Below are positions 1-64,000 of a stretch of 64,000 nucleotides of DNA, one piece after another (within the stretch, counting starts at the first letter, position 1; every line of letters begins with the position of its first letter). The stretch comes from an uncultured Gammaproteobacteria bacterium (lineage in GTDB: Bacteria; Pseudomonadota; Gammaproteobacteria; Eutrophobiales; Eutrophobiaceae): positions 124,001 through 188,000 of the forward strand of contig OY282354.1 of NCBI GenBank assembly GCA_958295485.1, read 5' to 3'. Position numbers and translations under genes: made by a program. Below the pieces are notes generated by a model. It worked only from the letters and a program-made list of their open reading frames with translations. It was not told the DNA's origin and did not search any database.

Positions 1-1066
1 GGTGGATGCGCTCGTAATACTCGTAGGCGGTGATGGAGGTCAGCGTCGCCGGACCCAGGTCGTAGTCGAAACGAATATAGCCGCCGTAGAACGTGTCATC
101 CACGGTCGCCGGCTTATTCTGGTTGATGACATGGATGCCTTCCGGTTCGTACTCACCCTCGGGGAAACCGTTCAACGCGGCAAACCCGGCGGACTTGGGG
201 CAGGTCGACGGACTCTTCGACACTTCCCCGGTAAACAGCTGCGGGCAATATCCCGGCGCGCCCAGGTTGTAGATGCCCGGGCCTTTCCAGGTTGTCTTTT
301 CGCTTTTGTCGATGCCGCCGTGCGCAAGGGCGCGAACGGACAACTTTTCTCCGCTCCAAAGCAACTGGCCGCGAAAATCAAACAGGTTTGGCTTGCCGTG
401 TTCCTCGCCGGTAAACAGGTTATCCTGCGGCCCCCCGCTGCCGAATTCCGTGTTGAACGAAAAGCGTCCGCTGGCCTGCTCGGAAAACGGGGTATTGACC
501 ATGCCGGTAAGACGGTAACGTTCGTGCTCATCGAGCCCGGCCTCAAGCTCGGCCTCGAACTCGTCGGCCGGCGCTTTGGTATAGAAGTTCAGCGCGCCGC
601 CGGTCGTATTCCTGCCGAACAGGGTGCCTTGCGGCCCCTTCAGCACCTCAACCCGCTCTATATCGTAGTGACGCCGCGCCACCATCCAGGGCTTGGCGAT
701 ATATACTTCATCGACGTGTTGCGCAACCGGGGAATCATACTGGCCCTGAAATTCGTTCAGCCCGATGCCGCGAATATGCACGCTTTGCAGGTAAGAGTTG
801 TTGGCGTAAGCCTGGAGGTTGGAGATTTGCGCCGCCAAGCCGTCCAGGGTGCCTCTCGACAGCTCGCGGTATTGGTCTGCGGTAAAAGCCGAAATCGTCA
901 GCCCCACGTCCTGGACAGTCTGCTCCCGTTTTTGCGCGGTGACTATGATTTCTTCCAACACCGCCGCGTCGGCAGCCTGCTGGGCCCGGGCAATGCCGGG
1001 TGAGGCAACAAAAACAGTTGCAAGAAAAGTAGCGGCGCCATTGAAGATTGTTTTTTTGACAGACAT
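1..1066 (-). CDS. TonB-dependent receptor, C-terminus beyond window
   Basis: Outer-membrane active-transport receptor cut by the window edge; about 355 N-terminal residues are visible. The chosen ATG at 1066 follows a strong Shine-Dalgarno GGGGAGG. It opens with a signal peptide (MSVKKTIFNG to about residue 28, ARAQQ), then the TonB box region LEEIIVTAQKR, then the plug domain with RVEVLKGPQGTLFGRNTTGG (about residues 135-155). It is a paralogue of the receptor at 1355-3970 and lies downstream of it on the same strand, so it is probably read from the same sigma/FecR-controlled transcript. The reading frame continues upstream of the ATG for 25 codons that resemble the end of the STN domain of the paralogue, then meets a TAA at 1142-1144. 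The signalling domain is thus lost here. The substrate is unknown; the aromatic genes nearby suggest an aromatic compound or a metal complex. Confidence 0.88.
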   Translation of the reverse strand, partial: MSVKKTIFNGAATFLATVFVASPGIARAQQAADAAVLEEIIVTAQKREQTVQDVGLTISAFTADQYRELSRGTLDGLAAQISNLQAYANNSYLQSVHIRGIGLNEFQGQYDSPVAQHVDEVYIAKPWMVARRHYDIERVEVLKGPQGTLFGRNTTGGALNFYTKAPADEFEAELEAGLDEHERYRLTGMVNTPFSEQASGRFSFNTEFGSGGPQDNLFTGEEHGKPNLFDFRGQLLWSGEKLSVRALAHGGIDKSEKTTWKGPGIYNLGAPGYCPQLFTGEVSKSPSTCPKSAGFAALNGFPEGEYEPEGIHVINQNKPATVDDTFYGGYIRFDYDLGPATLTSITAYEYYERIH

Positions 1067-1144
1067 CTTTTTTTCCTCCCCAGGAGTTTGGATGGTCAAG
1101 GCTCCCGTTTTGTCCCAGATACAGCGAAAGCGATACGCATTTTA
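1067..1144 (-). pseudogene. STN-domain remnant before receptor
   Basis: Twenty-five in-frame codons directly upstream of the receptor start read ...KTGALTIQTPGEEKKM, closely matching ETGTLIIRTPGEEKEM, which ends the STN domain of the neighbouring receptor. A TAA stop at 1142-1144 cuts the frame. This is seen in the sequence. That it is a decayed secretin/TonB short N-terminal domain is inferred from the paralogue. Confidence 0.6.
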
Positions 1145-1300
1145 GCATATTTTTTCACCTTCAGTTATCCGGCTTGTATCCAACCTTCCAATGAAGGATT
1201 GAGCATGTTCGGTTGTTGCAACAAGGAGAGATGTCTGCAATTCTTGATAACATCAAGTCTTGTGGCAGACAGGCGGGCGGGCAGGTCTTACTGTCCTTGA

Positions 1301-1330
1301 GAAAGACAGATAGTTTTTTATCTGTCTTTC
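1301..1330. terminator. hairpin after receptor gene
   Basis: Eleven-base perfect inverted repeat GAAAGACAGAT / ATCTGTCTTTC with an 8-base T/A-rich loop, 25 bases past the stop of the 1355-3970 receptor on the minus strand. No long U tract follows, so it may attenuate or stabilise the mRNA rather than stop it. The rest of 1145-1354 shows no gene. Confidence 0.4.
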
Positions 1331-1354
1331 AAATAGTTGGAAGCTGACTGTATA

Positions 1355-3970
1355 TCAGTTCCAGCGGTAGGTAATTTGTCCTCCTACCCAGCGGGGGCGC
1401 GCATAAAATCGTTGGACGTGCGCCAAACCAGGGGGGAAACCACTGTTGTTTGAAATTGATACGATGTATTCCTTATCGGCAATATTCTTCACGAACAGGG
1501 CGGCGCTCCAACGCTCATCCGCGCTGGTGTATGAAAGACGGGCATTACCGACAATATAACCATCGATACTGGTGGCGGGGTCATTGAATATCGTAAAAGA
1601 ATTTTTGCTTTGATAATTAAAATCCCCTTGCACCGCCAAGGCGCCGCCATTCCAGGCCGGCCAACTGTAACGCGCCATGCCGGTAAACTGTACATCAGGG
1701 GCATTAATCAGCTTGCGATCAGCTGTGAACCCCCCGGCATTAGTCACGTCTTTCGCCTCGGTATCCATGATATTGATGCCAAAATTCAGGTCAAGACCGT
1801 CAAATGGCGTGATTAACAGGTTTGAATCCACCCCATATACTTCAGCATCAGTATTGAACACCAGCTGAGCCAGGGCCACGAAGGCGAAGGCCTGGTAATC
1901 CTGGTAATCATAGTAATAAAATGAGGTGTTCCACCGAGCGCGCCCATCCAATAAGGTGGACTTGAAACCGGCCTCATAGGAAATTGGCGTTTCCTTGCTA
2001 TAAGGCGTTGTGCTTGAGGTGATGCCCGGCGCGCCGAATGTCGCGTTAAACCCACCGGCTTTTACGCCGCGGGAAACACCGACATAGAGCAGGAGATCAT
2101 CATTCGGTTGCCAGTTCAGTTGTAATTTCCCGGCGACATCGTCTTCTTTCAGGTTTGCCAACGGAGAATTCGTCGTATTGAATGCAGTGCCAATACGGGG
2201 CGCCGTCGGCGGCTGCCCAGCTAAAAATGCCGCAATACTGCCACTGGCGTCAATCTCTTTTTCTTCGTCGAGATAACGCAAGCCGGCGACCAGCGACCAA
2301 TCCTGCGCGAAATCCCATTCGACTTGTCCAAAGGCGCTCCAGTTTTCGGTTTCTATAACCTGGTCTGAAAAGAATGCGCTTGGCGCAAAGAAACCAACAT
2401 CCAGAACGATGTCGGAATCATAATTGAAATAATAAAACCCGGTAACCCATCGCACATTCTCCGTGCCTCCTGAAAGTCGTAACTCCTGGCTCAGTTGCCA
2501 GGCATTGGTATCGGTTGCAAAAGTAACGAGTGAGGCAGGCAAACCATCTGATTCTTGATTAAAAAACTTGTTTTGTTCACTAAAAGCGGTAATAGACGTC
2601 ACGGTCATACCGTTATCCAGATCATAGTCGAACCTGAATGAACCCCTGATTCCGTCACGTTTCAGGCCTTCCGGCGAAGCGCCACGCGCCGCGACAAGAC
2701 CGACAGCGCCATCATTATTCACCTGGAAGGGGTCGCCATCAAGTATCTCACTGCCTGCCGGAGGGGTAATGAGAACGGCCTGACCTTGCGCGTCAACCAT
2801 TGCCGGGGCCGTTTCATAATACCATTGCGTGATATCTGTTTCGTAGTATTCGAACTTCAATAACACGTCGAGATTATCTGAAGGTTCGAACAACAGTTGT
2901 CCGCGAAGCGCCCAGGTATCCGCTTCGTTGCCATCATTTCCCGCGCCGATATTATCGATAAAAGTATTATGATTATTGACGAATCCCGCGACCCGCGCGC
3001 TCAGACTATCGGTGATAGCCCCGCTCATTGCCCCTTCAAATCGTACATGGGATTCCTGGGCAATTGAGACATTTCCATATGCCTCAAACTCATCAGTCGG
3101 TTTCCTGGAAATATAGTGGACCAGACCGCCGGTCGCATTGCGACCAAACAGGGTGCCTTGGGGACCACGCAGTATTTCGACGCGTTCCTGATCAAATAAC
3201 GTGTTGTTTGTCGAACCCATGTAAGCGTCATAAACTTCATCCTGATAGACTGCTACAGGCGATTCCTGGTGGTCGGAAAAATCGCCCTGACCAATGCCTC
3301 GCAATGACAACGAAGTGATGTTGCCCTCCCCGCCGGGATTACCCAGGGTGAGGCCCGGGGTCAGGTAAACCAACTCGTTGCTGTTATTCAGGTTCAACTC
3401 CCGTAGCTGTTCTTCCCCGAATACGGTGATTGAAATACCGATGTCCTGGAGATTCTGTTCACGCTTTTGGGCAGTAACGACGATTTCTTCCAACATCGCC
3501 CCGGCGTCAGCCTGCTGGGCCTGGACCAGGCCGGGTGAAGCGACAAAAGCAGTTGCAAGAAAAGCGGCGACGCCACTGAAGATCGTTTTTTTCTTGACAG
3601 GCATTTCTTTTTCCTCCCCAGGAGTTCGGATGATCAAGGTTCCCGTTTCACTGGAAACAGCTTCCAGTCCCGTGTTGGCGAGGAGTATTTGCAGCGCCTC
3701 ATCAACGTTGTAAGAACCCCGGATCGCATTTGTAGAATAGCGACTCACCAAGTCATACGGGAACAGTATCTGTCTCCCGGCTTGCTCTACATAGAGCTTC
3801 AGCCCGTTATCTGCGGAGGTCTCAGGGATGCTGAAATACACCTCAGCGGCAAAGCTTTTGCCCACTGTAACGAATGCGAGGAACAGTAAAGCGATCCGGC
3901 AACGCCGATAATGGCTTTGCATGCCCCGATTAATCCGCGGGTTACGTGTATAGGGAGACCTTTGAGGCAC
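1355..3970 (-). CDS. TonB-dependent receptor with STN signalling domain
   Basis: FecA-type outer-membrane transducer, 871 residues from a GTG at 3970 (855 from the ATG at 3922). An N-terminal signal peptide (about residues 17-42) is followed by an STN domain (about 43-118), which in this family contacts FecR in the periplasm. Next comes an unexpected second signal-peptide-like stretch (MPVKKKTIF... to VQAQQ, residues 123-152), then the TonB box (EEIVVTAQKR), the plug (VEILRGPQGTLFGRNATGG) and a 22-strand-type barrel ending in an aromatic-rich C-terminus (YRWN). The internal ATG at 3604 has its own strong ribosome site (GGGGAGG). It lies just downstream of the FecR and sigma genes, the classical fecIRA order. 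Ligand not determinable; proximity to CoA-ligase and reductase genes favours an aromatic compound. Confidence 0.9.
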   Translation of the reverse strand: MPQRSPYTRNPRINRGMQSHYRRCRIALLFLAFVTVGKSFAAEVYFSIPETSADNGLKLYVEQAGRQILFPYDLVSRYSTNAIRGSYNVDEALQILLANTGLEAVSSETGTLIIRTPGEEKEMPVKKKTIFSGVAAFLATAFVASPGLVQAQQADAGAMLEEIVVTAQKREQNLQDIGISITVFGEEQLRELNLNNSNELVYLTPGLTLGNPGGEGNITSLSLRGIGQGDFSDHQESPVAVYQDEVYDAYMGSTNNTLFDQERVEILRGPQGTLFGRNATGGLVHYISRKPTDEFEAYGNVSIAQESHVRFEGAMSGAITDSLSARVAGFVNNHNTFIDNIGAGNDGNEADTWALRGQLLFEPSDNLDVLLKFEYYETDITQWYYETAPAMVDAQGQAVLITPPAGSEILDGDPFQVNNDGAVGLVAARGASPEGLKRDGIRGSFRFDYDLDNGMTVTSITAFSEQNKFFNQESDGLPASLVTFATDTNAWQLSQELRLSGGTENVRWVTGFYYFNYDSDIVLDVGFFAPSAFFSDQVIETENWSAFGQVEWDFAQDWSLVAGLRYLDEEKEIDASGSIAAFLAGQPPTAPRIGTAFNTTNSPLANLKEDDVAGKLQLNWQPNDDLLLYVGVSRGVKAGGFNATFGAPGITSSTTPYSKETPISYEAGFKSTLLDGRARWNTSFYYYDYQDYQAFAFVALAQLVFNTDAEVYGVDSNLLITPFDGLDLNFGINIMDTEAKDVTNAGGFTADRKLINAPDVQFTGMARYSWPAWNGGALAVQGDFNYQSKNSFTIFNDPATSIDGYIVGNARLSYTSADERWSAALFVKNIADKEYIVSISNNSGFPPGLAHVQRFYARPRWVGGQITYRWN

Positions 3971-4054
3971 GAAAATCTACTATGCTCGTTGCAAAGCTCG
4001 TGTAAATATCTTCAATGGGGTTATGACCATGCTTTCAGCCACACCCGACCGCCT

Positions 4055-4080
4055 GTTTGAACTTGCCAATAAATTCAAAC
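4055..4080. terminator. weak hairpin after fecR-like gene
   Basis: Seven-base inverted repeat GTTTGAA / TTCAAAC with a 12-base loop, starting 8 bases beyond the FecR-like stop on the minus strand. There is no U tract. It may separate the regulators from the receptor gene, but the support is only the stem itself. Confidence 0.25.
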
Positions 4081-4087
4081 CTTTAGT

Positions 4088-5176
4088 CTAATGCCGGTTT
4101 TTCCGGAGTTCGAAAGTGTCTACGGTCGTCTGTCTTATGGATATGGCAAAATTTTCTTCCAACGACGTCAACAAACCGGCAATATTGTCAGAGCGAAAAT
4201 ACCCGCCTACCCGTATCGAAGCCGTCTCGGCGTCAGCGATAAGAATCTTGAAAGTCGTGTAGCGGCTGAATTCATCAACCACTTGCTGCAGGGTGTCGCC
4301 GTCAAATGCCAGCATCTTCTGTTGCCACAACAATTTGCGCGCGATCTCTGCTGTTTCTATCTCTTTTATTTCCTGTTTGGCGGGTTGGACCTGCATTACC
4401 TGGCCGGCGCGTAAAAGTATCGATTCAAGCTGCGGTTCATCGCTCCCCGGAGCAGGTCCTTCATCCTGTTTTACCCGGATCAAACCTTCGGTCACAATCA
4501 CCTCGGTTTGGTCAGTCAGCTTATGTACGCTGAATGCCGTGCCAAGGGCCTGTATCACCACCTTGCCGGCGCCGACAACAAAGGGCGCTGTTTCATTTCG
4601 CGCCACTTCAAAATATGCTTCACCCTCCAGCAGGACAACCTCGCGGCGGGTCTCCGATATATCGACTTGAATACGGGTTGCCGTATTAAGCGTCATAATT
4701 GATCCGTCTTCCAGGTTTACTACGTCAATTCCGCCGACGGCTGTTTCGTAGAGCGAGGGCGGTTGCTTCTCCTTGACGCTAGCCGTTTGTTGAACGTCTG
4801 CCTGCGAATTGCCTCCATAGTAGTAGTATGCCAATATACCCAGGCAAACAAGTGAAGCGGCAATGGCGGAAACGGCGGGAGTAATAAAAGGATTTCTTTT
4901 TGCTGAAATATCATCCAGGTCCAATAATTCCGACAAGCCGATCATCACCTCCATCCGGTCCCATACCCTGGCCGTATCCAGCAATATCTTTTTATGATGT
5001 TCGGATTGATTAACCCATTGTTTTAATTCCTGAACTTCCTCCGCGCCTGGCCGGGCCTCGTCAATGCGCGCTATCCAGGCGGCTGCCTGTTCATGCAACA
5101 GCTCCTTGTTCGGGAACGCCAGAATTTTTCTATGACTTGCCACCTGATCGTTTTTCCTCATGGAGATTTTCCACAT
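4088..5176 (-). CDS. FecR-type anti-sigma factor
   Basis: Inner-membrane anti-sigma regulator that passes a receptor signal to the ECF sigma factor. The cytoplasmic N-terminus has a DUF4880-like helical domain (about residues 28-75, AAAWIARIDEA...WVNQSEHHKK). A single transmembrane helix follows at about 99-118 (AIAASLVCLGILAYYYYGG), then the periplasmic FecR domain (about 145-240, GEAYFEVARNETAPFVV) and a C-terminal STN-like segment (about 290-360). The start overlaps the end of the sigma gene by 47 bases; an alternative ATG at 5161 would shorten the overlap. Overlap and order sigma-FecR-receptor indicate one co-regulated signalling unit. Confidence 0.9.
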   Translation of the reverse strand: MWKISMRKNDQVASHRKILAFPNKELLHEQAAAWIARIDEARPGAEEVQELKQWVNQSEHHKKILLDTARVWDRMEVMIGLSELLDLDDISAKRNPFITPAVSAIAASLVCLGILAYYYYGGNSQADVQQTASVKEKQPPSLYETAVGGIDVVNLEDGSIMTLNTATRIQVDISETRREVVLLEGEAYFEVARNETAPFVVGAGKVVIQALGTAFSVHKLTDQTEVIVTEGLIRVKQDEGPAPGSDEPQLESILLRAGQVMQVQPAKQEIKEIETAEIARKLLWQQKMLAFDGDTLQQVVDEFSRYTTFKILIADAETASIRVGGYFRSDNIAGLLTSLEENFAISIRQTTVDTFELRKNRH

Positions 5177-5684
5177 CGTCCAGGTAACCCTTCCCCCGCA
5201 TATATAAAGTACATTTCGCTATGCCTTTGGCCAAGTGTTGATTAGTCGTGCTTACCGTAACATTCAACCTTTCAGCAATTTCCGAATGGGATAAGCCATA
5301 GACCTTTTTCAGAATCAACACGCGCCGGCATTGCGGGGATAATTCCCTTACCGCTTCACAGAAAATACTGAACTGTTCATTAACCTCATATTCGGTTTCC
5401 AGAGACATCCTTTCATCGTAGACCCCTGAGATACCTAAATCTTCTAAGTAATCGGTGATTTTATTGGCATGAAGGGCTTTGTGCTTTAACGCCAGGTTGC
5501 GCGCCGTCGTAAAAAAATAAGCCTTCAGGTTCAGTATCCTGGATTTCTGTTTGGCTTCATAGGTACGTACAAAGACTTCTTGCACGATGTCCTCAACGTC
5601 CTCCGGGCGTCTGAGATACCTGGAGACAACCGATTTCAAGGAGTCGTAACAATCCAGAAAAACCTCTTCAAACCTTTGTGTCAT
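5130..5684 (-). CDS. ECF RNA polymerase sigma factor, FecI-like
   Basis: Sigma-70 family member of 184 residues, the usual size for ECF factors. Region 2 is visible as YLRRPEDVEDIVQEVFVRTYE (about residues 23-43) and region 4 as LILKKVYGLSHSEIAERL with the helix-turn-helix about 128-160. It would direct transcription of the two downstream receptors when released by the FecR protein it overlaps. It starts only 33 bases after the stop of the CoA ligase gene, so it may be co-transcribed with the catabolic genes, linking substrate sensing and degradation. The linkage is inferred; the family assignment is secure. Confidence 0.92.
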   Translation of the reverse strand: MTQRFEEVFLDCYDSLKSVVSRYLRRPEDVEDIVQEVFVRTYEAKQKSRILNLKAYFFTTARNLALKHKALHANKITDYLEDLGISGVYDERMSLETEYEVNEQFSIFCEAVRELSPQCRRVLILKKVYGLSHSEIAERLNVTVSTTNQHLAKGIAKCTLYMRGKGYLDDVENLHEEKRSGGKS

Positions 5685-5717
5685 TGTGTCTGATTTAACT
5701 GAGACGGCTGACAGCCT

Positions 5718-6995
5718 TCAATGTTTATTGACGAAAAATCGTTTTCCCTTCATTTCAAAGCGCGGCAGCGTTTTGTGAGCGACCACTTTTATACTTGGTC
5801 GCAGCCCTAATTTATCCGTAATCAACTCCACCAGCGTCGCTTGCGCTGAAACTTGGTCAGCGTCGGGTCTGACTTCAATTTCCACGTCGAGTTCACTCAT
5901 TTCCCCGCTTGTCGAGATGGTTGTCCGATACTCGTCGATTTCATCCAGGCTTCGTATCAGGTTATCGATTGCGCTGGGATAAATGTTTACACCGCGTACC
6001 GTTACCATATCATCAACCCGGCCGATAATCCCGCCATCGAGATACAACAAATGGCGGGTCGCTACCGACGGCCTGGAATAACGGACGATGTCGCCCGTCT
6101 TGTAACGAATAACCGGAAATCCCCACCGGCCAAGGTTGGTCAAGACCAGCTCCCCCACTTCACCGGGGTTGACTCGCCCGCCATCCGCATCGAGAACCTC
6201 GGCGATAAACTCGGTTTCGTTAACGAACAAACCGTTCGGGCACTCTCTCGCTTCGAACCCGTAGGCGCCCACTTCCGATGCGCCTGAATGATCATGGCAC
6301 TTCGCGGACCAGCCTTCTTCAATCCGTTTTTTAATCGCCGGCACGTTGGCGCCCGGTTCGCCGGACAGGATCGTCGTATGGATTTTCAATTCATCGACGT
6401 CAAAACTGTTTTCGATAGCCACTTTCAATAAATGCAAGGCGTAGCTGGGGGTGCAACAAAGCACCGTGCTTTCCGTTTCCTTCATCAGCTTCAACCGCTC
6501 CAGTGAAGAACGCCCGCCGGCGGGGATCAATAACGCGCCATGTTGGCGCGCGCCTTCCACCGCCGCCCAAAAGCCGATGAACGGCCCGAAAGAGAAGGCG
6601 CAAAATATCCGGTCGGCGGCGCGTACGCCGGAAGAAGAAAAAACCTGTTTCCAACACAGGCCCCACCAGTCCCAACTCTCCGGCGTGTCCAGTACCCGCA
6701 AAGGTTCGCCTTTAGTGCCGGAGGTCTGGTGAAACCGGGTATATCGGGATAAAGGATAAGTCAGGTTCGCCGCAAACTGATCATTGGCCTGGTCCGCCAC
6801 CAATTCACTTTTTTCAGTGAACGGCAGAAGTGAAATATCGTCCATGGATTCAATGCTGTCCGGTCTAATCCCGGCGTCATCAAACTTTTTTGTATAGAAC
6901 CGGTTTCTGCGATATATCTCAGCGAAGGCGCGCTGCAATTTAGTCAATTGCAGGTCTTCAAGGGCGGCTCTCGAGGGTAAACTCAATGCGTCCAT
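5718..6995 (-). CDS. PaaK-type aryl-CoA ligase
   Basis: Adenylate-forming enzyme of the phenylacetate-CoA ligase type (425 residues; family usually 430-440). It would activate an aromatic acid to its CoA thioester with ATP. Visible motifs are the P-loop-like TSGTKGEPLRV at about 93-103, the YKTGD signature at about 283-287 (VIRYKTGDIVRYSR), and the C-terminal domain with DDMVTVRGVNIYPSAID. The usual final KRFFV ending with a catalytic-type lysine is present. It follows the three reductase subunit genes on the same strand, and the sigma factor gene follows it. The context suggests that it supplies a hydroxybenzoyl-CoA-like substrate, but this clade varies in specificity, so no gene symbol is given. 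Confidence 0.85.
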   Translation of the reverse strand: MDALSLPSRAALEDLQLTKLQRAFAEIYRRNRFYTKKFDDAGIRPDSIESMDDISLLPFTEKSELVADQANDQFAANLTYPLSRYTRFHQTSGTKGEPLRVLDTPESWDWWGLCWKQVFSSSGVRAADRIFCAFSFGPFIGFWAAVEGARQHGALLIPAGGRSSLERLKLMKETESTVLCCTPSYALHLLKVAIENSFDVDELKIHTTILSGEPGANVPAIKKRIEEGWSAKCHDHSGASEVGAYGFEARECPNGLFVNETEFIAEVLDADGGRVNPGEVGELVLTNLGRWGFPVIRYKTGDIVRYSRPSVATRHLLYLDGGIIGRVDDMVTVRGVNIYPSAIDNLIRSLDEIDEYRTTISTSGEMSELDVEIEVRPDADQVSAQATLVELITDKLGLRPSIKVVAHKTLPRFEMKGKRFFVNKH

Positions 6996-7124
6996 ATGAT
7001 TATATTATCCTGGCCATGGAGAAGGCGGAGGGCGTATCCCGGCGGCAGGCGAGGGCCGGCGCGGGGAGACCTGCCCCTGCGTTGCTGTCGCCCGCCATCG
7101 GATACCTGTCCCCTGTTGCCTGAT

Positions 7125-8144
7125 TCACAGGTATTGGCGCGCTATTTTCTTTCTGGTTTCGCGCATGTCATCGCCGCGCAGCTCTTGCAGCGCGTAAGTC
7201 GCAATACGGCTGAGGACCCGTTTCCGCCAATGGGGAGCGAAGTCCGTGTTCTTGACGGGTTTCGCCGCCTTGGCGCAGAGCGCCGCCGCGCCTTCAATCA
7301 CCTCGTCCGTCAGTCTCTTGCCCTGTAGAAATTCATTGACCGTCGCGCAAACGATGGGTTGTGATGATACCGCGCCTAACGCGACCCGGGCGTCTTTGAT
7401 ATTGTCACGCTCATCAAATTCAATGGCGGCGGCGACTGCCAAAACCGGAAAATCAAATGAACCGCGCCGGCGCAATTTCCAATAAGTACTTCTTAATCCA
7501 CTTGAATCCGGCAACATGACCTCCGTTAATATCTCTCCCTTTCTGCGTTTCAAATAATGAATGCCATCATCCTGATATAAATCCTTCAATGCCAGCGTCC
7601 TCTCCTCATTTGCAGAAACGAGCTTTACCTTGGCGCCCAACGAAATAAGCGCGGGGGCCGTATCCGTTGACGACGTCGCCAGGCACTTTTTGCTGCCGGT
7701 CGAGACCCAACAGATCTCGCCGTCTTTTTTCATGCAAAAGTCGATGGCTTTGCGCCATTCGTAATTTTGATCGTAATAATTACAGCGGGTATCCAGACAA
7801 ATGTTGCCGCCCAAGGTGCCCATATTACGCAGGTGCGGCGTCGCCACCTGGGCGGCGGCCTGCCATAACCCCCGGTAATCCGATTTTATTTTTTCATCCT
7901 CTACCAGGGAGGTCAGTGTCACGCCCGACCCGATGGTGAAATCGGGGCCATTTCTGAGCCGCTTCAGCGCGTCGATATTACGCAGACCAATCAAGGTTCG
8001 CGGCGTTTGTTGACGGCGCTTCATGTTTGGCAACAGGTCAGTGCCACCGGCGATCACCATCGCGTCCTCCTCGCCCGCCAGTACCTGTACCGCCTCGCCA
8101 AGCTCCCGGGGCGCAAAATAATGAAACCGGGGAAGCCGCATCAT
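7125..8144 (-). CDS. hcrB: 4-hydroxybenzoyl-CoA reductase-like FAD subunit (beta)
   Basis: FAD-binding medium subunit of the xanthine dehydrogenase family, 339 residues. The FAD sites are VIAGGTDLLPN (about 30-40) and the TLGGN motif at 110-114. Between these and the rest there is an insertion with cysteines C121, C137, C145 and C154. Known structural work on the Thauera 4-hydroxybenzoyl-CoA reductase assigns an extra [4Fe-4S] cluster to four cysteines of an equivalent loop, and the spacing here matches as I recall it. Ordinary xanthine dehydrogenases lack this loop, so it points to the hydroxybenzoyl-CoA reductase branch (para-dehydroxylation to benzoyl-CoA). Its start overlaps the stop of the molybdenum subunit by 4 bases. 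The symbol is given by analogy. Confidence 0.82.
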   Translation of the reverse strand: MMRLPRFHYFAPRELGEAVQVLAGEEDAMVIAGGTDLLPNMKRRQQTPRTLIGLRNIDALKRLRNGPDFTIGSGVTLTSLVEDEKIKSDYRGLWQAAAQVATPHLRNMGTLGGNICLDTRCNYYDQNYEWRKAIDFCMKKDGEICWVSTGSKKCLATSSTDTAPALISLGAKVKLVSANEERTLALKDLYQDDGIHYLKRRKGEILTEVMLPDSSGLRSTYWKLRRRGSFDFPVLAVAAAIEFDERDNIKDARVALGAVSSQPIVCATVNEFLQGKRLTDEVIEGAAALCAKAAKPVKNTDFAPHWRKRVLSRIATYALQELRGDDMRETRKKIARQYL

Positions 8145-10624
8145 GATGAAACCACCTTCCTGAATTGATCCATCTCGTGCATTTTGGCCGCCCGTTTTCG
8201 TTGCGGCTTGTTAATGGCGTCACCATCGCCGCCTTCCCACGGTGGCGGCACCCGAAAGGGCTCGGGCCATTCGATTGCCGGAAAACTGGTCGGTCCCACG
8301 CGTCCCGGTTTGCCTTTCGCCTTGTCCTCCAGGGCCCTCAATATCTTCTCCGCGGTGATCGGCACTTCATCGATACGCACGCCCACGGCATCGTAAACCG
8401 CATTGGCGACCGCCGGCATGATGGGCAACAAGGGGCCTTGTCCCGCTTCCTTGGCGCCAAAGGGGCCGTTGCTATCGGGGCATTCAATGAAATCCGTAAT
8501 CACTTCCGGCATGTCATGGGACGTGGGACTCTTGTACTCGAGCATGGAGGGTTCGCGATGAACCAGTGCATTGGATAACCGCGCCGGCAGCCGGCGAAAG
8601 GCGGATTCTTCCATCAGGGCCTCACCCAATCCCATATAAACACTGCCCTCCACCTGCCCGCGGGCTAAAACCGGATTCATGGCGCGCCCGAGATCATGGG
8701 CGATATAAACCTTAGGCACGGTGAGCCAACCGGTTGACCCATCGACTTCAACTTCGATCACCGCGGCCGTGTAAGAGTAAGCCGGTGACGGCCCCACGCC
8801 GCCGCCTTTATATTTTCCAGGTGGGTCCGGCGGCCTGTAGGAACCCGTCGTGCCCAGGGTTCCGTGCATTTCTTCCGCGCAAACTACCGCTTTTTGAAAC
8901 GACAGGCTTTGCCCGGGGTTGCTGACGTTAAAGACCTGCCCGTTCGCAAATGCGATGGAACCAACCTCAGCGTCAAATTTTTTCGCCACCGCCGGCGCGA
9001 TCAATTCACGCGCTCGCTCCGCGGCCTGGATAGCGGCGTTGCCCATCATCAAGGTCACGCGGGATGAATAGGAGCCCAAGTCCACCGGCGTCAAATCCGT
9101 ATCACCGGTGACACAACGAATCGCCAGGGGGTCGATACCCAGTACTTCGGCGATAATGACGACTAACATGTCATCGGAACCTTGACCGATTTCCGTGGCG
9201 CCACAAAACACCGTGACCTTGCCACTGCGGTCCAGTTTCAATTGCACGCCGGAATGGGGCATGGCGTTCCAGTAGATGGAATTACCGGCGCCGGTTAAAT
9301 AACTGGAGCAGGCAATGCCTATGCCCTTCCCTTCAGGCAGGTTTCCATATTTGTTTTTCCAGCCGGAACGCCCGGTCACTTTACGGATGCACTCCGCCAG
9401 GCCGATACTGCCGATCTTCAGGTAATTCGCGGTCAGCGCGTTGGGTTTCTCAACGATATTGAGGCGAAGCGCGGCGGGGTCGATTTTTAGCTTTTCTGCA
9501 ATCTTGTCCAGCTGCACTTCCTGGCCGAAGCGCGGCTGCACGGTTCCGTGACCCCGTTTCGGGCCGCACGGGGGCTTATTGGTAAACACCCGGCAGGCGT
9601 CAAAGGCATAGCGGGGCAAGTGATAAGTAACGGGTTGCAACACCGCAGTATAAAAGGCGCTGGCAACGCCATAGGAGCCATAGGCGCCGCCATCCAGGAC
9701 GGTTTGCAAGTGCATGCCGGTTAACGCGCCGTCATTATTGACGCCTGTCCTGAATTTCATCAACACCGGGTGACGACCGCGATGACAATAAAACACTTCC
9801 TCCCGGTTAAGGCAGATCTTTACCGGCCGGCCCAGCATCATGGCGGCTTTTACCACGACGATTTCGTGATTAAAGGGATCGCTCTTTCCCCCGAAGCCGC
9901 CGCCATTGGGGCTGGCAATGACGCGAATTTGCGACGCGGGGACGTCCAGGGCCTTGGCTATGGCGCGCTGCACGTAATGGGGACATTGGGTGCTCGACCA
10001 CAGGGTGATCCGGCCATCGGCCTCCAGCAGGCCGACTGCGGCATGTTGCTCCATGGGCAGGTGGGTATTGCCTTCAAAAAAGAAAATGTCTTCAAACACG
10101 TGATCGCTGTTCGCCAGACTCTCTTCCACGTCGCCAAACTCGTAACTGAGCCGCTTATGAATATTCCCTTCTTCACTGTAGTCATGCAGGCGCGCGGCGG
10201 GATTATTCAGGCCATCGATGGGGTCGGCGATCGTATCAATCGGTTCATATTCAACCTCGATCCGCGCCAGCGCCTCTTCCGCGGCGAATTCATCCCGGGC
10301 GATAACCGCCGCGACAGGGTCCCCCACGAATCGAACCTTGTCTTTGCATAAGGGCTGTTCATCCTGGCTTACCGGCAGGATGCCATACTCGTTGGAAAAA
10401 TCTTTGCCGGTCAATATCAACTTTACCCCCGGATGACGCTCAGCCTCGCTGACGTCAATTGACTTGATGTGGGCGTGGGGCACATGGGAGCGAAACAACT
10501 TGCAATGCAACATGCGCGGCAAAATAATATCGTCGGCAAACTGGGTGCGGCCAATGACTTTATCAGCGCCGTCCACCCGCGTGCGCGGTTTGCCGACCAC
10601 GGACAGCGTTTCTGCATTACTCAT
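8141..10624 (-). CDS. hcrA: 4-hydroxybenzoyl-CoA reductase-like molybdenum subunit (alpha)
   Basis: Large molybdopterin-binding subunit of the xanthine dehydrogenase family, 827 residues. The N-terminal a/b hammerhead (about 1-130) is followed by Moco-binding segments such as GGGFGGKSDP (about 245) and GATEIGQGSDD (about 480). The C-terminal FGAKEAGQGP carries the conserved active-site glutamate region. It is the catalytic partner of the iron-sulphur gene that overlaps its start by one base and of the FAD gene that overlaps its end. The C-terminal about 60 residues (GDGDAINKPQRKRAAK) are extra to the core fold. The exact substrate rests on the FAD-subunit [4Fe-4S] loop and the neighbouring box genes. 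Confidence 0.82.
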   Translation of the reverse strand: MSNAETLSVVGKPRTRVDGADKVIGRTQFADDIILPRMLHCKLFRSHVPHAHIKSIDVSEAERHPGVKLILTGKDFSNEYGILPVSQDEQPLCKDKVRFVGDPVAAVIARDEFAAEEALARIEVEYEPIDTIADPIDGLNNPAARLHDYSEEGNIHKRLSYEFGDVEESLANSDHVFEDIFFFEGNTHLPMEQHAAVGLLEADGRITLWSSTQCPHYVQRAIAKALDVPASQIRVIASPNGGGFGGKSDPFNHEIVVVKAAMMLGRPVKICLNREEVFYCHRGRHPVLMKFRTGVNNDGALTGMHLQTVLDGGAYGSYGVASAFYTAVLQPVTYHLPRYAFDACRVFTNKPPCGPKRGHGTVQPRFGQEVQLDKIAEKLKIDPAALRLNIVEKPNALTANYLKIGSIGLAECIRKVTGRSGWKNKYGNLPEGKGIGIACSSYLTGAGNSIYWNAMPHSGVQLKLDRSGKVTVFCGATEIGQGSDDMLVVIIAEVLGIDPLAIRCVTGDTDLTPVDLGSYSSRVTLMMGNAAIQAAERARELIAPAVAKKFDAEVGSIAFANGQVFNVSNPGQSLSFQKAVVCAEEMHGTLGTTGSYRPPDPPGKYKGGGVGPSPAYSYTAAVIEVEVDGSTGWLTVPKVYIAHDLGRAMNPVLARGQVEGSVYMGLGEALMEESAFRRLPARLSNALVHREPSMLEYKSPTSHDMPEVITDFIECPDSNGPFGAKEAGQGPLLPIMPAVANAVYDAVGVRIDEVPITAEKILRALEDKAKGKPGRVGPTSFPAIEWPEPFRVPPPWEGGDGDAINKPQRKRAAKMHEMDQFRKVVSS

Positions 10625-11160
10625 CAGCCAGTGCCCGCCGCCGCTTGTTTTTCTGCCTGGCTGATACGCAGGATCGCTTCTTCCACAGCTTCAAAGATCT
10701 GTTGATAGCCGGTGCATCGACAAAGATTGCCGGACAGGGCCTCCCGGATCTGTTCCCGGGTTGGATTGGGTTGCTTGTCGAGCAAGGCTTTCGAGGTGAG
10801 GAGAATTGCCGGGGTGCAGTAACCGCACTGGGCGCCGCCGAGGTCAGCGAATGCCGATTGCAGCGGGTGTAATTCGGCGTCTTCCGCCAGGCCTTCTATG
10901 GTGTCGATAGCGCGACCCTCCGCATCCAGCGCCAACGACAGGCAGGAAAGCGCCGGCAGACCGTCAATCAGCACCGCGCAGACGCCGCACTCGCCCAATT
11001 CACAACCATGCTTGGTGCCGGTTAATTGCAGGTCCTCCCGCAGCATCTCCAACAGCGTTTTACAGGGCATAACCGAGACCTGCGCCGGCTCGCCGTTGAC
11101 CTTGCAACTGAGGTGGGCGTTCTTCTGTTCAACGGGCTTAAGCGCCGTGACACCGTTCAT
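10624..11160 (-). CDS. hcrC: 4-hydroxybenzoyl-CoA reductase-like [2Fe-2S] subunit (gamma)
   Basis: Small iron-sulphur subunit of the molybdenum hydroxylase family, 178 residues. The plant-ferredoxin-like cluster is ligated by C53, C58, C61 and C73 (CELGECGVC). The second helical cluster is ligated by C112, C115, C147 and C149 (QCGYC and LCRC). It passes electrons between the FAD/[4Fe-4S] subunit and the Mo site. It is the first gene of the minus-strand operon whose promoter faces that of the amidase. The family is certain; assignment to hydroxybenzoyl-CoA reductase depends on the FAD subunit. Confidence 0.85.
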   Translation of the reverse strand: MNGVTALKPVEQKNAHLSCKVNGEPAQVSVMPCKTLLEMLREDLQLTGTKHGCELGECGVCAVLIDGLPALSCLSLALDAEGRAIDTIEGLAEDAELHPLQSAFADLGGAQCGYCTPAILLTSKALLDKQPNPTREQIREALSGNLCRCTGYQQIFEAVEEAILRISQAEKQAAAGTG

Positions 11161-11373
11161 TATTCATTCCCAACGACAAATATTATCCGGTTCATTGACT
11201 TCAATATTGTAAGATACCCGGCAGTTCCCGCTAACCGTGGGTTTGGGGGCTGCTTTCGACGAACAGCGGTAGCTACTGTAAGATACCTTATATGTTAATA
11301 TTTTCAATATACAGGAATCTCCGACTTAATCAGAGATTCCTTTACTTCGTTTGAATCAGACAAGGATCGCCGG
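11161..11373. promoter_or_regulatory. divergent promoter region, reductase / amidase
   Basis: The 213-base spacer between two divergent operons contains two direct copies of TGTAAGATACC (11208-11218 and 11277-11287, 69 bases apart) and an AT-rich stretch (11290-11310) suited to a promoter. It also contains an 8-base hairpin GGAATCTC / GAGATTCC (11314-11321 and 11333-11340) in the leader of the amidase gene. The repeated 11-mer is a candidate operator. No known regulator site is recognised. Confidence 0.5.
11241..11269. repeat. small dispersed repeat, copy 1
   Basis: GTTTGGGGGCTG followed by TTTCGACGAACAGCGG. Both blocks recur at 25762-25793 with their relative orientation changed, and the first block recurs in part at 60904. 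It is a short intergenic repeat of unknown nature. Confidence 0.4.
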
Positions 11374-12888
11374 ATGACATTCGAACTACCTGATCGAACC
11401 GAATTGAAAGCCCTTGGCCTCTCCATGGGATTAACCATCGATGACCGGCTGGCGGAAACCCTTCTCGGACACTTGGCGCTGTTTGGCAGTAGCTATGAAT
11501 TCATGGATCAACTGGCAGATAACCTGCCGGAAATAAACTATCAGGACCGGCCTTATCGACTGCCCGGCAAGGAAGAAAACGAACTGGGCGCCTGGTATGT
11601 AAGGACCGATTTGAAAGGCAGTGATACCGGACCGCTAAAGGGCCGGACGGTCGCAATCAAGGATAATATCTTTGTCGCGGGCGTTCCCATGATGAACGGG
11701 GCGTCAATACTGGAGGGATTTATACCGGACTTTGACGCCACGGTCGTCACGCGATTGTTGGACGCCGGCGCGGAAATTACCGGCAAGGCAGTGTGTGAAT
11801 TTCTCTGCGTCTCCGGCGGCAGCGCCACGGCCAGTTCGGGGTTTGTCAAAAACCCCCATAATCATGCCCACTCCGCCGGTGGTTCTTCCTCAGGCAGCGC
11901 CGCCCTGGTCGCCAATGGCGACGTGGAAATGGCATTGGGTTGCGACCAGGCCGGCTCAGTGCGCATACCGTCCAGTTTTTGTGGGACCTACGGCATGAAG
12001 GCGACGCACGGTCTGCTCCCTTACACGGGCATCATGGGCATGGAGGCCATGCTTGACCACGTGGGGCCCATGACGGCGAACGTGACTGACAACGCGACGC
12101 TGCTGGAAGTACTGGCGGGCTATGACGCAACAGACAGCCGCCAACGCCGGCTACAGGTGCATAAATACAGTGATTCACTCGGTGATGACATCAAGGGAAT
12201 GAAAATCGCCCTGGTCAAAGAGGGCTTTGCCCACCCCTTGTCGGAGCCTGACGTTGACAATTGCGTACGTAACGCGGCAAATAAATTCGCCGACCTCGGC
12301 GCTGACGTCGATGAAGTATCAATCCCCATGCACCCGGATGGCGTCCCTGTCTGGGGCAGCATTATCACCGATGGGCTTTGGAACACCATGGGATATAACG
12401 GCATGGCAATGAATACCAATGGTTTCAACTCCCCGGCGCTGGAAAAATTCATGGCCGGCTGGCAGGACAAATTCGATCAATTTCCCGTCAATCTTCACCT
12501 GATCCTGATGTTGGGCAAATACCTGGAAAAATATCAGGGGAAGTATTACGCGAAAGCAAAAAATCACTTGCCGAAATTGATAAAAGCCTACGATGACGTC
12601 CTGGAAAAATACGACTTGTTGTTAATGCCCACAACCTTGATGCAAGCGCAAAAAAACCCGGCGTCCGCAACCGACCTTGTTATCGAAGACGTCATATTTC
12701 TCGCCTTTTATACGGTCTTGAATACCTGCCAGTTTGATATTACCGGCCACCCCGCCCTGTCAGCGCCCTGCGGTTTCCGCAACGGCCTGCCGGTCGGGAT
12801 GATGTTGGTGGGTAAACATTTTGATGAACCCGGCATTTACAAGGCCGCTTATGCTTTTGAACAATCTTGTCCCTTGCCGGAATTATAA
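11374..12888 (+). CDS. Amidase signature family hydrolase
   Basis: 504-residue amidase hydrolysing a carboxamide to acid and ammonia. The Ser-cisSer-Lys triad is visible as K96 (VAIKDN), a serine in GGSSSGS (169-175) and the nucleophile S195 (DQAGSVRIP). The C-terminal segment LSAPCGFRNGLPVGMMLVG is typical of the family. It is the first gene of a two-gene plus-strand operon with the aldehyde oxidoreductase 36 bases downstream. The divergent position opposite the aryl-CoA reductase operon suggests that it releases an aromatic acid from an amide such as a benzamide. The substrate cannot be read from the sequence. Confidence 0.88.
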   Translation: MTFELPDRTELKALGLSMGLTIDDRLAETLLGHLALFGSSYEFMDQLADNLPEINYQDRPYRLPGKEENELGAWYVRTDLKGSDTGPLKGRTVAIKDNIFVAGVPMMNGASILEGFIPDFDATVVTRLLDAGAEITGKAVCEFLCVSGGSATASSGFVKNPHNHAHSAGGSSSGSAALVANGDVEMALGCDQAGSVRIPSSFCGTYGMKATHGLLPYTGIMGMEAMLDHVGPMTANVTDNATLLEVLAGYDATDSRQRRLQVHKYSDSLGDDIKGMKIALVKEGFAHPLSEPDVDNCVRNAANKFADLGADVDEVSIPMHPDGVPVWGSIITDGLWNTMGYNGMAMNTNGFNSPALEKFMAGWQDKFDQFPVNLHLILMLGKYLEKYQGKYYAKAKNHLPKLIKAYDDVLEKYDLLLMPTTLMQAQKNPASATDLVIEDVIFLAFYTVLNTCQFDITGHPALSAPCGFRNGLPVGMMLVGKHFDEPGIYKAAYAFEQSCPLPEL

Positions 12889-12924
12889 ACCCCTGATCAA
12901 AAATGAGATTTAATACCAGAAACC

Positions 12925-14661
12925 ATGCGTAAATACCTTGATATCGACTTGAAAAACCAGGCGGTGGAAGCCGTTGAGCAAGATGGGGAAGAACTGGTTC
13001 GTGTCGGGAGATACCTGATCGCCAAAACCCTGTTAGAGGAAAACATCGCCGCCGTCGAACCCCTGTCACCGGACAATCCATTGATTTTTTCCGCCGGGCC
13101 CTTTGCCGGCACCAACTTCTCCAACGCCAACCGCACCAGTGTCGGCTGTAAAAGCCCGTTGACCGGCGGCATCAAGGAAGCCAACGCCGGCGGCACCTTC
13201 GGCGTGGCCCTGGGCCAATTGCACCTGTCAGGGTTTACCCTGCACGGCGCGGCGGCTGACTGGGTGATTATTCACCTGAAAAAAGACGGCTCTTGCAGCT
13301 TCGATTCCGCGCGGGACTTCATGGGCAAAGGTAATTTTGAAACCGCGGCGTTGCTACACGAGAAGTACGGAAAGAAAGTCAGCCTGGCCCTGTGCGGCCC
13401 GGTGGGTGAATACCAGGGATTGCTTTCCGGCATTGCGATCAGCGACACGGATCGGCGGCCATCCAGGTTGGCGGCGCGGGGTGGTATCGGGGCGGTCTTA
13501 GGCAATAAAAAGGTGAAAGCAATTGTGGCAGAGTTGAACAAAATGCCGCAACTGCATGAGCGTAAAAAAGTCATCGGCGCGGTGCGCCACTATGCCGAAA
13601 AATTAGGCAAAGACCAGATGATAGACAGTTACAAACGTTTCGGCACGGCCATGATGGCGGATTACATGAACCACGTAGGCGGCCTGCCGGTACGCAATTT
13701 TTCTGCCGGCCGCCTGGTTGACACCAATGAAGAAACCATGAAGATGGGCGGCGATTTTATTCGCGAACAAAACATCGCCCGCGGCGGCGAGCCTTCACAT
13801 GCCTGTATGCCCGGTTGTTTAATCCAATGCAGCAACGTCTATGCCGATGCCGACGGCAATGAAATAGTATCGCCGGTTGAATATGAAACCCTGGGACTAT
13901 TGGGAACCAATTGCGGCATCAAGGAGCCTGACGACCTGGCAAGGTTGAACGCCATCGCCAATGACCTTGGCATCGACACGATTGAAACGGGCGCCATGGT
14001 CGGCGTATTAATGGAAGCCGGGCTGGGTGAATTCGGTGACGTCGATTTTATCGAGGACGTCCTGGAACAAGTCCGCAACGGCACGGAGCAGGGCCGGCTA
14101 TGGGCGCGGGGCACGGCTTTTGTCGGCGAGCATTACCGGGTCGGTCGGGTGCCCGTGATAAAGAGACAGGCCATCAGCGCCTATGATCCCCGCGTCGTCG
14201 AGGCCACCGGCATTACCATGATGGTAACGGCCCAAGGCGCGGACCACACGGCCGGCAACGTCCCCAGGATGGAAACTGCGGATAAGTCCATCGATGAGGT
14301 TGCCGAGGCCAGCCATGAGGCCCAGGTTATGACCGCTGCCGCGGATTCACTGGGCTTGTGCATTTTTGGCCGTACCGTTACAGCCGCCGAACTGGACAGG
14401 GTAACCGAAGCGATTAATGCGGCAGTCGGCGCCAACCTTGACTCGTCTTTCTTTGATGAGCTGGGCAAGGAAACATTGCGGCTCGAGAGAGAATTCAACA
14501 AGGCCGCCGGCTTCACGGAAGAAGATGACGAACTGCCCGAATTCTTCTACACGGAGGCATTGGCGCCCAGCAACCGGGTCGCGCGCTTCCACGCCAAAGA
14601 AGTCAATAAGCTCGTCGACAGCTGGTGGCGCCAACAGGGCGCTGACAGCGAAAGACCATAA
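12925..14661 (+). CDS. Aldehyde ferredoxin oxidoreductase family tungsten enzyme
   Basis: 578-residue member of the AOR family (tungstopterin and one [4Fe-4S]). The N-terminal domain binds the pterin (FSAGPFAGT, about 55-63). The cluster cysteines are C294, C298 and C302 with spacing C-x3-C-x3-C, plus C479 in the DxxGLC motif (D474). Classical AORs have C-x2-C-x3-C, so this belongs to a divergent subgroup. Such enzymes interconvert aldehydes and acids with ferredoxin-like carriers; the benzoyl-CoA reductase subunit BamB is also in this superfamily. Next to amidase, aryl-CoA reductase and box genes it could oxidise an aromatic aldehyde or supply low-potential electrons. An oxygen-sensitive enzyme beside an oxygenase pathway is unusual. 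Confidence 0.87.
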   Translation: MRKYLDIDLKNQAVEAVEQDGEELVRVGRYLIAKTLLEENIAAVEPLSPDNPLIFSAGPFAGTNFSNANRTSVGCKSPLTGGIKEANAGGTFGVALGQLHLSGFTLHGAAADWVIIHLKKDGSCSFDSARDFMGKGNFETAALLHEKYGKKVSLALCGPVGEYQGLLSGIAISDTDRRPSRLAARGGIGAVLGNKKVKAIVAELNKMPQLHERKKVIGAVRHYAEKLGKDQMIDSYKRFGTAMMADYMNHVGGLPVRNFSAGRLVDTNEETMKMGGDFIREQNIARGGEPSHACMPGCLIQCSNVYADADGNEIVSPVEYETLGLLGTNCGIKEPDDLARLNAIANDLGIDTIETGAMVGVLMEAGLGEFGDVDFIEDVLEQVRNGTEQGRLWARGTAFVGEHYRVGRVPVIKRQAISAYDPRVVEATGITMMVTAQGADHTAGNVPRMETADKSIDEVAEASHEAQVMTAAADSLGLCIFGRTVTAAELDRVTEAINAAVGANLDSSFFDELGKETLRLEREFNKAAGFTEEDDELPEFFYTEALAPSNRVARFHAKEVNKLVDSWWRQQGADSERP

Positions 14662-14737
14662 ATTACGTAAATTGCCGTTCGACAACTGACTGAATTAACG
14701 TAAATTGCCGTTCGACAACTGACTGAATTAACGTAAA
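14661..14737. repeat. 33-bp tandem repeat
   Basis: Two near-perfect copies (14661-14692 and 14693-14725) of a unit beginning AATTAACGTAAATTGCC and ending CAACTGACTG, followed by a 12-base partial third copy. It lies immediately behind the aldehyde oxidoreductase stop, at the 5' edge of the parE remnant. Confidence 0.8.
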
Positions 14738-14991
14738 ATCCGTCACTTACGGATTTGAAAAATTCGGTACAGATACTGCCGAGGCTTATATTTACACGTT
14801 AAGACCCGGCTTCCAGCGCTTCACCGAACACCCGAGGTTCACTTGATCAAACCATAGAGGGCGTTCGAACCTTGCCCGTAGTTTTGCATGTTATCTACTA
14901 TCAGGTGACAGATACCACCATCGATATTATCCCCATCCTGCATAAATCCATGCTTGCTGAAAGACATCTGGTTAAAAACTTTGACCAATGA
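14727..14991 (+). pseudogene. Frameshifted ParE/RelE-type toxin remnant
   Basis: Two adjacent reading frames together spell a ParE-like toxin. Frame one (about 14727-14846) gives YGFEKFGTDTAEAY...GFQRFTEHPRFT, the typical N-terminal helices (xxxFGxxxAxxYxxxLxxxFxxLxxxPxxG). Frame two (about 14848-14991) gives GVRTLPVVLHVIYYQVTD and IDIIPILHKSMLAERHL, the typical C-terminal strands ending in the LHxxM...HL signature. A frameshift or small deletion near 14843-14850 joins them, and no start codon or partner antitoxin remains. It is judged a dead toxin gene next to the intact hipBA module. The opposite-strand open frame of 60 codons here is its shadow. Confidence 0.62.
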
Positions 14992-15063
14992 GTAGCGAGT
15001 GAAATCGACGCGAAGCATCAAGGTAGCAAGTTCGACTCAAATACTCAGGGCAGTACAACCTAT

Positions 15064-15165
15064 ATGTTGTTTTTGTGTTATATAACATTTAATATGTTGT
15101 TTTGATATTAATTAACAACTAATATGTTGTTTTGATATTAATTAACAACTAATATGTTGTATCTG
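15064..15165. promoter_or_regulatory. hipBA operator/promoter repeats
   Basis: The AT-rich leader of hipB holds four copies of TATGTTGT. Two of them lie in perfect 30-base direct repeats containing GATATTAATTAACAAC, which offers the inverted half ACAAC. HipB antitoxins autoregulate through multiple operators, so these are the probable binding sites. The function is inferred from position. Confidence 0.55.
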
Positions 15166-15184
15166 CTAATTAACATGAGCGGTA

Positions 15185-15523
15185 ATGATGAAAACGCTGA
15201 CTGAACTTTCTTCTGAATTTGAGAAGCGCCGCCGACATTTGGCGCTGAATCAAAAAGATATGTTGATGAAAATTGGCATGTCGCAACAACAATACCAGCG
15301 TATCGAGACTGGTGGCGACGCGCGGGTTTCCACCCTTTTACGTATTCTGGAAGGCCTGGGGCTGGAGCTCATGCTGGTACCTCGTGAGCGAGCTCAGCAA
15401 ATAAGGAAAATGCTCAAGTCGGACGATGGCAGTCATGCCGCCCTGTCCGGCGAAGTTAACGGACAAGGCGATACTGAAGAGTCACCCTGGTCTTCAATGC
15501 TAAGGGCTCTCGAGGATGAATAA
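15185..15523 (+). CDS. hipB: HipB-like XRE antitoxin
   Basis: 112-residue helix-turn-helix protein (about residues 12-66, KDMLMKIGMSQQQYQRIETG) with an unstructured acidic C-terminal tail (GDTEESPWSSMLRALEDE) of the type that contacts HipA. The stop is 2 bases from the HipA start, as expected for a toxin-antitoxin pair. It should repress its own promoter through the repeats at 15064-15165. The alternative ATG is 3 bases downstream. Confidence 0.85.
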   Translation: MMKTLTELSSEFEKRRRHLALNQKDMLMKIGMSQQQYQRIETGGDARVSTLLRILEGLGLELMLVPRERAQQIRKMLKSDDGSHAALSGEVNGQGDTEESPWSSMLRALEDE

Positions 15524-15525
15524 AA

Positions 15526-16794
15526 ATGGAGGGTCCAAGCCGACAGATTGAATCCGTAGAAGCGCTGAAACTGACCCTGCATGGACAAAGGGTCGGAATT
15601 ATCACCCATTACTCCGGCGGTAAAAACATTTTAACTTTTGACCCTGAATACCGGGCCATGCCGGAAGAAACCCGGGCAACGATGACACTGACACAAAGGA
15701 TGGACCCGAACTACCTTGACAAGGTATTGATCAGTTCACAGAGAGTCCCGCCCGTTATATCCAACCTGTTGCCGGAAGGGGCCTTACGGGAATGGATGTC
15801 AGCAACGTTAAAAATACACCCTTCAAATGAGTTCCCTTTACTGACTTGGGTTGGAAACAACCTGCCCGGGGCTATTATCGCCAGTCCTGTGCCCGTTGGC
15901 CGGATTCCCACCTGGGCCGTGTCTGCCAGAGACCGGGTAGAGGTAGTTCAGATTGACGTTAAAGGGGCCGCGCAAAAATTTTCGCTTGCCGGTGTACAAA
16001 TGAAATTTTCTACTATCAGGCAGGACGGACGATACAACATTGGCGCTGAGGTGGGCGGAGACAGCTGGATTATTAAAACGCCGTCCACGGTTCACAGGAA
16101 TGTACCGGAAAATGAATACAGCGTAATGAAGCTGGCTGAGGCAATAGCCGTGGACATTCCTGAGATAATGCTTGTCCCCCTGGATTTGCTGGACAACTTG
16201 CCTGAAATTCAGTTGCCGAATGAATCTTTTGCTTACGCTATTCGCCGGTTTGACCGTGGAACCCGGGGACGTATACATACAGAAGACTTTGCGCAGGTAT
16301 TCGGGTTTTATGCCCACGACAAGTACGGAAAAAGCAATTACGAACAGGTTGCCACGGCGCTCTATCGCTTTGGCGCGGGTGGACTGGAAGACATGCAACA
16401 AATAGCTCGTCGGCTCCTTGCGAATATCCTGCTGGCCAATGGTGATGCCCATTTGAAGAACTGGACGCTGATTTACCCTGACGCCATCAATCCGGGACTG
16501 GCCCCGGCGTACGATATTGTTTCGACGTTACCGTATGTCCAAGGTGAAACGGGTATCGCATTGAATCTCGGCAAACAGAAAAAATGGCGCTCCATGGGCT
16601 TAGAGGCTTTTCAAACCTGGGCCCGGCGAATAGACGTCCCCTGGCCCGTCGTGAAGGTGCATTTGCTTGATGCGCTAACTGCGGCCCGTGATATATGGCC
16701 CCGAATGTTACAAGACCTGCCCATGCAGGAGACACACAAGGAAATCCTTAAATCCCATTGGTCAAAACTATCGGCAGATTTTAAATTGCTGTAG
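15526..16794 (+). CDS. hipA: HipA-like serine/threonine kinase toxin
   Basis: 422-residue HipA-family kinase. It has the N-terminal subdomain with SNLLPEG (about 79-85), the glycine-rich SLAGVQMKFS (153-162), the ATP lysine in WIIKTP (K184), catalytic D307 and N312 in LANGDAHLKNW, and the metal aspartate D330 in APAYDIVST. HipA of E. coli phosphorylates glutamyl-tRNA synthetase; the target here is unknown. Every kinase motif is intact, so the toxin is probably active. The module sits between aldehyde oxidoreductase and boxC, beside a dead ParE gene, and is probably a mobile insert. Confidence 0.9.
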   Translation: MEGPSRQIESVEALKLTLHGQRVGIITHYSGGKNILTFDPEYRAMPEETRATMTLTQRMDPNYLDKVLISSQRVPPVISNLLPEGALREWMSATLKIHPSNEFPLLTWVGNNLPGAIIASPVPVGRIPTWAVSARDRVEVVQIDVKGAAQKFSLAGVQMKFSTIRQDGRYNIGAEVGGDSWIIKTPSTVHRNVPENEYSVMKLAEAIAVDIPEIMLVPLDLLDNLPEIQLPNESFAYAIRRFDRGTRGRIHTEDFAQVFGFYAHDKYGKSNYEQVATALYRFGAGGLEDMQQIARRLLANILLANGDAHLKNWTLIYPDAINPGLAPAYDIVSTLPYVQGETGIALNLGKQKKWRSMGLEAFQTWARRIDVPWPVVKVHLLDALTAARDIWPRMLQDLPMQETHKEILKSHWSKLSADFKLL

Positions 16795-16855
16795 TCCCGA
16801 GAGTATCGCTACGGACGCGATCAGTCTTGCCCGCCGCATCAGTTCCCGGCGTCCG

Positions 16856-16887
16856 AAGGCTTGGCAAGGGACCAAGCCTTCACCTTT
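16856..16887 (+). terminator. terminator after hipA
   Basis: Nine-base perfect stem AAGGCTTGG / CCAAGCCTT (16856-16864, 16872-16880) with a 7-base loop, followed by CACCTTTTA. It is 62 bases past the hipA stop and 67 before boxC, so it would insulate the box genes from hipBA transcription. Confidence 0.5.
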
Positions 16888-16953
16888 TATCTGCCAGGCA
16901 AAAGTCTGGAATTGTTTGGCGTTGCGTAGTTTTAACTGATAACATTCGCGGCA

Positions 16954-18666
16954 ATGCATAACCTGGAAAAAGCCGATAATAACGTGGCGGAGTTGCCGGT
17001 ATCAGCGAATGCCGTGCAGTTGGATTTTCAAACTGACCCGGATAACTACCGGCATTGGAAGCTGACTGCGTCCGGTTCAATTGCCCGGCTCGATATGGAT
17101 GTGGATGAAGACGGGGCCATGTTTCCCGGTTATGAATTGAAGCTGAATTCTTACGACATCGGCGTTGACATCGAACTCTACGATGCGATTCAGCGGCTGC
17201 GGTTTGAGCGCCCGGAAGTGAAAACCGTGGTTGTCAGCTCCAATAAGCCCACCATGTTTTGCGCCGGCGCCAATATCCGCATGTTAGCCGGCGCATCCCA
17301 TGGCCATAAAGTGAATTTCTGCAAATTTACCAACGAGACCCGGAACGCCATTGAAGACGCCGGCGAATTCTCCGGCCAGCGTTACCTGTGCGCATTGAAC
17401 GGGACAGCGGCCGGCGGCGGTTATGAACTGGCGCTGGCGGCCGATTACCTGATCCTGATAGACGACGGCAATGCCGCGGTGTCGCTGCCGGAAATTCCTT
17501 TGCTTGCCGTACTGCCCGGCACCGGTGGGCTGACCCGCCTGGTCGATAAAAGAAAAGTGCGCAGGGACTTGGCGGACGTGTTCTGTACCGTCGAGGAGGG
17601 CATCAAAGGTCAACGCGCCGTCGATTGGCGCCTGGTTGATGAGACCGTGCCCGGTTCCGGATTTGCCGCGCGGGTGAATGAACGCGCCGGGGAAATGGCG
17701 AAGACGTCCGACCGCCCCGACGACGCCAGGGGCGTTCAATTAACGCCGCTATCAAGAACGATCAAGGCAAACAGCATCGAATACACTTCCTTGTCCCTGA
17801 CTATCGACAGGGAAAACCGCAACGTCACCTTGCAGGTTAAAGGGCCGGGGACTGAAGCGCCCGACACTGTTTCGGATGCAGTCGACCGGGGCGCTCAATT
17901 CTGGCCCCTGGCCTTGGCCCGCGAGCTCGATGATGCCTTATTGCACCTGCGTTTCAACGAACCGACCATCGGCACGATAATTATCAAATGCGCCGGCGAT
18001 GCCAAGTCCGTGAAAGACTACGACGAATTCCTGAATGCCCACAAGGATGACTGGCTGATCCGGGAAATCATGCTTTATTGGAAACGCACGATGAAGCGCG
18101 TCGACGTGACTTCGCGCACCAGTCTTGCTTTCGTAGAGCCTGGCAGCTGTTTTGTCGGTCTCCTGGCCGAGTTTTTATTTGCCGTTGACCGCAGTTACAT
18201 GCTGGATGGGCGGTTCGAGGATGACGACACGCCGCCGGCCGTCATCAGCTTGACTGAAAGCAGCTTCGGCCCGTTGCCGATGGCAAACGGCCTGACCCGA
18301 CTGGAAACGCGCTTTTTGGGCGAACCGGAGAGCGTCGAAAAAGCAAAAGAATTTATCGGCAAGGAAATTGACGCCGGACGGGCATCGAGCCTGGGGCTGG
18401 TCACCTTCACGCCCGATGACATCGATTGGGAAGACGAGATCAGGATGTTATTGGAAGAACGGGCCAGTTTCTCTCCCGATGCATTGATTGGCATGGAAGC
18501 CAATTTGCGCTTTGCCGGGCCTGAAACGCTGGAGACTAAAATTTTCGGGCGGCTCACTGCCTGGCAAAACTGGATATTTCAGCGACCCAACGCGGTCAGT
18601 GACGCCGGGGCGCTACGCCGTTACGGAACCGGCCTTCGACCTGAATACGATAAAAAAAGAGTATAG
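16954..18666 (+). CDS. boxC: 2,3-epoxybenzoyl-CoA dihydrolase (benzoyl-CoA-dihydrodiol lyase)
   Basis: 570-residue double crotonase-fold protein, close to the usual about 555. BoxC opens the ring of 2,3-epoxybenzoyl-CoA hydrolytically, giving 3,4-dehydroadipyl-CoA semialdehyde and formate. Seen in the sequence are the oxyanion-hole crotonase segment CAGANIRMLAG (about 107-117), the second segment LNGTAAGGGYELALAADY and the later acidic domain. boxB follows 30 bases downstream, the usual cluster pairing. boxA, the reductase component, is not in the window. Confidence 0.9.
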   Translation: MHNLEKADNNVAELPVSANAVQLDFQTDPDNYRHWKLTASGSIARLDMDVDEDGAMFPGYELKLNSYDIGVDIELYDAIQRLRFERPEVKTVVVSSNKPTMFCAGANIRMLAGASHGHKVNFCKFTNETRNAIEDAGEFSGQRYLCALNGTAAGGGYELALAADYLILIDDGNAAVSLPEIPLLAVLPGTGGLTRLVDKRKVRRDLADVFCTVEEGIKGQRAVDWRLVDETVPGSGFAARVNERAGEMAKTSDRPDDARGVQLTPLSRTIKANSIEYTSLSLTIDRENRNVTLQVKGPGTEAPDTVSDAVDRGAQFWPLALARELDDALLHLRFNEPTIGTIIIKCAGDAKSVKDYDEFLNAHKDDWLIREIMLYWKRTMKRVDVTSRTSLAFVEPGSCFVGLLAEFLFAVDRSYMLDGRFEDDDTPPAVISLTESSFGPLPMANGLTRLETRFLGEPESVEKAKEFIGKEIDAGRASSLGLVTFTPDDIDWEDEIRMLLEERASFSPDALIGMEANLRFAGPETLETKIFGRLTAWQNWIFQRPNAVSDAGALRRYGTGLRPEYDKKRV

Positions 18667-18696
18667 TAGTAGTCCGTCAACGGAGGAGCAACGGCT

Positions 18697-20136
18697 GTGA
18701 GTAATGTAGATTATGACACCCTGATTCCCAACAACGTCGGGCTTGCCTCGGACCGGCGCTTGCAGCGGGCCTTGGAGAAGTGGCATCCGGGTTATATCGA
18801 CTGGTGGAAAGAGATGGGGCCGGCAGGTTTCCAGAACCTTGAAGTGTACCTGCGCACGGCGATTGGCGTTGACCCGGAGGGTTGGGCCAAGTTCGGTTAC
18901 GTGAAAATGCCGGAATACCGCTGGGGCATATTGCTCGCGCCCCGGGAAGAAGGCAGGAAGATCGCCTTTGGCCGGCATAAAGGCGAACCTGTCTGGCAGG
19001 AAGTGCCGGGGGAGTATCGCGCCATGCTGCGCCGCCTGGTGGTAATACAGGGGGATACGGAACCCGCTTCGGTGGAACAACAGCGTTACCTGGGACATAC
19101 AGCGCCCTCGCTGTATGACATGCGTAACGTCTTCCAGGTCAACGTGGAAGAAGGCCGCCACCTGTGGGCCATGGTTTACTTGCTGCATAAATACTTTGGC
19201 CGGGATGGTCGCGAAGAGGCTGGATATTTATTGATGCGTCGTTCCGGCGACCGGGACAAACCGCGTATATTAGGCGCGTTCAATGAAAAAACACCGGACT
19301 GGCTGTCCTTTTTCATGTTTACCACCTTTACCGATCGCGACGGCAAGATGCAACTGGAATCACTGGCGCAGTCGGGTTTCGACCCCCTCGCCCGCACCAC
19401 CCGTTTCATGCTCACCGAAGAAGGCCACCACATGTTTGTCGGTCGAACCGGCGTTGAGCGCGTCCTAAGACGGACTTGCGAGGTAATGAAGGAAAACAAT
19501 ATCACCGACCCGACGGATGCCGGGGCGGTCAGGAAGCTGGGCGTGATTGACCTGCCGATGATGCAGAAGAAAATAAACTTTCATTATTCAGTCACCCTGG
19601 ATTTATTCGGCGCGGAAATTTCCACCAACGCATCCAATGCTTTCAACGCCAGTCTTAAAGGTCGCTTCAGGGAAACCACCATTGATGATGATCATCAACT
19701 CCATGACAGCGTTTATCCGGTGTTGAAACACGTCGATGGGAAACTGGTCAGCGTGGATGAACCTGCCATCAATGCGGTGAACAGCCGCCTGTGTGACGAT
19801 TTTATCAATGATTGCGAACAAGTCCTGGCAACCTGGAACAAGGCCATTGCCGAGTATGGACATGAATACCGCTTGAGTCTGCCCAGTCGCGCTTTCCACA
19901 GGCTGGTTGGTGAGTTCAGCGACGTTTACGCAACGCCGGATGGCAATATAATCCAACAAACCGAATGGGAACAACGCCGGGAAGAATGGCTGCCAAACAA
20001 CGACGACCTGGAATTTTTGTTGTCACTCATGGAGCAGGTTATCGAGCCGGGAAAATTCGCCCATTGGATCGCGCCACCCAGGGCCGGCATCAACGGCAAA
20101 CCCGGTGATTTCGAATACGTCAAGATCGCCGCCTGA
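18697..20136 (+). CDS. boxB: Benzoyl-CoA 2,3-epoxidase oxygenase subunit
   Basis: 479-residue diiron protein that epoxidises benzoyl-CoA with O2 and electrons from BoxA. The carboxylate and histidine ligands known for BoxB appear at a constant offset: E122, E152 and H155 (EEGRH), D213, and E242 and H245 (TEEGHH). The GTG start at 18697 follows a clear GGAGGAG ribosome site. It is cotranscribed with boxC. Its presence shows that benzoyl-CoA is handled in the presence of oxygen, which bears on how the adjacent hydroxybenzoyl-CoA reductase is used. Confidence 0.94.
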   Translation: MSNVDYDTLIPNNVGLASDRRLQRALEKWHPGYIDWWKEMGPAGFQNLEVYLRTAIGVDPEGWAKFGYVKMPEYRWGILLAPREEGRKIAFGRHKGEPVWQEVPGEYRAMLRRLVVIQGDTEPASVEQQRYLGHTAPSLYDMRNVFQVNVEEGRHLWAMVYLLHKYFGRDGREEAGYLLMRRSGDRDKPRILGAFNEKTPDWLSFFMFTTFTDRDGKMQLESLAQSGFDPLARTTRFMLTEEGHHMFVGRTGVERVLRRTCEVMKENNITDPTDAGAVRKLGVIDLPMMQKKINFHYSVTLDLFGAEISTNASNAFNASLKGRFRETTIDDDHQLHDSVYPVLKHVDGKLVSVDEPAINAVNSRLCDDFINDCEQVLATWNKAIAEYGHEYRLSLPSRAFHRLVGEFSDVYATPDGNIIQQTEWEQRREEWLPNNDDLEFLLSLMEQVIEPGKFAHWIAPPRAGINGKPGDFEYVKIAA

Positions 20137-20223
20137 CAGCCCGCCCGCCAATTCTGCGCCGCCGCTCGCCTGGGCGGAGACTTACACCACGCTTGCCAAT
20201 GTTATGAAGGAAGCCGCATACGG

Positions 20224-20301
20224 TTAACCCGGGCGCAGCCTGCCTCGATATTCTTTCGGGGAAAGGCGGAAATAAAACTTGTCCGATACGGAAATCAACA
20301 T
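20224..20301 (-). pseudogene. AraC-family C-terminal remnant
   Basis: A 25-codon frame reads SDKFYFRLSPKEYRGRLRPG then stop. It resembles the end of AraC-type helix-turn-helix domains (SDxxYFSRxFRRxxGxSPxEYR) with an internal deletion. It overlaps the hutG stop and fills most of the gap after boxB. It is too short to act and is likely a relic of a lost regulator gene. Confidence 0.4.
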
Positions 20302-21089
20302 TGTAAATTTATAGCCAAATGAATCAATGCCTGTAACAGCCGGGATAATTGTCGAGCTTTTTCATGATCGATTTGCGGCTCTTCGGAATCTTCAAGGTAG
20401 GCGCTTTGATTGATTTCGAGTTGGATGGAATTGACGCGGTTTTCCGGGTCGCCGTAATGCCGCGTGATATATCCGCCCTTGAACCGCCCGTTCAATACCA
20501 CGCTGTAACTTGAAGCATCGTTGGCATGTTGCACGAGTTGATCGATTAATTCTCTTCCGCACGAACGACCGCCGGCAGTGCCGAAATTCAAATCCGGCAA
20601 CACGCCGTCAAATAGTTGTGGAACTTCCCCGCGAATAGAGTGCGCATCCCAAAGAATGGCAAATCCATGCCGGTCCTTGATTCGTTTCAATTCCGAATGA
20701 ATATGATGATGACAGGGTTGCCAGTAAGTCTCGATACGGGTTCGTATTTCATTATCATCCGGTTGGTTCCCGGGCAAATATATTGGAGCGCCATCAAAGG
20801 TAGTCACCGGGCAGATGCCTGTTTCCATTTTGCCCGGGTAAAGCAGCTCACCATCAGGCGCGCGATTTAAATCGATAACGTAGCGGGAAAATCTCGGTTT
20901 AATGAAACTTGAATCCGCCCGGTCCAAAATACACTGATACAGGTCGCTGATAAACCAGTCACAATCCGTGTTTTTTATACCATGCTCATTAAAGAGGGGT
21001 TCGAGACGGGGGGGAAAGTCTGTTCCGTCGTGTGGAAAACTGATGAGTACGGGGCCGTCGCCCTGGTGATAATCAAATACATCAGGCAT
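20295..21089 (-). CDS. hutG: N-formylglutamate deformylase
   Basis: Last enzyme of the formate-producing histidine route, N-formylglutamate to glutamate and formate. FPHDGTDFPPRLEP near the N-terminus and WDAHSIRGEVPQLFDG in the middle are N-formylglutamate amidohydrolase signatures with metal-binding histidines. The ATG at 21089 is chosen because it overlaps the hutH stop by 8 bases with GAGG upstream; a TTG at 21107 is possible. It is the last gene of the minus-strand hutU-hutH-hutG operon and works with the HutF deiminase encoded at 25815. Confidence 0.9.
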   Translation of the reverse strand: MPDVFDYHQGDGPVLISFPHDGTDFPPRLEPLFNEHGIKNTDCDWFISDLYQCILDRADSSFIKPRFSRYVIDLNRAPDGELLYPGKMETGICPVTTFDGAPIYLPGNQPDDNEIRTRIETYWQPCHHHIHSELKRIKDRHGFAILWDAHSIRGEVPQLFDGVLPDLNFGTAGGRSCGRELIDQLVQHANDASSYSVVLNGRFKGGYITRHYGDPENRVNSIQLEINQSAYLEDSEEPQIDHEKARQLSRLLQALIHLAINLQC

Positions 21090-22611
21090 GGCTCGGCAAG
21101 ACCTCAATGATATTTTCAGAGAAATCCCGGGCGCTGATCATTTTTTTAGCCGCTTCTATATCCGGCGAAAAATAGCGGTCTTTCGCATAATTCGGCACAG
21201 ACTGCCTGAGTTTTTCCACCACGAGTTGAAGCGCTTTTGACGTTTTCGCCGGCTTGTGAAATTCGATTGCCTGGGCGCCGGCCAAAAACTCGATGGCGAC
21301 GATGCCGGCGATGTTATCAACAATGTCCCCCAGTTTTCTGGCCGCGAATGTTGCCATTGACACATGATCCTCCTGGTTGGCGGACGTGGGCAGACTGTCA
21401 ACGCTGGCCGGATGGGCCAGTGTTTTGTTTTCTGACGCCAGCGCCGCCGCGGTAACGTGGGCGATCATGAACCCGGAGTTCAAACCCGCGTCTTCGACCA
21501 GAAACGCGGGCAACAGACTCACTGCCGGGTCCACCAGGTTGGCAATTCGTCGTTCGGTAATCGCGCCGATTTCCGCCGCGGCAATGGCTAACAGATCTGC
21601 GGCGATCGCGACCGGCTCAGCATGAAAATTTCCCCCGGAAACGGCTTCATTCGCATCATCAAAAATCAAGGGATTATCGGTGACGGCGTTTGCCTCTATA
21701 GTCAGTAAATTGGCGACAAACCTCAGGGTGTCCAGGATAGCGCCCATTACCTGGGGCTGGCAGCGCAGCGAATAGGGGTCTTGCACTTTTTCACAATTAA
21801 TATGTGATGCGCGAATTTCACTGCCGGAGAGAAGCATCCGGTAAATGTTCGCCATGTCAATTTGACCCTGGTGACCGCGTAGTTGATGTATCCGGGGATC
21901 AAAGGGGGCGTCACTTCCCTTCATTGCATCGACCGTCAGGGCGCCGGTTATGGTTGCGGAGGCAAATATGTTTTCAATTTCAAAGAAGTGATAAAGCGCA
22001 ATAGCAGTCGATGCTTGCGTCCCGTTAACCAAAGCCAACCCTTCTTTAGGGCCCAATGTCAATGGAGATAAGCCGGCGAGACCGAGACCCTCCGTGGCGC
22101 TGATGGTCATATCCTTGTATTGCATTTCGCCGACACCGGTTAACGTTGCGCCTAAATGAGCCAGTGGCGCCAAATCGCCGGATGCGCCGACTGAGCCTTT
22201 TGCCGGAATACACGGGTACACTTCATGGTTGAGCAATGCGAGCAGGGCGTCAATGACTTCCGGGCGGACACCGGAGTAACCCCGGGCAAGCCCCAGGATT
22301 TTCAAAACAAGCAATAAACGAACAATATTGTTGTTTAATCCCGGACCGATACCACAGCTATGGGATAACAGCAGGTTATGTTGGAGTTCGGCAAGTTTGT
22401 CGCCGGCTATGCGCGTCCGGGCCATTTTACCAAAGCCCGTGTTAATGCCGTAAGTTGCCTTATCCGCCGCGCATAATTTTGCGACTGTCTCGCTCGATCT
22501 TTTTACGGCTTCATAGTCTGATTGGCGCAGTTCGACTTTAACAGGCTCGAAGGCGATCTTGCGTAATAGTGATAACGGGGCCTCACCCGCTTCGAGTTTA
22601 CTTTTATTCAC
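21082..22611 (-). CDS. hutH: Histidine ammonia-lyase
   Basis: 509 residues, the normal size, converting L-histidine to urocanate and ammonia. The MIO cofactor precursor Ala-Ser-Gly is at 143-145 in GSVGASGDLAPLAH, and the tyrosine-containing YGINTGFG (54-61) and TSANQEDHVSM motifs are intact. It lies 9 bases after hutU and overlaps hutG. Urocanate produced here is also the usual inducer that releases HutC. Confidence 0.96.
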   Translation of the reverse strand: MNKSKLEAGEAPLSLLRKIAFEPVKVELRQSDYEAVKRSSETVAKLCAADKATYGINTGFGKMARTRIAGDKLAELQHNLLLSHSCGIGPGLNNNIVRLLLVLKILGLARGYSGVRPEVIDALLALLNHEVYPCIPAKGSVGASGDLAPLAHLGATLTGVGEMQYKDMTISATEGLGLAGLSPLTLGPKEGLALVNGTQASTAIALYHFFEIENIFASATITGALTVDAMKGSDAPFDPRIHQLRGHQGQIDMANIYRMLLSGSEIRASHINCEKVQDPYSLRCQPQVMGAILDTLRFVANLLTIEANAVTDNPLIFDDANEAVSGGNFHAEPVAIAADLLAIAAAEIGAITERRIANLVDPAVSLLPAFLVEDAGLNSGFMIAHVTAAALASENKTLAHPASVDSLPTSANQEDHVSMATFAARKLGDIVDNIAGIVAIEFLAGAQAIEFHKPAKTSKALQLVVEKLRQSVPNYAKDRYFSPDIEAAKKMISARDFSENIIEVLPSHA

Positions 22612-22620
22612 GCGCGGCGC

Positions 22621-24312
22621 CTACCTGAGCATTGGCAATGACAATCCTTCTTTGTATTCCCTGGCGCAATCAATCGCAACGTCGTAACCGGCGTCAGCGT
22701 GGCGAATTACACCGGTTGCCGGATCATTCCATAATACCCGCTGAATGCGCCTTGCCGCGTCGTCGGAACCGTCACAGACTATTACCAACCCGGCGTGGAT
22801 CGAATACCCCATGCCAACGCCGCCGCCATGGTGAATTGATACCCAAGTGGCGCCGCTGGCCGTATTCAGCATTGCATTCAATAATGGCCAATCGGCCACT
22901 GCGTCTGAGCCGTCGCGCATGGATTCGGTTTCCCGGTTCGGGCTGGCGACGGAGCCTCCATCCAGGTGGTCGCGCCCAATTACAATCGGCGCGGCCAGTT
23001 CCCCGCTTTTTACCATCTCATTAAATGCAAGACCAAGCCGGTGACGCTGGCCGAGACCAACCCAGCATATTCGCGCGGGCAATCCCTGGAACCGGATCCG
23101 TTCTTTTGCCATGTCGAGCCAGTTATGCAGGTGGGGATCATCCGGGATGAGTTCCTTGACCTTTTGATCTGTCTTATAGATGTCATCCGGGTCACCGGAC
23201 AGGGCCACCCAACGGAAAGGCCCGATGCCCCGACAGAATAAAGGCCGGATATAGGCCGGCACGAAGCCCGGAAAATCAAAAGCATTATCAACGCCTTCAT
23301 CTTTTGCTACTTGACGGATGTTATTGCCGTAATCAAATGTGGGAATGCCGGATTTTTGAAAATCCAGCATGGCCTTGACATGGACCACCATGGCTTGTTT
23401 TGCTTCGGCGGCAACCTTTCCCGGATTGCTCCGCCGTTGCGCTTGCCAATCATCAACCGACCAGCCTATCGGCAAATAACCATTTATCGGATCATGCGCG
23501 GACGTTTGATCGGTAACGGCATCAGGACGGATACCCTGTTCAACCATTTCAGGAAGCAGCTCCGCCGCATTGCCCAACAAACCAATGGAAACGGCTTCGG
23601 CTTTGCCAATAGCTTCTTCCAATATGGCTATTGCCTCATTCAAGGTAGTCGCTTTTTTGTCGAGGTAACCCGTGCGCAGCCTGAAGTCGATCCGGCTTTC
23701 CTGGCATTCGATGGCAATCATCGAAGCGCCGGCCATGGTTGCCGCGAGTGGTTGGGCGCCGCCCATGCCCCCCAGCCCGGCGGTTAATATCCATCTTCCT
23801 CTCAAGTCACTATTATAATGTTGCCGGCCCATTTCCACGAAGGTTTCATAAGTGCCCTGGACAATTCCCTGGCTTGCGATGTATATCCAGGAACCGGCAG
23901 TCATCTGTCCGTACATCATAAGACCTTTGCGGTCGAGTTCATTGAAATGTTCCCAGGTGGCCCAGGCCGGGACCAGGTTGGAATTCGCGATCAAGACTCG
24001 CGGGGCGTCACTGTGTGTCTTGACTACGCCGACCGGTTTCCCTGACTGAATTAACAAGGTTTCATCTTCGTTCAACCCTCTTAATGTTTCGACGATGCTG
24101 TCAAAACATTCCCAATTACGCGCGGCCTTGCCAATTCCACCATAAACAACCAGGTCATCCGGGCATTCCGCCACGTCCGGGTCCAGGTTGTTCATGATCA
24201 TTCTTAACGGCGCCTCAGTTTGCCAGCACTTTGCTGAAAGTTCCGCGCCGCGAGGCGCCCTGATAACGCGTCGATCATTATCCGACTGCCGGGCCTGGGA
24301 TGTAATGCTCAT
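22621..24312 (-). CDS. hutU: Urocanate hydratase
   Basis: 563-residue NAD-containing urocanase forming 4-imidazolone-5-propanoate. Family signatures include [32 protein letters not shown] and the cysteine-containing [18 protein letters not shown]. It is the first gene of the minus-strand hut operon, divergent from hutI across a promoter region with a HutC-type site. Length and motifs are normal. Confidence 0.96.
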
Positions 24313-24467
24313 GTGTTCCTCCGGGGAGTAAAGTCAATATTGCCTGCCTGAATATGTCAGACTCTATCTTCTATATAATTAAATGTCTATACAAGTAATG
24401 ACATTTAGATTAAAATGATCAGGTCTTAGGTGACTTTCGCAATAAATTGAAACCGGACGAATTAATC
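24313..24467. promoter_or_regulatory. hutU / hutI divergent promoter with HutC-type operator
   Basis: TGTCTATACAA at 24384-24394 (reverse complement TTGTATAGACA) is one base from the TGTA-N2-TACA pattern described for HutC sites in Pseudomonas. It lies in an AT-rich stretch between the divergent starts. The same 11-mer occurs at 30375-30385. HutC is encoded in the window at 27207-27929. Binding is inferred from family knowledge and placement. Confidence 0.65.
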
Positions 24468-25694
24468 ATGAGTGATTGGGATTATTTATGGGTCAATGCC
24501 CAGCTTGTTACCATGACAACGGGAGGGGGCGAATACGGACTGATTGAAAACGGGGCCATCGGGGTAACGGCGGACCGGATAAGCTGGCTGGGGGCCATGA
24601 ACGAGTTGCCCGTACGCGCTCAACTTGACTCCCCTCGCGTAGTCGATGTGAAAGGCCGTTGCATCACGCCCGGTTTGATCGATTGTCATACCCATCTCGT
24701 GTTCGGAGGCAACCGGGCCAGGGAATTCGAAATGCGCCTGAAAGGCGCAAGCTATGAAGAATTACAACGTGCGGGTGGCGGCATATTGTCCACGGTGGCA
24801 GCGACGCGCGCTGCATCGGAAGAAGAATTATTCACCGCGGCGAAAAAGCGAGCCGCCGCGCTTAAACGTGAAGGGGTCACAACAATCGAAGTCAAATCGG
24901 GTTATGGACTCGACGTCGAATCAGAATTGAAGATGTTGCGGGTTGCCAAATCGCTCGGGGATAATGATCCGCAGCTGGACGTAACAACGACATTTCTTGG
25001 GGCGCATGCCCTGCCACCCGAATATGCCTCAGACCGGGCTGCCTATATCAACCTTGTCGTTGAAACAATGCTGCCGCGGGTATGCGGGGAAAACCTGGCT
25101 GATGCAGTTGACGGTTTTTGTGAATCCATCGCTTTCAGCCCCGAAGAAATAGAGCGGGTTTTTACCAGGGCACGTGAGCTGGGCCTGGCGGTAAAATTAC
25201 ATGCTGATCAACTATCTGATCTAAACGGCGCGGCATTGGCGGCGCGTTATGACGCCTTGTCTGCCGATCATCTCGAATATACCTCTGAGGCCGGTGTCAG
25301 CGCGCTTGCCAAATCCGGCAGCGTTGCCGTCTTGCTCCCCGGCGCATTTTACATATTGAAGGAGACTCGATTGCCCCCGGTCAGCTTGTTGCGCCGGCAG
25401 CAAGTGCCGATTGCCGTTGCAACTGACGCCAATCCGGGCTCGTCGCCGGTTTTATCTTTATTGCTTATGCTCAATATGGCCTGCACGTTATTTTCTCTTA
25501 CCACGGAGGAGGCCTTGGCGGGGGTAACGCGTAACGCCGCGCAAGCTTTGGGATTGCTTGATGACAGGGGCACCCTGGAAACAGGCAAAAGGGCTGATTT
25601 CGTGATTTGGGATATTGCGCATCCTTCGGAATTGGCGTACATGATAGGCGGCAATCCTTGCGTCGATATTATCAAGGATGGCAAAACAGTCTGA
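24468..25694 (+). CDS. hutI: Imidazolonepropionase
   Basis: Amidohydrolase converting 4-imidazolone-5-propanoate to N-formimidoyl-L-glutamate. The metal motif DCHTHLVFGGNR, the EVKSGYGLD segment, LHADQLSD and the late VATDANPGSSP are all present. The ATG at 24468 is preferred to an in-frame TTG at 24447 because the protein then begins MSDWDYLWVNAQLV like its family. It is transcribed opposite to hutU from the shared operator region and converges on hutF. Confidence 0.94.
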   Translation: MSDWDYLWVNAQLVTMTTGGGEYGLIENGAIGVTADRISWLGAMNELPVRAQLDSPRVVDVKGRCITPGLIDCHTHLVFGGNRAREFEMRLKGASYEELQRAGGGILSTVAATRAASEEELFTAAKKRAAALKREGVTTIEVKSGYGLDVESELKMLRVAKSLGDNDPQLDVTTTFLGAHALPPEYASDRAAYINLVVETMLPRVCGENLADAVDGFCESIAFSPEEIERVFTRARELGLAVKLHADQLSDLNGAALAARYDALSADHLEYTSEAGVSALAKSGSVAVLLPGAFYILKETRLPPVSLLRRQQVPIAVATDANPGSSPVLSLLLMLNMACTLFSLTTEEALAGVTRNAAQALGLLDDRGTLETGKRADFVIWDIAHPSELAYMIGGNPCVDIIKDGKTV

Positions 25695-25732
25695 TGCATG
25701 AATGTCAATCCAACCGGAGGTTACCGGTATCT

Positions 25733-25759
25733 GCGCCTGAACTCCCTGTTATCAGGCGC
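25733..25759. terminator. hairpin between convergent hutI and hutF
   Basis: Perfect 8-base stem GCGCCTGA / TCAGGCGC with an 11-base loop, located between two converging genes. No clear U tract on either side, so it may act in both directions only weakly. Confidence 0.4.
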
Positions 25760-25761
25760 GC

Positions 25762-25793
25762 CCGCTGTTCGTCGAAAATGAGTTTGGGGGCTG
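25762..25793. repeat. small dispersed repeat, copy 2
   Basis: CCGCTGTTCGTCGAAA followed by GTTTGGGGGCTG. The same two blocks occur at 11241-11269 with one of them inverted relative to the other. The purine-rich block recurs at 60904-60916. Confidence 0.4.
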
Positions 25794-25814
25794 TTGGCGG
25801 GAACTGCTGCCCCG

Positions 25815-27179
25815 CTATTGATTCAGTTCCCTGATAGTCTTTTTAAAGCGCGCCAGGATTTCTTCTTCATGGATATGAGCGCCATCCTTAATCACCCATT
25901 TACCACCGACCATGACATGCTTGACTAAATTATCATTGCCACTGAATATGAATGAATTGAGCATATCGGGCGCCTGCTTGTCATAAAGCAACGGATGGTC
26001 TCCGTCCAGCGCCAGGAGATCAGCCCGATTGCCCGGCTTGAGACCATCGATATTCCGGCCAAGCGCCTGGGCGCCGCCACTGACCGCATTATCCCAGAGA
26101 AAACTGCCGACGCGCCGTTCACCGGCAGTCGCGCTGATATTTCTCCTGTTGCTTATGAGGCGTTGCCCGTATTCCAGCCACCTGAGTTCCTCAACGGGAT
26201 TAACGGATATATGACTGTCGGAACCAATGCCGAATTTACCGTTTGCATTGATATATTCTTCAAACCTGAAAATACCGTCTCCCAGGTTGGCTTCAGTGGT
26301 GGGACAAAGACCCGCGACACAGTCGCTTTTTGCTAATTTTTCAACCTCCCAATCAGTTAAATGCGTTGCGTGGACAAGACACCATCGATGGTCAATATCG
26401 ATATTTTCAAATAACCATTTTACCGGGCTGAGGCGCTTCAGTCTGGTACAGGTCTCCACTTCTTTGAGCGTCTCTGCAATATGAATGTGAATGGGACAGT
26501 CGATACGTTCATCCGCAAGTATCTTCAACGTTTCACGCAAGCGCCGGGCGGGAACGGCGCGCAGGCTGTGGAAGGCTATTCCTGTTTTTATATTATCGTT
26601 TTCCCTATTCCTCAAGCGTTCAAACAGTGAAAAAAAGCTTTCCATGTCATTTATGAATCGACCCTGCCGGGGCGCCGGCTCCGGTTTATCAAAATCAGCT
26701 GTCATATACAGCGCCGGCAATAAAGTCAAACCGATACCGGTTTCTTCCGCTGCCGCAATGATGGCATCCGCCGTTTCCGTCGATGGCAAGCCCGGCCGTC
26801 GGCGTCCCGCATGGTGCAGATAGTGAAATTCAGCGACCGATGTATAGCCGCTTTTCAGCATTTCCATATATAACTGGGCGGCAATCGCCTGCAATTGCTC
26901 AGGCGTCACCCGATTTGCATAGTCGTACATTATTTCCCGCCACGACCAGAAGTCATCCTTGTTTTTCATTGCCGATTCAGCCTGGCCCGCCATCACCCGT
27001 TGAAAAGCATGGCTATGCAGGTTGGGCATGCCGGGCAACGCGTAATCCTCGATGAGCGTCCCTTCCGCCGGACTTTCCCTGTCATCAAGCGCTTCAATCT
27101 CGCCACTTGGGGATATGGTAAGTTGCACGTTTTCAGAATTTCTCCCGGGTAACCGACAGGTATCAAGTAAAACTTTCAC
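25815..27179 (-). CDS. hutF: Formimidoylglutamate deiminase
   Basis: 454-residue amidohydrolase that deiminates N-formimidoylglutamate to N-formylglutamate, the step before HutG. LPGMPNLHSHAFQRVMAG holds the first metal histidines, HIHIAETLKEVE and LVHATHL the later ones, and GIGSDSHISVNPVEELRWLE the aspartate. The presence of HutF and HutG, without a formimidoylglutamase, shows that the five-step formate-releasing pathway is used. It lies 27 bases after hutC on the minus strand. Confidence 0.93.
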   Translation of the reverse strand: MKVLLDTCRLPGRNSENVQLTISPSGEIEALDDRESPAEGTLIEDYALPGMPNLHSHAFQRVMAGQAESAMKNKDDFWSWREIMYDYANRVTPEQLQAIAAQLYMEMLKSGYTSVAEFHYLHHAGRRRPGLPSTETADAIIAAAEETGIGLTLLPALYMTADFDKPEPAPRQGRFINDMESFFSLFERLRNRENDNIKTGIAFHSLRAVPARRLRETLKILADERIDCPIHIHIAETLKEVETCTRLKRLSPVKWLFENIDIDHRWCLVHATHLTDWEVEKLAKSDCVAGLCPTTEANLGDGIFRFEEYINANGKFGIGSDSHISVNPVEELRWLEYGQRLISNRRNISATAGERRVGSFLWDNAVSGGAQALGRNIDGLKPGNRADLLALDGDHPLLYDKQAPDMLNSFIFSGNDNLVKHVMVGGKWVIKDGAHIHEEEILARFKKTIRELNQ

Positions 27180-27206
27180 TTTGAAAGGAGGGCGTTGCCG
27201 GCAATC

Positions 27207-27929
27207 TCAAGTCTTAAAGTGATCGCTGAGTTCATACCGATTGCCGGGATGATGCAGCGTGGCGACAGAGGCGATTTTCTTCCGGCTCCAGGTACGTCGC
27301 AGTAAAACCAGACAAGGTTCATTTTCTTTCAGGTGTAATAATTTCCTGATCCGCTCAGTGGGCAGGCAGGCCCGAACAGTATGTTCAACTTCCTGCAATG
27401 GGGCTACTTTCAACAGGTATTCGGTCGATGTGGTCTGCGTAAAATCAACCTTGTCGTAACCAGGCGCGACTTGAGGATTCACGTAACGGTCTTCCACTTG
27501 TATGGGGATATTATTTTCCAGGTGTACGATAATCGAATGAAATACCTTGCTTGCCTGAGTCAGTTGCATTCGTCTTGCGTTTTCACTATTCAACTTGCCC
27601 CGTTTATTCAAAATGACTTTTGCCGAGTAATCATGCCGACGTTCCCGAACTTCATCTGCAATATTATTGATTTCGAGAAAGTGACTGCGGCCATACATTT
27701 CCGCAACGAAAGTGCCAACGCCCGGAATCCGGGTCAGGTAACCTTCGTTCGCCAGTTCCCGCAGCGCGCGATTTACCGTCATCCTGGAGACCTGAAGGTC
27801 GCGAACCAATTCATTTTCGGACGGGAGTTGATGGGACGGCAACCAACCACCAGCGTCAATTCGAGCGATTATCCAGGATTTAAGCCGTTGATATTTAGGC
27901 CCGACTTGATCATTGAAGTTGACTGCCAT
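27207..27929 (-). CDS. hutC: HutC histidine utilisation repressor (GntR/UTRA)
   Basis: 240-residue GntR-family repressor. The winged helix lies about 12-78 (LPSENELVRDLQVSRMTVNRAL). The UTRA effector domain lies about 95-235, with the EDRYVNP and HTVRACLPTE segments typical of HutC. It is expected to bind urocanate and release operators such as those at 24384 and 30375. It starts only 25 bases after the Rieske oxygenase stop and so is probably expressed from the promoter before the HD-domain gene. That would make the oxidative genes part of a HutC-autoregulated operon. Confidence 0.92.
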   Translation of the reverse strand: MAVNFNDQVGPKYQRLKSWIIARIDAGGWLPSHQLPSENELVRDLQVSRMTVNRALRELANEGYLTRIPGVGTFVAEMYGRSHFLEINNIADEVRERRHDYSAKVILNKRGKLNSENARRMQLTQASKVFHSIIVHLENNIPIQVEDRYVNPQVAPGYDKVDFTQTTSTEYLLKVAPLQEVEHTVRACLPTERIRKLLHLKENEPCLVLLRRTWSRKKIASVATLHHPGNRYELSDHFKT

Positions 27930-27954
27930 TTTTTGGGTTTCGCCCTGTAGGTCT

Positions 27955-29004
27955 TCATAACGCGCGCGCCTGCGCCTCCCGGATATTTGCTTGCTCCCCG
28001 GCGATCATCTTATCCAGCATCCGCCGAAACTTCAAGGAACCGGCATCCAGACCGAGATTGATATGCCGACGGGTTTCATTGGCGATACCTTTATGCACGG
28101 CTTCGAGAATATCCCGATCCTCCTGAAACGCCAGCCTGGAACCATCTGCAATATTCCGTGTGACCTCTTCATCATCAGGGTCGGTATTACGATGTTGCAA
28201 CCAGTGATAACGGGTTGTGTTTTCATCGACAGGGGTCAAAAAATTATAGGAGACCATTACGTAGGAGACGTCGGTGAGCGGCTTCCCCGGGCCGCCCATG
28301 CCGGCTGGTGAAAAGATCGATTTGTTAATGGCAACAGAAGGATAACGGACTTCATAATGTTGCAAGCGGTCGCAGTTTCCCTTGAATTTAACCAGCGGCG
28401 CATAAAAAGGCGGCGGCTCACAATTATATATCCACCGGTATACAATCAAACCATCCTTGATTTCCCTGGTTTCCAGTGGGACATTGTCCGTACCCGCCGC
28501 GGCAAAAGACGCGCGGTGCACCCAGGCGACGTGGGAAGGGTCCAGTAAATTATCGGTGAGATACAAATAGTGGCATTCACAGGTTAACGCATCGCCGGTA
28601 GTGATCTTCCATTCGGGGTTGTCAAAATTTTCTATATCAAGAATTTTTGCTTCATCGGCGAGGGCAGGGCTACCCATCCACACCCAGACCAGCCCCCATT
28701 TATCAGCAACCGGATAGCTGCGAACCACCGCCGTTGGCGGTATCCTGTCCTGCGTTGGCGCATCGACACACTGGCCGGAACAATCAAATGTCAGGCCATG
28801 ATAACCACATTCCACAAAATCTCCTTTCAAAAAACCTTTCGACAAAGGCAGTTTGCGGTGCGGACAGGCGTCTTCCAAGGCCACGGGATTGCCATCCCCG
28901 GTTCGGTATAAAACGATATTTTCACCAAGGACGCGCAGGGATTTTAACTGACGATCAATTTCGCTGCTTAGCGCGGCGACATACCAGGTATTTCTGAGGT
29001 ACAT
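27955..29004 (-). CDS. Rieske non-heme iron oxygenase, VanA-like
   Basis: 349-residue oxygenase of the vanillate/N- or O-demethylase group. The Rieske cluster ligands are C47, H49, C66 and H69 (ACPHR and CGYHG). The mononuclear iron site has H158 and H163 in DNLLDPSHVAWVH, with the third ligand probably an aspartate in FQEDRDILEAV. Members remove methyl groups or hydroxylate small rings, with electrons from a separate reductase or ferredoxin. It is co-oriented with the genes for the AhpD-like and HD proteins upstream and hutC and hutF downstream. The substrate could be a methylated imidazole or histidine derivative; this is inference from the operon. Confidence 0.88.
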   Translation of the reverse strand: MYLRNTWYVAALSSEIDRQLKSLRVLGENIVLYRTGDGNPVALEDACPHRKLPLSKGFLKGDFVECGYHGLTFDCSGQCVDAPTQDRIPPTAVVRSYPVADKWGLVWVWMGSPALADEAKILDIENFDNPEWKITTGDALTCECHYLYLTDNLLDPSHVAWVHRASFAAAGTDNVPLETREIKDGLIVYRWIYNCEPPPFYAPLVKFKGNCDRLQHYEVRYPSVAINKSIFSPAGMGGPGKPLTDVSYVMVSYNFLTPVDENTTRYHWLQHRNTDPDDEEVTRNIADGSRLAFQEDRDILEAVHKGIANETRRHINLGLDAGSLKFRRMLDKMIAGEQANIREAQARAL

Positions 29005-29082
29005 TTTTAAAAACCAATATGAATAAATAAAAAAACAGGTCCGGGCGTCAGGTATCGGGCGTTGGGAGTATTGCCGTATAAA

Positions 29083-29655
29083 TTATTTGTAATAGCCTAT
29101 CGAGTCTCCTTCAATGGTGACCCCCAATCCGTTGAGCAATCGGTTGGAGTAATTGAAATAGGCAACGACCTGGTTGACTTCCAGAATTTCGCCGTCATTA
29201 CAGCCGGCCGCGCGTAGCGTTGCGACATCAGCCTCTGTCATATCCGCCACACCGGTAGTCAGTTTTGCCGCATACTCAAGCAAGGCCAGCTCTTTTCCAT
29301 CGAATATTTTCTCCGGCTGACCCTTTTCCAGGGATGCATGGATCTCATCGGCGCGCTGCTCATCTCTAATCAATTTTCGAGCGTTCATGAAGTGATGGGC
29401 GAGGCTGTAATCACAGTTATTTTTAATGCTGGTATATGCGGCGATCACTTCCAGGAACCACAAGGGAAGAGTAATATCAGGATGATGAAGCACACTTTTA
29501 TAGAGAGTCACGTGGCCGTGCATCGTATGCGGGCGAAGTGAATGGACTTTCATGACGTTGTCCACCGTTCCGTGAGGCGTCATTGCTTCATGGTACATAT
29601 CCCTTAATATTCCCGTCGCTTCATTTTCCGGGATCATTTTTATCCAGGCGCTCAT
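29083..29655 (-). CDS. AhpD-like carboxymuconolactone decarboxylase family protein
   Basis: 190-residue all-helical protein of the AhpD/CMD superfamily (peroxidase-related group). The signature helix reads LEVIAAYTSIKNNCDYSLAHH: the general-acid glutamate E69, C81 and H87/H88 are kept, but the second cysteine of the CxxC pair is replaced by S84. A classical disulphide peroxidase cycle is therefore unlikely. The gene lies 9 bases after the HD-domain gene and 78 before the Rieske gene, so it probably joins in the same oxidative pathway. Its role is unknown. Confidence 0.75.
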   Translation of the reverse strand: MSAWIKMIPENEATGILRDMYHEAMTPHGTVDNVMKVHSLRPHTMHGHVTLYKSVLHHPDITLPLWFLEVIAAYTSIKNNCDYSLAHHFMNARKLIRDEQRADEIHASLEKGQPEKIFDGKELALLEYAAKLTTGVADMTEADVATLRAAGCNDGEILEVNQVVAYFNYSNRLLNGLGVTIEGDSIGYYK

Positions 29656-29664
29656 TTTTTATCC

Positions 29665-30285
29665 TTATTCATAAAAAATCCTGGCTGTTTTTTTTCCAAA
29701 CAGCCTTCTTACCATGGGTTCAAAGGCCTCAATCGGCAGTATTTCCTCGTCATGGTTGATAGTGCCCTGGTCATATTTATCGACAAATTCCGCTGTCCAG
29801 GCAAAGTATGGATGATCTTTCCACTGGTCTCGCTCATGGCGGTCGCAGCCGTCAAGCTCATAACAATGGTACTGTTGGAAAATAGCGTGCCGTATCAGCA
29901 TCCAGTGATTTTTTTCTGAAATATACGGGCGCAATAAAGCGGCGGCAAACTCGCCATGGGTTTCGTTGCAAGTAATAAACCCAATATCGTGGAATAAACC
30001 AACGACGACGTCTTCTTCAGGACGTTCATCGCGAAACATTCGGGTAGCCGTTTGCAGGCAGTGATAATAATTATTGACCGTGTAAACATAACCGGGGTCG
30101 TCCTTCTGGCAGGTCAGAATGCGTAATATCTGATCCACCATCTGTTCATCGTGATATTGTTTACGCTGGCGGTTCAATATCTTCCAGTCTTCCGCCCGGT
30201 AGTCATCCAGACAACGTTTATCCACGTACTGCCAGTCATCATGCGCCAGGGGGCTTGGCCCGGTGGTGATAGTCTGCTGTGACAT
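29665..30285 (-). CDS. HD-domain protein, PhnZ-like oxygenase candidate
   Basis: 206-residue HD-superfamily protein. The metal ligands in order are H75, H99-D100, H110, H133 and D169 or D172. The segment HCLQTATRMF...GLFHDIG matches the H-x-LQ-x-A...HD-x-G pattern of PhnZ, a mixed-valent diiron oxygenase, including the 24-residue spacing from first histidine to HD. A phosphohydrolase role cannot be excluded. It is the first gene of the minus-strand run HD - AhpD-like - Rieske - hutC - hutF and faces the TonB receptor across a shared regulatory region. If it is an oxygenase, three separate iron oxygenase types serve this region. Confidence 0.7.
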   Translation of the reverse strand: MSQQTITTGPSPLAHDDWQYVDKRCLDDYRAEDWKILNRQRKQYHDEQMVDQILRILTCQKDDPGYVYTVNNYYHCLQTATRMFRDERPEEDVVVGLFHDIGFITCNETHGEFAAALLRPYISEKNHWMLIRHAIFQQYHCYELDGCDRHERDQWKDHPYFAWTAEFVDKYDQGTINHDEEILPIEAFEPMVRRLFGKKTARIFYE

Positions 30286-30453
30286 TAAAGAATTCCTGGG
30301 TTATTTATTTAATTATTTTACGTATTGGAATATTATGCAACAAAGTTGTATAATAAGCAACATGTGTTATTATTTTGTATAGACAGGTATTTATATTTAG
30401 TTGATTCAGAAAATTGACACCTTGCTTAAATTACTGACAGAGGGGCAACAGTG
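30286..30453. promoter_or_regulatory. divergent promoter with HutC-type and palindromic sites
   Basis: Between the HD gene and the TonB receptor lie TTGTATAGACA (30375-30385), identical to the hutU/hutI site, and TTGTATAATAAGCAA (30346-30360). The latter differs by two bases from the perfect palindrome at 34937-34951. TGCAAC-AAA-GTTGTA (30336-30350) is a further overlapping near-palindrome. The region is AT-rich. At least two regulators, probably HutC and another such as the XRE-cupin protein, may act here. Confidence 0.6.
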
Positions 30454-32700
30454 ATGATAAAATCCATTTTAAACAATAAGATACACCACATCTTTTACTT
30501 CGTTACACTGGTTTCCACAACTCCGGCGGTATTCGCTCAAGGGTCAAAACTCCTGGAAGAAGTGGTTGTTACCGCGCAAAGGCGGGCAGAATCCGTTCAG
30601 CGCGTCCCTATTGCAATTAATGCATTTACCGAAGATCAAATGAAAGCGGTTGGTATTGATTCAACCCTTGACATTCAATTGAAGGTTCCGGGGCTTCACC
30701 TCGAGCCGCTTGCCGGCCATGGTTTTGCCTACCTGCGCGGGGTCGGAACCGATACTTTATCGCCGGGCCTGGAACCAACAGTGGCTGTCCACGTTGACGG
30801 CGTATACTTACCCAGACTCACGTCGATTATCGGTGATTTTTATGACGCAGAACGCGTGGAAGTCATCAAAGGTCCCCAAGGCACGCTTTTTGGGCGAAAT
30901 GCAACGGGGGGCGTTATTCACTTGTTAAGCAGAAAACCCGAGCAAAAATTCGGCGGTTACGTTGACGTCACCGGCGGAAACTATGGAACCGTCAGGGTTG
31001 AGGCTGCCGTCAATGCGCCACTCAGTGAGCGCGCCGCGTTGCGTGTCGCGGGTCTCTTCCACGATAACAACGGTTATGCGGATAACGGGTATACAGGCGC
31101 TGACGAGGATACGACAGAGGTACAATCATTCCGGGCGCAGCTGGCGTTGCAGCTGACGGATAACTTGAATATCAGGCTGTTTGGTGATTACATGGATGAT
31201 GAAAGCAGCAGGGGAACCGCTTCTCATGTCAGTCCGCCCGTGAGTGATAACCCGAATGTGGCTCTTGGTGGAACAGTTTTCCCGGACATCAGGGATACGT
31301 TCCGGGACGTCTCGGCCAATAATGAAACGGAAGCATGGGGTATCGGCGCCGAAATAATTTGGGATTGGGGCAACATGGAACTCAAGTCCCTGACCAGTTA
31401 TCGGGAAGATGAAAACCGGTACCAGGTGGATTTTGACCTGACGGAGATTAACTCCGGCGGATTTAACGATCCGATAACCGAGTCAGAGTCCTTTCAACAG
31501 GAACTTCAGTTATCCTCTGTCGACGACGGCCCATTGCAATGGGTCATAGGGGCGTTTTTATTCGATGATAAAGCGTTGCATGATCAAATTTTCCACTTCA
31601 ATTTCGCTCGATTTGCCGGGGTGCCGCCGGCTGCCGGCGGCGTCTATGACACGGTCTTTTCAAATGACATTTCAAGGTTGGACACGTTCGCCTGGGCCTT
31701 GTTTGGTCAAGCCAGTTACCAGTTCAGTGATAATTGGCGTGTGCATCTTGGCATAAGATACAGCGATGAAGAGAAGGAAATCGATTATAACGGGTTTCAA
31801 TTTCAGCCAATTGCTCCCGCCCTTACCGGCCCTGAGCTGGTTGCCAACCGGCCAACGCCGGTGGGCGCGCCCCTGACAACGCTACAAGACAAGACCGACA
31901 ATAATACCGTTACCCCGAAGATCGGCCTCGATTATTTTATCAATGACGATGTAATGGTTTATTTCGGCGCGACCCGGGGGTTCAAGTCCGGCGGTTATAA
32001 TACCAACCTGTTCGGCAGGGTACCCGAAGCTATTGACCCTGAGACCATCTGGTCATTTGAAGGCGGTTTCAAGTCTACCTTGTTGGACGGTCAACTTAGA
32101 TTAAATGCCAGTGTCTTCTACTATGACTATAAAGATATCCATCAAAATGTAGACTTGGCTGATAATGCCCAGGGTTATGCTAACGTTCGCAATGCCGGCG
32201 ATGCTGAAGTGCTGGGTTTCGAGGCTGATATGGTACTGGCGATAACAGACCGTTTCGTGGTTGATGGAAATTTTTCTTACCTGGATACGGAGCTTGAAGA
32301 TTTAATGGCGGCGGATTCAAACAACCCCCAAAATACCAGTATTGATCAATCCGGCAATCCACTTCCCCGCGCGCCGGAATTTACATTTGGTCTTGGCGCG
32401 GCGTACACCTGGCCGATTCAGCCGGGCGAGCTCGTGTTGCGCGGGGACTATTACTATATGGATGATGAACGGTTCTGGTCGGTTTTCTCGGACCCGTTGA
32501 ATTCCGGGGATTCCTATACGCGAGTCAATGCAAGGTTACAATTCAACCATAGTAGCGGCAAGTGGAGCATTGCGGCTTTCGCCCGCAACATGCTTGATGA
32601 AGACGCCGAGAGCAACGGCTTTCGCTCAACCGTCTTTGGAAATTTGAGGACTTACCAGCAGCCGCGCACCTGGGGCGCAAATGTAAGGTACAATTTCTAA
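30454..32700 (+). CDS. TonB-dependent receptor
   Basis: 748-residue outer-membrane receptor without an STN domain. The signal peptide runs to about residue 30 (TTPAVFAQG), then come EEVVVTAQRR, the plug with RVEVIKGPQGTLFGRNATGG (about 130-150) and the barrel, ending NVRYNF with a terminal phenylalanine. The ATG at 30454 is preferred to the GTG three bases before because of AGGGG spacing. It is divergent from the HD/Rieske operon over a promoter containing a HutC-type site, which suggests uptake of the compound that those enzymes degrade. Confidence 0.92.
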   Translation: MIKSILNNKIHHIFYFVTLVSTTPAVFAQGSKLLEEVVVTAQRRAESVQRVPIAINAFTEDQMKAVGIDSTLDIQLKVPGLHLEPLAGHGFAYLRGVGTDTLSPGLEPTVAVHVDGVYLPRLTSIIGDFYDAERVEVIKGPQGTLFGRNATGGVIHLLSRKPEQKFGGYVDVTGGNYGTVRVEAAVNAPLSERAALRVAGLFHDNNGYADNGYTGADEDTTEVQSFRAQLALQLTDNLNIRLFGDYMDDESSRGTASHVSPPVSDNPNVALGGTVFPDIRDTFRDVSANNETEAWGIGAEIIWDWGNMELKSLTSYREDENRYQVDFDLTEINSGGFNDPITESESFQQELQLSSVDDGPLQWVIGAFLFDDKALHDQIFHFNFARFAGVPPAAGGVYDTVFSNDISRLDTFAWALFGQASYQFSDNWRVHLGIRYSDEEKEIDYNGFQFQPIAPALTGPELVANRPTPVGAPLTTLQDKTDNNTVTPKIGLDYFINDDVMVYFGATRGFKSGGYNTNLFGRVPEAIDPETIWSFEGGFKSTLLDGQLRLNASVFYYDYKDIHQNVDLADNAQGYANVRNAGDAEVLGFEADMVLAITDRFVVDGNFSYLDTELEDLMAADSNNPQNTSIDQSGNPLPRAPEFTFGLGAAYTWPIQPGELVLRGDYYYMDDERFWSVFSDPLNSGDSYTRVNARLQFNHSSGKWSIAAFARNMLDEDAESNGFRSTVFGNLRTYQQPRTWGANVRYNF

Positions 32701-32716
32701 CCTCTCCCTCAAGGAT

Positions 32717-32754
32717 AGACGGGCGGACGGCAACGCCGGTCGCCCGTCTTTTTT
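32717..32754 (+). terminator. Rho-independent terminator after receptor
   Basis: Stem AGACGGGCG / CGCCCGTCT (nine pairs), with a further inner GC-rich stem, followed by six T. It lies 17 bases beyond the receptor stop and is a strong classical terminator. Confidence 0.88.
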
Positions 32755-32834
32755 GTACATGGCCGCCATGACCCTCGCCAACAAGAACCCCTGATTAAGT
32801 CAGGGTGTCCAATATATAGTAATATAACGCTTCT

Positions 32835-33842
32835 ATGGACTGGACGAAAACAAACCTCACCAGCACAATCGATTTCGATGCGGAAGGCCGGCAGGTCGGC
32901 GATTTACGCCTGCCCTATTCTGATAATGAGCAACCACTGGGTTATTATCCAATCCCGGTTGCCGTACTGAAAAAAAGAAAAGGGCCTACGCTGTTATTAA
33001 CCGGTGGCGTTCATGGCGATGAATATGAAGGGCCGGCCGCATTAATGCAACTACTGCATTCATTCAACCTCGATCATCTACATGGGCGCATTATTATTTT
33101 TCCGGCGCTAAACCCATCGGCAGTGGTGGCCCATGCACGGTGTTCCCCTTTGGACGATGGTAACTTGAACAGGGCGTTTCCGGGTAATAAAAAGGGTGAG
33201 CCGACCGGCATGATCGCTCAATTCATGGAAGAAGTCGTACTGCCGCAATGCGACGCGGCAATTGATTTTCATAGCGGTGGCAAGGCCTGTGTCTTTGCGC
33301 CGCTGGCAATGGTGTACCTGGGCGCCCGAACCGCGGATGAAAAAAGTCTGGCGCTGGCGGAAGTATTCAATGCCCCTTATATATGGTCTGCCGAATTCGC
33401 TGAGCAAGCTACGTTCAACGCCGCGGCAGTTCGGCAAGACGTTCCCATGTTCGCAACGGAATCAGGCGGCGGGGGCGGTGTCAACCCGCAAATGGTTCAG
33501 CTGGTTGCAGGGGGCTTGCTGCGGGTAATGCATTACCTGGGGATGCTGGATGATTCCGTAAAGATACCCGCGGCCGGCAATGTCGCCGTCCCCATCGGAG
33601 TGGGTATGAACGGAAAAATATATTCAAACAGGCAGGGTCTGTTCGTTCCGGCTGTAAAACCGGAGCAGTCGGTTAAATCGGGTGAAGCAGCCGGCATGAT
33701 GTATTCCGTGATTGAGCCGGAGCGCGAACCGTCAACTTTCTGTTTTATTGAAGATGGCATAGTTCTGTCCGTTATCAACCGGGGAATGGTAGAGCGGGGA
33801 GAATTACTGGTGATGACGGGCAATACAATCGCCCGGGGATAG
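32835..33842 (+). CDS. DoeB-like N-acyl amino acid deacylase (AstE/AspA family)
   Basis: 335-residue zinc carboxypeptidase-fold deacylase of the succinylglutamate desuccinylase/aspartoacylase family. The zinc motif GGVHGDEYEGP (H and E), the asparagine-arginine segment GNLNRAFPG, the later zinc histidine in IDFHSGG and the C-terminal ESGGGGGV are present. Length and order resemble DoeB, which removes acetate from N-acetyl-diaminobutyrate in ectoine breakdown, but no other ectoine gene is near. Between the receptor and an XRE-cupin regulator, it may unmask an acylated amino acid, for example an acyl-histidine. The substrate is unproven. Confidence 0.82.
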   Translation: MDWTKTNLTSTIDFDAEGRQVGDLRLPYSDNEQPLGYYPIPVAVLKKRKGPTLLLTGGVHGDEYEGPAALMQLLHSFNLDHLHGRIIIFPALNPSAVVAHARCSPLDDGNLNRAFPGNKKGEPTGMIAQFMEEVVLPQCDAAIDFHSGGKACVFAPLAMVYLGARTADEKSLALAEVFNAPYIWSAEFAEQATFNAAAVRQDVPMFATESGGGGGVNPQMVQLVAGGLLRVMHYLGMLDDSVKIPAAGNVAVPIGVGMNGKIYSNRQGLFVPAVKPEQSVKSGEAAGMMYSVIEPEREPSTFCFIEDGIVLSVINRGMVERGELLVMTGNTIARG

Positions 33843-33936
33843 GCTTTTCAAGACAAGGGACTGGCGCAATATCCGATTAACGTTATACTTGGTTGGTAAT
33901 TTACAGCGCCGCTTGAATTCCAAATTCAGATAGTAA

Positions 33937-34542
33937 ATGCCTGATCAAACAAAACTCAAGGATGCCGGTGACGAACCCCATGCTCTCGAGCAAAGCATCG
34001 GTGAAACGATTCGACGGGCGAGAAAGAAGAAAGATCTTTCCGTGCATGAATTATCCAACGCCGCCGAAATTTCTGTTTCCATGTTGTCGAGGATAGAAAA
34101 CGGTCATACATCCGCGTCACTTTCCACCTTGAAATCCTTGAGTGACGCGCTTGATATTTCACTTGCCAACTTATTTCAGAATTTACGTCAAAGCCATGAA
34201 TCAACTTTTGTCAAGTCCGGCCGGGGCCTGACTGTTCAGCGACATGACAATCGTATCGGGCATCAATATCAGTTGCTTGGCCACGCCTTTCACTCTGATA
34301 TCAAACTGGAACCTTACCTGATCACACTCACAAAAAAGACCGAAGAATTTCCTTTGATATTTCATGAAGGCATCGAATTCATGTATATCCTTGAAGGAGA
34401 GATGATGTACCAGGAAGGTGAACGCACTTACCACATGTGTCCGGGTGATTCACTTTATTTCGACCCGTCAGCGCCCCACGGCCCTGTAGAGTTGATTTCG
34501 TTGCCGCTGAAAATGCTGACAGTGATCGGCGCGCTGAATTAA
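33937..34542 (+). CDS. XRE-family regulator with cupin domain
   Basis: 201-residue regulator with an N-terminal helix-turn-helix (about 21-75, LSVHELSNAAEISVSMLSRIENG) and a C-terminal cupin sensor (about 120-195, GIEFMYILEGEMMYQEGE and PHGPVEL). Regulators of this type often control catabolic genes for amino acids and amines. It lies 94 bases after the deacylase and converges on the ferredoxin. It is the best local candidate to bind the palindrome TTGTATAATATACAA at 34937 and its relative at 30346. Confidence 0.85.
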   Translation: MPDQTKLKDAGDEPHALEQSIGETIRRARKKKDLSVHELSNAAEISVSMLSRIENGHTSASLSTLKSLSDALDISLANLFQNLRQSHESTFVKSGRGLTVQRHDNRIGHQYQLLGHAFHSDIKLEPYLITLTKKTEEFPLIFHEGIEFMYILEGEMMYQEGERTYHMCPGDSLYFDPSAPHGPVELISLPLKMLTVIGALN

Positions 34543-34555
34543 TCATCGATAAACT

Positions 34556-34870
34556 TCAGTCAATCCTGATCTGGATCTCGCCATCAATTTTTCTGACCGG
34601 ATAAGTTTCAAGGTCTTTTGTCGCCGGCGAACACAGCGCTTTACCGCTGCGAATATCAAACCTTCCCTGGTGTAGCGGACATTCAATAATTGCGCCGTCG
34701 AGATAGCCATCCACCAGGGGCGCTTTGGCATGGGTGCAATAGTTATCTGTTGCATGGTAATTTTGCCCTTGGCGAAAAACAGCAATTTCCCTGTTTTCAA
34801 TTTTCACCGTGATACCATCGCCGTCTTCAATATCATCACAACCGGCTACAATGCGCCATTCCCCAGACAT
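34556..34870 (-). CDS. Rieske-type [2Fe-2S] ferredoxin
   Basis: 104-residue soluble Rieske ferredoxin. The ligands are C45, H47, C64 and H67 (YCTHA and CPLHQG). Such proteins deliver electrons to Rieske oxygenases or other oxygenases. It is divergent from the desaturase-type gene at 35001 over a shared palindromic operator. It could therefore serve either that enzyme or the Rieske oxygenase at 27955. No dedicated ferredoxin reductase gene is in the window. Confidence 0.88.
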   Translation of the reverse strand: MSGEWRIVAGCDDIEDGDGITVKIENREIAVFRQGQNYHATDNYCTHAKAPLVDGYLDGAIIECPLHQGRFDIRSGKALCSPATKDLETYPVRKIDGEIQIRID

Positions 34871-35000
34871 GCAATCGTAATTACCTGATTATTAAGAGAT
34901 TTAAGTAGTAATCCGTTATTTCTGCAAATAAATATGTTGTATAATATACAAAATAGTTTATCTTTGTGCAACATTTATTTAGCATAAGACGAGATTGATT
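34871..35000. promoter_or_regulatory. divergent promoter with 15-bp palindrome
   Basis: TTGTATA-A-TATACAA (34937-34951) is a perfect 7-1-7 palindrome in the AT-rich spacer between the ferredoxin and desaturase genes. Thirteen of its 15 bases recur at 30346-30360 before the receptor. It looks like an operator for a dimeric regulator overlapping TATAAT-like promoter elements. Confidence 0.6.
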
Positions 35001-35942
35001 ATGGCTCTTGAACATATACACCAGGTCAAGGAAATGCTGCCCCGTAAACGACTGCGGGCGCTGATGCGCAGAACCGACAGTCAGGCGTGGATGTATCTCC
35101 TGCGACATTTTGCTTTTATTTTAATTACTTCCTGTCTGGTTTATTTATCCATGGATTCAATCTGGTTGGTACCTGCCCTGTTTTTACATGGCGTGGGCAT
35201 TGTCCATTTATTCTCGCCCCAACATGAATTTGCGCATCGCACGGCCTTCAGGACCCGTTGGCTGAATGACTTCTTCGGATGGATTTTTGGCGCAATAATC
35301 ATGTTGCCGCATGTATATTTTCGTTGGGAACATACAGCCCACCATACTTATACGCAAAACATTCGGCGGGACCCGCAGCTGATTCCACAACCTCAAAACC
35401 TGTTTGGTTATTTTCTTTACCTGTCGTCCCTGCCCTATTGGTGGGGGTTTTTAAAACCTTTTGTTACTCACCTGTGCGGGATTATTTCGAAAGAAGAAAA
35501 ATTATTCTTGCCGGAGACAGAGCGTTGGAAGGTCATTGTCGAGGCCTGGGCGATGCTGCTGATTTATGTTTCCATTGGCGCATACATGATCATTTATAAT
35601 TCAACGGCGCCGCTATATTATTGGCTTTTACCCAGGTTATTGGCCGAGCCTTACATGCGTATGGCGCGGATGACCGAGCACGTTGGAAGACCGGTAAATA
35701 ACAACAACTTATTAGAAAATACCCGGACAACCCTGGTCAATCCTGTACTGCGATGGCTTGCCTGGAATATGCCTTATCACGCGGAACATCACTTGTCGCC
35801 CTCAATTCCATTTCATGCCTTGCCTGGATTTCATGCTGAAATCAGGCAGCGCCATAAAAACATCGCCCATGGATACTTTGACGCTCACAAGGATATTTAT
35901 CACCGCAGCCTGCATGGACTTGAACCGGGACTTCAATCTTGA
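35001..35942 (+). CDS. Membrane fatty-acid desaturase-type oxygenase
   Basis: 313-residue integral membrane diiron protein. The three histidine boxes are HEFAH (75-79), HTAHH (111-115) and HAEHH (260-264), with an extra H227 in TEHVG. Hydrophobic helices occur at about 35-70, 90-105, 140-165 and 180-215. The family includes desaturases and hydroxylases such as AlkB and XylM, so the reaction may be hydroxylation or desaturation. The ATG at 35001 is used rather than the TTG at 34995. It shares a divergent promoter with the Rieske ferredoxin, a plausible electron donor. Confidence 0.82.
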   Translation: MALEHIHQVKEMLPRKRLRALMRRTDSQAWMYLLRHFAFILITSCLVYLSMDSIWLVPALFLHGVGIVHLFSPQHEFAHRTAFRTRWLNDFFGWIFGAIIMLPHVYFRWEHTAHHTYTQNIRRDPQLIPQPQNLFGYFLYLSSLPYWWGFLKPFVTHLCGIISKEEKLFLPETERWKVIVEAWAMLLIYVSIGAYMIIYNSTAPLYYWLLPRLLAEPYMRMARMTEHVGRPVNNNNLLENTRTTLVNPVLRWLAWNMPYHAEHHLSPSIPFHALPGFHAEIRQRHKNIAHGYFDAHKDIYHRSLHGLEPGLQS

Positions 35943-36094
35943 GCTTGAAATTGTCCTGTGTTCCCGGTTGTCCGGGAATACAGGGCAACCGCATACTTTT
36001 ATGGCGACTCCTTTCAGGCCGTAGTTAAAAATACGATCTTGCCCTGGCAGGGAATATACTTGTATATTGCGCAAAACTTGCGCGGAGTGCAGCC

Positions 36095-37774
36095 ATGGCA
36101 AAATACGGTGATACAGGCAGCGCCAAACCGACCGGTCGGCAGGCGCGCCGGACCTATGAGTTTGTAAAACCGGCGGAAATCGACTCCGGCGAGACCACCC
36201 ATTTCCCGGTAATCATCGCCGGTGGCGGGCCTATTGGCCTGGCCACCGCAATAGACCTGTCCCACCATGGCGTTCAATCCGTCGTCCTGGAAAAACACAA
36301 CTCCGTCAGTGATGGTTCCCGCGCCATTTGCTGGGCGAAACGCACGCTGGAGATATTAGACCGTTTAGGCGCGAGTGAGCGCATGGTGGACAAGGGCGTG
36401 GTGTGGAACCAGGGCTGGGTTTATTTTGGCGAGGAGACCGAGCCCATTTATAAATTCGATTTATTGTCCGATAAAGAGCAAAAGTTTCCCGCTTTTATCA
36501 ACCTGCAACAGTTCTACGCGGAAGAATACCTGATTGATTTATTCCCAAGCCATCCTGAAACGGAAATTCGTTGTCAAAATGAAGTTGTTGGCGTCGATAA
36601 CGGTGAAGACAAAGTCACCGTCACGGTCAAGACCCCGGCCGGAAGCTACAAAACAAGTTGTGATTACCTGGTTGCGGCAGACGGTCATCGCAGCCCGATA
36701 CGGAACATGCTGGGGCTTGATTTCACAGGGCGCGTGTTCGAGGACAACTTTCTTATCGCCGACGTGCGAATGAAGGCAGACTTCCCGGCAATTCGACGGT
36801 TCTGGTTTGACCCGCCGTTTAATCCGGGTCAAACGTCGCTGATCCATAAACAGGCCGACGACGTATGGCGTATTGATTTTCAGGTAGGCTGGGACATCGA
36901 CCGTGAAGAGGTTATGAAAAAAGCAAACGTCGATGCCAAGATAAGAGCGTTTTTAGGCTCAGACCTTGAATTTGAATACGAATGGGTAAGCCTGTACACG
37001 TTCAAATGCTGTCGCATGAAAAAATTCGTCCATGACCGCATCATCTTTGCCGGCGACTCGGCCCATCTCGTTTCACCCTTTGGCGCACGGGGCGCCAATG
37101 GCGGGATACAGGACGTCGATAATCTTGTCTGGAAACTCGACCTGGTCTTGAAAGGCGTCGCTCCCCCCCGCCTGCTCAACAGCTACGATGACGAACGCAT
37201 CCTTGCCGCGGAAGAAAACGTGCTCAATTCATCCCGGAGCACGGATTTCATGACGCCGAAAAGCAAAGTCAGCCTGGCCTTCCGCAACGCCACCCTGGAA
37301 CTTGCGAAGGATTTTGAGTTTGCCCGTAAATTCGTCAACCCGGGGCGTCTTTCCACTCCCAGCGCCCTGGATGGTTCGCCATTGAATACACCGGACGAAG
37401 ATGAATTCAGCGACAAGCAACGCCCCGGCTTACCTTGTCTCGACGCCCCCGTTTCCATCAACGGCGCTGATGACTGGTTTTTAAATCAGCTGGGGAACCG
37501 TTTTACCGGCATTTATTTCAGCGATAACGGGACAACGCCGGAGAAAATAAAGGCGGTCGGTTCAGTGCAGCTTCCCGTTGATACCCTTACTGTCACAAAA
37601 ACAAAAACCGGCGGCGACAGTATCATCGATGCAAAAGGCTTGTTGCACCAACATTATGACGCCCAACCCGGTACTTATTATCTTATTCGACCTGATCAAC
37701 ACGTCAGCGCGCGCTGGCGGGAATTCGACCGGGATAAAGTATCAAAGGCCCTGGCCAGGGCGACCGGTAGATAA
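36095..37774 (+). CDS. FAD-dependent aromatic-type monooxygenase
   Basis: 559-residue class A flavoprotein monooxygenase of the MhpA/phenol hydroxylase type. The FAD dinucleotide fold is AGGGPIGLA (42-50), the DG motif is AADGHRSP (194-201) and the GD motif is FAGDSAHLVSPFGARG (318-333). The C-terminal thioredoxin-like extension is present. It would hydroxylate an aromatic ring with NAD(P)H and O2. It is the last plus-strand gene of the oxidative cluster, 152 bases after the desaturase-type gene, and converges on a methyltransferase that belongs to the next region. Confidence 0.87.
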   Translation: MAKYGDTGSAKPTGRQARRTYEFVKPAEIDSGETTHFPVIIAGGGPIGLATAIDLSHHGVQSVVLEKHNSVSDGSRAICWAKRTLEILDRLGASERMVDKGVVWNQGWVYFGEETEPIYKFDLLSDKEQKFPAFINLQQFYAEEYLIDLFPSHPETEIRCQNEVVGVDNGEDKVTVTVKTPAGSYKTSCDYLVAADGHRSPIRNMLGLDFTGRVFEDNFLIADVRMKADFPAIRRFWFDPPFNPGQTSLIHKQADDVWRIDFQVGWDIDREEVMKKANVDAKIRAFLGSDLEFEYEWVSLYTFKCCRMKKFVHDRIIFAGDSAHLVSPFGARGANGGIQDVDNLVWKLDLVLKGVAPPRLLNSYDDERILAAEENVLNSSRSTDFMTPKSKVSLAFRNATLELAKDFEFARKFVNPGRLSTPSALDGSPLNTPDEDEFSDKQRPGLPCLDAPVSINGADDWFLNQLGNRFTGIYFSDNGTTPEKIKAVGSVQLPVDTLTVTKTKTGGDSIIDAKGLLHQHYDAQPGTYYLIRPDQHVSARWREFDRDKVSKALARATGR

Positions 37775-37804
37775 TATGGTCCTGGACCGGCGGAGCCCTG
37801 CCAC

Positions 37805-38659
37805 CTATGGGCGCCGGTAAATCGCATATACGGAAACCGCAAAGTAGTCGCGCAACAAAGGCACGCGCAATAACAGGTTGGAAAGCCGCCAAAGCGCCGG
37901 CCAGCGTTTCAGCTGCGGGTTCACAATCAACTGTTCCGTTATCCATCCCGTTTCTGCGACGTAGCGCAGAAACTCCGAAAACTTCATCTTGTTCAGTCCT
38001 TCCCGCGTATCCTCGAACGACTCGGCCTCATCCGCTACAGGTCGCCAGAATTCGCGTCTGAGACGCATCAGCGCGTCTTCCGAAAACAGGACTCCCAGCC
38101 ATGGTATGCGGAATCTGAAGAACCGGTTCAGGTGGTCTCCGAACGGTGAATGAAACAGTGGGCCGAACGCCAGAATTATCCTGCCTCCCCCCTCCGCAAT
38201 TCCTGACTTGAGAATGCCGTCAATACGGCGGAGGCAATCGCGCGGGCGTTCCACGTGCTCAAAAAGCTCGTGAGAAAGTACGACGTCATACTTCTGCTCG
38301 TTCGGCACATCGTGAAAATTCATGCACTCGAAGGCGACTTTATCCTGCAACTGCGCCTGCCGGGCACAGCGCTTTGCGATTTCGATGTAATACGGGTCTT
38401 TATCAATACCCGTCACGTGTCTGCACCCGCGTTGCGCCAGCGCCAGGGACATCTCGCCCATGCCGCACCCGACATCCAGGTAGCGCATAGCCGGATCAAT
38501 GGGGATTTTGTTGTCCAGGCGGCGATTCCATTTTTCGAAGCGAGCCTCCGCGGATTCGATGCCCAGGTTCCGCTCAAGCTGACGAAGCTCCTCCGTTTCG
38601 GGGTGCCGGTCATGCACGAATAGTCGAAGCAGCCAGTAATCAATCGTCTTGCCAAACAT
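37805..38659 (-). CDS. Class I SAM-dependent methyltransferase
   Basis: 284-residue methyltransferase. The SAM motif I is LDVGCGMGEMSLAL (about 57-70), then the acidic GIDKDP, FHDVP, and SHELFEHVERP. The C-terminal part with LLRVPLLRDYFAVSVYAIYRR looks membrane-associated. The ATG at 38659 follows GAGGAG and is preferred over an upstream TTG. It precedes the surface polysaccharide locus and may methylate a sugar or lipid carrier product; the substrate is not evident. Confidence 0.82.
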   Translation of the reverse strand: MFGKTIDYWLLRLFVHDRHPETEELRQLERNLGIESAEARFEKWNRRLDNKIPIDPAMRYLDVGCGMGEMSLALAQRGCRHVTGIDKDPYYIEIAKRCARQAQLQDKVAFECMNFHDVPNEQKYDVVLSHELFEHVERPRDCLRRIDGILKSGIAEGGGRIILAFGPLFHSPFGDHLNRFFRFRIPWLGVLFSEDALMRLRREFWRPVADEAESFEDTREGLNKMKFSEFLRYVAETGWITEQLIVNPQLKRWPALWRLSNLLLRVPLLRDYFAVSVYAIYRRP

Positions 38660-38801
38660 TTGACTCTCCTCCCGCAAGGTAGTCTTGTTCTTTGTGCATG
38701 GCAGCGCTTCCGGAATGGCGCCTCATTTGTTCCGAGACGCCTGATTGACGATGACCTTCCTTAATCCCGGCGTAATCGCCCGGACGATAATCTCTACGTC
38801 T

Positions 38802-38888
38802 GTCATTCTGAGTAAAGTGAAGAATTCTGCCCTGGGTGGCGAGACCCTTCGTTTCGCCCAGGGTGGCAAAGAGAACGCTCAGGGTGAC
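38802..38888. repeat. MITE-like dispersed repeat
   Basis: The ends GTCATTCTGAG and CTCAGGGTGAC form an imperfect terminal inverted repeat. Inside is a second inverted repeat CCCTGGG / CCCAGGG flanking GAGACCCTTCG. This is the familiar type of intergenic repeat (GTCATTCTGAGCG...) found dispersed in many genomes. It lies between the methyltransferase and deacetylase genes. The rest of 38660-38929 holds no gene. Confidence 0.6.
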
Positions 38889-38929
38889 AAAGGGCATTTC
38901 GCAATCGTCTCATATTGGCGGCGGTCCGG

Positions 38930-40033
38930 TCAAGGACGCGGGCGTAGCGTGTAGGGCCGCTCATTTGGCTTCAATGAAAGCATCGCCGCCGCCGTGTCGA
39001 AGACCAGTTCATCCAGCAATTCCCCGTCCTGGGAAACGGTGAATGGTCTGCCAACCCAATCCGTCGGCTGGTCGAACAGTATCGTCAGCGGCTGGTTGAA
39101 CCTGACGTTGTCCAGACCGTCGGACAGCGTAATCTCGATGCTTTCGGTTCCGACGCTGCCCTCCACCACTTCAATCGTTATTACGGCATTCTCTCTTTCC
39201 CGCACATAAAGGGTTATGTCGTTCATCGACGCCGTCCAGAAATCCCGCGCCGCAATTGATCTAACGTCTTTGCGGAACTCGCCCCAATCGTACCATCCCC
39301 AATGCGTCTGTCCGATGCTATGGTAGGTCAATATGACCCACGCGGTCCGCGCCAATGCCTTATCCAGAACAGGCGTCAACTCGTCATTGTCATTGATGCA
39401 ACGGCCGCAGCCTTCAAACTCGATACTTTGCATCTCCACCGACATCAAGCCAAACCAATTATCCGGCGCCGACCGTGCCCCTGGCATGTTGTAGAACTCC
39501 CTGGAGTTCCTGGTCAGCAGTCTGCCGCTCAGAAACCCTGAAGCCTCCAGCGCCCGTTGCGTCTCTGCTTCGTGCCCGGCGCTTCTCGGATAGGCGTAGG
39601 CGACGGGCTTCATTCCCCAATCTATCATGGTGTCATAGTTGGCTTGGAATGATTCGAGGGCCTCTTCGTAAGACAGCTCGTCGTGGTCGATGTGATCGTG
39701 CCCATGCCCAAAATAGCTGAACCCCTTGGGGACCAACTCCGACATCAGGTAGGCGATCCGTTCATCCTCAGGCCCGCTGAATATACGATCACCGTGAAAG
39801 GAATTTCCGGTCACCACTTCATAGCCCATTACCAGGCCCTGCTCCAGCACGTAGCTGTCTATGTCCGGTTCCCTGCCGGGGATAGGCCAATCATCGTTGG
39901 TAATCGAGATTGCCGCGGCGTGGTTGTCAAACCACTTGGCGATTGATGCGTTCAGGGGGGGCGTTGTTTGGGACTGGCATCCCGCCGCCAGGGCCAAAAC
40001 GCCGGGCAACAGCGTTGTCCAAATTTTCATCAT
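38930..40033 (-). CDS. Polysaccharide deacetylase family lipoprotein
   Basis: 367-residue NodB-like protein. The N-terminus has a lipobox (LALAAGC, cysteine at 19), so it is probably a lipoprotein anchored in the outer or inner membrane. The deacetylase fold shows AAISITNDD (catalytic aspartates) and GHGHDHIDH for metal binding. The C-terminal about 100 residues form a beta-rich domain of unknown role. It would remove N- or O-acetyl groups from an exported polysaccharide. It stands at the edge of the glycan gene cluster. Confidence 0.82.
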   Translation of the reverse strand: MMKIWTTLLPGVLALAAGCQSQTTPPLNASIAKWFDNHAAAISITNDDWPIPGREPDIDSYVLEQGLVMGYEVVTGNSFHGDRIFSGPEDERIAYLMSELVPKGFSYFGHGHDHIDHDELSYEEALESFQANYDTMIDWGMKPVAYAYPRSAGHEAETQRALEASGFLSGRLLTRNSREFYNMPGARSAPDNWFGLMSVEMQSIEFEGCGRCINDNDELTPVLDKALARTAWVILTYHSIGQTHWGWYDWGEFRKDVRSIAARDFWTASMNDITLYVRERENAVITIEVVEGSVGTESIEITLSDGLDNVRFNQPLTILFDQPTDWVGRPFTVSQDGELLDELVFDTAAAMLSLKPNERPYTLRPRP

Positions 40034-40099
40034 AAGTTATTAAAACACAATGTGTCTCTAACAGGCCAGACTCTCAGGCTCTTTTCGAAGACATTTCCC

Positions 40100-40519
40100 A
40101 AGCTGTATCCGGCAGAGCGGCAGAGGTTTACGTTATCGTCCTCACTGATCTGAATCTATCCGGTCCAGGGCGCCAAGCGCATGTGCATTGTGCGACCTGA
40201 CCCCATTCCACACAAGCTGTATCCGGCAGAGCGGCAGAGGTTTACGTTACCGTCCTCACTGATCTGAATCTATCCGGTCCAGGGCGCCAAGCGCATGTGC
40301 ATTGTGCGACCTGACCCCATTCCATGTCCGGAGGTTTACGTTATCGTCCTCACTGATCTGAATCTATCCGGTCCAGGGCGCCAAGCGCATGTGCATTGTG
40401 CGACCTGACCCCATTCCCTCACCACACACTGTGCATTGTGCGACCTGACCCCATTCCATGTGTCTTGCGACCTGACCCCATTCCATGTGTCTTGCGACCT
40501 GACCCCATTCCATGTGTCA
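40100..40519. repeat. Nested repeat array around GACCTGACCCCATTCC
   Basis: A 114-base unit beginning AAGCTGTATCCGG is present at 40100-40213 and 40214-40327 and again, lacking its 5' part, from 40331. Each unit ends in GACCTGACCCCATTCC. That core then repeats three times with a 27-base period (40439-40465, 40466-40492, 40493-40519), giving six copies of the core. The last unit contains the stop codon of the radical SAM gene. The region 40034-40099 before it has only promoter-like sequence. The core resembles ends seen beside IS200/REP-associated transposases. Confidence 0.75.
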
Positions 40520-41596
40520 TTGCGACCGCCGGTCTATGGAGGCGGCTACCGGCTTCATCCCGTAGCAACTGCGGCAATAGCGCGGAATGTCGTTGCCGGC
40601 AATTCGCCGGCGCAGTTCCCGGTATTTGTCGTTGTTCCAAACATCGGCAAAGGGCTCATCGAATACGTTGCCCATTTTTACGACGCTGGAATCGGCTATC
40701 TGACAACAGGGGACGATGTCGCCGTTCGCCGCGATGTAGGAACTCTGCCAAGGCCAGGCGCACCGGTTCGCCTTGGAATACCTTTGACCATGTTCGACGA
40801 TGAGCGGCACCCCGATCTCGGCGGCGACTTTTCTCGACTCCCGAATAGACTGGTCCACCCGGGAATCTTCCCGGGAAACGTCTATCGGCGCAATTGACCC
40901 CTCCATCTCCTCTTTTCCCCAGTCGGTGAGCAACGTTGTTGCCGTCAGCTTATCCACGCCGAGGCGTTTTGCCAACCGCACGAGGTCCGGAAGTTCGTGG
41001 GCGTTCCGGAGCGTAACGAGCGACCGCAGTTCGATACCGGGCCAGACGCGGCGGCCGCGGCGGCGAACCATGGCGGCGACGTTATCGACAACTTTCTGAA
41101 AGTTGCCGTTGACCCGGATTGCCTCGAACGTCTCTGCCGTCGCGCCGTCCATGCTGATGATAATCGTCGTTCCCCGCAGGGAGCTAAGCCCCTGGGCGAC
41201 CTTCCCGGTATAAACCGAACCATTGGTGACGATGGAGATGGCGCCCCCCCCATCTCTCCCTGCTTCCAGCATCTCAATCAGATGCCGGTTCAGCAGTGGT
41301 TCTCCCATTCCCTGGAGCTTGATCTGACGAAGCATCGGCAACTGGCGGAGAATTGAGATGAACCGCTCGGTGGTCAACCGGGTTGTCTTCCGCGTCCAAT
41401 GCGTCACCTGGCAATAGTCGCAGGCAAAGTTGCACGTATCAATAGGCTCGACGTCGATGCTGGAGGGCAGGAAAGGAGTCCTTTTCAGCCCGAGACGCTT
41501 GGCTACCCGCCCGCCGACGGTGTGATAGATCTTTCGAGGGCTGCCCATTCCCAACCGGCGCGATAGCCGCAAAAGACTTCGGAAACTATGCTTCAT
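40517..41596 (-). CDS. Radical SAM protein with SPASM domain
   Basis: 359-residue radical SAM enzyme. The SAM [4Fe-4S] motif is CNFACDYC (C55, C59, C62) and the SPASM region has CAWPW, CCQI and CRSC cysteines for auxiliary clusters. GMGEPLLNRHL and SIVTNG are typical. Such enzymes modify peptides, sugars or cofactors. It lies at the start of a glycan cluster, upstream of repeats that overlap its last codons, so its C-terminus (SIDRRSQ) may have been altered by the repeat array. The substrate is unknown. Confidence 0.83.
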   Translation of the reverse strand: MKHSFRSLLRLSRRLGMGSPRKIYHTVGGRVAKRLGLKRTPFLPSSIDVEPIDTCNFACDYCQVTHWTRKTTRLTTERFISILRQLPMLRQIKLQGMGEPLLNRHLIEMLEAGRDGGGAISIVTNGSVYTGKVAQGLSSLRGTTIIISMDGATAETFEAIRVNGNFQKVVDNVAAMVRRRGRRVWPGIELRSLVTLRNAHELPDLVRLAKRLGVDKLTATTLLTDWGKEEMEGSIAPIDVSREDSRVDQSIRESRKVAAEIGVPLIVEHGQRYSKANRCAWPWQSSYIAANGDIVPCCQIADSSVVKMGNVFDEPFADVWNNDKYRELRRRIAGNDIPRYCRSCYGMKPVAASIDRRSQ

Positions 41597-41641
41597 TTCC
41601 AGGCGAACTCCACATAACTCGATTTTTGCCCCCGCCTGCCG

Positions 41642-43282
41642 TCACGCCGCAGCGGGGTCTCTTTGCCCCTGAACGAGGAATGCCGCCGTGGCGCAGGCCA
41701 GGCCGATAAGGAAATTGTAGGTCCCCATGGTGAGCAAATGGTTAAAAGACAAGCCGAACAGGATCATCACGATAACCCATCCGACGACTGAATCTCTGCC
41801 CAGGGATTTCGGCGCAGTCCAGTACAGCCGCAGCAAGAAGAACAGGGACAGCAAGTAGAATGCCAATGGAATAATGCCCGCTTCGCCAACCAGCATCAGG
41901 TACACGTTGTGGACTCCAGTCGGTCTCCCCTGGTTTCCGATAGGGGCGCCCTCCATATAGTGGAGCTGATGCAAGCCGTGACCCGTGATGGGCGCTTCCA
42001 GGGCCTTGTCGAAACCCATCTTCCACAAGAGCGTTCGTCTCGATCGGGTTCTCCCAAGGCTGTTGTTGGAGTCGTCTTTGCCCGTGGAAGCCGCCACGGC
42101 TTTCCCTGGTTCCTTCGGCAGATGGACCAACGAGTTAACATCCGTCGCAGTCGCCACGGCTGCTGCCATAATCGGGCCTATAGCCGCCGTCTGAACCCGG
42201 TACCTCATGCCGTTCTTCTCGTAGGACACCCAGGCGCGCAGGAACTTGCCCGCGTCTTCCTCCGCCGGGGTGTAGTTGGGTGAGAGCGCGCCTTCTATGT
42301 CGGTCCAAGTGGCGGCGTCGGGCGTATTGACATCGCCGGGCCGGGCGTCGGCCCGCTGCCATCGCCAAGGATCGACCGGGTTGTCGTCAGCCCGATGGGA
42401 CTCGTCCTCAAACAGGAAAACGGTGATCGTGTCTCCCACCCGCTTCTCATCGAACGCGTCAACAACCCAGGCCCCGCCGACATGCCCTAGCGGTGTGCCT
42501 GGAATGAGCCAAACCAGGACGCCGGCCATGCACAGAACAGTCAAGCCGGTATGCAAGAGGTCTTGCCTCAGGCGGCGGACGTTCAGCAACAGGAACAAAG
42601 TCAGCATCACGCCCAGGACAATAGCCGCGGTATAGGAAAGCGATGCGAACCCTGCGGCGCATCCCAGGACCAGGGCCAGACACCCAAGGGGGCGTTGCCG
42701 GCCGTTGGCTTGAAACGCCAACGCCAGCGCGACCGTCATGCAGGCGATGAAGCCCGCGTCGTTGGGGTCGCTGAAAGTGCCGGTCATGCGATAGGGCGGC
42801 CAGTACTCCGGCAGCGCGCCAATATCGTGCAGCAACGGCGAGGCCAGGACGACGGCGCAGCTTGCCACCAGGACCACGAGGGTCCACTTCAACAACGTCT
42901 CGACCCCAATTCGCTCCAGCAGACAGCGGCCGCCAAGCATGGCGGCCAGGGTGACAAGGAAGAAGAAGACTTGGCGCAGCACGTCTTCGCCAAGCAATTC
43001 GGAGTCGGCGGCCAAAGATGCGCCGCTGGCAATAAGCAGGTAGGACGCTATCGAGGCGAGGAGGAGCAATCCAGGCCTTCCAAGAGACCTCCACCAGCGG
43101 AGGCTCACGAAACCCAGCAGGAGCAGGCAACACAGGAGCATCCCCCCAAGGACGAGCGGCTCTGTCACACCGCCTTGCAGCTTTATGTGGACCAGGACAG
43201 CCAGCGCCCAGAAGGAAAAGGCGATACAGGGGACCGATGCGAACTCGAGTCTCCTCCAGAGTAATGGAATCAGCTGCAACAT
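41642..43282 (-). CDS. O-antigen ligase/polymerase-like protein with Ig-like loop
   Basis: 546-residue multi-pass membrane protein of the Wzy/WaaL superfamily. About nine hydrophobic helices precede a large periplasmic loop. The loop contains an Ig-like beta module (about residues 273-366, WRWQRAD...WTDIEGALSPNY...GKFLRAWVSY), then the GHGL motif and GVHNVYLMLVGEAG with H458, followed by the last helices. It transfers or polymerises undecaprenyl-linked glycans in the periplasm. Its C-terminal half is almost identical to the gene at 43360-45102 while the N-terminal half differs, a sign of gene conversion. Polymerase and ligase cannot be told apart by sequence. Confidence 0.83.
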   Translation of the reverse strand: MLQLIPLLWRRLEFASVPCIAFSFWALAVLVHIKLQGGVTEPLVLGGMLLCCLLLLGFVSLRWWRSLGRPGLLLLASIASYLLIASGASLAADSELLGEDVLRQVFFFLVTLAAMLGGRCLLERIGVETLLKWTLVVLVASCAVVLASPLLHDIGALPEYWPPYRMTGTFSDPNDAGFIACMTVALALAFQANGRQRPLGCLALVLGCAAGFASLSYTAAIVLGVMLTLFLLLNVRRLRQDLLHTGLTVLCMAGVLVWLIPGTPLGHVGGAWVVDAFDEKRVGDTITVFLFEDESHRADDNPVDPWRWQRADARPGDVNTPDAATWTDIEGALSPNYTPAEEDAGKFLRAWVSYEKNGMRYRVQTAAIGPIMAAAVATATDVNSLVHLPKEPGKAVAASTGKDDSNNSLGRTRSRRTLLWKMGFDKALEAPITGHGLHQLHYMEGAPIGNQGRPTGVHNVYLMLVGEAGIIPLAFYLLSLFFLLRLYWTAPKSLGRDSVVGWVIVMILFGLSFNHLLTMGTYNFLIGLACATAAFLVQGQRDPAAA

Positions 43283-43359
43283 ACGTTTACTTTTCAGTCA
43301 TGGCCGTTTGGCCCGCCGCCCGAGCCCAGGAAGTTCAGCGACGCCTCGGCGACCAGCCG
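43283..43359 (-). repeat. Footprint of tandem duplication
   Basis: The first about 37 bases read, on the minus strand, GGCGGGCCAAACGGCCATG and then ACTGAAAAGTAAACGT. This copies the 3' end of the glycosyltransferase gene at 45114 together with the ribosome-site region of the ligase-like gene. It shows that a segment containing the glycosyltransferase end and the ligase-like gene was duplicated in tandem. Confidence 0.65.
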
Positions 43360-45102
43360 TCACGCCGCAACGGGGTCTCTCTGCCCCTGAACGAGGAACG
43401 CCGCCATGGCGCAGGCCAGGCCGATAAGGAAATTGTAGGCCCCCATGGCGAGTAAATGGTGGAACGGCAGGCCGTACAGGCCCATCACGATGACCCAGCC
43501 GACGACCAGGTCCCTGCCCAGGGACTTCGGCGCAGTCCAGTACAGCCGCAGCAAAAAGAACAGGGACAGCAAGTACAGCGCCAATGGAATAATGCCCGCC
43601 TCGCCAACCAGCATCAGGTACACGTTGTGGACTCCAGTCGGTTTCCCCTGGTTTCCGAGAGGGGCGCCCTCCATAGAGTGGAGCTGATACAAGCCGTGAC
43701 CCATGATGGGCGCTTCCAGGGCCTTGTCGAAGCCCATCTTCCACAAGAGCGTTCGTCTCGATCGGGTTCTCCCAAGGCTGTTGTTGGAGTCGTCTTTGCC
43801 CCTGAAAGCCACCACGGTCTTCCCCGGTTCCTTCAGCAGATGGACCAGCGCGTTGGCATCCGCCGCGGTTCCTGTGGCTGCTGCCATAATCGGGCCTATG
43901 GCCTGCGTCTGAACCCGGCGCCTCATGCCGTTCTTCTCGTAGGACACCCAGGCGCGCAAGAACTTGCCCGCGTCGTCCTTCGCCGGGGCGTAGTTGGGTG
44001 AGAGCGCGCCTTCGATGTCGGTCCAAGTGGCGTCGTCGGGCGTATCGGCATCGCCGGGCCGGGCGTCGGCCCGCTGCCATCGCCAAGGATCGACCGGGTT
44101 GTCGTCAGCCCGGTGGGACTTGTCCTCAAACAGGAAAACGGTGATCGTGTCTCCCACCCGCTTCTCGTCGAACGCGTCAACAACCAAGGCCTTCCCGGTA
44201 TATACCACCGGCGTATCCGGAACGAGCCAAACCAGGACGCCGGCCAGGCACAGAACAGTCAGGCCGGTATGCAAGAGGTCTTGTCCCAGGCGGCGGCCGT
44301 TCAGCAGCAGGAACAGAATCAGCATCACGCCCAGGACAATCGCCGCGGTATAGGAAAACGATGCGAGTCCCGCGGCGCATCCCAGGACCAGGGCCAGATG
44401 CCCAAGGGGGCGTTGCCGGCCGTTGGCTTGAAATACCAACGCCAGCGCGACCGTCATGCAGGCGATAAAGCCCGCATCGTTGGCGTTGCTGAAAGCGCCG
44501 GTCAGGCGATGGGGCAGCCGGTACTCCGGCAGTACGCCAATAGCGCGCAGCCACGGCGAGGCCAGGACGACGACGCAGCTTGCCGCCAGAATCACGAGGG
44601 TCCACTTCAACAACCGCTCGGCCCCGGTTCTCTCCAACACCGACCGACCACCGACCGCGGCCGCCACGAGTACGCCGAATTGGAGGACTCGATACTTCAA
44701 GCTCCCAGCCATTTCGGGTTGCGAGATTGCCTCGACGCCCAGCGCGGCCGCGCCAATCGCCAGATAGGATGCCACCGCCGCAAACAACAACAGGCCGGGC
44801 GTTCCGCCAAGCGCCCCCCGGAGAGAAACGAGAGGGCCGGACTTTCGCCAGGCAACCAGACGCCAAACGCCAACCAGGCCCAACAAGAGGATACAACAGA
44901 CTATGGTAGCCCGTGCAATGACTACCTCGACCTGTGGCATTCCCCCAAGATGCGCGTACCTCAGGTTGGTCAGGGCGATGACCGCCAATGTCCAGAACGC
45001 GACTGCGACCAGCGTGGTCCGGAGCGACTCGGTTCGGCGGGCGATGCCGGGAACCGATGCGAACTCGAGTCTCCTCCAGGGTAACGGAATCAGCTGCAAC
45101 AT
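43360..45102 (-). CDS. O-antigen ligase/polymerase-like protein, mosaic paralogue
   Basis: 580-residue Wzy/WaaL-type membrane protein. Residues 1-20 match the 41642 paralogue. Residues about 20-170 match the leucine-rich-repeat paralogue at 57007 (for example EAISQPEMAGSLKYRVLQFG), and residues about 170-580 match the 41642 paralogue again. The periplasmic loop carries the same Ig-like module (about 307-400), and the conserved motif GVHNVYLMLVGEAG has H492. It is a natural chimera. It sits directly after a glycosyltransferase gene, with 11 bases between them. Confidence 0.83.
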   Translation of the reverse strand: MLQLIPLPWRRLEFASVPGIARRTESLRTTLVAVAFWTLAVIALTNLRYAHLGGMPQVEVVIARATIVCCILLLGLVGVWRLVAWRKSGPLVSLRGALGGTPGLLLFAAVASYLAIGAAALGVEAISQPEMAGSLKYRVLQFGVLVAAAVGGRSVLERTGAERLLKWTLVILAASCVVVLASPWLRAIGVLPEYRLPHRLTGAFSNANDAGFIACMTVALALVFQANGRQRPLGHLALVLGCAAGLASFSYTAAIVLGVMLILFLLLNGRRLGQDLLHTGLTVLCLAGVLVWLVPDTPVVYTGKALVVDAFDEKRVGDTITVFLFEDKSHRADDNPVDPWRWQRADARPGDADTPDDATWTDIEGALSPNYAPAKDDAGKFLRAWVSYEKNGMRRRVQTQAIGPIMAAATGTAADANALVHLLKEPGKTVVAFRGKDDSNNSLGRTRSRRTLLWKMGFDKALEAPIMGHGLYQLHSMEGAPLGNQGKPTGVHNVYLMLVGEAGIIPLALYLLSLFFLLRLYWTAPKSLGRDLVVGWVIVMGLYGLPFHHLLAMGAYNFLIGLACAMAAFLVQGQRDPVAA

Positions 45103-45113
45103 ACGTTTATCTT

Positions 45114-46238
45114 TCAGTCATGGCCGTTTGGCCCGCCGCGCGGGGCCTGTTTCCGGCACAGGCTGCGCAAGTCGGCGGCCACGCGGTCGTACCAGTTGGC
45201 GCTCCGAAAGTAGTCCCCGCGCCGTCTTGCTCCCTCGCAGAGCCGCCGGTACAACCCAGGCTCGTCCAGCAATCGCTTGATCGCGGCCTCGACCGCGACC
45301 GCAGAACGGGGTTCCACCAGCAGGCCGCTCTCTTCGTGCTCGACCAGCTCGGCAACGCCGCCCCACTTGGCGGCGACGACGGGCAGGCCGCACTGGAAGG
45401 CTTCGAGGATGGCGCCGGGGTAGCCCTCGCTCCGGTAGTAGCTGGGATACACCAGCAGGTCATGCTCACCGAGAACCCGGGGCATTTCCGCCGGGTCCAG
45501 GACGCCGCCGTAGGTCGCCCTGGGATGATCCTCGAACAGGGAGAAATCCGTGTCGGACATGCCGGGGCCGAAAACGTTCAGGTGACAATTTTCCGGCAGG
45601 TGGCGGCACGCCTCGAGGGCTTCGGCCAGCCCCTTGTCCATGTGCAAACGAGCAACAAAAACCAGCTTTTCCACCCTGTCGCGCCCGGTCCGGGCGGGGG
45701 CCTCCATGCTTCTTGTATTCGGGAGCCACTTGAAGTTGTCCCGGTTCTCGAAGCTATGGCGCAGGCGCTGCGTCTGCACGTACACCAGCGAAGAGCGCAT
45801 ATAGGTCTGGTCGGCCAGCCATCGCGCGAACGCGCCGTAGCCCAGGTAATCCACCATCAGGTCGCCCCCGCTGATGCGTAGCGCCAGGGGCCGGCGCGCG
45901 ATCTTGCAGACGACCCACAGGAACGATGCCAAGCTCAGCGCCGAATAAGACGCGATACTGAGGAGCGCGACGTCGGCGCGCCACAGCTTCCTCGCGACTC
46001 CCCGGACTACTCTCAGAAACCTCGCCAGGCGATGGGCCTTGATTTTCCAGGCGGGCAGGTTGGTCACGCTCCCCGACGTGTCGATGATGTCCACCTCGAA
46101 GCCATGCGCACCCAATTCCCGCGCCTGCTCGTCGGCTATCACCTTGTTGCCCCCGACTACGTTGGTATCGGACGCCCCGGTCTTCTGTATCGGCGCGATG
46201 AGCAGGATGCGGGGCGCTCGGCTCTCTTTCCCGGTCAA
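45114..46238 (-). CDS. GT4-family glycosyltransferase
   Basis: 374-residue glycosyltransferase with the GT-B fold. The N-terminal acceptor domain starts PRILLIAPIQKTGASDTNVVG. The C-terminal Glycos_transf_1 domain has VFVARLHMDKGL, VFGPG and the retaining signature EGYPGAILEAFQCGLPVV (about 285-302). A TTG start is used with GAGGAG upstream. It is almost identical to the gene at 48152, the two flanking one asparagine synthetase-like gene. It would add one sugar to a lipid-linked glycan at the cytoplasmic face. Confidence 0.87.
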   Translation of the reverse strand: MTGKESRAPRILLIAPIQKTGASDTNVVGGNKVIADEQARELGAHGFEVDIIDTSGSVTNLPAWKIKAHRLARFLRVVRGVARKLWRADVALLSIASYSALSLASFLWVVCKIARRPLALRISGGDLMVDYLGYGAFARWLADQTYMRSSLVYVQTQRLRHSFENRDNFKWLPNTRSMEAPARTGRDRVEKLVFVARLHMDKGLAEALEACRHLPENCHLNVFGPGMSDTDFSLFEDHPRATYGGVLDPAEMPRVLGEHDLLVYPSYYRSEGYPGAILEAFQCGLPVVAAKWGGVAELVEHEESGLLVEPRSAVAVEAAIKRLLDEPGLYRRLCEGARRRGDYFRSANWYDRVAADLRSLCRKQAPRGGPNGHD

Positions 46239-46259
46239 CGTGATTTCTCCTCTTTCTCC

Positions 46260-48137
46260 TCAGACGCTCAGACGGTATTCCTTGAACCACAACGCCAAGT
46301 TGAGCAGTTTATACAGCAACGTTCCGTTGTCTCTGCGACGGTCTGTGTGTTCCTGGAAACAGCGGGTGACAGTCTCGTTGTCAAACAGTCCGATGCGCTG
46401 GGTCGCATGATCGAACAAGACCGATTTCATGTAATCGGCCAGTGACGTCCTCAGCCAGTGGCTGATCGGGACGCTAAACCCTGTCTTGGGCCGGTTCAAT
46501 ATGGAGTCCGGCACGATGCCCTGCAACGCCTGGCGCAGAATGTACTTTTTCTCCTTCCCCCTGACCTTGTAGTTCGACGGCAGTCCCATAGCATAGGCAG
46601 TCAAGCGAGTATCCACCATCGGCACGCGAACCTCGACGCTGTGGGACATCGCCGGCTTATCCACTTTCTCGAAAAAAACGTCAGGCAGGATGATGCTGGA
46701 GTCGGTGTAGAGCATCCTCTGTGCCGCGTCGAGTCGTTCCAGGCGCCGATATAATTCCTTATACCTGCGAAAAGGATCCCCGGCCTTCAGGAATGAACGA
46801 CACTCGACGGTGAACAACTCGTCCGGTGGCCGGTGTAAAGATTCGGTAGACATTATGCCAGCCATAATCATTTCCGGGTCGGGCGCGCCGAACGCGGCAA
46901 GCCTCATCAGCGGCCATATCTCAGCTGTCGATTGCGTTGTAAGCGAGTGAAGCCGGGCGGCGGCGCGACCCATCAGCCGCCACCGCAACGGCTGCGAAAG
47001 CCGAACGTAGCGGTTGTATCCCGCGAAAATTTCATCGCCGCCATCGCCCTGCAGGATGACCTTGATGTCACCGGCCATCTGCTCGCACAAGAGGTATAGC
47101 GGAATATGGGCCGGATCGCCAAAAGGCTCGTCGTGACAACGTATCAATCGCTCGATTACCTTGGCGACGTCGTTCCCTGAGACATGCAGCTCATGGTGCT
47201 CGGTTCCAAAATGTTCGGCTACCAGTCGAGCCGCCGGCAATTCGTTGACGCCCCGGTCAAAGTCAAAGCCGGCGGAAAACGTCTTGAGCCTGTTTCCATA
47301 ATGCTTACTGGCAAAGGCCGTAATCGCGGACGAGTCGATGCCTCCACTCAAAAACACACCTACAGGCACGTCGCTGACCAAGTGCCTCTTTACGGCGTCG
47401 TCCAGCATGGAACTGACCGTGCGCGTCGCCGTCGGCAAGTCGTCATGGATGTTCTTCACATCCAGAATCGACGCGTACTGCGCGGACTTCATGCCGTTTG
47501 AATCGATCGTCAGCGCGTAACCGGGAAGCAACTTGGTGATGCCATCGAACATCGTGTTGGCGCCCAACGCCGTACAATAGTACATATACTCGTGCAAGCC
47601 CTGCCAGTCGATTTGCGCATTCACCTCGCCGGAAGCCAGGATGGCCTTGATTTCCGACCCGAATATCAGGTCTCCGGAAGGCGAGTGGCAATAGTACAGG
47701 GGCTTGATCCCGAATCGGTCCCGCGCCAAGTGAAGCCGTTGCTTCAAGTTGTCCCATACGGCCATGGCGAACATCCCCTCAAACCTGGGGAAGCAGGCCT
47801 CGCCCCACTCCATGTACGCATGCAGCGCCACCTCGGTATCCGAATGTCCACGAAAACGATGTCCTTTGCCCGCCAGGGTAGTTCGTATTTCGCGGAAGTT
47901 ATATATCTCTCCGTTGTATATAATCACAACGCCGCCGTCGTCGGACTGCATGGGCTGACGTCCTCGCGGGGAAAGATCGATGATGCTCAACCGGGTATGC
48001 GCGAACCCTATCGGCCCACCTGCGTACACGCCGCTGTCGTCCGGCCCCCGGTGGTGGAGGGACTCTACCATGCGTCGCAGCGCGACAAAGTCCACGGCGC
48101 CACCGTCCCTGCGATATATGCCACTGATTCCACACAT
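46260..48137 (-). CDS. Asparagine synthetase-type amidotransferase (surface glycan)
   Basis: 625-residue glutamine-dependent amidotransferase of the AsnB family. C2 (MCGISGIYRR) is the glutaminase nucleophile. The synthetase domain has FLSGGIDSSAI (PPi loop, about 258-268) and the later GDGGDEIFAGYNRY. In polysaccharide loci such proteins commonly amidate uronic acids instead of making free asparagine; this is inferred from context. A good GGAGGGAG site precedes the ATG. The upstream glycosyltransferase, in its present poly-G frame, ends 14 bases before this start, so translation may be coupled. Confidence 0.86.
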   Translation of the reverse strand: MCGISGIYRRDGGAVDFVALRRMVESLHHRGPDDSGVYAGGPIGFAHTRLSIIDLSPRGRQPMQSDDGGVVIIYNGEIYNFREIRTTLAGKGHRFRGHSDTEVALHAYMEWGEACFPRFEGMFAMAVWDNLKQRLHLARDRFGIKPLYYCHSPSGDLIFGSEIKAILASGEVNAQIDWQGLHEYMYYCTALGANTMFDGITKLLPGYALTIDSNGMKSAQYASILDVKNIHDDLPTATRTVSSMLDDAVKRHLVSDVPVGVFLSGGIDSSAITAFASKHYGNRLKTFSAGFDFDRGVNELPAARLVAEHFGTEHHELHVSGNDVAKVIERLIRCHDEPFGDPAHIPLYLLCEQMAGDIKVILQGDGGDEIFAGYNRYVRLSQPLRWRLMGRAAARLHSLTTQSTAEIWPLMRLAAFGAPDPEMIMAGIMSTESLHRPPDELFTVECRSFLKAGDPFRRYKELYRRLERLDAAQRMLYTDSSIILPDVFFEKVDKPAMSHSVEVRVPMVDTRLTAYAMGLPSNYKVRGKEKKYILRQALQGIVPDSILNRPKTGFSVPISHWLRTSLADYMKSVLFDHATQRIGLFDNETVTRCFQEHTDRRRDNGTLLYKLLNLALWFKEYRLSV

Positions 48138-48151
48138 TCCAACTCCCTCCG

Positions 48152-49414
48152 TCAGTAAAGTTCAGAAGGAAATTGAGGTCGATGATGGTTCGGGCATAGC
48201 ATTACTCGCCGCCCCCCATACTCCGCAGCATCCGGCTTCCGCTGACGCAAGGCATCTCGCAAAAATAAAGATTCATCGCGGTGTTTTCTTATTTGGCCGG
48301 GGGGGGGGGGGGGGGGGGTGGCCTGTTTCCGGCACAGGCTGCGCAAGTCGGCGGCCACGCGGTCGTACCAGTTGGCGCTCCGAAAGTAGTCCCCGCGCCG
48401 TCTTGCTCCCTCGCAGAGCCGCCGGTACAACCCAGGCTCGTCCAGCAATCGTTTGATCGCGGCCTCGACCGCGGCCGCAGAACGGGGTTCCACCAGCAGG
48501 CCGCTCTCTTCGTGCTCGACCAGCTCGGCAACGCCGCCCCACTTGGCGGCGACGACGGGCAGGCCGCACTGGAAGGCTTCGAGGATGGCGCCGGGGTAGC
48601 CCTCGCTCCGGTAGTAGCTGGGATACACCAGCAGGTCGTGCTCACCGAGAACCCGGGGCATTTCCGCCGGGTCCAGGACGCCGCCGTAGGTCGCCCTGGG
48701 ATGATCCTCGAACAGGGAGAAATCCGTGTCGGACATGCCGGGGCCGAAAACGTTCAGGTGACAATTTTCCGGCAGGTGGCGGCACGCCTCGAGGGCTTCG
48801 GCCAGCCCCTTGTCCATGTGCAAACGAGCAACGAAAACCAGCTTTTCCACCCTGTCGCGCCCGGCCCGGGCGGGGGCCTCCATGCTTCTTGTATTCGGGA
48901 GCCACTTGAAGTTGTCCCGGTTCTCGAAACTATGGCGCAGGTACTGCGTCTCCACGTACACCAGCGAAGAGCGCATATAGGTCTGGTCGGCCAGCCAACG
49001 CGCGAACGCGCCGTAGCCCAGGTAATCCACCATCAGGTCGCCCCCGCTGATGCGTAGCGCCAGGGGCCGGCGCGCGATCTTGCAGACGACCCACAGGAAC
49101 GATGCCAGGCTCAGCGCCGAATAAGATGCGATCAAGAGTAACGCGACGTCGGCGCGCCACAGCTTCCTCGCGACTCCCCAGATTACTCTCAGGAACCTCG
49201 CCAGACGATGGGCCTTGATTTTCCAGGCGGGCAGGTTGGTCACGCTCCCCGACGCGTCGATGGTGTCCACCTCGAAACCACGCGTCTCCAATTCCCGCGC
49301 CTGCTCGTCGGCTATCACCTTGTTGCCCCCGACTACGTTGGTATCGGACGCCCCGGTCTTCTGTATCGGCGCGATGAGCAGGATGCGGGGCGCTCGGCTC
49401 TCTTTCCCGGTCAA
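48152..49414 (-). CDS. GT4-family glycosyltransferase with poly-C switch near 3' end
   Basis: 420 residues in the present frame. It is a near-copy of the 45114 glycosyltransferase through about residue 366 (RSLCRKQA), including EGYPGAILEAFQCG. There the paralogue ends RGGPNGHD, but here a run of 20 C (minus strand) encodes prolines and an unrelated tail of about 45 residues follows (GQIRKHRDESLFLRD...). A change of tract length by one or two bases would end the protein within about 10 residues (PAK or RPNKKTPR). The catalytic domains are unaffected. A TTG start with GGAGGAA upstream is used. Confidence 0.85.
   Translation of the reverse strand: MTGKESRAPRILLIAPIQKTGASDTNVVGGNKVIADEQARELETRGFEVDTIDASGSVTNLPAWKIKAHRLARFLRVIWGVARKLWRADVALLLIASYSALSLASFLWVVCKIARRPLALRISGGDLMVDYLGYGAFARWLADQTYMRSSLVYVETQYLRHSFENRDNFKWLPNTRSMEAPARAGRDRVEKLVFVARLHMDKGLAEALEACRHLPENCHLNVFGPGMSDTDFSLFEDHPRATYGGVLDPAEMPRVLGEHDLLVYPSYYRSEGYPGAILEAFQCGLPVVAAKWGGVAELVEHEESGLLVEPRSAAAVEAAIKRLLDEPGLYRRLCEGARRRGDYFRSANWYDRVAADLRSLCRKQATPPPPPPGQIRKHRDESLFLRDALRQRKPDAAEYGGRRVMLCPNHHRPQFPSELY
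48299..48318. repeat. Homopolymeric tract of 20 G
   Basis: Twenty uninterrupted G on the plus strand (48299-48318) inside the 3' end of the glycosyltransferase gene. It is exactly at the point where similarity to the paralogue at 45114 ends. Such tracts mutate by slipped-strand mispairing. The exact length may also be affected by sequencing error. Confidence 0.85.
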
Positions 49415-49491
49415 CGCGCTTCCTCCTCTTTCTCGAGTATGGCCGTGAAGGGGACCAGCGCATTTGTCGTTGCCGGCTTCGATTGGAGCAT
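49411..49491 (-). CDS. Short leader ORF overlapping glycosyltransferase start
   Basis: Twenty-six codons, MLQSKPATTNALV..., whose TGA overlaps the TTG start of the glycosyltransferase (TTGA). A related frame (MFQSKPATTGAP...) overlaps the next asparagine synthetase start at 51757-51855. It may act only in translational coupling, or be a duplicated relic. Confidence 0.3.
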   Translation of the reverse strand: MLQSKPATTNALVPFTAILEKEEEAR

Positions 49492-49522
49492 AACGCGGAT
49501 TCTTGAATTCAGATAATAAGTG

Positions 49523-49774
49523 ACCCCCGAAAGAGATAGTCAGCTGGTATGTTTTACAGTTTGACTAAACCGACTGGAGGTAATTGCCATGAGTAAAAAA
49601 ACACCCACAGCTGACTACAGCTGAATGATACCACATCCATACCATGAAGAAACAGGCTTATTCCAACTGCGAGATTGCCTGTGGCATGGGCCGGCGCCGC
49701 ACGACTGTCTGGCGCCGGTGGCGGCGGTACGCCTGGACGCGCCGCGCAGGTCGATGCGGACGACGGCCGTGCTC
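49523..49774 (+). mobile_element. Possible transposase remnant in intergenic region
   Basis: The gap between the glycosyltransferase and the second AsnB-like gene holds an ATG at 49589 with a GGAGG site that opens a frame of only 11 codons. An overlapping frame (from 49644) reads NCEIACGMGRRRTTVWRR, resembling a transposase helix-turn-helix. No intact transposase or clear terminal repeats are seen. It may be a degraded insertion. Confidence 0.3.
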
Positions 49775-51769
49775 TCATGGCGCGGCGTCCTTGGTCCAGG
49801 GTTCCCGTCGACTGCGATCCAGCCACGCCTGAAACATCAGGATGTTCCAGAGGCGCTGTTCGCATTGTTCATGCGCATTCAGAAATTCATGCCACTTCCG
49901 GCGTACAGGCCGCGGGTCGAAAAACCCCTCCGCTTGCAGCCGTCTGGCGTCCAATAATGCCTCCGCCCAATCCCTGAGCGGACCACGCAGCCACGCGGCG
50001 AGCGGTATGGAGAAGCCCGCCTTCGGTCGTTCGACGAGTTGCATCGGCACGTACTTGTAGAGCGCCTGTCGCAAAACCCACTTGCTCCGGGCGTTGCGAA
50101 TCCGGAAAGACAGCGGCAAACGCCAGACGAACTCCATGACGCAATGGTCAAGGAATGGCGCGCGGGTCTCGAGACTCACGCCCATTGCCGCCCTGTCCAC
50201 CTTGACGAGAATGTCATCGGGAAGGTAACTCAGACTGTCAACCGCCATCAACCGGGCCGCGAATTCGAGCGCGTCGGGCCAGCTTGCAGGTTCGGTCAGG
50301 GCGGTTGCAGGTTCGGACGCGCCGCGCACTACCGCGCACGGATTCGGCCAGTGAGAGAGATGGCGCCAATGGAGTTCCTCCTGCGTCCGGCAATTGGCTA
50401 ACAGCGCCAGCGTGCGCGCTTTGGCTTGTATCCGGCGTCGCCCGCGGTTCATTGGCAGCCGGCTAAGGACACGATCCGCTTCAGGCGCTTGAAAGGCCGT
50501 GCTTGCGCCGGCGACGAGTCGGCGCAACGGCGTCGGCACACTGGACAGCAGGCGCCAGCGCCGGGGCGTCGAGACGTAGTGCTCATAACCGCCGAACAGC
50601 TCGTCGCCGCCGTCTCCGGACAGGGCGACGGTGACGTGCCGGCGGGCCAGCCCGGCAACCAGGAAGGTGGGGATCTGCGAGGAATCGGCAAAAGGCTCGT
50701 CGAAGAGGTCAGGCAAGCGGGGAATGACGTCGAGCGCATCCCGCGCCGATACGTACAGCTCGGTGTGTTCGGTCCGGAGGTGGCTGGCCACAGCCTTGGC
50801 GTACCCCGCTTCGTTGTATTCGGATTCGTCGAATCCGATGGTGAAAGTTCGCACCGGTTGTCCGGATTGCGCCTGCATCAATGCGACAACGGTCGAGGAG
50901 TCGATCCCGCCGGAGAGGAAGGCGCCGAGTGGGACGTCCGCGACCATCTGTCCGCGCACTGCCCGGAGCAACAGGTCGTGCAGGGCATCCACTGCGTCTT
51001 CGGGGGAACCCTCGAACGGCTGCGCCCGACCTGCCGCTACCACGTCCCGCAACGACCAGTAACGCCGCGGTTCCGGCAGTTCGCCGGCGCGCCGCTCCCG
51101 TGAAGCGCCGGCAGTCACCCTGAGGTACGTGCCCGGCGGCAACTTTTGCACTCCCTTGTAGATCGACCAAGGGGATGAAATGTAGCCGTGGCGCAGGAGC
51201 AGGGTGAGCGCGTCCCGGTCGACGTCTCCCGCGAATGCAGGATGCGCCGCGAGCGCCTTCAGCTCGGACCCGAACAGGAACACGCCGTTCTGCCAGCCGT
51301 AATAGAGCGGTTTTTCCCCCATGCGGTCGCGCGCCAAACAGAGTGTCCGGTCTTCCCGGTCCCAGAACGCGAAGGCGAACATGCCGGTGGCCGCCTGCAA
51401 CGCCTCTTCCAACCCCCAATACTCGATAGCGGCCAGCAGCGTTTCTGTATCGGAATGCCCCCGCCAGGACAAAGCGTCCGGATGCCGGGCCTCGATCTGC
51501 CGCCTGAGGTCAAGGTGGTTGTAGATCTCGCCATTGAAGACGATGACGCTTCGCCCGGAGGCGGACTGCATCGGCTGGCGACCGGCCGGCGACGGATCGA
51601 TGACGGCCAGACGCTGGTAGGCCAGTGCGACCCCGGCCTCACGGTCAGCCCAGACCCCGGCATCGTCGGGACCACGATGCACAACAGCGGCTGCCATCTC
51701 GCGTGCGATCGACGACGCTTCTGCCGGAGTGAAACGCTCGCCTCCAAGAAACCCGGCTATGCCGCACAT
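49775..51769 (-). CDS. Asparagine synthetase-type amidotransferase, second copy
   Basis: 664-residue AsnB-family protein, diverged from the copy at 46260. C2 is the glutaminase nucleophile (MCGIAGFLGG). FLSGGIDSSTV (about 268-278) is the PPi loop and GDGGDELFGGYEHY is also conserved. It probably amidates a different sugar acid in the same glycan. Its ATG lies inside a short upstream frame (51757-51855), suggesting coupled translation. The flippase gene follows after a spacer. Confidence 0.86.
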   Translation of the reverse strand: MCGIAGFLGGERFTPAEASSIAREMAAAVVHRGPDDAGVWADREAGVALAYQRLAVIDPSPAGRQPMQSASGRSVIVFNGEIYNHLDLRRQIEARHPDALSWRGHSDTETLLAAIEYWGLEEALQAATGMFAFAFWDREDRTLCLARDRMGEKPLYYGWQNGVFLFGSELKALAAHPAFAGDVDRDALTLLLRHGYISSPWSIYKGVQKLPPGTYLRVTAGASRERRAGELPEPRRYWSLRDVVAAGRAQPFEGSPEDAVDALHDLLLRAVRGQMVADVPLGAFLSGGIDSSTVVALMQAQSGQPVRTFTIGFDESEYNEAGYAKAVASHLRTEHTELYVSARDALDVIPRLPDLFDEPFADSSQIPTFLVAGLARRHVTVALSGDGGDELFGGYEHYVSTPRRWRLLSSVPTPLRRLVAGASTAFQAPEADRVLSRLPMNRGRRRIQAKARTLALLANCRTQEELHWRHLSHWPNPCAVVRGASEPATALTEPASWPDALEFAARLMAVDSLSYLPDDILVKVDRAAMGVSLETRAPFLDHCVMEFVWRLPLSFRIRNARSKWVLRQALYKYVPMQLVERPKAGFSIPLAAWLRGPLRDWAEALLDARRLQAEGFFDPRPVRRKWHEFLNAHEQCEQRLWNILMFQAWLDRSRREPWTKDAAP

Positions 51770-51855
51770 GTCATGCGCTCGATGGATTTCGTCACTGGCC
51801 GTGGTCTGGCCGGGACTTCCGGCGCGCCTGTCGTTGCCGGCTTCGATTGGAACAT
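51757..51855 (-). CDS. Short leader ORF overlapping second amidotransferase start
   Basis: Thirty-two codons beginning MFQSKPATTGAP, related to the leader at 49411-49491, with its stop 11 bases inside the amidotransferase gene in another frame. No known function; possibly a coupling peptide or duplication scar. Confidence 0.3.
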   Translation of the reverse strand: MFQSKPATTGAPEVPARPRPVTKSIERMTCAA

Positions 51856-51904
51856 GAAATAAATCCTACAGGTTGCTGATTTTATAATCAATGTAAAGTC
51901 TTCG

Positions 51905-53236
51905 TTACCCGTTGCCGAACGCGGCGCGGAATGCCCGCCAGAAGGAAACCGCGTCGCTGGGTCGTGGCAGCCAGATTGAGAACCAGCGCATTCGAGTCGC
52001 CCTTGCGAACGCCGCCGCGAGAAAGACGAGTCGGCAAATCATTCCCAGGGTCAGTCCCCAGGCTGCGGCTGAGACGCCAACCACCGGATAGAGCGCGGGA
52101 ATCGCAATCAGGTTAACAGCCAGTCCCAGGGAGACGGCCCAGGAACAGATGCCGGGGCGGTCGATACTCTTGAAATAGGTTCCGAGTATGCCGACGCCGG
52201 CATAGGCGAGCACTCCCGGGGCGATGATCCACAGAAGCGGGACCGCCGGCAGGAAGGCCTCAGAGAAGAGGATCCGAACCAGCGGCGTGCTGATCGCGAG
52301 CACGGCGAGAATCGCGGCCACGGTGCCGCAGGACACGACACGCAGGCAGAGCGTCGTCAATTCCGGGCGACCACTACCCGCGATACGGGGCAGCAGCGCG
52401 TTGCCGACCGCATCGGAGATCATTCGCAGTCGGAACATGAGCGCGCTCGCGGTTGCGAACAGGCCGATTTCCGCCTGGCTCGCGAACAGCCCGAGAATGA
52501 GAACGCCGGCGCTCATTTCCAGTGCGCTGCCTATGCCCGCAGGATGGAATCGCAGACCGTAGCCGACGATTCGCGCGGAGACGGCGCGGAACGGATTAGT
52601 CAGAACCAGCCCGTGACGGCGGCGCAGGTACCACAGGCACAAGACTACCATGCAACCATGCGCGCCGATGACCGCCGCGACCGCGCCGGCCACCCCGAGC
52701 CGCCCGACCCAGACGAGGACCAGCAGAACGAGGATGTTCAAGGCGGCATGCGCCAGGGCGAACACCGCGAGATGCCCGAAGCGTCGGAGTCCGGCGAGTT
52801 GATACTCCATGGCCCCTGAGAACGCCATGACAGGCATCAGGACAAGCGCCAGGTAAAACGAGCGCGTCTCTGCCTTGTGAAAGAAGGCGATATCGCTGTG
52901 GATGAACGGGACCGCCAGCGCGATCGCCAAGGCCCCGCCGACGAGGCAGATCGCCAGGGCGGCGCCGACGCCTTCCGAAATAGTCGCCTGCTTCGTCATG
53001 ATGAAATATTGCGCGCCCTGTTGCGCCCCGGGCGTGAAGAGCACGCCGAGAATACTTGCGAATACGACGCACAGGGCAAAGCTGCCGCGGCCTTCCGGCA
53101 ACAGCGTGTAGGCCAGGAGACTCTGGATCGCGAGGCCGAAGATGACCATGCCAACCTGGGTTGCGAACACGATGACTGTATCCTGTCCGCCGGTCGTGCG
53201 CGGACCGAGTGGCCTGTTTGACTCTTCCGGTGTCAT
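51905..53236 (-). CDS. Wzx-type polysaccharide flippase
   Basis: 443-residue membrane protein of the MATE/Wzx polysaccharide transport group with about 12-14 hydrophobic helices. Typical parts are the N-terminal QVGMVIFGLAIQSLLAYTLLP, LPRIAGSGR and the late SVAAWGLTLGMICRLVFLA-like helices. It should flip lipid-linked repeat units to the periplasm, where the ligase/polymerase-like proteins act. The ATG at 53236 (MTPEESNRPLG) is chosen because the longer frame before it overlaps the upstream glycosyltransferase with low-complexity arginine-rich sequence. It is separated from that gene by 13 bases. Confidence 0.83.
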   Translation of the reverse strand: MTPEESNRPLGPRTTGGQDTVIVFATQVGMVIFGLAIQSLLAYTLLPEGRGSFALCVVFASILGVLFTPGAQQGAQYFIMTKQATISEGVGAALAICLVGGALAIALAVPFIHSDIAFFHKAETRSFYLALVLMPVMAFSGAMEYQLAGLRRFGHLAVFALAHAALNILVLLVLVWVGRLGVAGAVAAVIGAHGCMVVLCLWYLRRRHGLVLTNPFRAVSARIVGYGLRFHPAGIGSALEMSAGVLILGLFASQAEIGLFATASALMFRLRMISDAVGNALLPRIAGSGRPELTTLCLRVVSCGTVAAILAVLAISTPLVRILFSEAFLPAVPLLWIIAPGVLAYAGVGILGTYFKSIDRPGICSWAVSLGLAVNLIAIPALYPVVGVSAAAWGLTLGMICRLVFLAAAFARATRMRWFSIWLPRPSDAVSFWRAFRAAFGNG

Positions 53237-53249
53237 GGCTTCGACAGCT

Positions 53250-54500
53250 CTAACGTCGTACCAGCTTCTCGAACAGCGCGACATAGGCGGCGGCGGCCTT
53301 GTCGGGTGAGAAGTCGGCGGCGCGTGCCCGTAGCGCGGCCGGCGGCGGCCTCTCGCCCCGTAGCGTCGCGACCAGGGCCCGCGCCAGCGCCGGCGCATCG
53401 CCCACCGGCGGCAGGTCGCCCCAACCCCCGAGGATCTCCCGTGGACCGTAGGGCGCGTCGGCGCTGACCACCGGTGTGCCGCAGGCCAGCGCCTCGAGGA
53501 TCACCGTCGGCAGACCCTCCCAGCGCGAGGAGAGCGCGAGCAGCCCCGCGCGGCGCATGTAGCGGTACGGGTTCTCGTCAAAGTCTACGAAGCCGAGGTC
53601 TCCCTCCACGCCAAGACCCCGCGCCAGGGACTTGAGCCTTGTCCGGTAGGGCGCGGAAAGCCGGCCAAGCATGACCAACCGCGCGTCCACCTCGCGCCTC
53701 GCCAGTCCGAACGCCTCCACCAGGGTAGGGTGATCCTTCTGCGGCGCCTCGCGCCCGACGCTCAGGACCACCGGCGGCGCGCCAGCCGCGAACCAGGAGT
53801 GCGTGACTTCCTCCTGCGCCAGCCGCCGTATGCTGTCGGCGGGAATGGGGTTGTAGATGGCGCTAACGCGTTCGGCGTCCACCCCTAACGATCGCCGCAC
53901 GACCTCGGCCACGCCCCTGGACACCGCCACCACCGCGTCGGCCAGCGGATAGAGCGTCCGGATCGCTTCCAGCCATTCCGGCGCATGGTCCGCGGTGACG
54001 TTGACGCGCACCGTAACCACCACCGGCACAGCCCGATCCGTCAACTCTGCGGCGCAGACCGCGACGGCGGAGGCGCCCGGCAGCGCCGCCACCAGCACAT
54101 GGGGGCGTACTTCGCGAATGTACTGCGCCAGAAAATGGGCGTAGGGATAGATGGAGCGCATGCTGCTGTCGCGTAGCACGGGTATCCTGGGGTACTTCCG
54201 ACTGAGAACCAGCCAACTCCGCGCGACCCCGATGGGGTTGACGCTCATCACTTCCACTTGGACTCCCGCGCGCTGCGCCGCCCGCAGGAGCTCCCTGTCG
54301 GCGCCGGGAATCCGCGCCCGATAGACGCGCATTCCGCCGGGGATCGCGGCCCGGTAGTCTCCCGCGAACCGGGGGATCACCAGGTCCGCCCGGTGCCCGC
54401 GCTCGATGAGCGACTGCGCCAGGCGGAGAATATTGCGCTCTGCCCCGCCGCCGTTCAGGCCGGTCAGCAGGAAGCCGGCATGAAATTTGTCCGATCTCAT
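53250..54500 (-). CDS. GT4-family glycosyltransferase, tandem copy 3
   Basis: 416-residue GT-B enzyme. The N-terminal GFLLTGLNGGGAERNILRLA is typical of GT4. The C-terminal domain has VLSVGREAPQKDHP, LGRLSAPY and the nucleotide-sugar signature RWEGLPTVILEALACGTPVV (about 322-341). It is nearly identical over most of its length to the next gene upstream, with differences concentrated in the first 60 residues. The start ATGA overlaps the stop of that gene. Sugar specificity is unknown. Confidence 0.87.
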   Translation of the reverse strand: MRSDKFHAGFLLTGLNGGGAERNILRLAQSLIERGHRADLVIPRFAGDYRAAIPGGMRVYRARIPGADRELLRAAQRAGVQVEVMSVNPIGVARSWLVLSRKYPRIPVLRDSSMRSIYPYAHFLAQYIREVRPHVLVAALPGASAVAVCAAELTDRAVPVVVTVRVNVTADHAPEWLEAIRTLYPLADAVVAVSRGVAEVVRRSLGVDAERVSAIYNPIPADSIRRLAQEEVTHSWFAAGAPPVVLSVGREAPQKDHPTLVEAFGLARREVDARLVMLGRLSAPYRTRLKSLARGLGVEGDLGFVDFDENPYRYMRRAGLLALSSRWEGLPTVILEALACGTPVVSADAPYGPREILGGWGDLPPVGDAPALARALVATLRGERPPPAALRARAADFSPDKAAAAYVALFEKLVRR

Positions 54501-55756
54501 TGCGCGCGCGCCCTCACCAGCTTCTTGAACAGCGCGACATAGGCGGCGGCGGCCTTCTCGGGTGAGAAGTCGGCGGCGCGCGCCCGTAGCGCGGCCGCCG
54601 TCGGCCGCGCGCCGCGTAGCGTCGCGACCAGCGCCCGCGCCAGCGCCGGCGCATCGCCCACCGGCGGCAGGTCACCCCAACCCCCGAGGATTTCCCGTGG
54701 ACCGTAGGGCGCGTCGGTACTGACCACCGGTGTGCCGCATGCCAGCGCCTCGAGGATCACCGTCGGCAGACCCTCCCAGCGCGAGGAGAGCGCGAGCAAC
54801 CCCGCGCGCCGCATGTAGCGGTACGGGTTCTCGTCGAAGTCCACAAAGCCGAGGTCTCCCTCCACGCCAAGACCCCGCGCCAGGGACTTGAGCCTTGTCC
54901 GGTAGGGCGCGGAAAGCCGGCCAAGCATGACCAACCGCGCGTCCACCTCGCGCCTCGCCAGTCCGAACGCCTCTACCAGGGTGGGGTGATCCTTCGGCGC
55001 CGCCTCGCGCCCGACGCTCAGGACCACCGGCGGCGCGCCGTCCTCAAACCAGGGATGCGTGACTTCCTCTTGCGCCAGTCGCCGTATACTGTCGGCAGGA
55101 ATGGGGTTGTAGATGGCGCTAACGCGTTCGGCGTCCACCCCCAACGATCGCCGCACGACCTCAGCCACGCCCCTGGACACCGCCACCACCGCATCGGCCA
55201 ACGGATAGAGCGTCCGGGACGCGGCCAGCCATTCCGGCGCATAATCCGCGCTGACGTTGGCATGCACCGTGACCACCACCGGCACAGCCCGATCCGTCAA
55301 CTCTGCGGCGCAGACCGCGACGGCGTCGGCGCCCGGCAGCGCCGACACCAGCACATGGGGGCGTACTTCGCGAATGTACTGCGCCAGAAAATGGGCGTAG
55401 GGATAGATGGAGCGCATGCCGCTGCCGCGTAGCACGGATATCCTGGGGTACTTCCGACTGAGAACCAGCCAACTCCGCGCGACCCCGATGGGGTTGACGC
55501 TCATCACTTCCACTTGGACTCCCGCGCGCTGCGCCGCCCGCAGGAGCTCCCTGTCGGCGCCGGGAATCCGCGCCCGATAGACACGCATTCCGCCGGGGAT
55601 CGCGGCCCGGTAGTCTCCCGCGAACCGGGGGAGCGCCAGGTCCGCCCGGTGTCCGCGCGCAATGAGCGCCGTCGCCAAGTTCAGAATGGCGCGCTCCGCG
55701 CCGCCGCCGTCCAGGCCGGTCAGCAGGAAGCCGACATGAAATTTGTCCGCCCTCAC
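54497..55756 (-). CDS. GT4-family glycosyltransferase, tandem copy 2
   Basis: 419-residue GT-B protein from a GTG start, overlapping both neighbours by 4 bases. The acceptor domain (residues about 40-190) is almost the same as in copy 3 (for example GGMRVYRARIPGADRELL), and the donor domain is the shared one with RWEGLPTVILEALACG. The near identity implies recent tandem duplication. Whether the copies add the same or different sugars cannot be told. Confidence 0.87.
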   Translation of the reverse strand: MRADKFHVGFLLTGLDGGGAERAILNLATALIARGHRADLALPRFAGDYRAAIPGGMRVYRARIPGADRELLRAAQRAGVQVEVMSVNPIGVARSWLVLSRKYPRISVLRGSGMRSIYPYAHFLAQYIREVRPHVLVSALPGADAVAVCAAELTDRAVPVVVTVHANVSADYAPEWLAASRTLYPLADAVVAVSRGVAEVVRRSLGVDAERVSAIYNPIPADSIRRLAQEEVTHPWFEDGAPPVVLSVGREAAPKDHPTLVEAFGLARREVDARLVMLGRLSAPYRTRLKSLARGLGVEGDLGFVDFDENPYRYMRRAGLLALSSRWEGLPTVILEALACGTPVVSTDAPYGPREILGGWGDLPPVGDAPALARALVATLRGARPTAAALRARAADFSPEKAAAAYVALFKKLVRARAQ

Positions 55757-57003
55757 CGCGCGCGTGCCCTCACCAGCTTCTCGAACAGCGCGACATAGGC
55801 ATCGGCGGCCTTGTCGGGTGAGAAGTCGGCAGCGCGCGCCCGTAGCGCCGCCGCCGTCGGCCGCGCGCCGCGCAGCGTCGCGACCAGCGCCCGCGCCAGC
55901 GCCGGCGCATCGCCCACCGGCGGCAGGTCACCCCAACCCCCGAGGATTTCCCGTGGACCGTAGGGCGCGTCGGTACTGACCACCGGTGTGCCGCAAGCCA
56001 GCGCTTCGAGGACCACCGTCGGCAGACCCTCCCAGCGTGAGGAGAGCGCGAGCAGCCCCGCGCGGCGCATGTAGCGGTACGGGTTCTCGTCGAAGTCCAC
56101 AAAGCCGAGGTCTCCCTCCACGCCAAGACCCCGCGCCAGGGACTTGAGCCTCGTCCGGTAGGGCGCGGAAAGCCGGCCAAGCATGACCAACCGCGCGTCC
56201 ACCTCGCGCCTTGCCAGTCCGAACGCCTCTACCAGGGTGGGGTAGTCCTTCTGCGCCGCCTCGCGCCCGACGCTCAGGACCACCGGCGGCGCGCCGTCCG
56301 CAAACCAGGGGTGCGTGACTTCCTCCTGCGCCAGTCGCCGTATGCTGTCGGCGGGAATGGGGTTGTAGATGGCGCTAACGCGCCCGGCGTCCACCCCTAA
56401 CGATCGCCGCACGGACTCGCCTACGCCCCTGGACACCGCTACCACCGCATCGGCCAGCGGATAGAGCGTCCGGGACGCTTCCAGCCAAGCTTCGGTGTAT
56501 TCCCTCTCGACGTTGTTGCGTACCGTGACCACCACCGGAACAGCTTGGTCCGTCAACTTTGCGGCGCAGACCGCGGCGGCGTCGGCGCCCGGCAGCGCCG
56601 ATACCAGCACATGGGGACGCGCACTGCGGAGGTAATGGTTCAGAATGTGGACGGAAGCATAAAGAGAGCGCTTGCGCCGGACCCGTACGCCAAGGCGCTT
56701 GCGGCCAAGAACCAGCCCGATCCAGGCGACCGCGAACGGGTTTACGCCAAGCGCCGTTACTCTTGCGCCCGACTGTTGGACTTCCCGCAAGAACGTCCTG
56801 TCGGTATGAGGAAGCCGTCCCCGGTACAATCGCATTCCACGGGGAATTACGGTCCGATAGTCTCCCGCAAACCGGGGGAGCGCCAGGTCCGCCCGGTGTC
56901 CGCGCTCGATGAGCGACTGCGCCAAGCAGAGAATACTGCGCTCCGCCCCACCCCCGCCCAGGCTGGGCAGTACGAACCCGATATGGAGTCTGCCGTCGGT
57001 CAC
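55753..57003 (-). CDS. GT4-family glycosyltransferase, tandem copy 1
   Basis: 416-residue GT-B protein from a GTG start. Its donor half (about 190-416) is almost identical to copies 2 and 3, but the acceptor half differs strongly between about residues 50 and 165 (GRLPHTDRTFLREVQ and KRLGVRVRRKRSLYASVHIL). This suggests exchange of the acceptor-recognition module on a constant donor module. It lies 3 bases after the leucine-rich-repeat ligase gene. Confidence 0.87.
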   Translation of the reverse strand: MTDGRLHIGFVLPSLGGGGAERSILCLAQSLIERGHRADLALPRFAGDYRTVIPRGMRLYRGRLPHTDRTFLREVQQSGARVTALGVNPFAVAWIGLVLGRKRLGVRVRRKRSLYASVHILNHYLRSARPHVLVSALPGADAAAVCAAKLTDQAVPVVVTVRNNVEREYTEAWLEASRTLYPLADAVVAVSRGVGESVRRSLGVDAGRVSAIYNPIPADSIRRLAQEEVTHPWFADGAPPVVLSVGREAAQKDYPTLVEAFGLARREVDARLVMLGRLSAPYRTRLKSLARGLGVEGDLGFVDFDENPYRYMRRAGLLALSSRWEGLPTVVLEALACGTPVVSTDAPYGPREILGGWGDLPPVGDAPALARALVATLRGARPTAAALRARAADFSPDKAADAYVALFEKLVRARAR

Positions 57004-57006
57004 CGG

Positions 57007-59967
57007 TCACGTCTCCACGACGTGGCAGTCACCGTCGATGGGCGGCGCTCCTGTCGCGACGCTCAACCCGGCGAGAAACATGAACGCGCTGATCACGAGC
57101 AGGTGCTGGAAGCTCATGGAGTACAGGGCGATGACAATGACCCAGGCTATGGTCGCATCCCGGGCAAGCGACTTGGGCGCGCCCCACTGCGCGCGCAGCA
57201 GCAGGACAATGGCAGACACGAATAGCAGCAGGGGGACGATGCCCGCCTCGCCCAGCAAGGCCAGGTACAAGTTGTGAGCGCCCAGCGGCCTGCCGTCAAT
57301 TCCGATGGGAGCCCCGTCCATGTGCGCCAGCGCCCCAAGGCCATGACCGAAGACGAGCGACTCCAGGGCCTTCTCGAAACCCAGTCTCCAAAGCAGCAGT
57401 CTATCTATCGCCAAGGCATCGCAGATGAGGTCGTCATCTATATCGTGGCTGTGCAGGTGGAGGTGGCGCAACCCCCACGGCAGGCAGCCGTGAAAATCGT
57501 TGCCGGCGACGGCAAGGGAGAGATGCTTGATTCCGGTCAATGCAGACGCGAAGGAACCGGTGAGATGGTTGTCGGCCAGCCATAGTTGCCCGAGATTCGG
57601 CAGGTTGGCGATCTCGGGCGGGATGGCGCCGGTCAGAGCGTTGCCGGCAAGCATGAGCGTTCTCAAGCCGGTCAGTTTTCCCAGTTCCGGCGGAATGCCC
57701 CCTGTCAAGGTGTTGTGACTCAGGTTCAGATACTCAAGTCGCGCCAGGTTGCCCAGCTCCGGCGGAATGCGACCGTTCAATCTCAGTCCCGCCAAATTCA
57801 GCCCGGTGACGCGCCCCTCCGGGCCGGCCATCGTCACGCCCTGCCACAAACCGACCGGGACCGCCGCATGCCAGTTGAGCGATGCGTTGCCGGCCAGCGT
57901 CTCCTTCACCGCCAGCAACGCCTTGCAGTCGTCGGACAGCGCCGGACTCATTGGCGGCAACGGCGTAGAGACGCGTGTATAAGCCAGATCGTGGTCGGCG
58001 GCAGCGGTGAGTTCGGGAGGAATGGAGTCGAAATCGTTGCCCGAGAGACGCAGAAGGGACAGGCCGAGCTCCCCGAGAGCGACCGGGACAGCGCCGGTCA
58101 AGCGGTTGTGTTTCAGCCATAGCTCCTTGAGATTCTTGAACTTCGCCAGTTCCGGCGGAATGCCCCCTGTCAAGGCATTGTGGCTCAGATTCAGATACTC
58201 GAGTCGGGCCAGGTTGCCCAACTCCGGCGGAATGCGACCGGTGAGCTGATTTCGTTGAAGGGACAGCGAAACGAGGCGATCCAGGCGACCAAGCTCCGCG
58301 GGGATGCGACCGTTCAATCCCAGTCCCGCCAAATTCAGCCCGGTGACGCGCCCCTCCGAGCCGGCCACCGTCACGCCTTGCCACAAACCGACCGGGACCG
58401 CCGCATGCCAGTTGAGCGATGCGTTGCCGGCCAGCGTCTCCTTCACCGCCAGCAGTGCCTTGCAGTCGTCGGACAGCGCCGGACTCATTGGCGGCAACGG
58501 CGTAGAGACGCACATATAAGCCAGATCGTGGTCGGCGACAGCGGTGAGTTCGGGAGGAATGGAGTCGAAATCGTTGCCCGAGAGACGCAGAAGGGACAGG
58601 CCGAGCTCCCCGAGAGCGACCGGGACAGCGCCGGTCAAGCGGTTGTATTTCAGCCATAGCTCCTTGAGATTCTTGAGCTTCGCCAGTTCCGGCGGAATGC
58701 CCCCTGTCAAGGCATTGTGGCTCAGATTCAGATACTCGAGTCGCGCCAGGTTGCCCAACTCCGGCGGAATGCGACCGGTGAGCTGATTTCGTTGAAGGGA
58801 CAGCGAAACGAGGCGATCCAGGCGACCAAGCTCCGCGGGGATGCGACCGTTCAATCCCAGTCCCGCCAAATTCAGCCCGGTGACGCGCCCCTCCGAGCCG
58901 GCTACCGTCACGCCTTGCCAGTAGTTCACGGGCACGACGCTACTCCAATTCAAAACAATGTCCCCGGCCAGGATATCCCTTTTTGCCAGCAGGACGGCGC
59001 AGTCCGCGCCAGGATTGTCGGTCGGCGAAGGATCGCAGAACAGGTTCCCCTCATACGTAGCGGCGGGAATGAACCGCAACTCCGACCACTTGGAAAAACT
59101 TCCGGAGAAACCCCCAACACCGATGAATCCTGCAATTCCGATCAATCCTGTGGCCGCTAAAGCCAGGACGAATGGCCTCGGTTTGCTGCGGACGCTGATC
59201 AACAGAAACACGACCGCGACGGCGCCGAGTACGACGAGCGCCGTTCGGGACGCTGTCGCCAGACTTGCGGCGACGCCGGCGGCCAGGCCCAGCCAGCCGA
59301 GCGTGCGCGGCCCGCCGTTGGTCAACAACGCCACGGCCAACGCCACTGTCATGCAGGCGGCCAAGCCGGCATCGTTGGGATTGACGAAGGCGCCGGTCAG
59401 GCGAAACGGAATTCTGTAGGGCGGCAGGATATCGAGATCACGCAGGACCGGCGAAGCTAAAATGATGACGCAACTCAAAATCAGCACGACAAGCACGCCC
59501 TGCAACAACCGGTCGGCCCCGATTCCCTCCAGCGCCGCCCGGCCGCCGACCGCGGCCGCCACGAGTACGCCGAATTGGAGGACTCGATACTTCAAGCTCC
59601 CAGCCGTTTCGGGTTGCGAGATTGCCTCGACGCCCAGCACGGCCGCGCCAATCGCCAGATAGGATGCCACCGCCGCGAACAACAACAGGCCGGGCGTTCC
59701 GCCAAGCGCCCCCCGGATGGGGGCGAGTGAACCGGACTTTCGGCAGGCGATCAGGCGGCGGGCGCCAACCAGGCCCAACAAGAGGACACAGCAGACAATG
59801 GTCACCCGTGCAATGACCACCTCGACCGACGGCAGCCCCCAAAGATGCAGATACCTCAGGTTGGTCAGGGTGATGACCGCCAATGTCCAGAACGCGATTG
59901 CGATCAACGTGGCCTGGAACGACTCGGCCCGGCGCAGCAGCGAGGCCGGATGTTGGAACCGGATCAC
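57007..59967 (-). CDS. O-antigen ligase/polymerase-like protein with inserted leucine-rich repeats
   Basis: 986-residue membrane protein from a GTG start. Residues about 1-290 form the N-terminal helices of a Wzy/WaaL protein, similar to the 43360 gene (EAISQPETAGSLKYRVLQFG). Residues about 311-850 are plant-type leucine-rich repeats (LxxLxxLxLxxNxLTGxIPxEL) in three modules with a period of 179 residues (537 bases). Each module opens with an LRRNT-like cap (C...LL..K..LAG...LNW...WQGVT). Residues about 855-970 resume the ligase fold with FGHGLGAL, GAHNLYLALLGEAG (H898) and the last helices. The repeats replace the Ig-like module of the two paralogues in the same periplasmic loop. It is intact and in operon with three glycosyltransferases. 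Confidence 0.88.
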   Translation of the reverse strand: MIRFQHPASLLRRAESFQATLIAIAFWTLAVITLTNLRYLHLWGLPSVEVVIARVTIVCCVLLLGLVGARRLIACRKSGSLAPIRGALGGTPGLLLFAAVASYLAIGAAVLGVEAISQPETAGSLKYRVLQFGVLVAAAVGGRAALEGIGADRLLQGVLVVLILSCVIILASPVLRDLDILPPYRIPFRLTGAFVNPNDAGLAACMTVALAVALLTNGGPRTLGWLGLAAGVAASLATASRTALVVLGAVAVVFLLISVRSKPRPFVLALAATGLIGIAGFIGVGGFSGSFSKWSELRFIPAATYEGNLFCDPSPTDNPGADCAVLLAKRDILAGDIVLNWSSVVPVNYWQGVTVAGSEGRVTGLNLAGLGLNGRIPAELGRLDRLVSLSLQRNQLTGRIPPELGNLARLEYLNLSHNALTGGIPPELAKLKNLKELWLKYNRLTGAVPVALGELGLSLLRLSGNDFDSIPPELTAVADHDLAYMCVSTPLPPMSPALSDDCKALLAVKETLAGNASLNWHAAVPVGLWQGVTVAGSEGRVTGLNLAGLGLNGRIPAELGRLDRLVSLSLQRNQLTGRIPPELGNLARLEYLNLSHNALTGGIPPELAKFKNLKELWLKHNRLTGAVPVALGELGLSLLRLSGNDFDSIPPELTAAADHDLAYTRVSTPLPPMSPALSDDCKALLAVKETLAGNASLNWHAAVPVGLWQGVTMAGPEGRVTGLNLAGLRLNGRIPPELGNLARLEYLNLSHNTLTGGIPPELGKLTGLRTLMLAGNALTGAIPPEIANLPNLGQLWLADNHLTGSFASALTGIKHLSLAVAGNDFHGCLPWGLRHLHLHSHDIDDDLICDALAIDRLLLWRLGFEKALESLVFGHGLGALAHMDGAPIGIDGRPLGAHNLYLALLGEAGIVPLLLFVSAIVLLLRAQWGAPKSLARDATIAWVIVIALYSMSFQHLLVISAFMFLAGLSVATGAPPIDGDCHVVET

Positions 59968-60123
59968 TTCAAGAATGCCCTGAATATCGGAGGGGGGCTG
60001 ACAAGGGTATGTAAAGCCGGAATTGGCATGAAAATGACCTCCGTTCGCACAGGCGTGACCCGAGAAATCCTGCCACCTTAGTCACCAACGCTCAATTTCG
60101 ACGCTTCATCTCCATGATGGGGC

Positions 60124-60666
60124 TCAGTCGTCTTGGTCCCTTGACGAGACGAAGATCAAGCCTGTCAAAAACGGCACAACATGACGGAAGGCAGCCTGCT
60201 GGGCGTTCCAATCTTCGGATTGCCACATTAAAAACCACTCGCCTCCTATTATCAGGAAACCGACGAACCAGAGCATGATGGCCAGAAGCAGCGCGCCGAT
60301 CGCTTTTGTTTTTCGTTGATTGAACAGCGTTGCATCGCGTCGAGCCTGCCACAGGTCAACCGCCCCCCAAATTCCCAGCGCCCCGATGACAAGTTCAGCG
60401 AGGATGATCAACCAGTAGACCAGGTGATGGATCCAGGGTGTTTCAACAGCGCGCCATATGAGTGGATTGTCCGGGAAGACGGTATCCATCATCAATACAT
60501 GCTGGACGAAAGTAAAATTGGCGCCGTAGTCGATGATGTTGTTCACACCCGTGAGGCCGGCAAGAACCGCCGCCGCAATCACAAACAGAATTTTACTCAG
60601 TCTTATTATCGCCACGCGCTTATCAAAACCCGGTATCAGTGGTCGCCTGATACAATATGTATTCAT
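60124..60666 (-). CDS. DUF2165 family small membrane protein
   Basis: 180-residue integral membrane protein with four hydrophobic segments (about 22-42, 85-105, 120-142 and 155-172). The conserved pattern VNNIIDYGANFTFVQHVLMMD and GGEWFLMWQS is typical of DUF2165. Its function is unknown. It stands alone between the polysaccharide locus and metabolic genes. The preceding spacer 59968-60123 shows no feature. Confidence 0.8.
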   Translation of the reverse strand: MNTYCIRRPLIPGFDKRVAIIRLSKILFVIAAAVLAGLTGVNNIIDYGANFTFVQHVLMMDTVFPDNPLIWRAVETPWIHHLVYWLIILAELVIGALGIWGAVDLWQARRDATLFNQRKTKAIGALLLAIMLWFVGFLIIGGEWFLMWQSEDWNAQQAAFRHVVPFLTGLIFVSSRDQDD

Positions 60667-60691
60667 TAACTCGTTGTCAAGAATCCAGCAG

Positions 60692-60709
60692 TTCCCGCGT
60701 CAGCGGGAA
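60692..60709. repeat. REP-like hairpin
   Basis: TTCCCGC-GTCA-GCGGGAA, a seven-base perfect stem with a tetraloop, flanked by ATCCAGC and TCCGG. This is the form of common extragenic palindromes. The remaining 60710-60941 shows no gene; GTTTGGGGCTGTT at 60904-60916 is a partial copy of the dispersed repeat at 11241 and 25782. Confidence 0.55.
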
Positions 60710-60941
60710 TCCGGCAGACAAACCTTGTTTTTACCTTGACCCCAACTATCGGGAAGCCCGGCAAATCCGCCGATACAGGCCGCCGGGGAGCGCGCTGGTC
60801 ATGGTTTCGCCGGGGAATGTCTGTACTCCGACCCCAGTTCATCGGAAGCGGCAAGATCAACCTTCTTCAAGCCAGCCATTCGCGCTGACCGGACTGAAAG
60901 AGAGTTTGGGGCTGTTTTGGAGTGACTGCGCCCGGGCTGGC

Positions 60942-61454
60942 TCATGGAACGGAAAAACGCGATATTTCCCGGCAAGCGGAAAACAGGCCGGGGCAGGCGC
61001 GTTCTATCATGTCAAGTACTTCCTCAAAGCCCCGCGGCCCGCCATAGTAGGGATCTGGTACCTGTGGGGCGTCCTTGGGGTGGCCGTCGTATTCCGGCAG
61101 AAAGGAGCCAAGCAGCCGGAGATTGGGACGAGGCCCGCCGGCAAGCTGTTCCAGGTCTCGTAAATTATCCTGGTCCATGGCGACGATCAGGTCGAACTCG
61201 TCCAGGTCCTCGCGCGTTACCTGACGGGCGATGGAGTCCAGCGTGTAACCCCGTCTCGCCGCAGCCTCGCGCATGCGGCGGTCGGCGGGGTCGCCACTGT
61301 GGTAAGCGATGGTACCGGCGGAATCGATGTGAAATTTGTCCCCATCGCCTTCCCGTTCGACGTGCTGCCGGAACACCCCTTCCCCGGCCGGCGACCGGCA
61401 GATATTTCCCATGCAAACAAATAAAACGGAAACCGATGCCTGTTGATGAGTCAT
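60942..61454 (-). CDS. Low-molecular-weight protein tyrosine phosphatase
   Basis: 170-residue LMW-PTP. The P-loop is VCMGNICRSP with nucleophile C14 and R20, and the general acid lies in VPDPYYGG. In many bacteria such a phosphatase (Wzb type) dephosphorylates a BY-kinase controlling capsule export, but no kinase gene is in the window. Its start overlaps the metF stop by 4 bases, so it belongs to the ahcY-metF transcript. The role is not determined. Confidence 0.9.
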   Translation of the reverse strand: MTHQQASVSVLFVCMGNICRSPAGEGVFRQHVEREGDGDKFHIDSAGTIAYHSGDPADRRMREAAARRGYTLDSIARQVTREDLDEFDLIVAMDQDNLRDLEQLAGGPRPNLRLLGSFLPEYDGHPKDAPQVPDPYYGGPRGFEEVLDMIERACPGLFSACREISRFSVP

Positions 61455-62305
61455 TGGAGCAAACCGAGCTCAGCCCAAATCGCTTCGGACGCCGCATGTT
61501 GATTCATCGTATAGACGTGCAAACCGGGGGCGCCGGCTTCCAGCAGTCGCTCGCACAATTTCGCGGTGACGTCGATGCCGAAACTGCGAAGGGCAGTCAT
61601 ATCGTCGCCAAAGTCATACAGGCGTTGCAAAATCCATCTCGGTATTTCAGCGCCGCACGCGTGTGAGAACCTTGCCAGTTGCGTGCGATTCGTAATGGGC
61701 ATAATGCCGGGGATGATGGGAATATCAATCCCGATCGCGGCACAGCTTTCTGTAAACCGGAAGTAGGCATCGGCATTGTAGAAGTATTGGGTGATTGCGC
61801 TGTTTGCGCCGGCAGCCACTTTTCTCCTGAAATTTTCCAGGTCTTTTTCGGCGCTTTCGGCCTGTGGGTGAAATTCCGGGTAGCAGGCCACCTCGATATG
61901 AAAATGATCACCGGTCTCCCTGCGGATTAATTCAACCAGTTCGCTGGCGTAACGCAGGGCGCCGCCGCCAACGGAGCCGGAGGGTATGTCTCCACGCAAC
62001 GCCACCAAGTGGTCGAAGCCGTTATTTTTATAATCCTGTATCACCTCCTTAAGCGCAGCCAGGGAAGAGCCGCTGCAAGAGAGATGTGGCGCGGCATCCA
62101 TCCCGGTCATATCCCTTATGGCCATTGCCGTTTCAAAGGTTTTTTCGCGGGTGCTGCCACCGGCGCCGAAGGTCACTGAAAAATAATCCGGTTGCAACAG
62201 CTTTAACCGCTCGACAGTCCCATGCAGTTTTTTCTCTGCAGCGACCGTTCGCGGCGGGAAAAACTCGAAACTGAGTTTGAGGGAATCCCGTAGCGACCGC
62301 TTCAT
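61451..62305 (-). CDS. metF: 5,10-Methylenetetrahydrofolate reductase
   Basis: 284-residue FAD enzyme reducing methylene-THF to methyl-THF for methionine synthesis. SFEFFPPRT (about 12-20), VTFGAGGSTR, LVALRGDIP and PGIMPITN are the family motifs. It follows ahcY by 61 bases and shares its riboswitch-controlled transcript, tying methyl-group supply to removal of S-adenosylhomocysteine. All key segments are intact. Confidence 0.95.
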   Translation of the reverse strand: MKRSLRDSLKLSFEFFPPRTVAAEKKLHGTVERLKLLQPDYFSVTFGAGGSTREKTFETAMAIRDMTGMDAAPHLSCSGSSLAALKEVIQDYKNNGFDHLVALRGDIPSGSVGGGALRYASELVELIRRETGDHFHIEVACYPEFHPQAESAEKDLENFRRKVAAGANSAITQYFYNADAYFRFTESCAAIGIDIPIIPGIMPITNRTQLARFSHACGAEIPRWILQRLYDFGDDMTALRSFGIDVTAKLCERLLEAGAPGLHVYTMNQHAASEAIWAELGLLQ

Positions 62306-62366
62306 TAATCAACCCGGATAGCGCGCCAGTGGATATAGATCGCGCCGGAGAACAGGCGACCGCCGC

Positions 62367-63782
62367 TCAATAGCGATAATGCTCAGGTTTATAGGGGCCG
62401 CGCGCATCGATTCCTGTATAGGCCGCCTGTTGTTCGGTCAAGGCGGTAAGCTGCGCGCCGATACGTTCGAGGTGCAACCGGGCTACTTTTTCATCCAGGT
62501 GTTTCGGCAACACGTACACGTCCTCCTGATAACTATCCCGGTGACGATATAACTCAATCTGCGCCAATACCTGGTTGGTGAACGAATTGGACATGACAAA
62601 GCTGGGATGCCCGGTGGCGCAGCCCAGGTTCACCAGACGCCCCCTGGCCAACAGGATGATACGCTTGCCACCAGGAAAAATAACGTGGTCTACCTGGGGT
62701 TTGATTTCCTCCCACTGGTAATCTTGCAAACCGGCCACGTCGATTTCGTTATCAAAATGGCCGATGTTGCAAACTATGGCTTGATCTTTCATGGCGAGCA
62801 GGTGTTCGCGGGTGATCACGTGATAATTGCCGGTTGCAGTGACAAAGATATCCGCTTCACTGCAAACATCATCCATCCTGACTACCCGGTAACCTTCCAT
62901 CGCGGCCTGCAAGGCGCAGATCGGGTCGACTTCAGTGACACAAACCGTGGCGCCGAGCCCGCGCAGCGATTGCGCGCAGCCTTTGCCCACGTCGCCATAA
63001 CCGAGCACTACGGCAATCTTCCCGGCAACCATGACGTCGGTGGCGCGTTTAATCCCATCGACTAATGATTCGCGACAGCCGTATAAATTATCAAACTTGG
63101 ACTTGGTCACCGAGTCATTCACGTTGATCACGGGAAACGGCAGGGCGTCGTTCTGTTTCATCTGGTAGAGACGATTCACGCCCGTGGTGGTTTCTTCCGT
63201 GACGCCGATAATATTATCCCGGATTTTCGTGTACCAGCCCTTGTTCGACCCCAGCCGTTTTTTAATGGCGGCAAACAGAAATTTCTCTTCTTCACTGGTC
63301 GGGGCATCGACAAGCGACAAGTCCTGTTCCGCCTTGGCGCCCAGGGTAATTAGCAACGTTGCATCACCGCCATCATCTAAAATCATGTTGGGCGCGCCGC
63401 CATCCGGCCATTCCATGATCCTGTGTGTATATTCCCAGTACTCCTCCAGTGTTTCCCCCTTATGGGCAAACACTGGAATACCCTGGTCGGCAACGGCTGC
63501 CGCCGCGTGGTCCTGGGTGGAAAATATATTGCAGGACGCCCACCTGACCTCTGCGCCCAAGGCGACCAGTGTTTCAATCAATACCGCCGTCTGGATGGTC
63601 ATGTGCAGGGAGCCGGCGATACGCGCGCCCCGCAGGGGCTGTTCTTCGGCGAACTCCTCACGCACCGAAACCAGACCCGGCATCTCGGTTTCGGCTATGC
63701 GGATTTCTTTATGACCCCATTCGGCCAGGGAGATGTCGGCGACATGAAAATCTGAAAATATGGACTGGATTGCAACGCTCAT
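62367..63782 (-). CDS. ahcY: Adenosylhomocysteinase
   Basis: 471-residue NAD-dependent enzyme splitting S-adenosylhomocysteine to adenosine and homocysteine. Substrate segments [13 protein letters not shown] and STQDHAAAA and the NAD fold [19 protein letters not shown] (about 260-278) are present, as is the C-terminal KPEHYRY ending. It is the first gene after an S-adenosylhomocysteine riboswitch, with GGAG before the ATG, so its product relieves the signal that induces it. Confidence 0.97.
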
Positions 63783-63802
63783 CTTGTTCTCCTTAAAAAA
63801 CA

Positions 63803-63888
63803 GTTCAAGCGAGCGCCGTTGTGAATTGGATCAGGCCTGAGCCTGGTGGGGTCGGCCCCATCGCAACGCTCCTCAGACCTGCTTGAAC
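63803..63888 (-). ncRNA. S-adenosylhomocysteine (SAH) riboswitch
   Basis: The minus-strand leader of ahcY contains CTGAGGAGCGTTGC, then CCAGGCTCAGG, then AACGGCGCTCGC, the conserved blocks of the SAH riboswitch. The outer stem P1 is a perfect GTTCAAGC / GCTTGAAC (63888-63881 with 63810-63803). Ligand binding is known to turn on downstream genes, here ahcY, metF and probably the phosphatase gene. Confidence 0.92.
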
Positions 63889-63893
63889 GGCCA

Positions 63894-63923
63894 AGTATAG
63901 TACGTATCCATTATGATTTAAAG
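63894..63923 (-). promoter_or_regulatory. candidate promoter of ahcY operon
   Basis: On the minus strand TTTAAA, a 17-base spacer and TATACT (63899-63894) precede the riboswitch by a few bases. Spacing fits a sigma-70 promoter, although the -35 match is weak. Bases 63924-64000 show no further feature. Confidence 0.4.
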
Positions 63924-64000
63924 GACAGTGTTTCCAGCGTCAGGGTCATTTCCGGTTTTGAACTTTCATGCCGAATGTCTTGCGATTCTCGTTGACAGGA

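Follow-up and report, generated by a model that had tools for sequence, protein, structure and literature searches.

Gene cluster around LRR-Wzy

The window, which is the whole stretch of 64,000 nucleotides that was analyzed, contains a minus-strand gene cluster that includes LRR-Wzy, a membrane enzyme of the Wzy_C superfamily carrying a block of leucine-rich repeats (LRRs). The parts of LRR-Wzy and the genes of the cluster are as follows.

57007-59967, minus strand: LRR-Wzy, a membrane enzyme of 986 aa in the Wzy_C superfamily, with the LRR block nested in it (single ORF, Pfam LRR and Wzy_C, 18 full-length homologues of the same architecture)
59107-59967, minus strand: N-terminal part of LRR-Wzy, with nine predicted transmembrane (TM) helices (approximately residues 9-287), the SRT motif at 240-242, and Wzy_C positions 3-66
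57418-59034, minus strand: LRR block, approximately residues 312-850, with three capped plant-type modules whose caps start at about 333, 512, and 691 (best PDB matches to plant receptor-kinase ectodomains)
57007-57402, minus strand: C-terminal part of LRR-Wzy, residues 856-986, with the end of the catalytic loop (R856, GHG, H898-N899), three TM helices, and Wzy_C positions 82-149
55753-57003, minus strand: GT4 glycosyltransferase a, starting 3 nt past the LRR-Wzy stop
54497-55756, minus strand: GT4 glycosyltransferase b, tandem copy
53250-54500, minus strand: GT4 glycosyltransferase c, tandem copy
51905-53251, minus strand: putative Wzx-like multi-TM flippase, 82-89% identical in Nitrospirota, Tectimicrobiota, Binatota, and Pseudomonadota
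49775-51769, minus strand: AsnB-like amidotransferase 1, 87-88% identical in Nitrospirota and Binatota
48152-49414, minus strand: GT4 glycosyltransferase d
46260-48137, minus strand: AsnB-like amidotransferase 2
45114-46238, minus strand: GT4 glycosyltransferase e, near-copy of d
43360-45102, minus strand: Ig-Wzy B, a paralogue whose corresponding loop holds an Ig-like insert; it is a mosaic, with the N-half of the LRR type and the C-half of the Ig type
41642-43282, minus strand: Ig-Wzy C, the second paralogue with an Ig-like insert
40517-41596, minus strand: radical SAM/SPASM protein; identity is 80-90% to the proteins of Binatota, Chloroflexota, and other Pseudomonadota and drops to 71% in Tectimicrobiota
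38930-40033, minus strand: polysaccharide-deacetylase-like protein (weak Pfam match), also in the clusters of Nitrospirota, Chloroflexota, and another Gammaproteobacterium
37805-38677, minus strand: predicted methyltransferase, read from sequence, a cluster member in Chloroflexota (L072)

LRR-Wzy and the next GT4 gene lie exactly 3 nt apart at seven loci, namely the window and L056, L057, L062, L063, L064, and L067, which indicates that the two genes function together. The second halves of the three tandem GT4 genes (53250-57003) are 90-98% identical, and the first half of the first gene is 54-88% identical; the sequences show the pattern expected of gene conversion or partial duplication. The Wzx-like protein matched neither Pfam nor PDB. 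Neither a Wzz-like protein nor an initiating transferase was recognized among the cluster genes that were annotated, which leaves the pathway with gaps on paper. The GC content of the window is 0.57-0.70 over 42-60 kb, where the cluster lies, compared with 0.45-0.58 elsewhere. Non-coding tandem repeats at 40099-40527, at the SPASM end of the cluster, include six exact copies of TGCGACCTGACCCCATT (0.01 expected) and are possibly REP-type elements. AT-rich tandem repeats of 33 and 30 bp lie at 14661-15160 of the window, in a surrounding region of 51-54% GC.

Domain architecture of LRR-Wzy

The LRR-Wzy gene starts with GTG and forms one frame of 986 codons with no internal stops. A sequence-only reading of this DNA had described a single frame with N-terminal helices, LRRs, and the H898 motif, and this description held. 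Its three modules of 179 residues did not, as the cap-to-cap lengths are 179, 179, and 162 aa, the third module being shorter with fewer LRRs.

Across the middle of the protein, Pfam detected LRR_1 (6e-41), LRR_4 (8e-29), and LRR_8 (2e-25). When the protein was scanned alone, Wzy_C matched residues 854-917 with 2e-6 and 28.1 bits, just under the gathering cut-off of 31.7, and a six-frame search of the genome placed LRR-Wzy above the cut-off at 32.5 bits. The score is near the cut-off in each piece of the protein, and this counts against the explanation favored below. Two Wzy_C stretches of the same frame, model positions 3-66 (approximately residues 228-294) and 82-149 (854-917), flank the LRRs, so the LRR block is nested within the Wzy_C domain.

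Hydropathy and the helix pattern of the AlphaFold model, in which confidence in the core is low, gave nine helices on the N-terminal side of the LRRs and three on the C-terminal side. Segments rich in K/R are found ahead of helix 9 (SKPRP) and behind helix 10 (RAQWGAPKSLARD). From the 9+3 helices and the K/R pattern, the LRR loop is predicted to be periplasmic. Together with the nesting in Wzy_C, this agrees with the earlier placement of the LRRs inside the periplasmic loop of a Wzy/WaaL protein.

H898 is located in the motif GAHNLYLALLGEAG and is almost invariant across 29 homologues; the loop arginine R856 and the catalytic His/Asn are also conserved. In relatives, the conserved His mediates ligase activity (PMC9938171), and His338 of WaaL is a loop His that matters for function (PMC10449877). 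The PDB sequence search with the LRR-Wzy core returned no matches. LRR-Wzy is best classified as a Wzy_C-superfamily enzyme, a level of assignment at which sequence cannot separate ligase, polymerase, and protein O-glycosyltransferase.

Structure and constraint of the LRR block

Modules 1 and 2 are near-copies, with a 300-nt stretch of the 537-nt unit repeating at 91% DNA identity, and they are recent duplicates. The module number in the window rests on a single assembly and could be an assembly error. AlphaFold, run with 29 sequences, modeled the LRR modules confidently (pLDDT mostly 75-93); the membrane core reached mostly 35-75, which is too low to fix where the LRR arm sits with respect to the active site. 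The best Foldseek matches of the model were plant LRR receptor-kinase ectodomains (E 4e-24). Their TM-scores were 0.1-0.3, and such low values are expected if the LRR modules are not rigidly arranged. The plant-type LRR is backed by both profiles and fold, and the domain search and the model bore out the domains of the sequence-only reading, with confident LRR modules and a poorly resolved membrane core.

The inserts of the homologues are intact at 336-1930 aa, and dN/dS is mostly 0.4-0.7, alike in the N-core, LRR block, and C-core, and below 1 in nearly all pairs; both cores and the LRR block are therefore under constraint. The LRR block is approximately as conserved as the catalytic core. 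In seven long-type proteins, conservation was 0.958 at the scaffold LRR positions, 0.684 at the concave exposed positions, and 0.699 at the other exposed positions (Mann-Whitney p = 0.84 for concave versus other exposed). A hypervariable recognition face was thus rejected, since the positions exposed on the concave face vary no more than the others do. Within the array, the later modules are the most conserved and the first modules the least. The conservation of the LRRs at the level of the core and the absence of hypervariability on the concave face argue against a role in diversifying recognition. Judged by these comparisons, the LRR insert is kept by selection, and its pattern looks unlike that of a hypervariable recognition domain.

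An LRR donor was not found in the window's own genome, in which LRR_1 matches this ORF alone. The nearest LRR sequence in the genus is an autotransporter-like protein of a congener (G002), with 48-53% identity and a similar cap.

A putative Ig-like domain in the same slot of paralogous enzymes

Ig-Wzy B and Ig-Wzy C carry an insert of 180 aa at the place where the LRRs sit in LRR-Wzy, with the sequence PWRWQRADARPGD...TWTDIEGALSPNYTP...GKFLRAWVSYEKNG. Their Wzy_C scores, 46.9 bits for B and 45.4 for C, are clearly over the cut-off. The insert reads as an Ig-like domain, and Pfam gave a weak match to SCAB-Ig (0.08). The DNA identity between B and C, calculated per 100 bases, is 81-97% from approximately position 500 to the end, where the insert and the C-terminus are encoded, and 33-60% in the first 500, and the N-terminal half of B is 68% identical to LRR-Wzy. 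Therefore, Ig-Wzy B is a recombinant in which the loop and the C-terminal half moved as a cassette. Because the paralogues hold either LRRs or an Ig-like domain at this position and B is a recombinant of both types, the loop is a swappable slot.

The Ig-like cassette is also present on PMT-like membrane proteins of the same genome (L054 and L055; G000:C1:641806-642069 and G000:C1:3185897-3186106), suggesting that several membrane glycan enzymes may carry it. In Dehalococcoidia, the Ig-like cassette is also found in further frames of approximately 640-890 aa (e.g., G109:C1:967327-970344), where its identity reaches 67%, and this group is a possible source lineage of the cassette.

Relatives in other genomes

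One genome per species (84,980 species) was scanned using an alignment of the three paralogues as the query. Because a locus is reported only if it matches two short peptide patterns exactly, remoter LRR/Wzy_C fusions would be missed. It returned 21 loci, and all but one, an LRR match in Paraburkholderia, were true relatives. These sit in metagenome-assembled genomes of the OY2823xx/OY2824xx or CATQHB records and look as if they all came from one sequencing project. Taxa are named here after the record titles, and most of these names were checked against RpoB. The LRR type was found in nine further genomes, in records titled Nitrospirales, Vicinamibacterales, Pseudomonadales, Gammaproteobacteria, and Ca. 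Entotheonella, which span Nitrospirota, Acidobacteriota, Pseudomonadota, and Ca. Tectimicrobiota and are mostly assembled as chromosomes. Most of these orthologues belong to a single conserved cluster with GT4, Wzx-like, AsnB-like, radical SAM, and deacetylase genes. The Ig type occurs in Binatia (Binatota), Dehalococcoidia (Chloroflexota), and one Gammaproteobacterium, and also in Nitrospirales, Entotheonella, and further Pseudomonadota genomes.

Other Wzy/WaaL proteins with LRRs, whose existence the sequence-only reading had left to be looked for, are thus represented by orthologues in nine genomes. It had also allowed that the LRR and membrane parts might be separate genes or the architecture already common; the fusion is intact in all nine of these genomes, and the architecture is rare.

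The distance between the N-core and the C-core is 176-218 aa in the Ig type, 336-371 in the short LRR type, 541 in the window, and 1562-1930 in the long LRR type. Seven of the 11 long-type proteins have inserts of 1562-1593 aa, and four have larger ones. Several genomes have a long and a short LRR form within a few kilobases of each other.

The core had no match in the 52 other genomes of the window's family or in a further 368 genomes sampled from its class. Beyond these metagenome-assembled genomes, none of the public genomes, viruses, and plasmids searched yielded a member of the family. Viral or plasmid-borne spread was considered and rejected: the Ig-type family has no relative in viral contigs, and the plasmid matches are LRR-only proteins. 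Long Wzy_C-like frames (763-1065 aa) in the same family of genomes include no LRR fusion; four of them resemble RND efflux pumps, and one resembles a usual Wzy joined to a second membrane protein. The genome of L063 (G101) is rich in LRR proteins, and its open frames reach 11,836 codons. In L061/L142 (Vicinamibacterales), one extra LRR-Wzy copy is apparently broken into several frames beside intact ones, which suggests turnover of copies.

Transfer of the cluster between phyla

RpoB identity to the window is 67% in Nitrospirales, 66% in Vicinamibacterales, 67% in Entotheonella, 71% in Binatia, and 52-62% in Dehalococcoidia. Identities this low mean that the records represent different phyla, and the 16S pairs agree with RpoB (same-strand pairs only). 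Protein identity in the syntenic clusters is mostly 78-85% for GT4, 82-89% for Wzx-like, 87-88% for AsnB-like, 71-90% for SPASM, and 72-77% for Ig-Wzy. The synonymous difference (pS) of RpoB between these phyla is 0.75-0.84, with one lower value of 0.55 (L057/L059). The pS of the cluster genes against the window is mostly 0.18-0.37, reaching 0.5-0.6 in a few Dehalococcoidia GT4 genes, and that of the long LRR-Wzy N-cores across phyla is 0.14-0.25. As the pS of the cluster genes is far under that of RpoB, the cluster was transferred recently across phyla.

The window and the Nitrospirales cluster share the order LRR-Wzy, three GT4, Wzx-like, AsnB-like, GT4, and Ig-Wzy, with the AsnB-like gene of Nitrospirales on the opposite strand. 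The order in Entotheonella (Tectimicrobiota) is similar, with small changes. In the core tree, the Ig and LRR types are apart and taxa are mixed inside the LRR type, where Vicinamibacterales and Pseudomonadales proteins form a supported pair (98/88). Because the types recombine, a single tree is merely approximate. Rather than a single-protein curiosity, LRR-Wzy belongs to a cluster that is shared horizontally and in which its sister enzymes have an Ig-like domain in the slot. Taken alone, the LRR/Wzy_C architecture and the cross-phylum transfer are close to certain.

Proposed function and alternative explanations

We propose, with moderate confidence, that LRR-Wzy is an inner-membrane GT-C transferase of the Wzy_C type whose LRR-expanded periplasmic loop docks the acceptor, and that it acts in a recently spread Wzx/Wzy-like glycan cluster. 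Judging from their families, the GT4, AsnB-like, SPASM, and deacetylase-like enzymes would build and modify a lipid-linked glycan, which the Wzx-like protein would flip. LRR-Wzy and the Ig-Wzy enzymes would then transfer the glycan in the periplasm via the conserved His, if their chemistry follows their fold family. The LRR arm by the active site would dock the acceptor, which may be the growing glycan chain or a protein, and thereby provide specificity or processivity; the Ig-like domain in the same slot of the sister enzymes would serve a different acceptor. A fixed ligand fits this proposal because the LRR block is about as conserved as the catalytic core. However, the LRRs could instead be structural or bind a protein partner.

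A less probable explanation, although the strongest of the alternatives, is a protein O-oligosaccharyltransferase that places glycans onto proteins, with the LRR or Ig-like insert binding the acceptor protein. The C-terminal parts resemble NCBIfam O-glycosylation ligases (PEP_O_lig_1, 6e-5; TfpM, 4e-5 in Ig-Wzy B), but the TfpM and PEP_O_lig_1 models score far under their cut-offs (22.0 vs 188.1 and 22.8 vs 600 bits, respectively). LRR and Ig folds are usually protein binders; no family of acceptor proteins was found. Dehalococcoidia keep the Ig-type enzyme though they are generally held to be LPS-free, so at least the Ig type need not be an LPS ligase.

It is rather unlikely that the LRR array is a chain-length ruler or a periplasm-spanning scaffold, which would measure the polymer or tie the enzyme to the export machine. 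The grouping of seven long inserts within 1562-1593 aa, the adjoining long and short forms, and the lack of a recognized Wzz in the window's cluster would suit such a role. However, the window form has just three modules, and the separate capping of each module means that the array does not form a single rigid solenoid.

A receptor-like sensor of an external molecule, a role that the sequence-only reading had also suggested, is improbable. The top Foldseek matches are indeed plant receptor ectodomains, but the LRR loop is predicted to be periplasmic in a diderm, its concave face is not hypervariable, and the protein is without a signaling domain. Lastly, an assembly chimera or a decaying, functionless fusion, which the near-identity of the first two LRR modules and a cluster rich in duplicates might suggest through misassembly, can be set aside on sequence grounds given independent orthologues in nine other genomes with the same order, open frames, and dN/dS almost always below 1.

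Literature searches for O-antigen ligase with leucine-rich repeat and periplasmic loop, and for O-antigen ligase with glycosyltransferase and domain architecture, found no paper, with many subscription papers lying outside both searches. In the literature on sponge symbionts and LRRs or glycans, no title or abstract indicated the LRR-Wzy architecture. Within this scope, the architecture is undescribed, as had been supposed.

Glycan ligases and polymerases are thought to pick their acceptors by a small loop. Receptor-type binding domains in the acceptor loop, with two alternative folds sharing one slot, would make acceptor choice modular and testable. The recent movement of a large surface-glycan system between phyla also bears on shared surface chemistry in dense host-associated communities. 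The presence of Ca. Entotheonella suggests a sponge as the host of the source community; sponge genome notes gave no match to the accessions of these records. Tentatively, unrelated members of one, probably sponge-associated, community in at least six phyla may share a glycan cluster with LRR/Ig-like docking arms and thus an enzyme-selected coat. If so, the shared glycan coat could serve as a mark by which the host, or other members, recognize those of the community.

Comparison with known systems

The WaaL O-antigen ligase (PF04932) has, like LRR-Wzy, 12 TM helices, a main periplasmic loop near the C-terminal end, and a loop His with arginines, and it uses lipid-linked glycans, as is proposed for LRR-Wzy. 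In contrast to the compact loops of WaaL, the cores of LRR-Wzy are 541 aa apart (up to 1930 in relatives), and almost all of this is LRR. LPS is an unlikely acceptor of the Ig-type relatives, given their Chloroflexota carriers.

Wzy O-antigen polymerases share with LRR-Wzy the superfamily and the cluster context of Wzx-like and GT4 proteins, and they usually work with Wzz. The present system differs from them in the LRR or Ig-like insert, in having three Wzy_C enzymes per cluster, and in that a Wzz partner was not recognized. The protein O-glycosylation ligases (PglL/TfpO/TfpM and PEP_O_lig_1) have a similar C-terminal motif region, but LRR-Wzy scores far under their cut-offs, and to our knowledge none of them has an LRR insert.

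The plant receptor kinases ERL1, GASSHO1, and MIK2 have the same LRR consensus, LxxLxLxxNxLxGxIPxxLxxLxx. Unlike the plant ectodomains, the modules of LRR-Wzy are short, each is self-capped, and they lie inside a bacterial membrane enzyme. Bacterial LRR surface proteins, such as the G002 autotransporter-like protein, whose cap resembles that of LRR-Wzy, and internalins, are exported and are not enzymes.

WadA of Brucella is, like LRR-Wzy, an O-antigen ligase-type protein fused to another domain, and residues 534-612 were removed as the major part of its loop (PMC9938171). In WadA, the addition is a cytoplasmic glycosyltransferase at the N-terminus, whereas in LRR-Wzy it is a putative binding domain within the predicted periplasmic loop.
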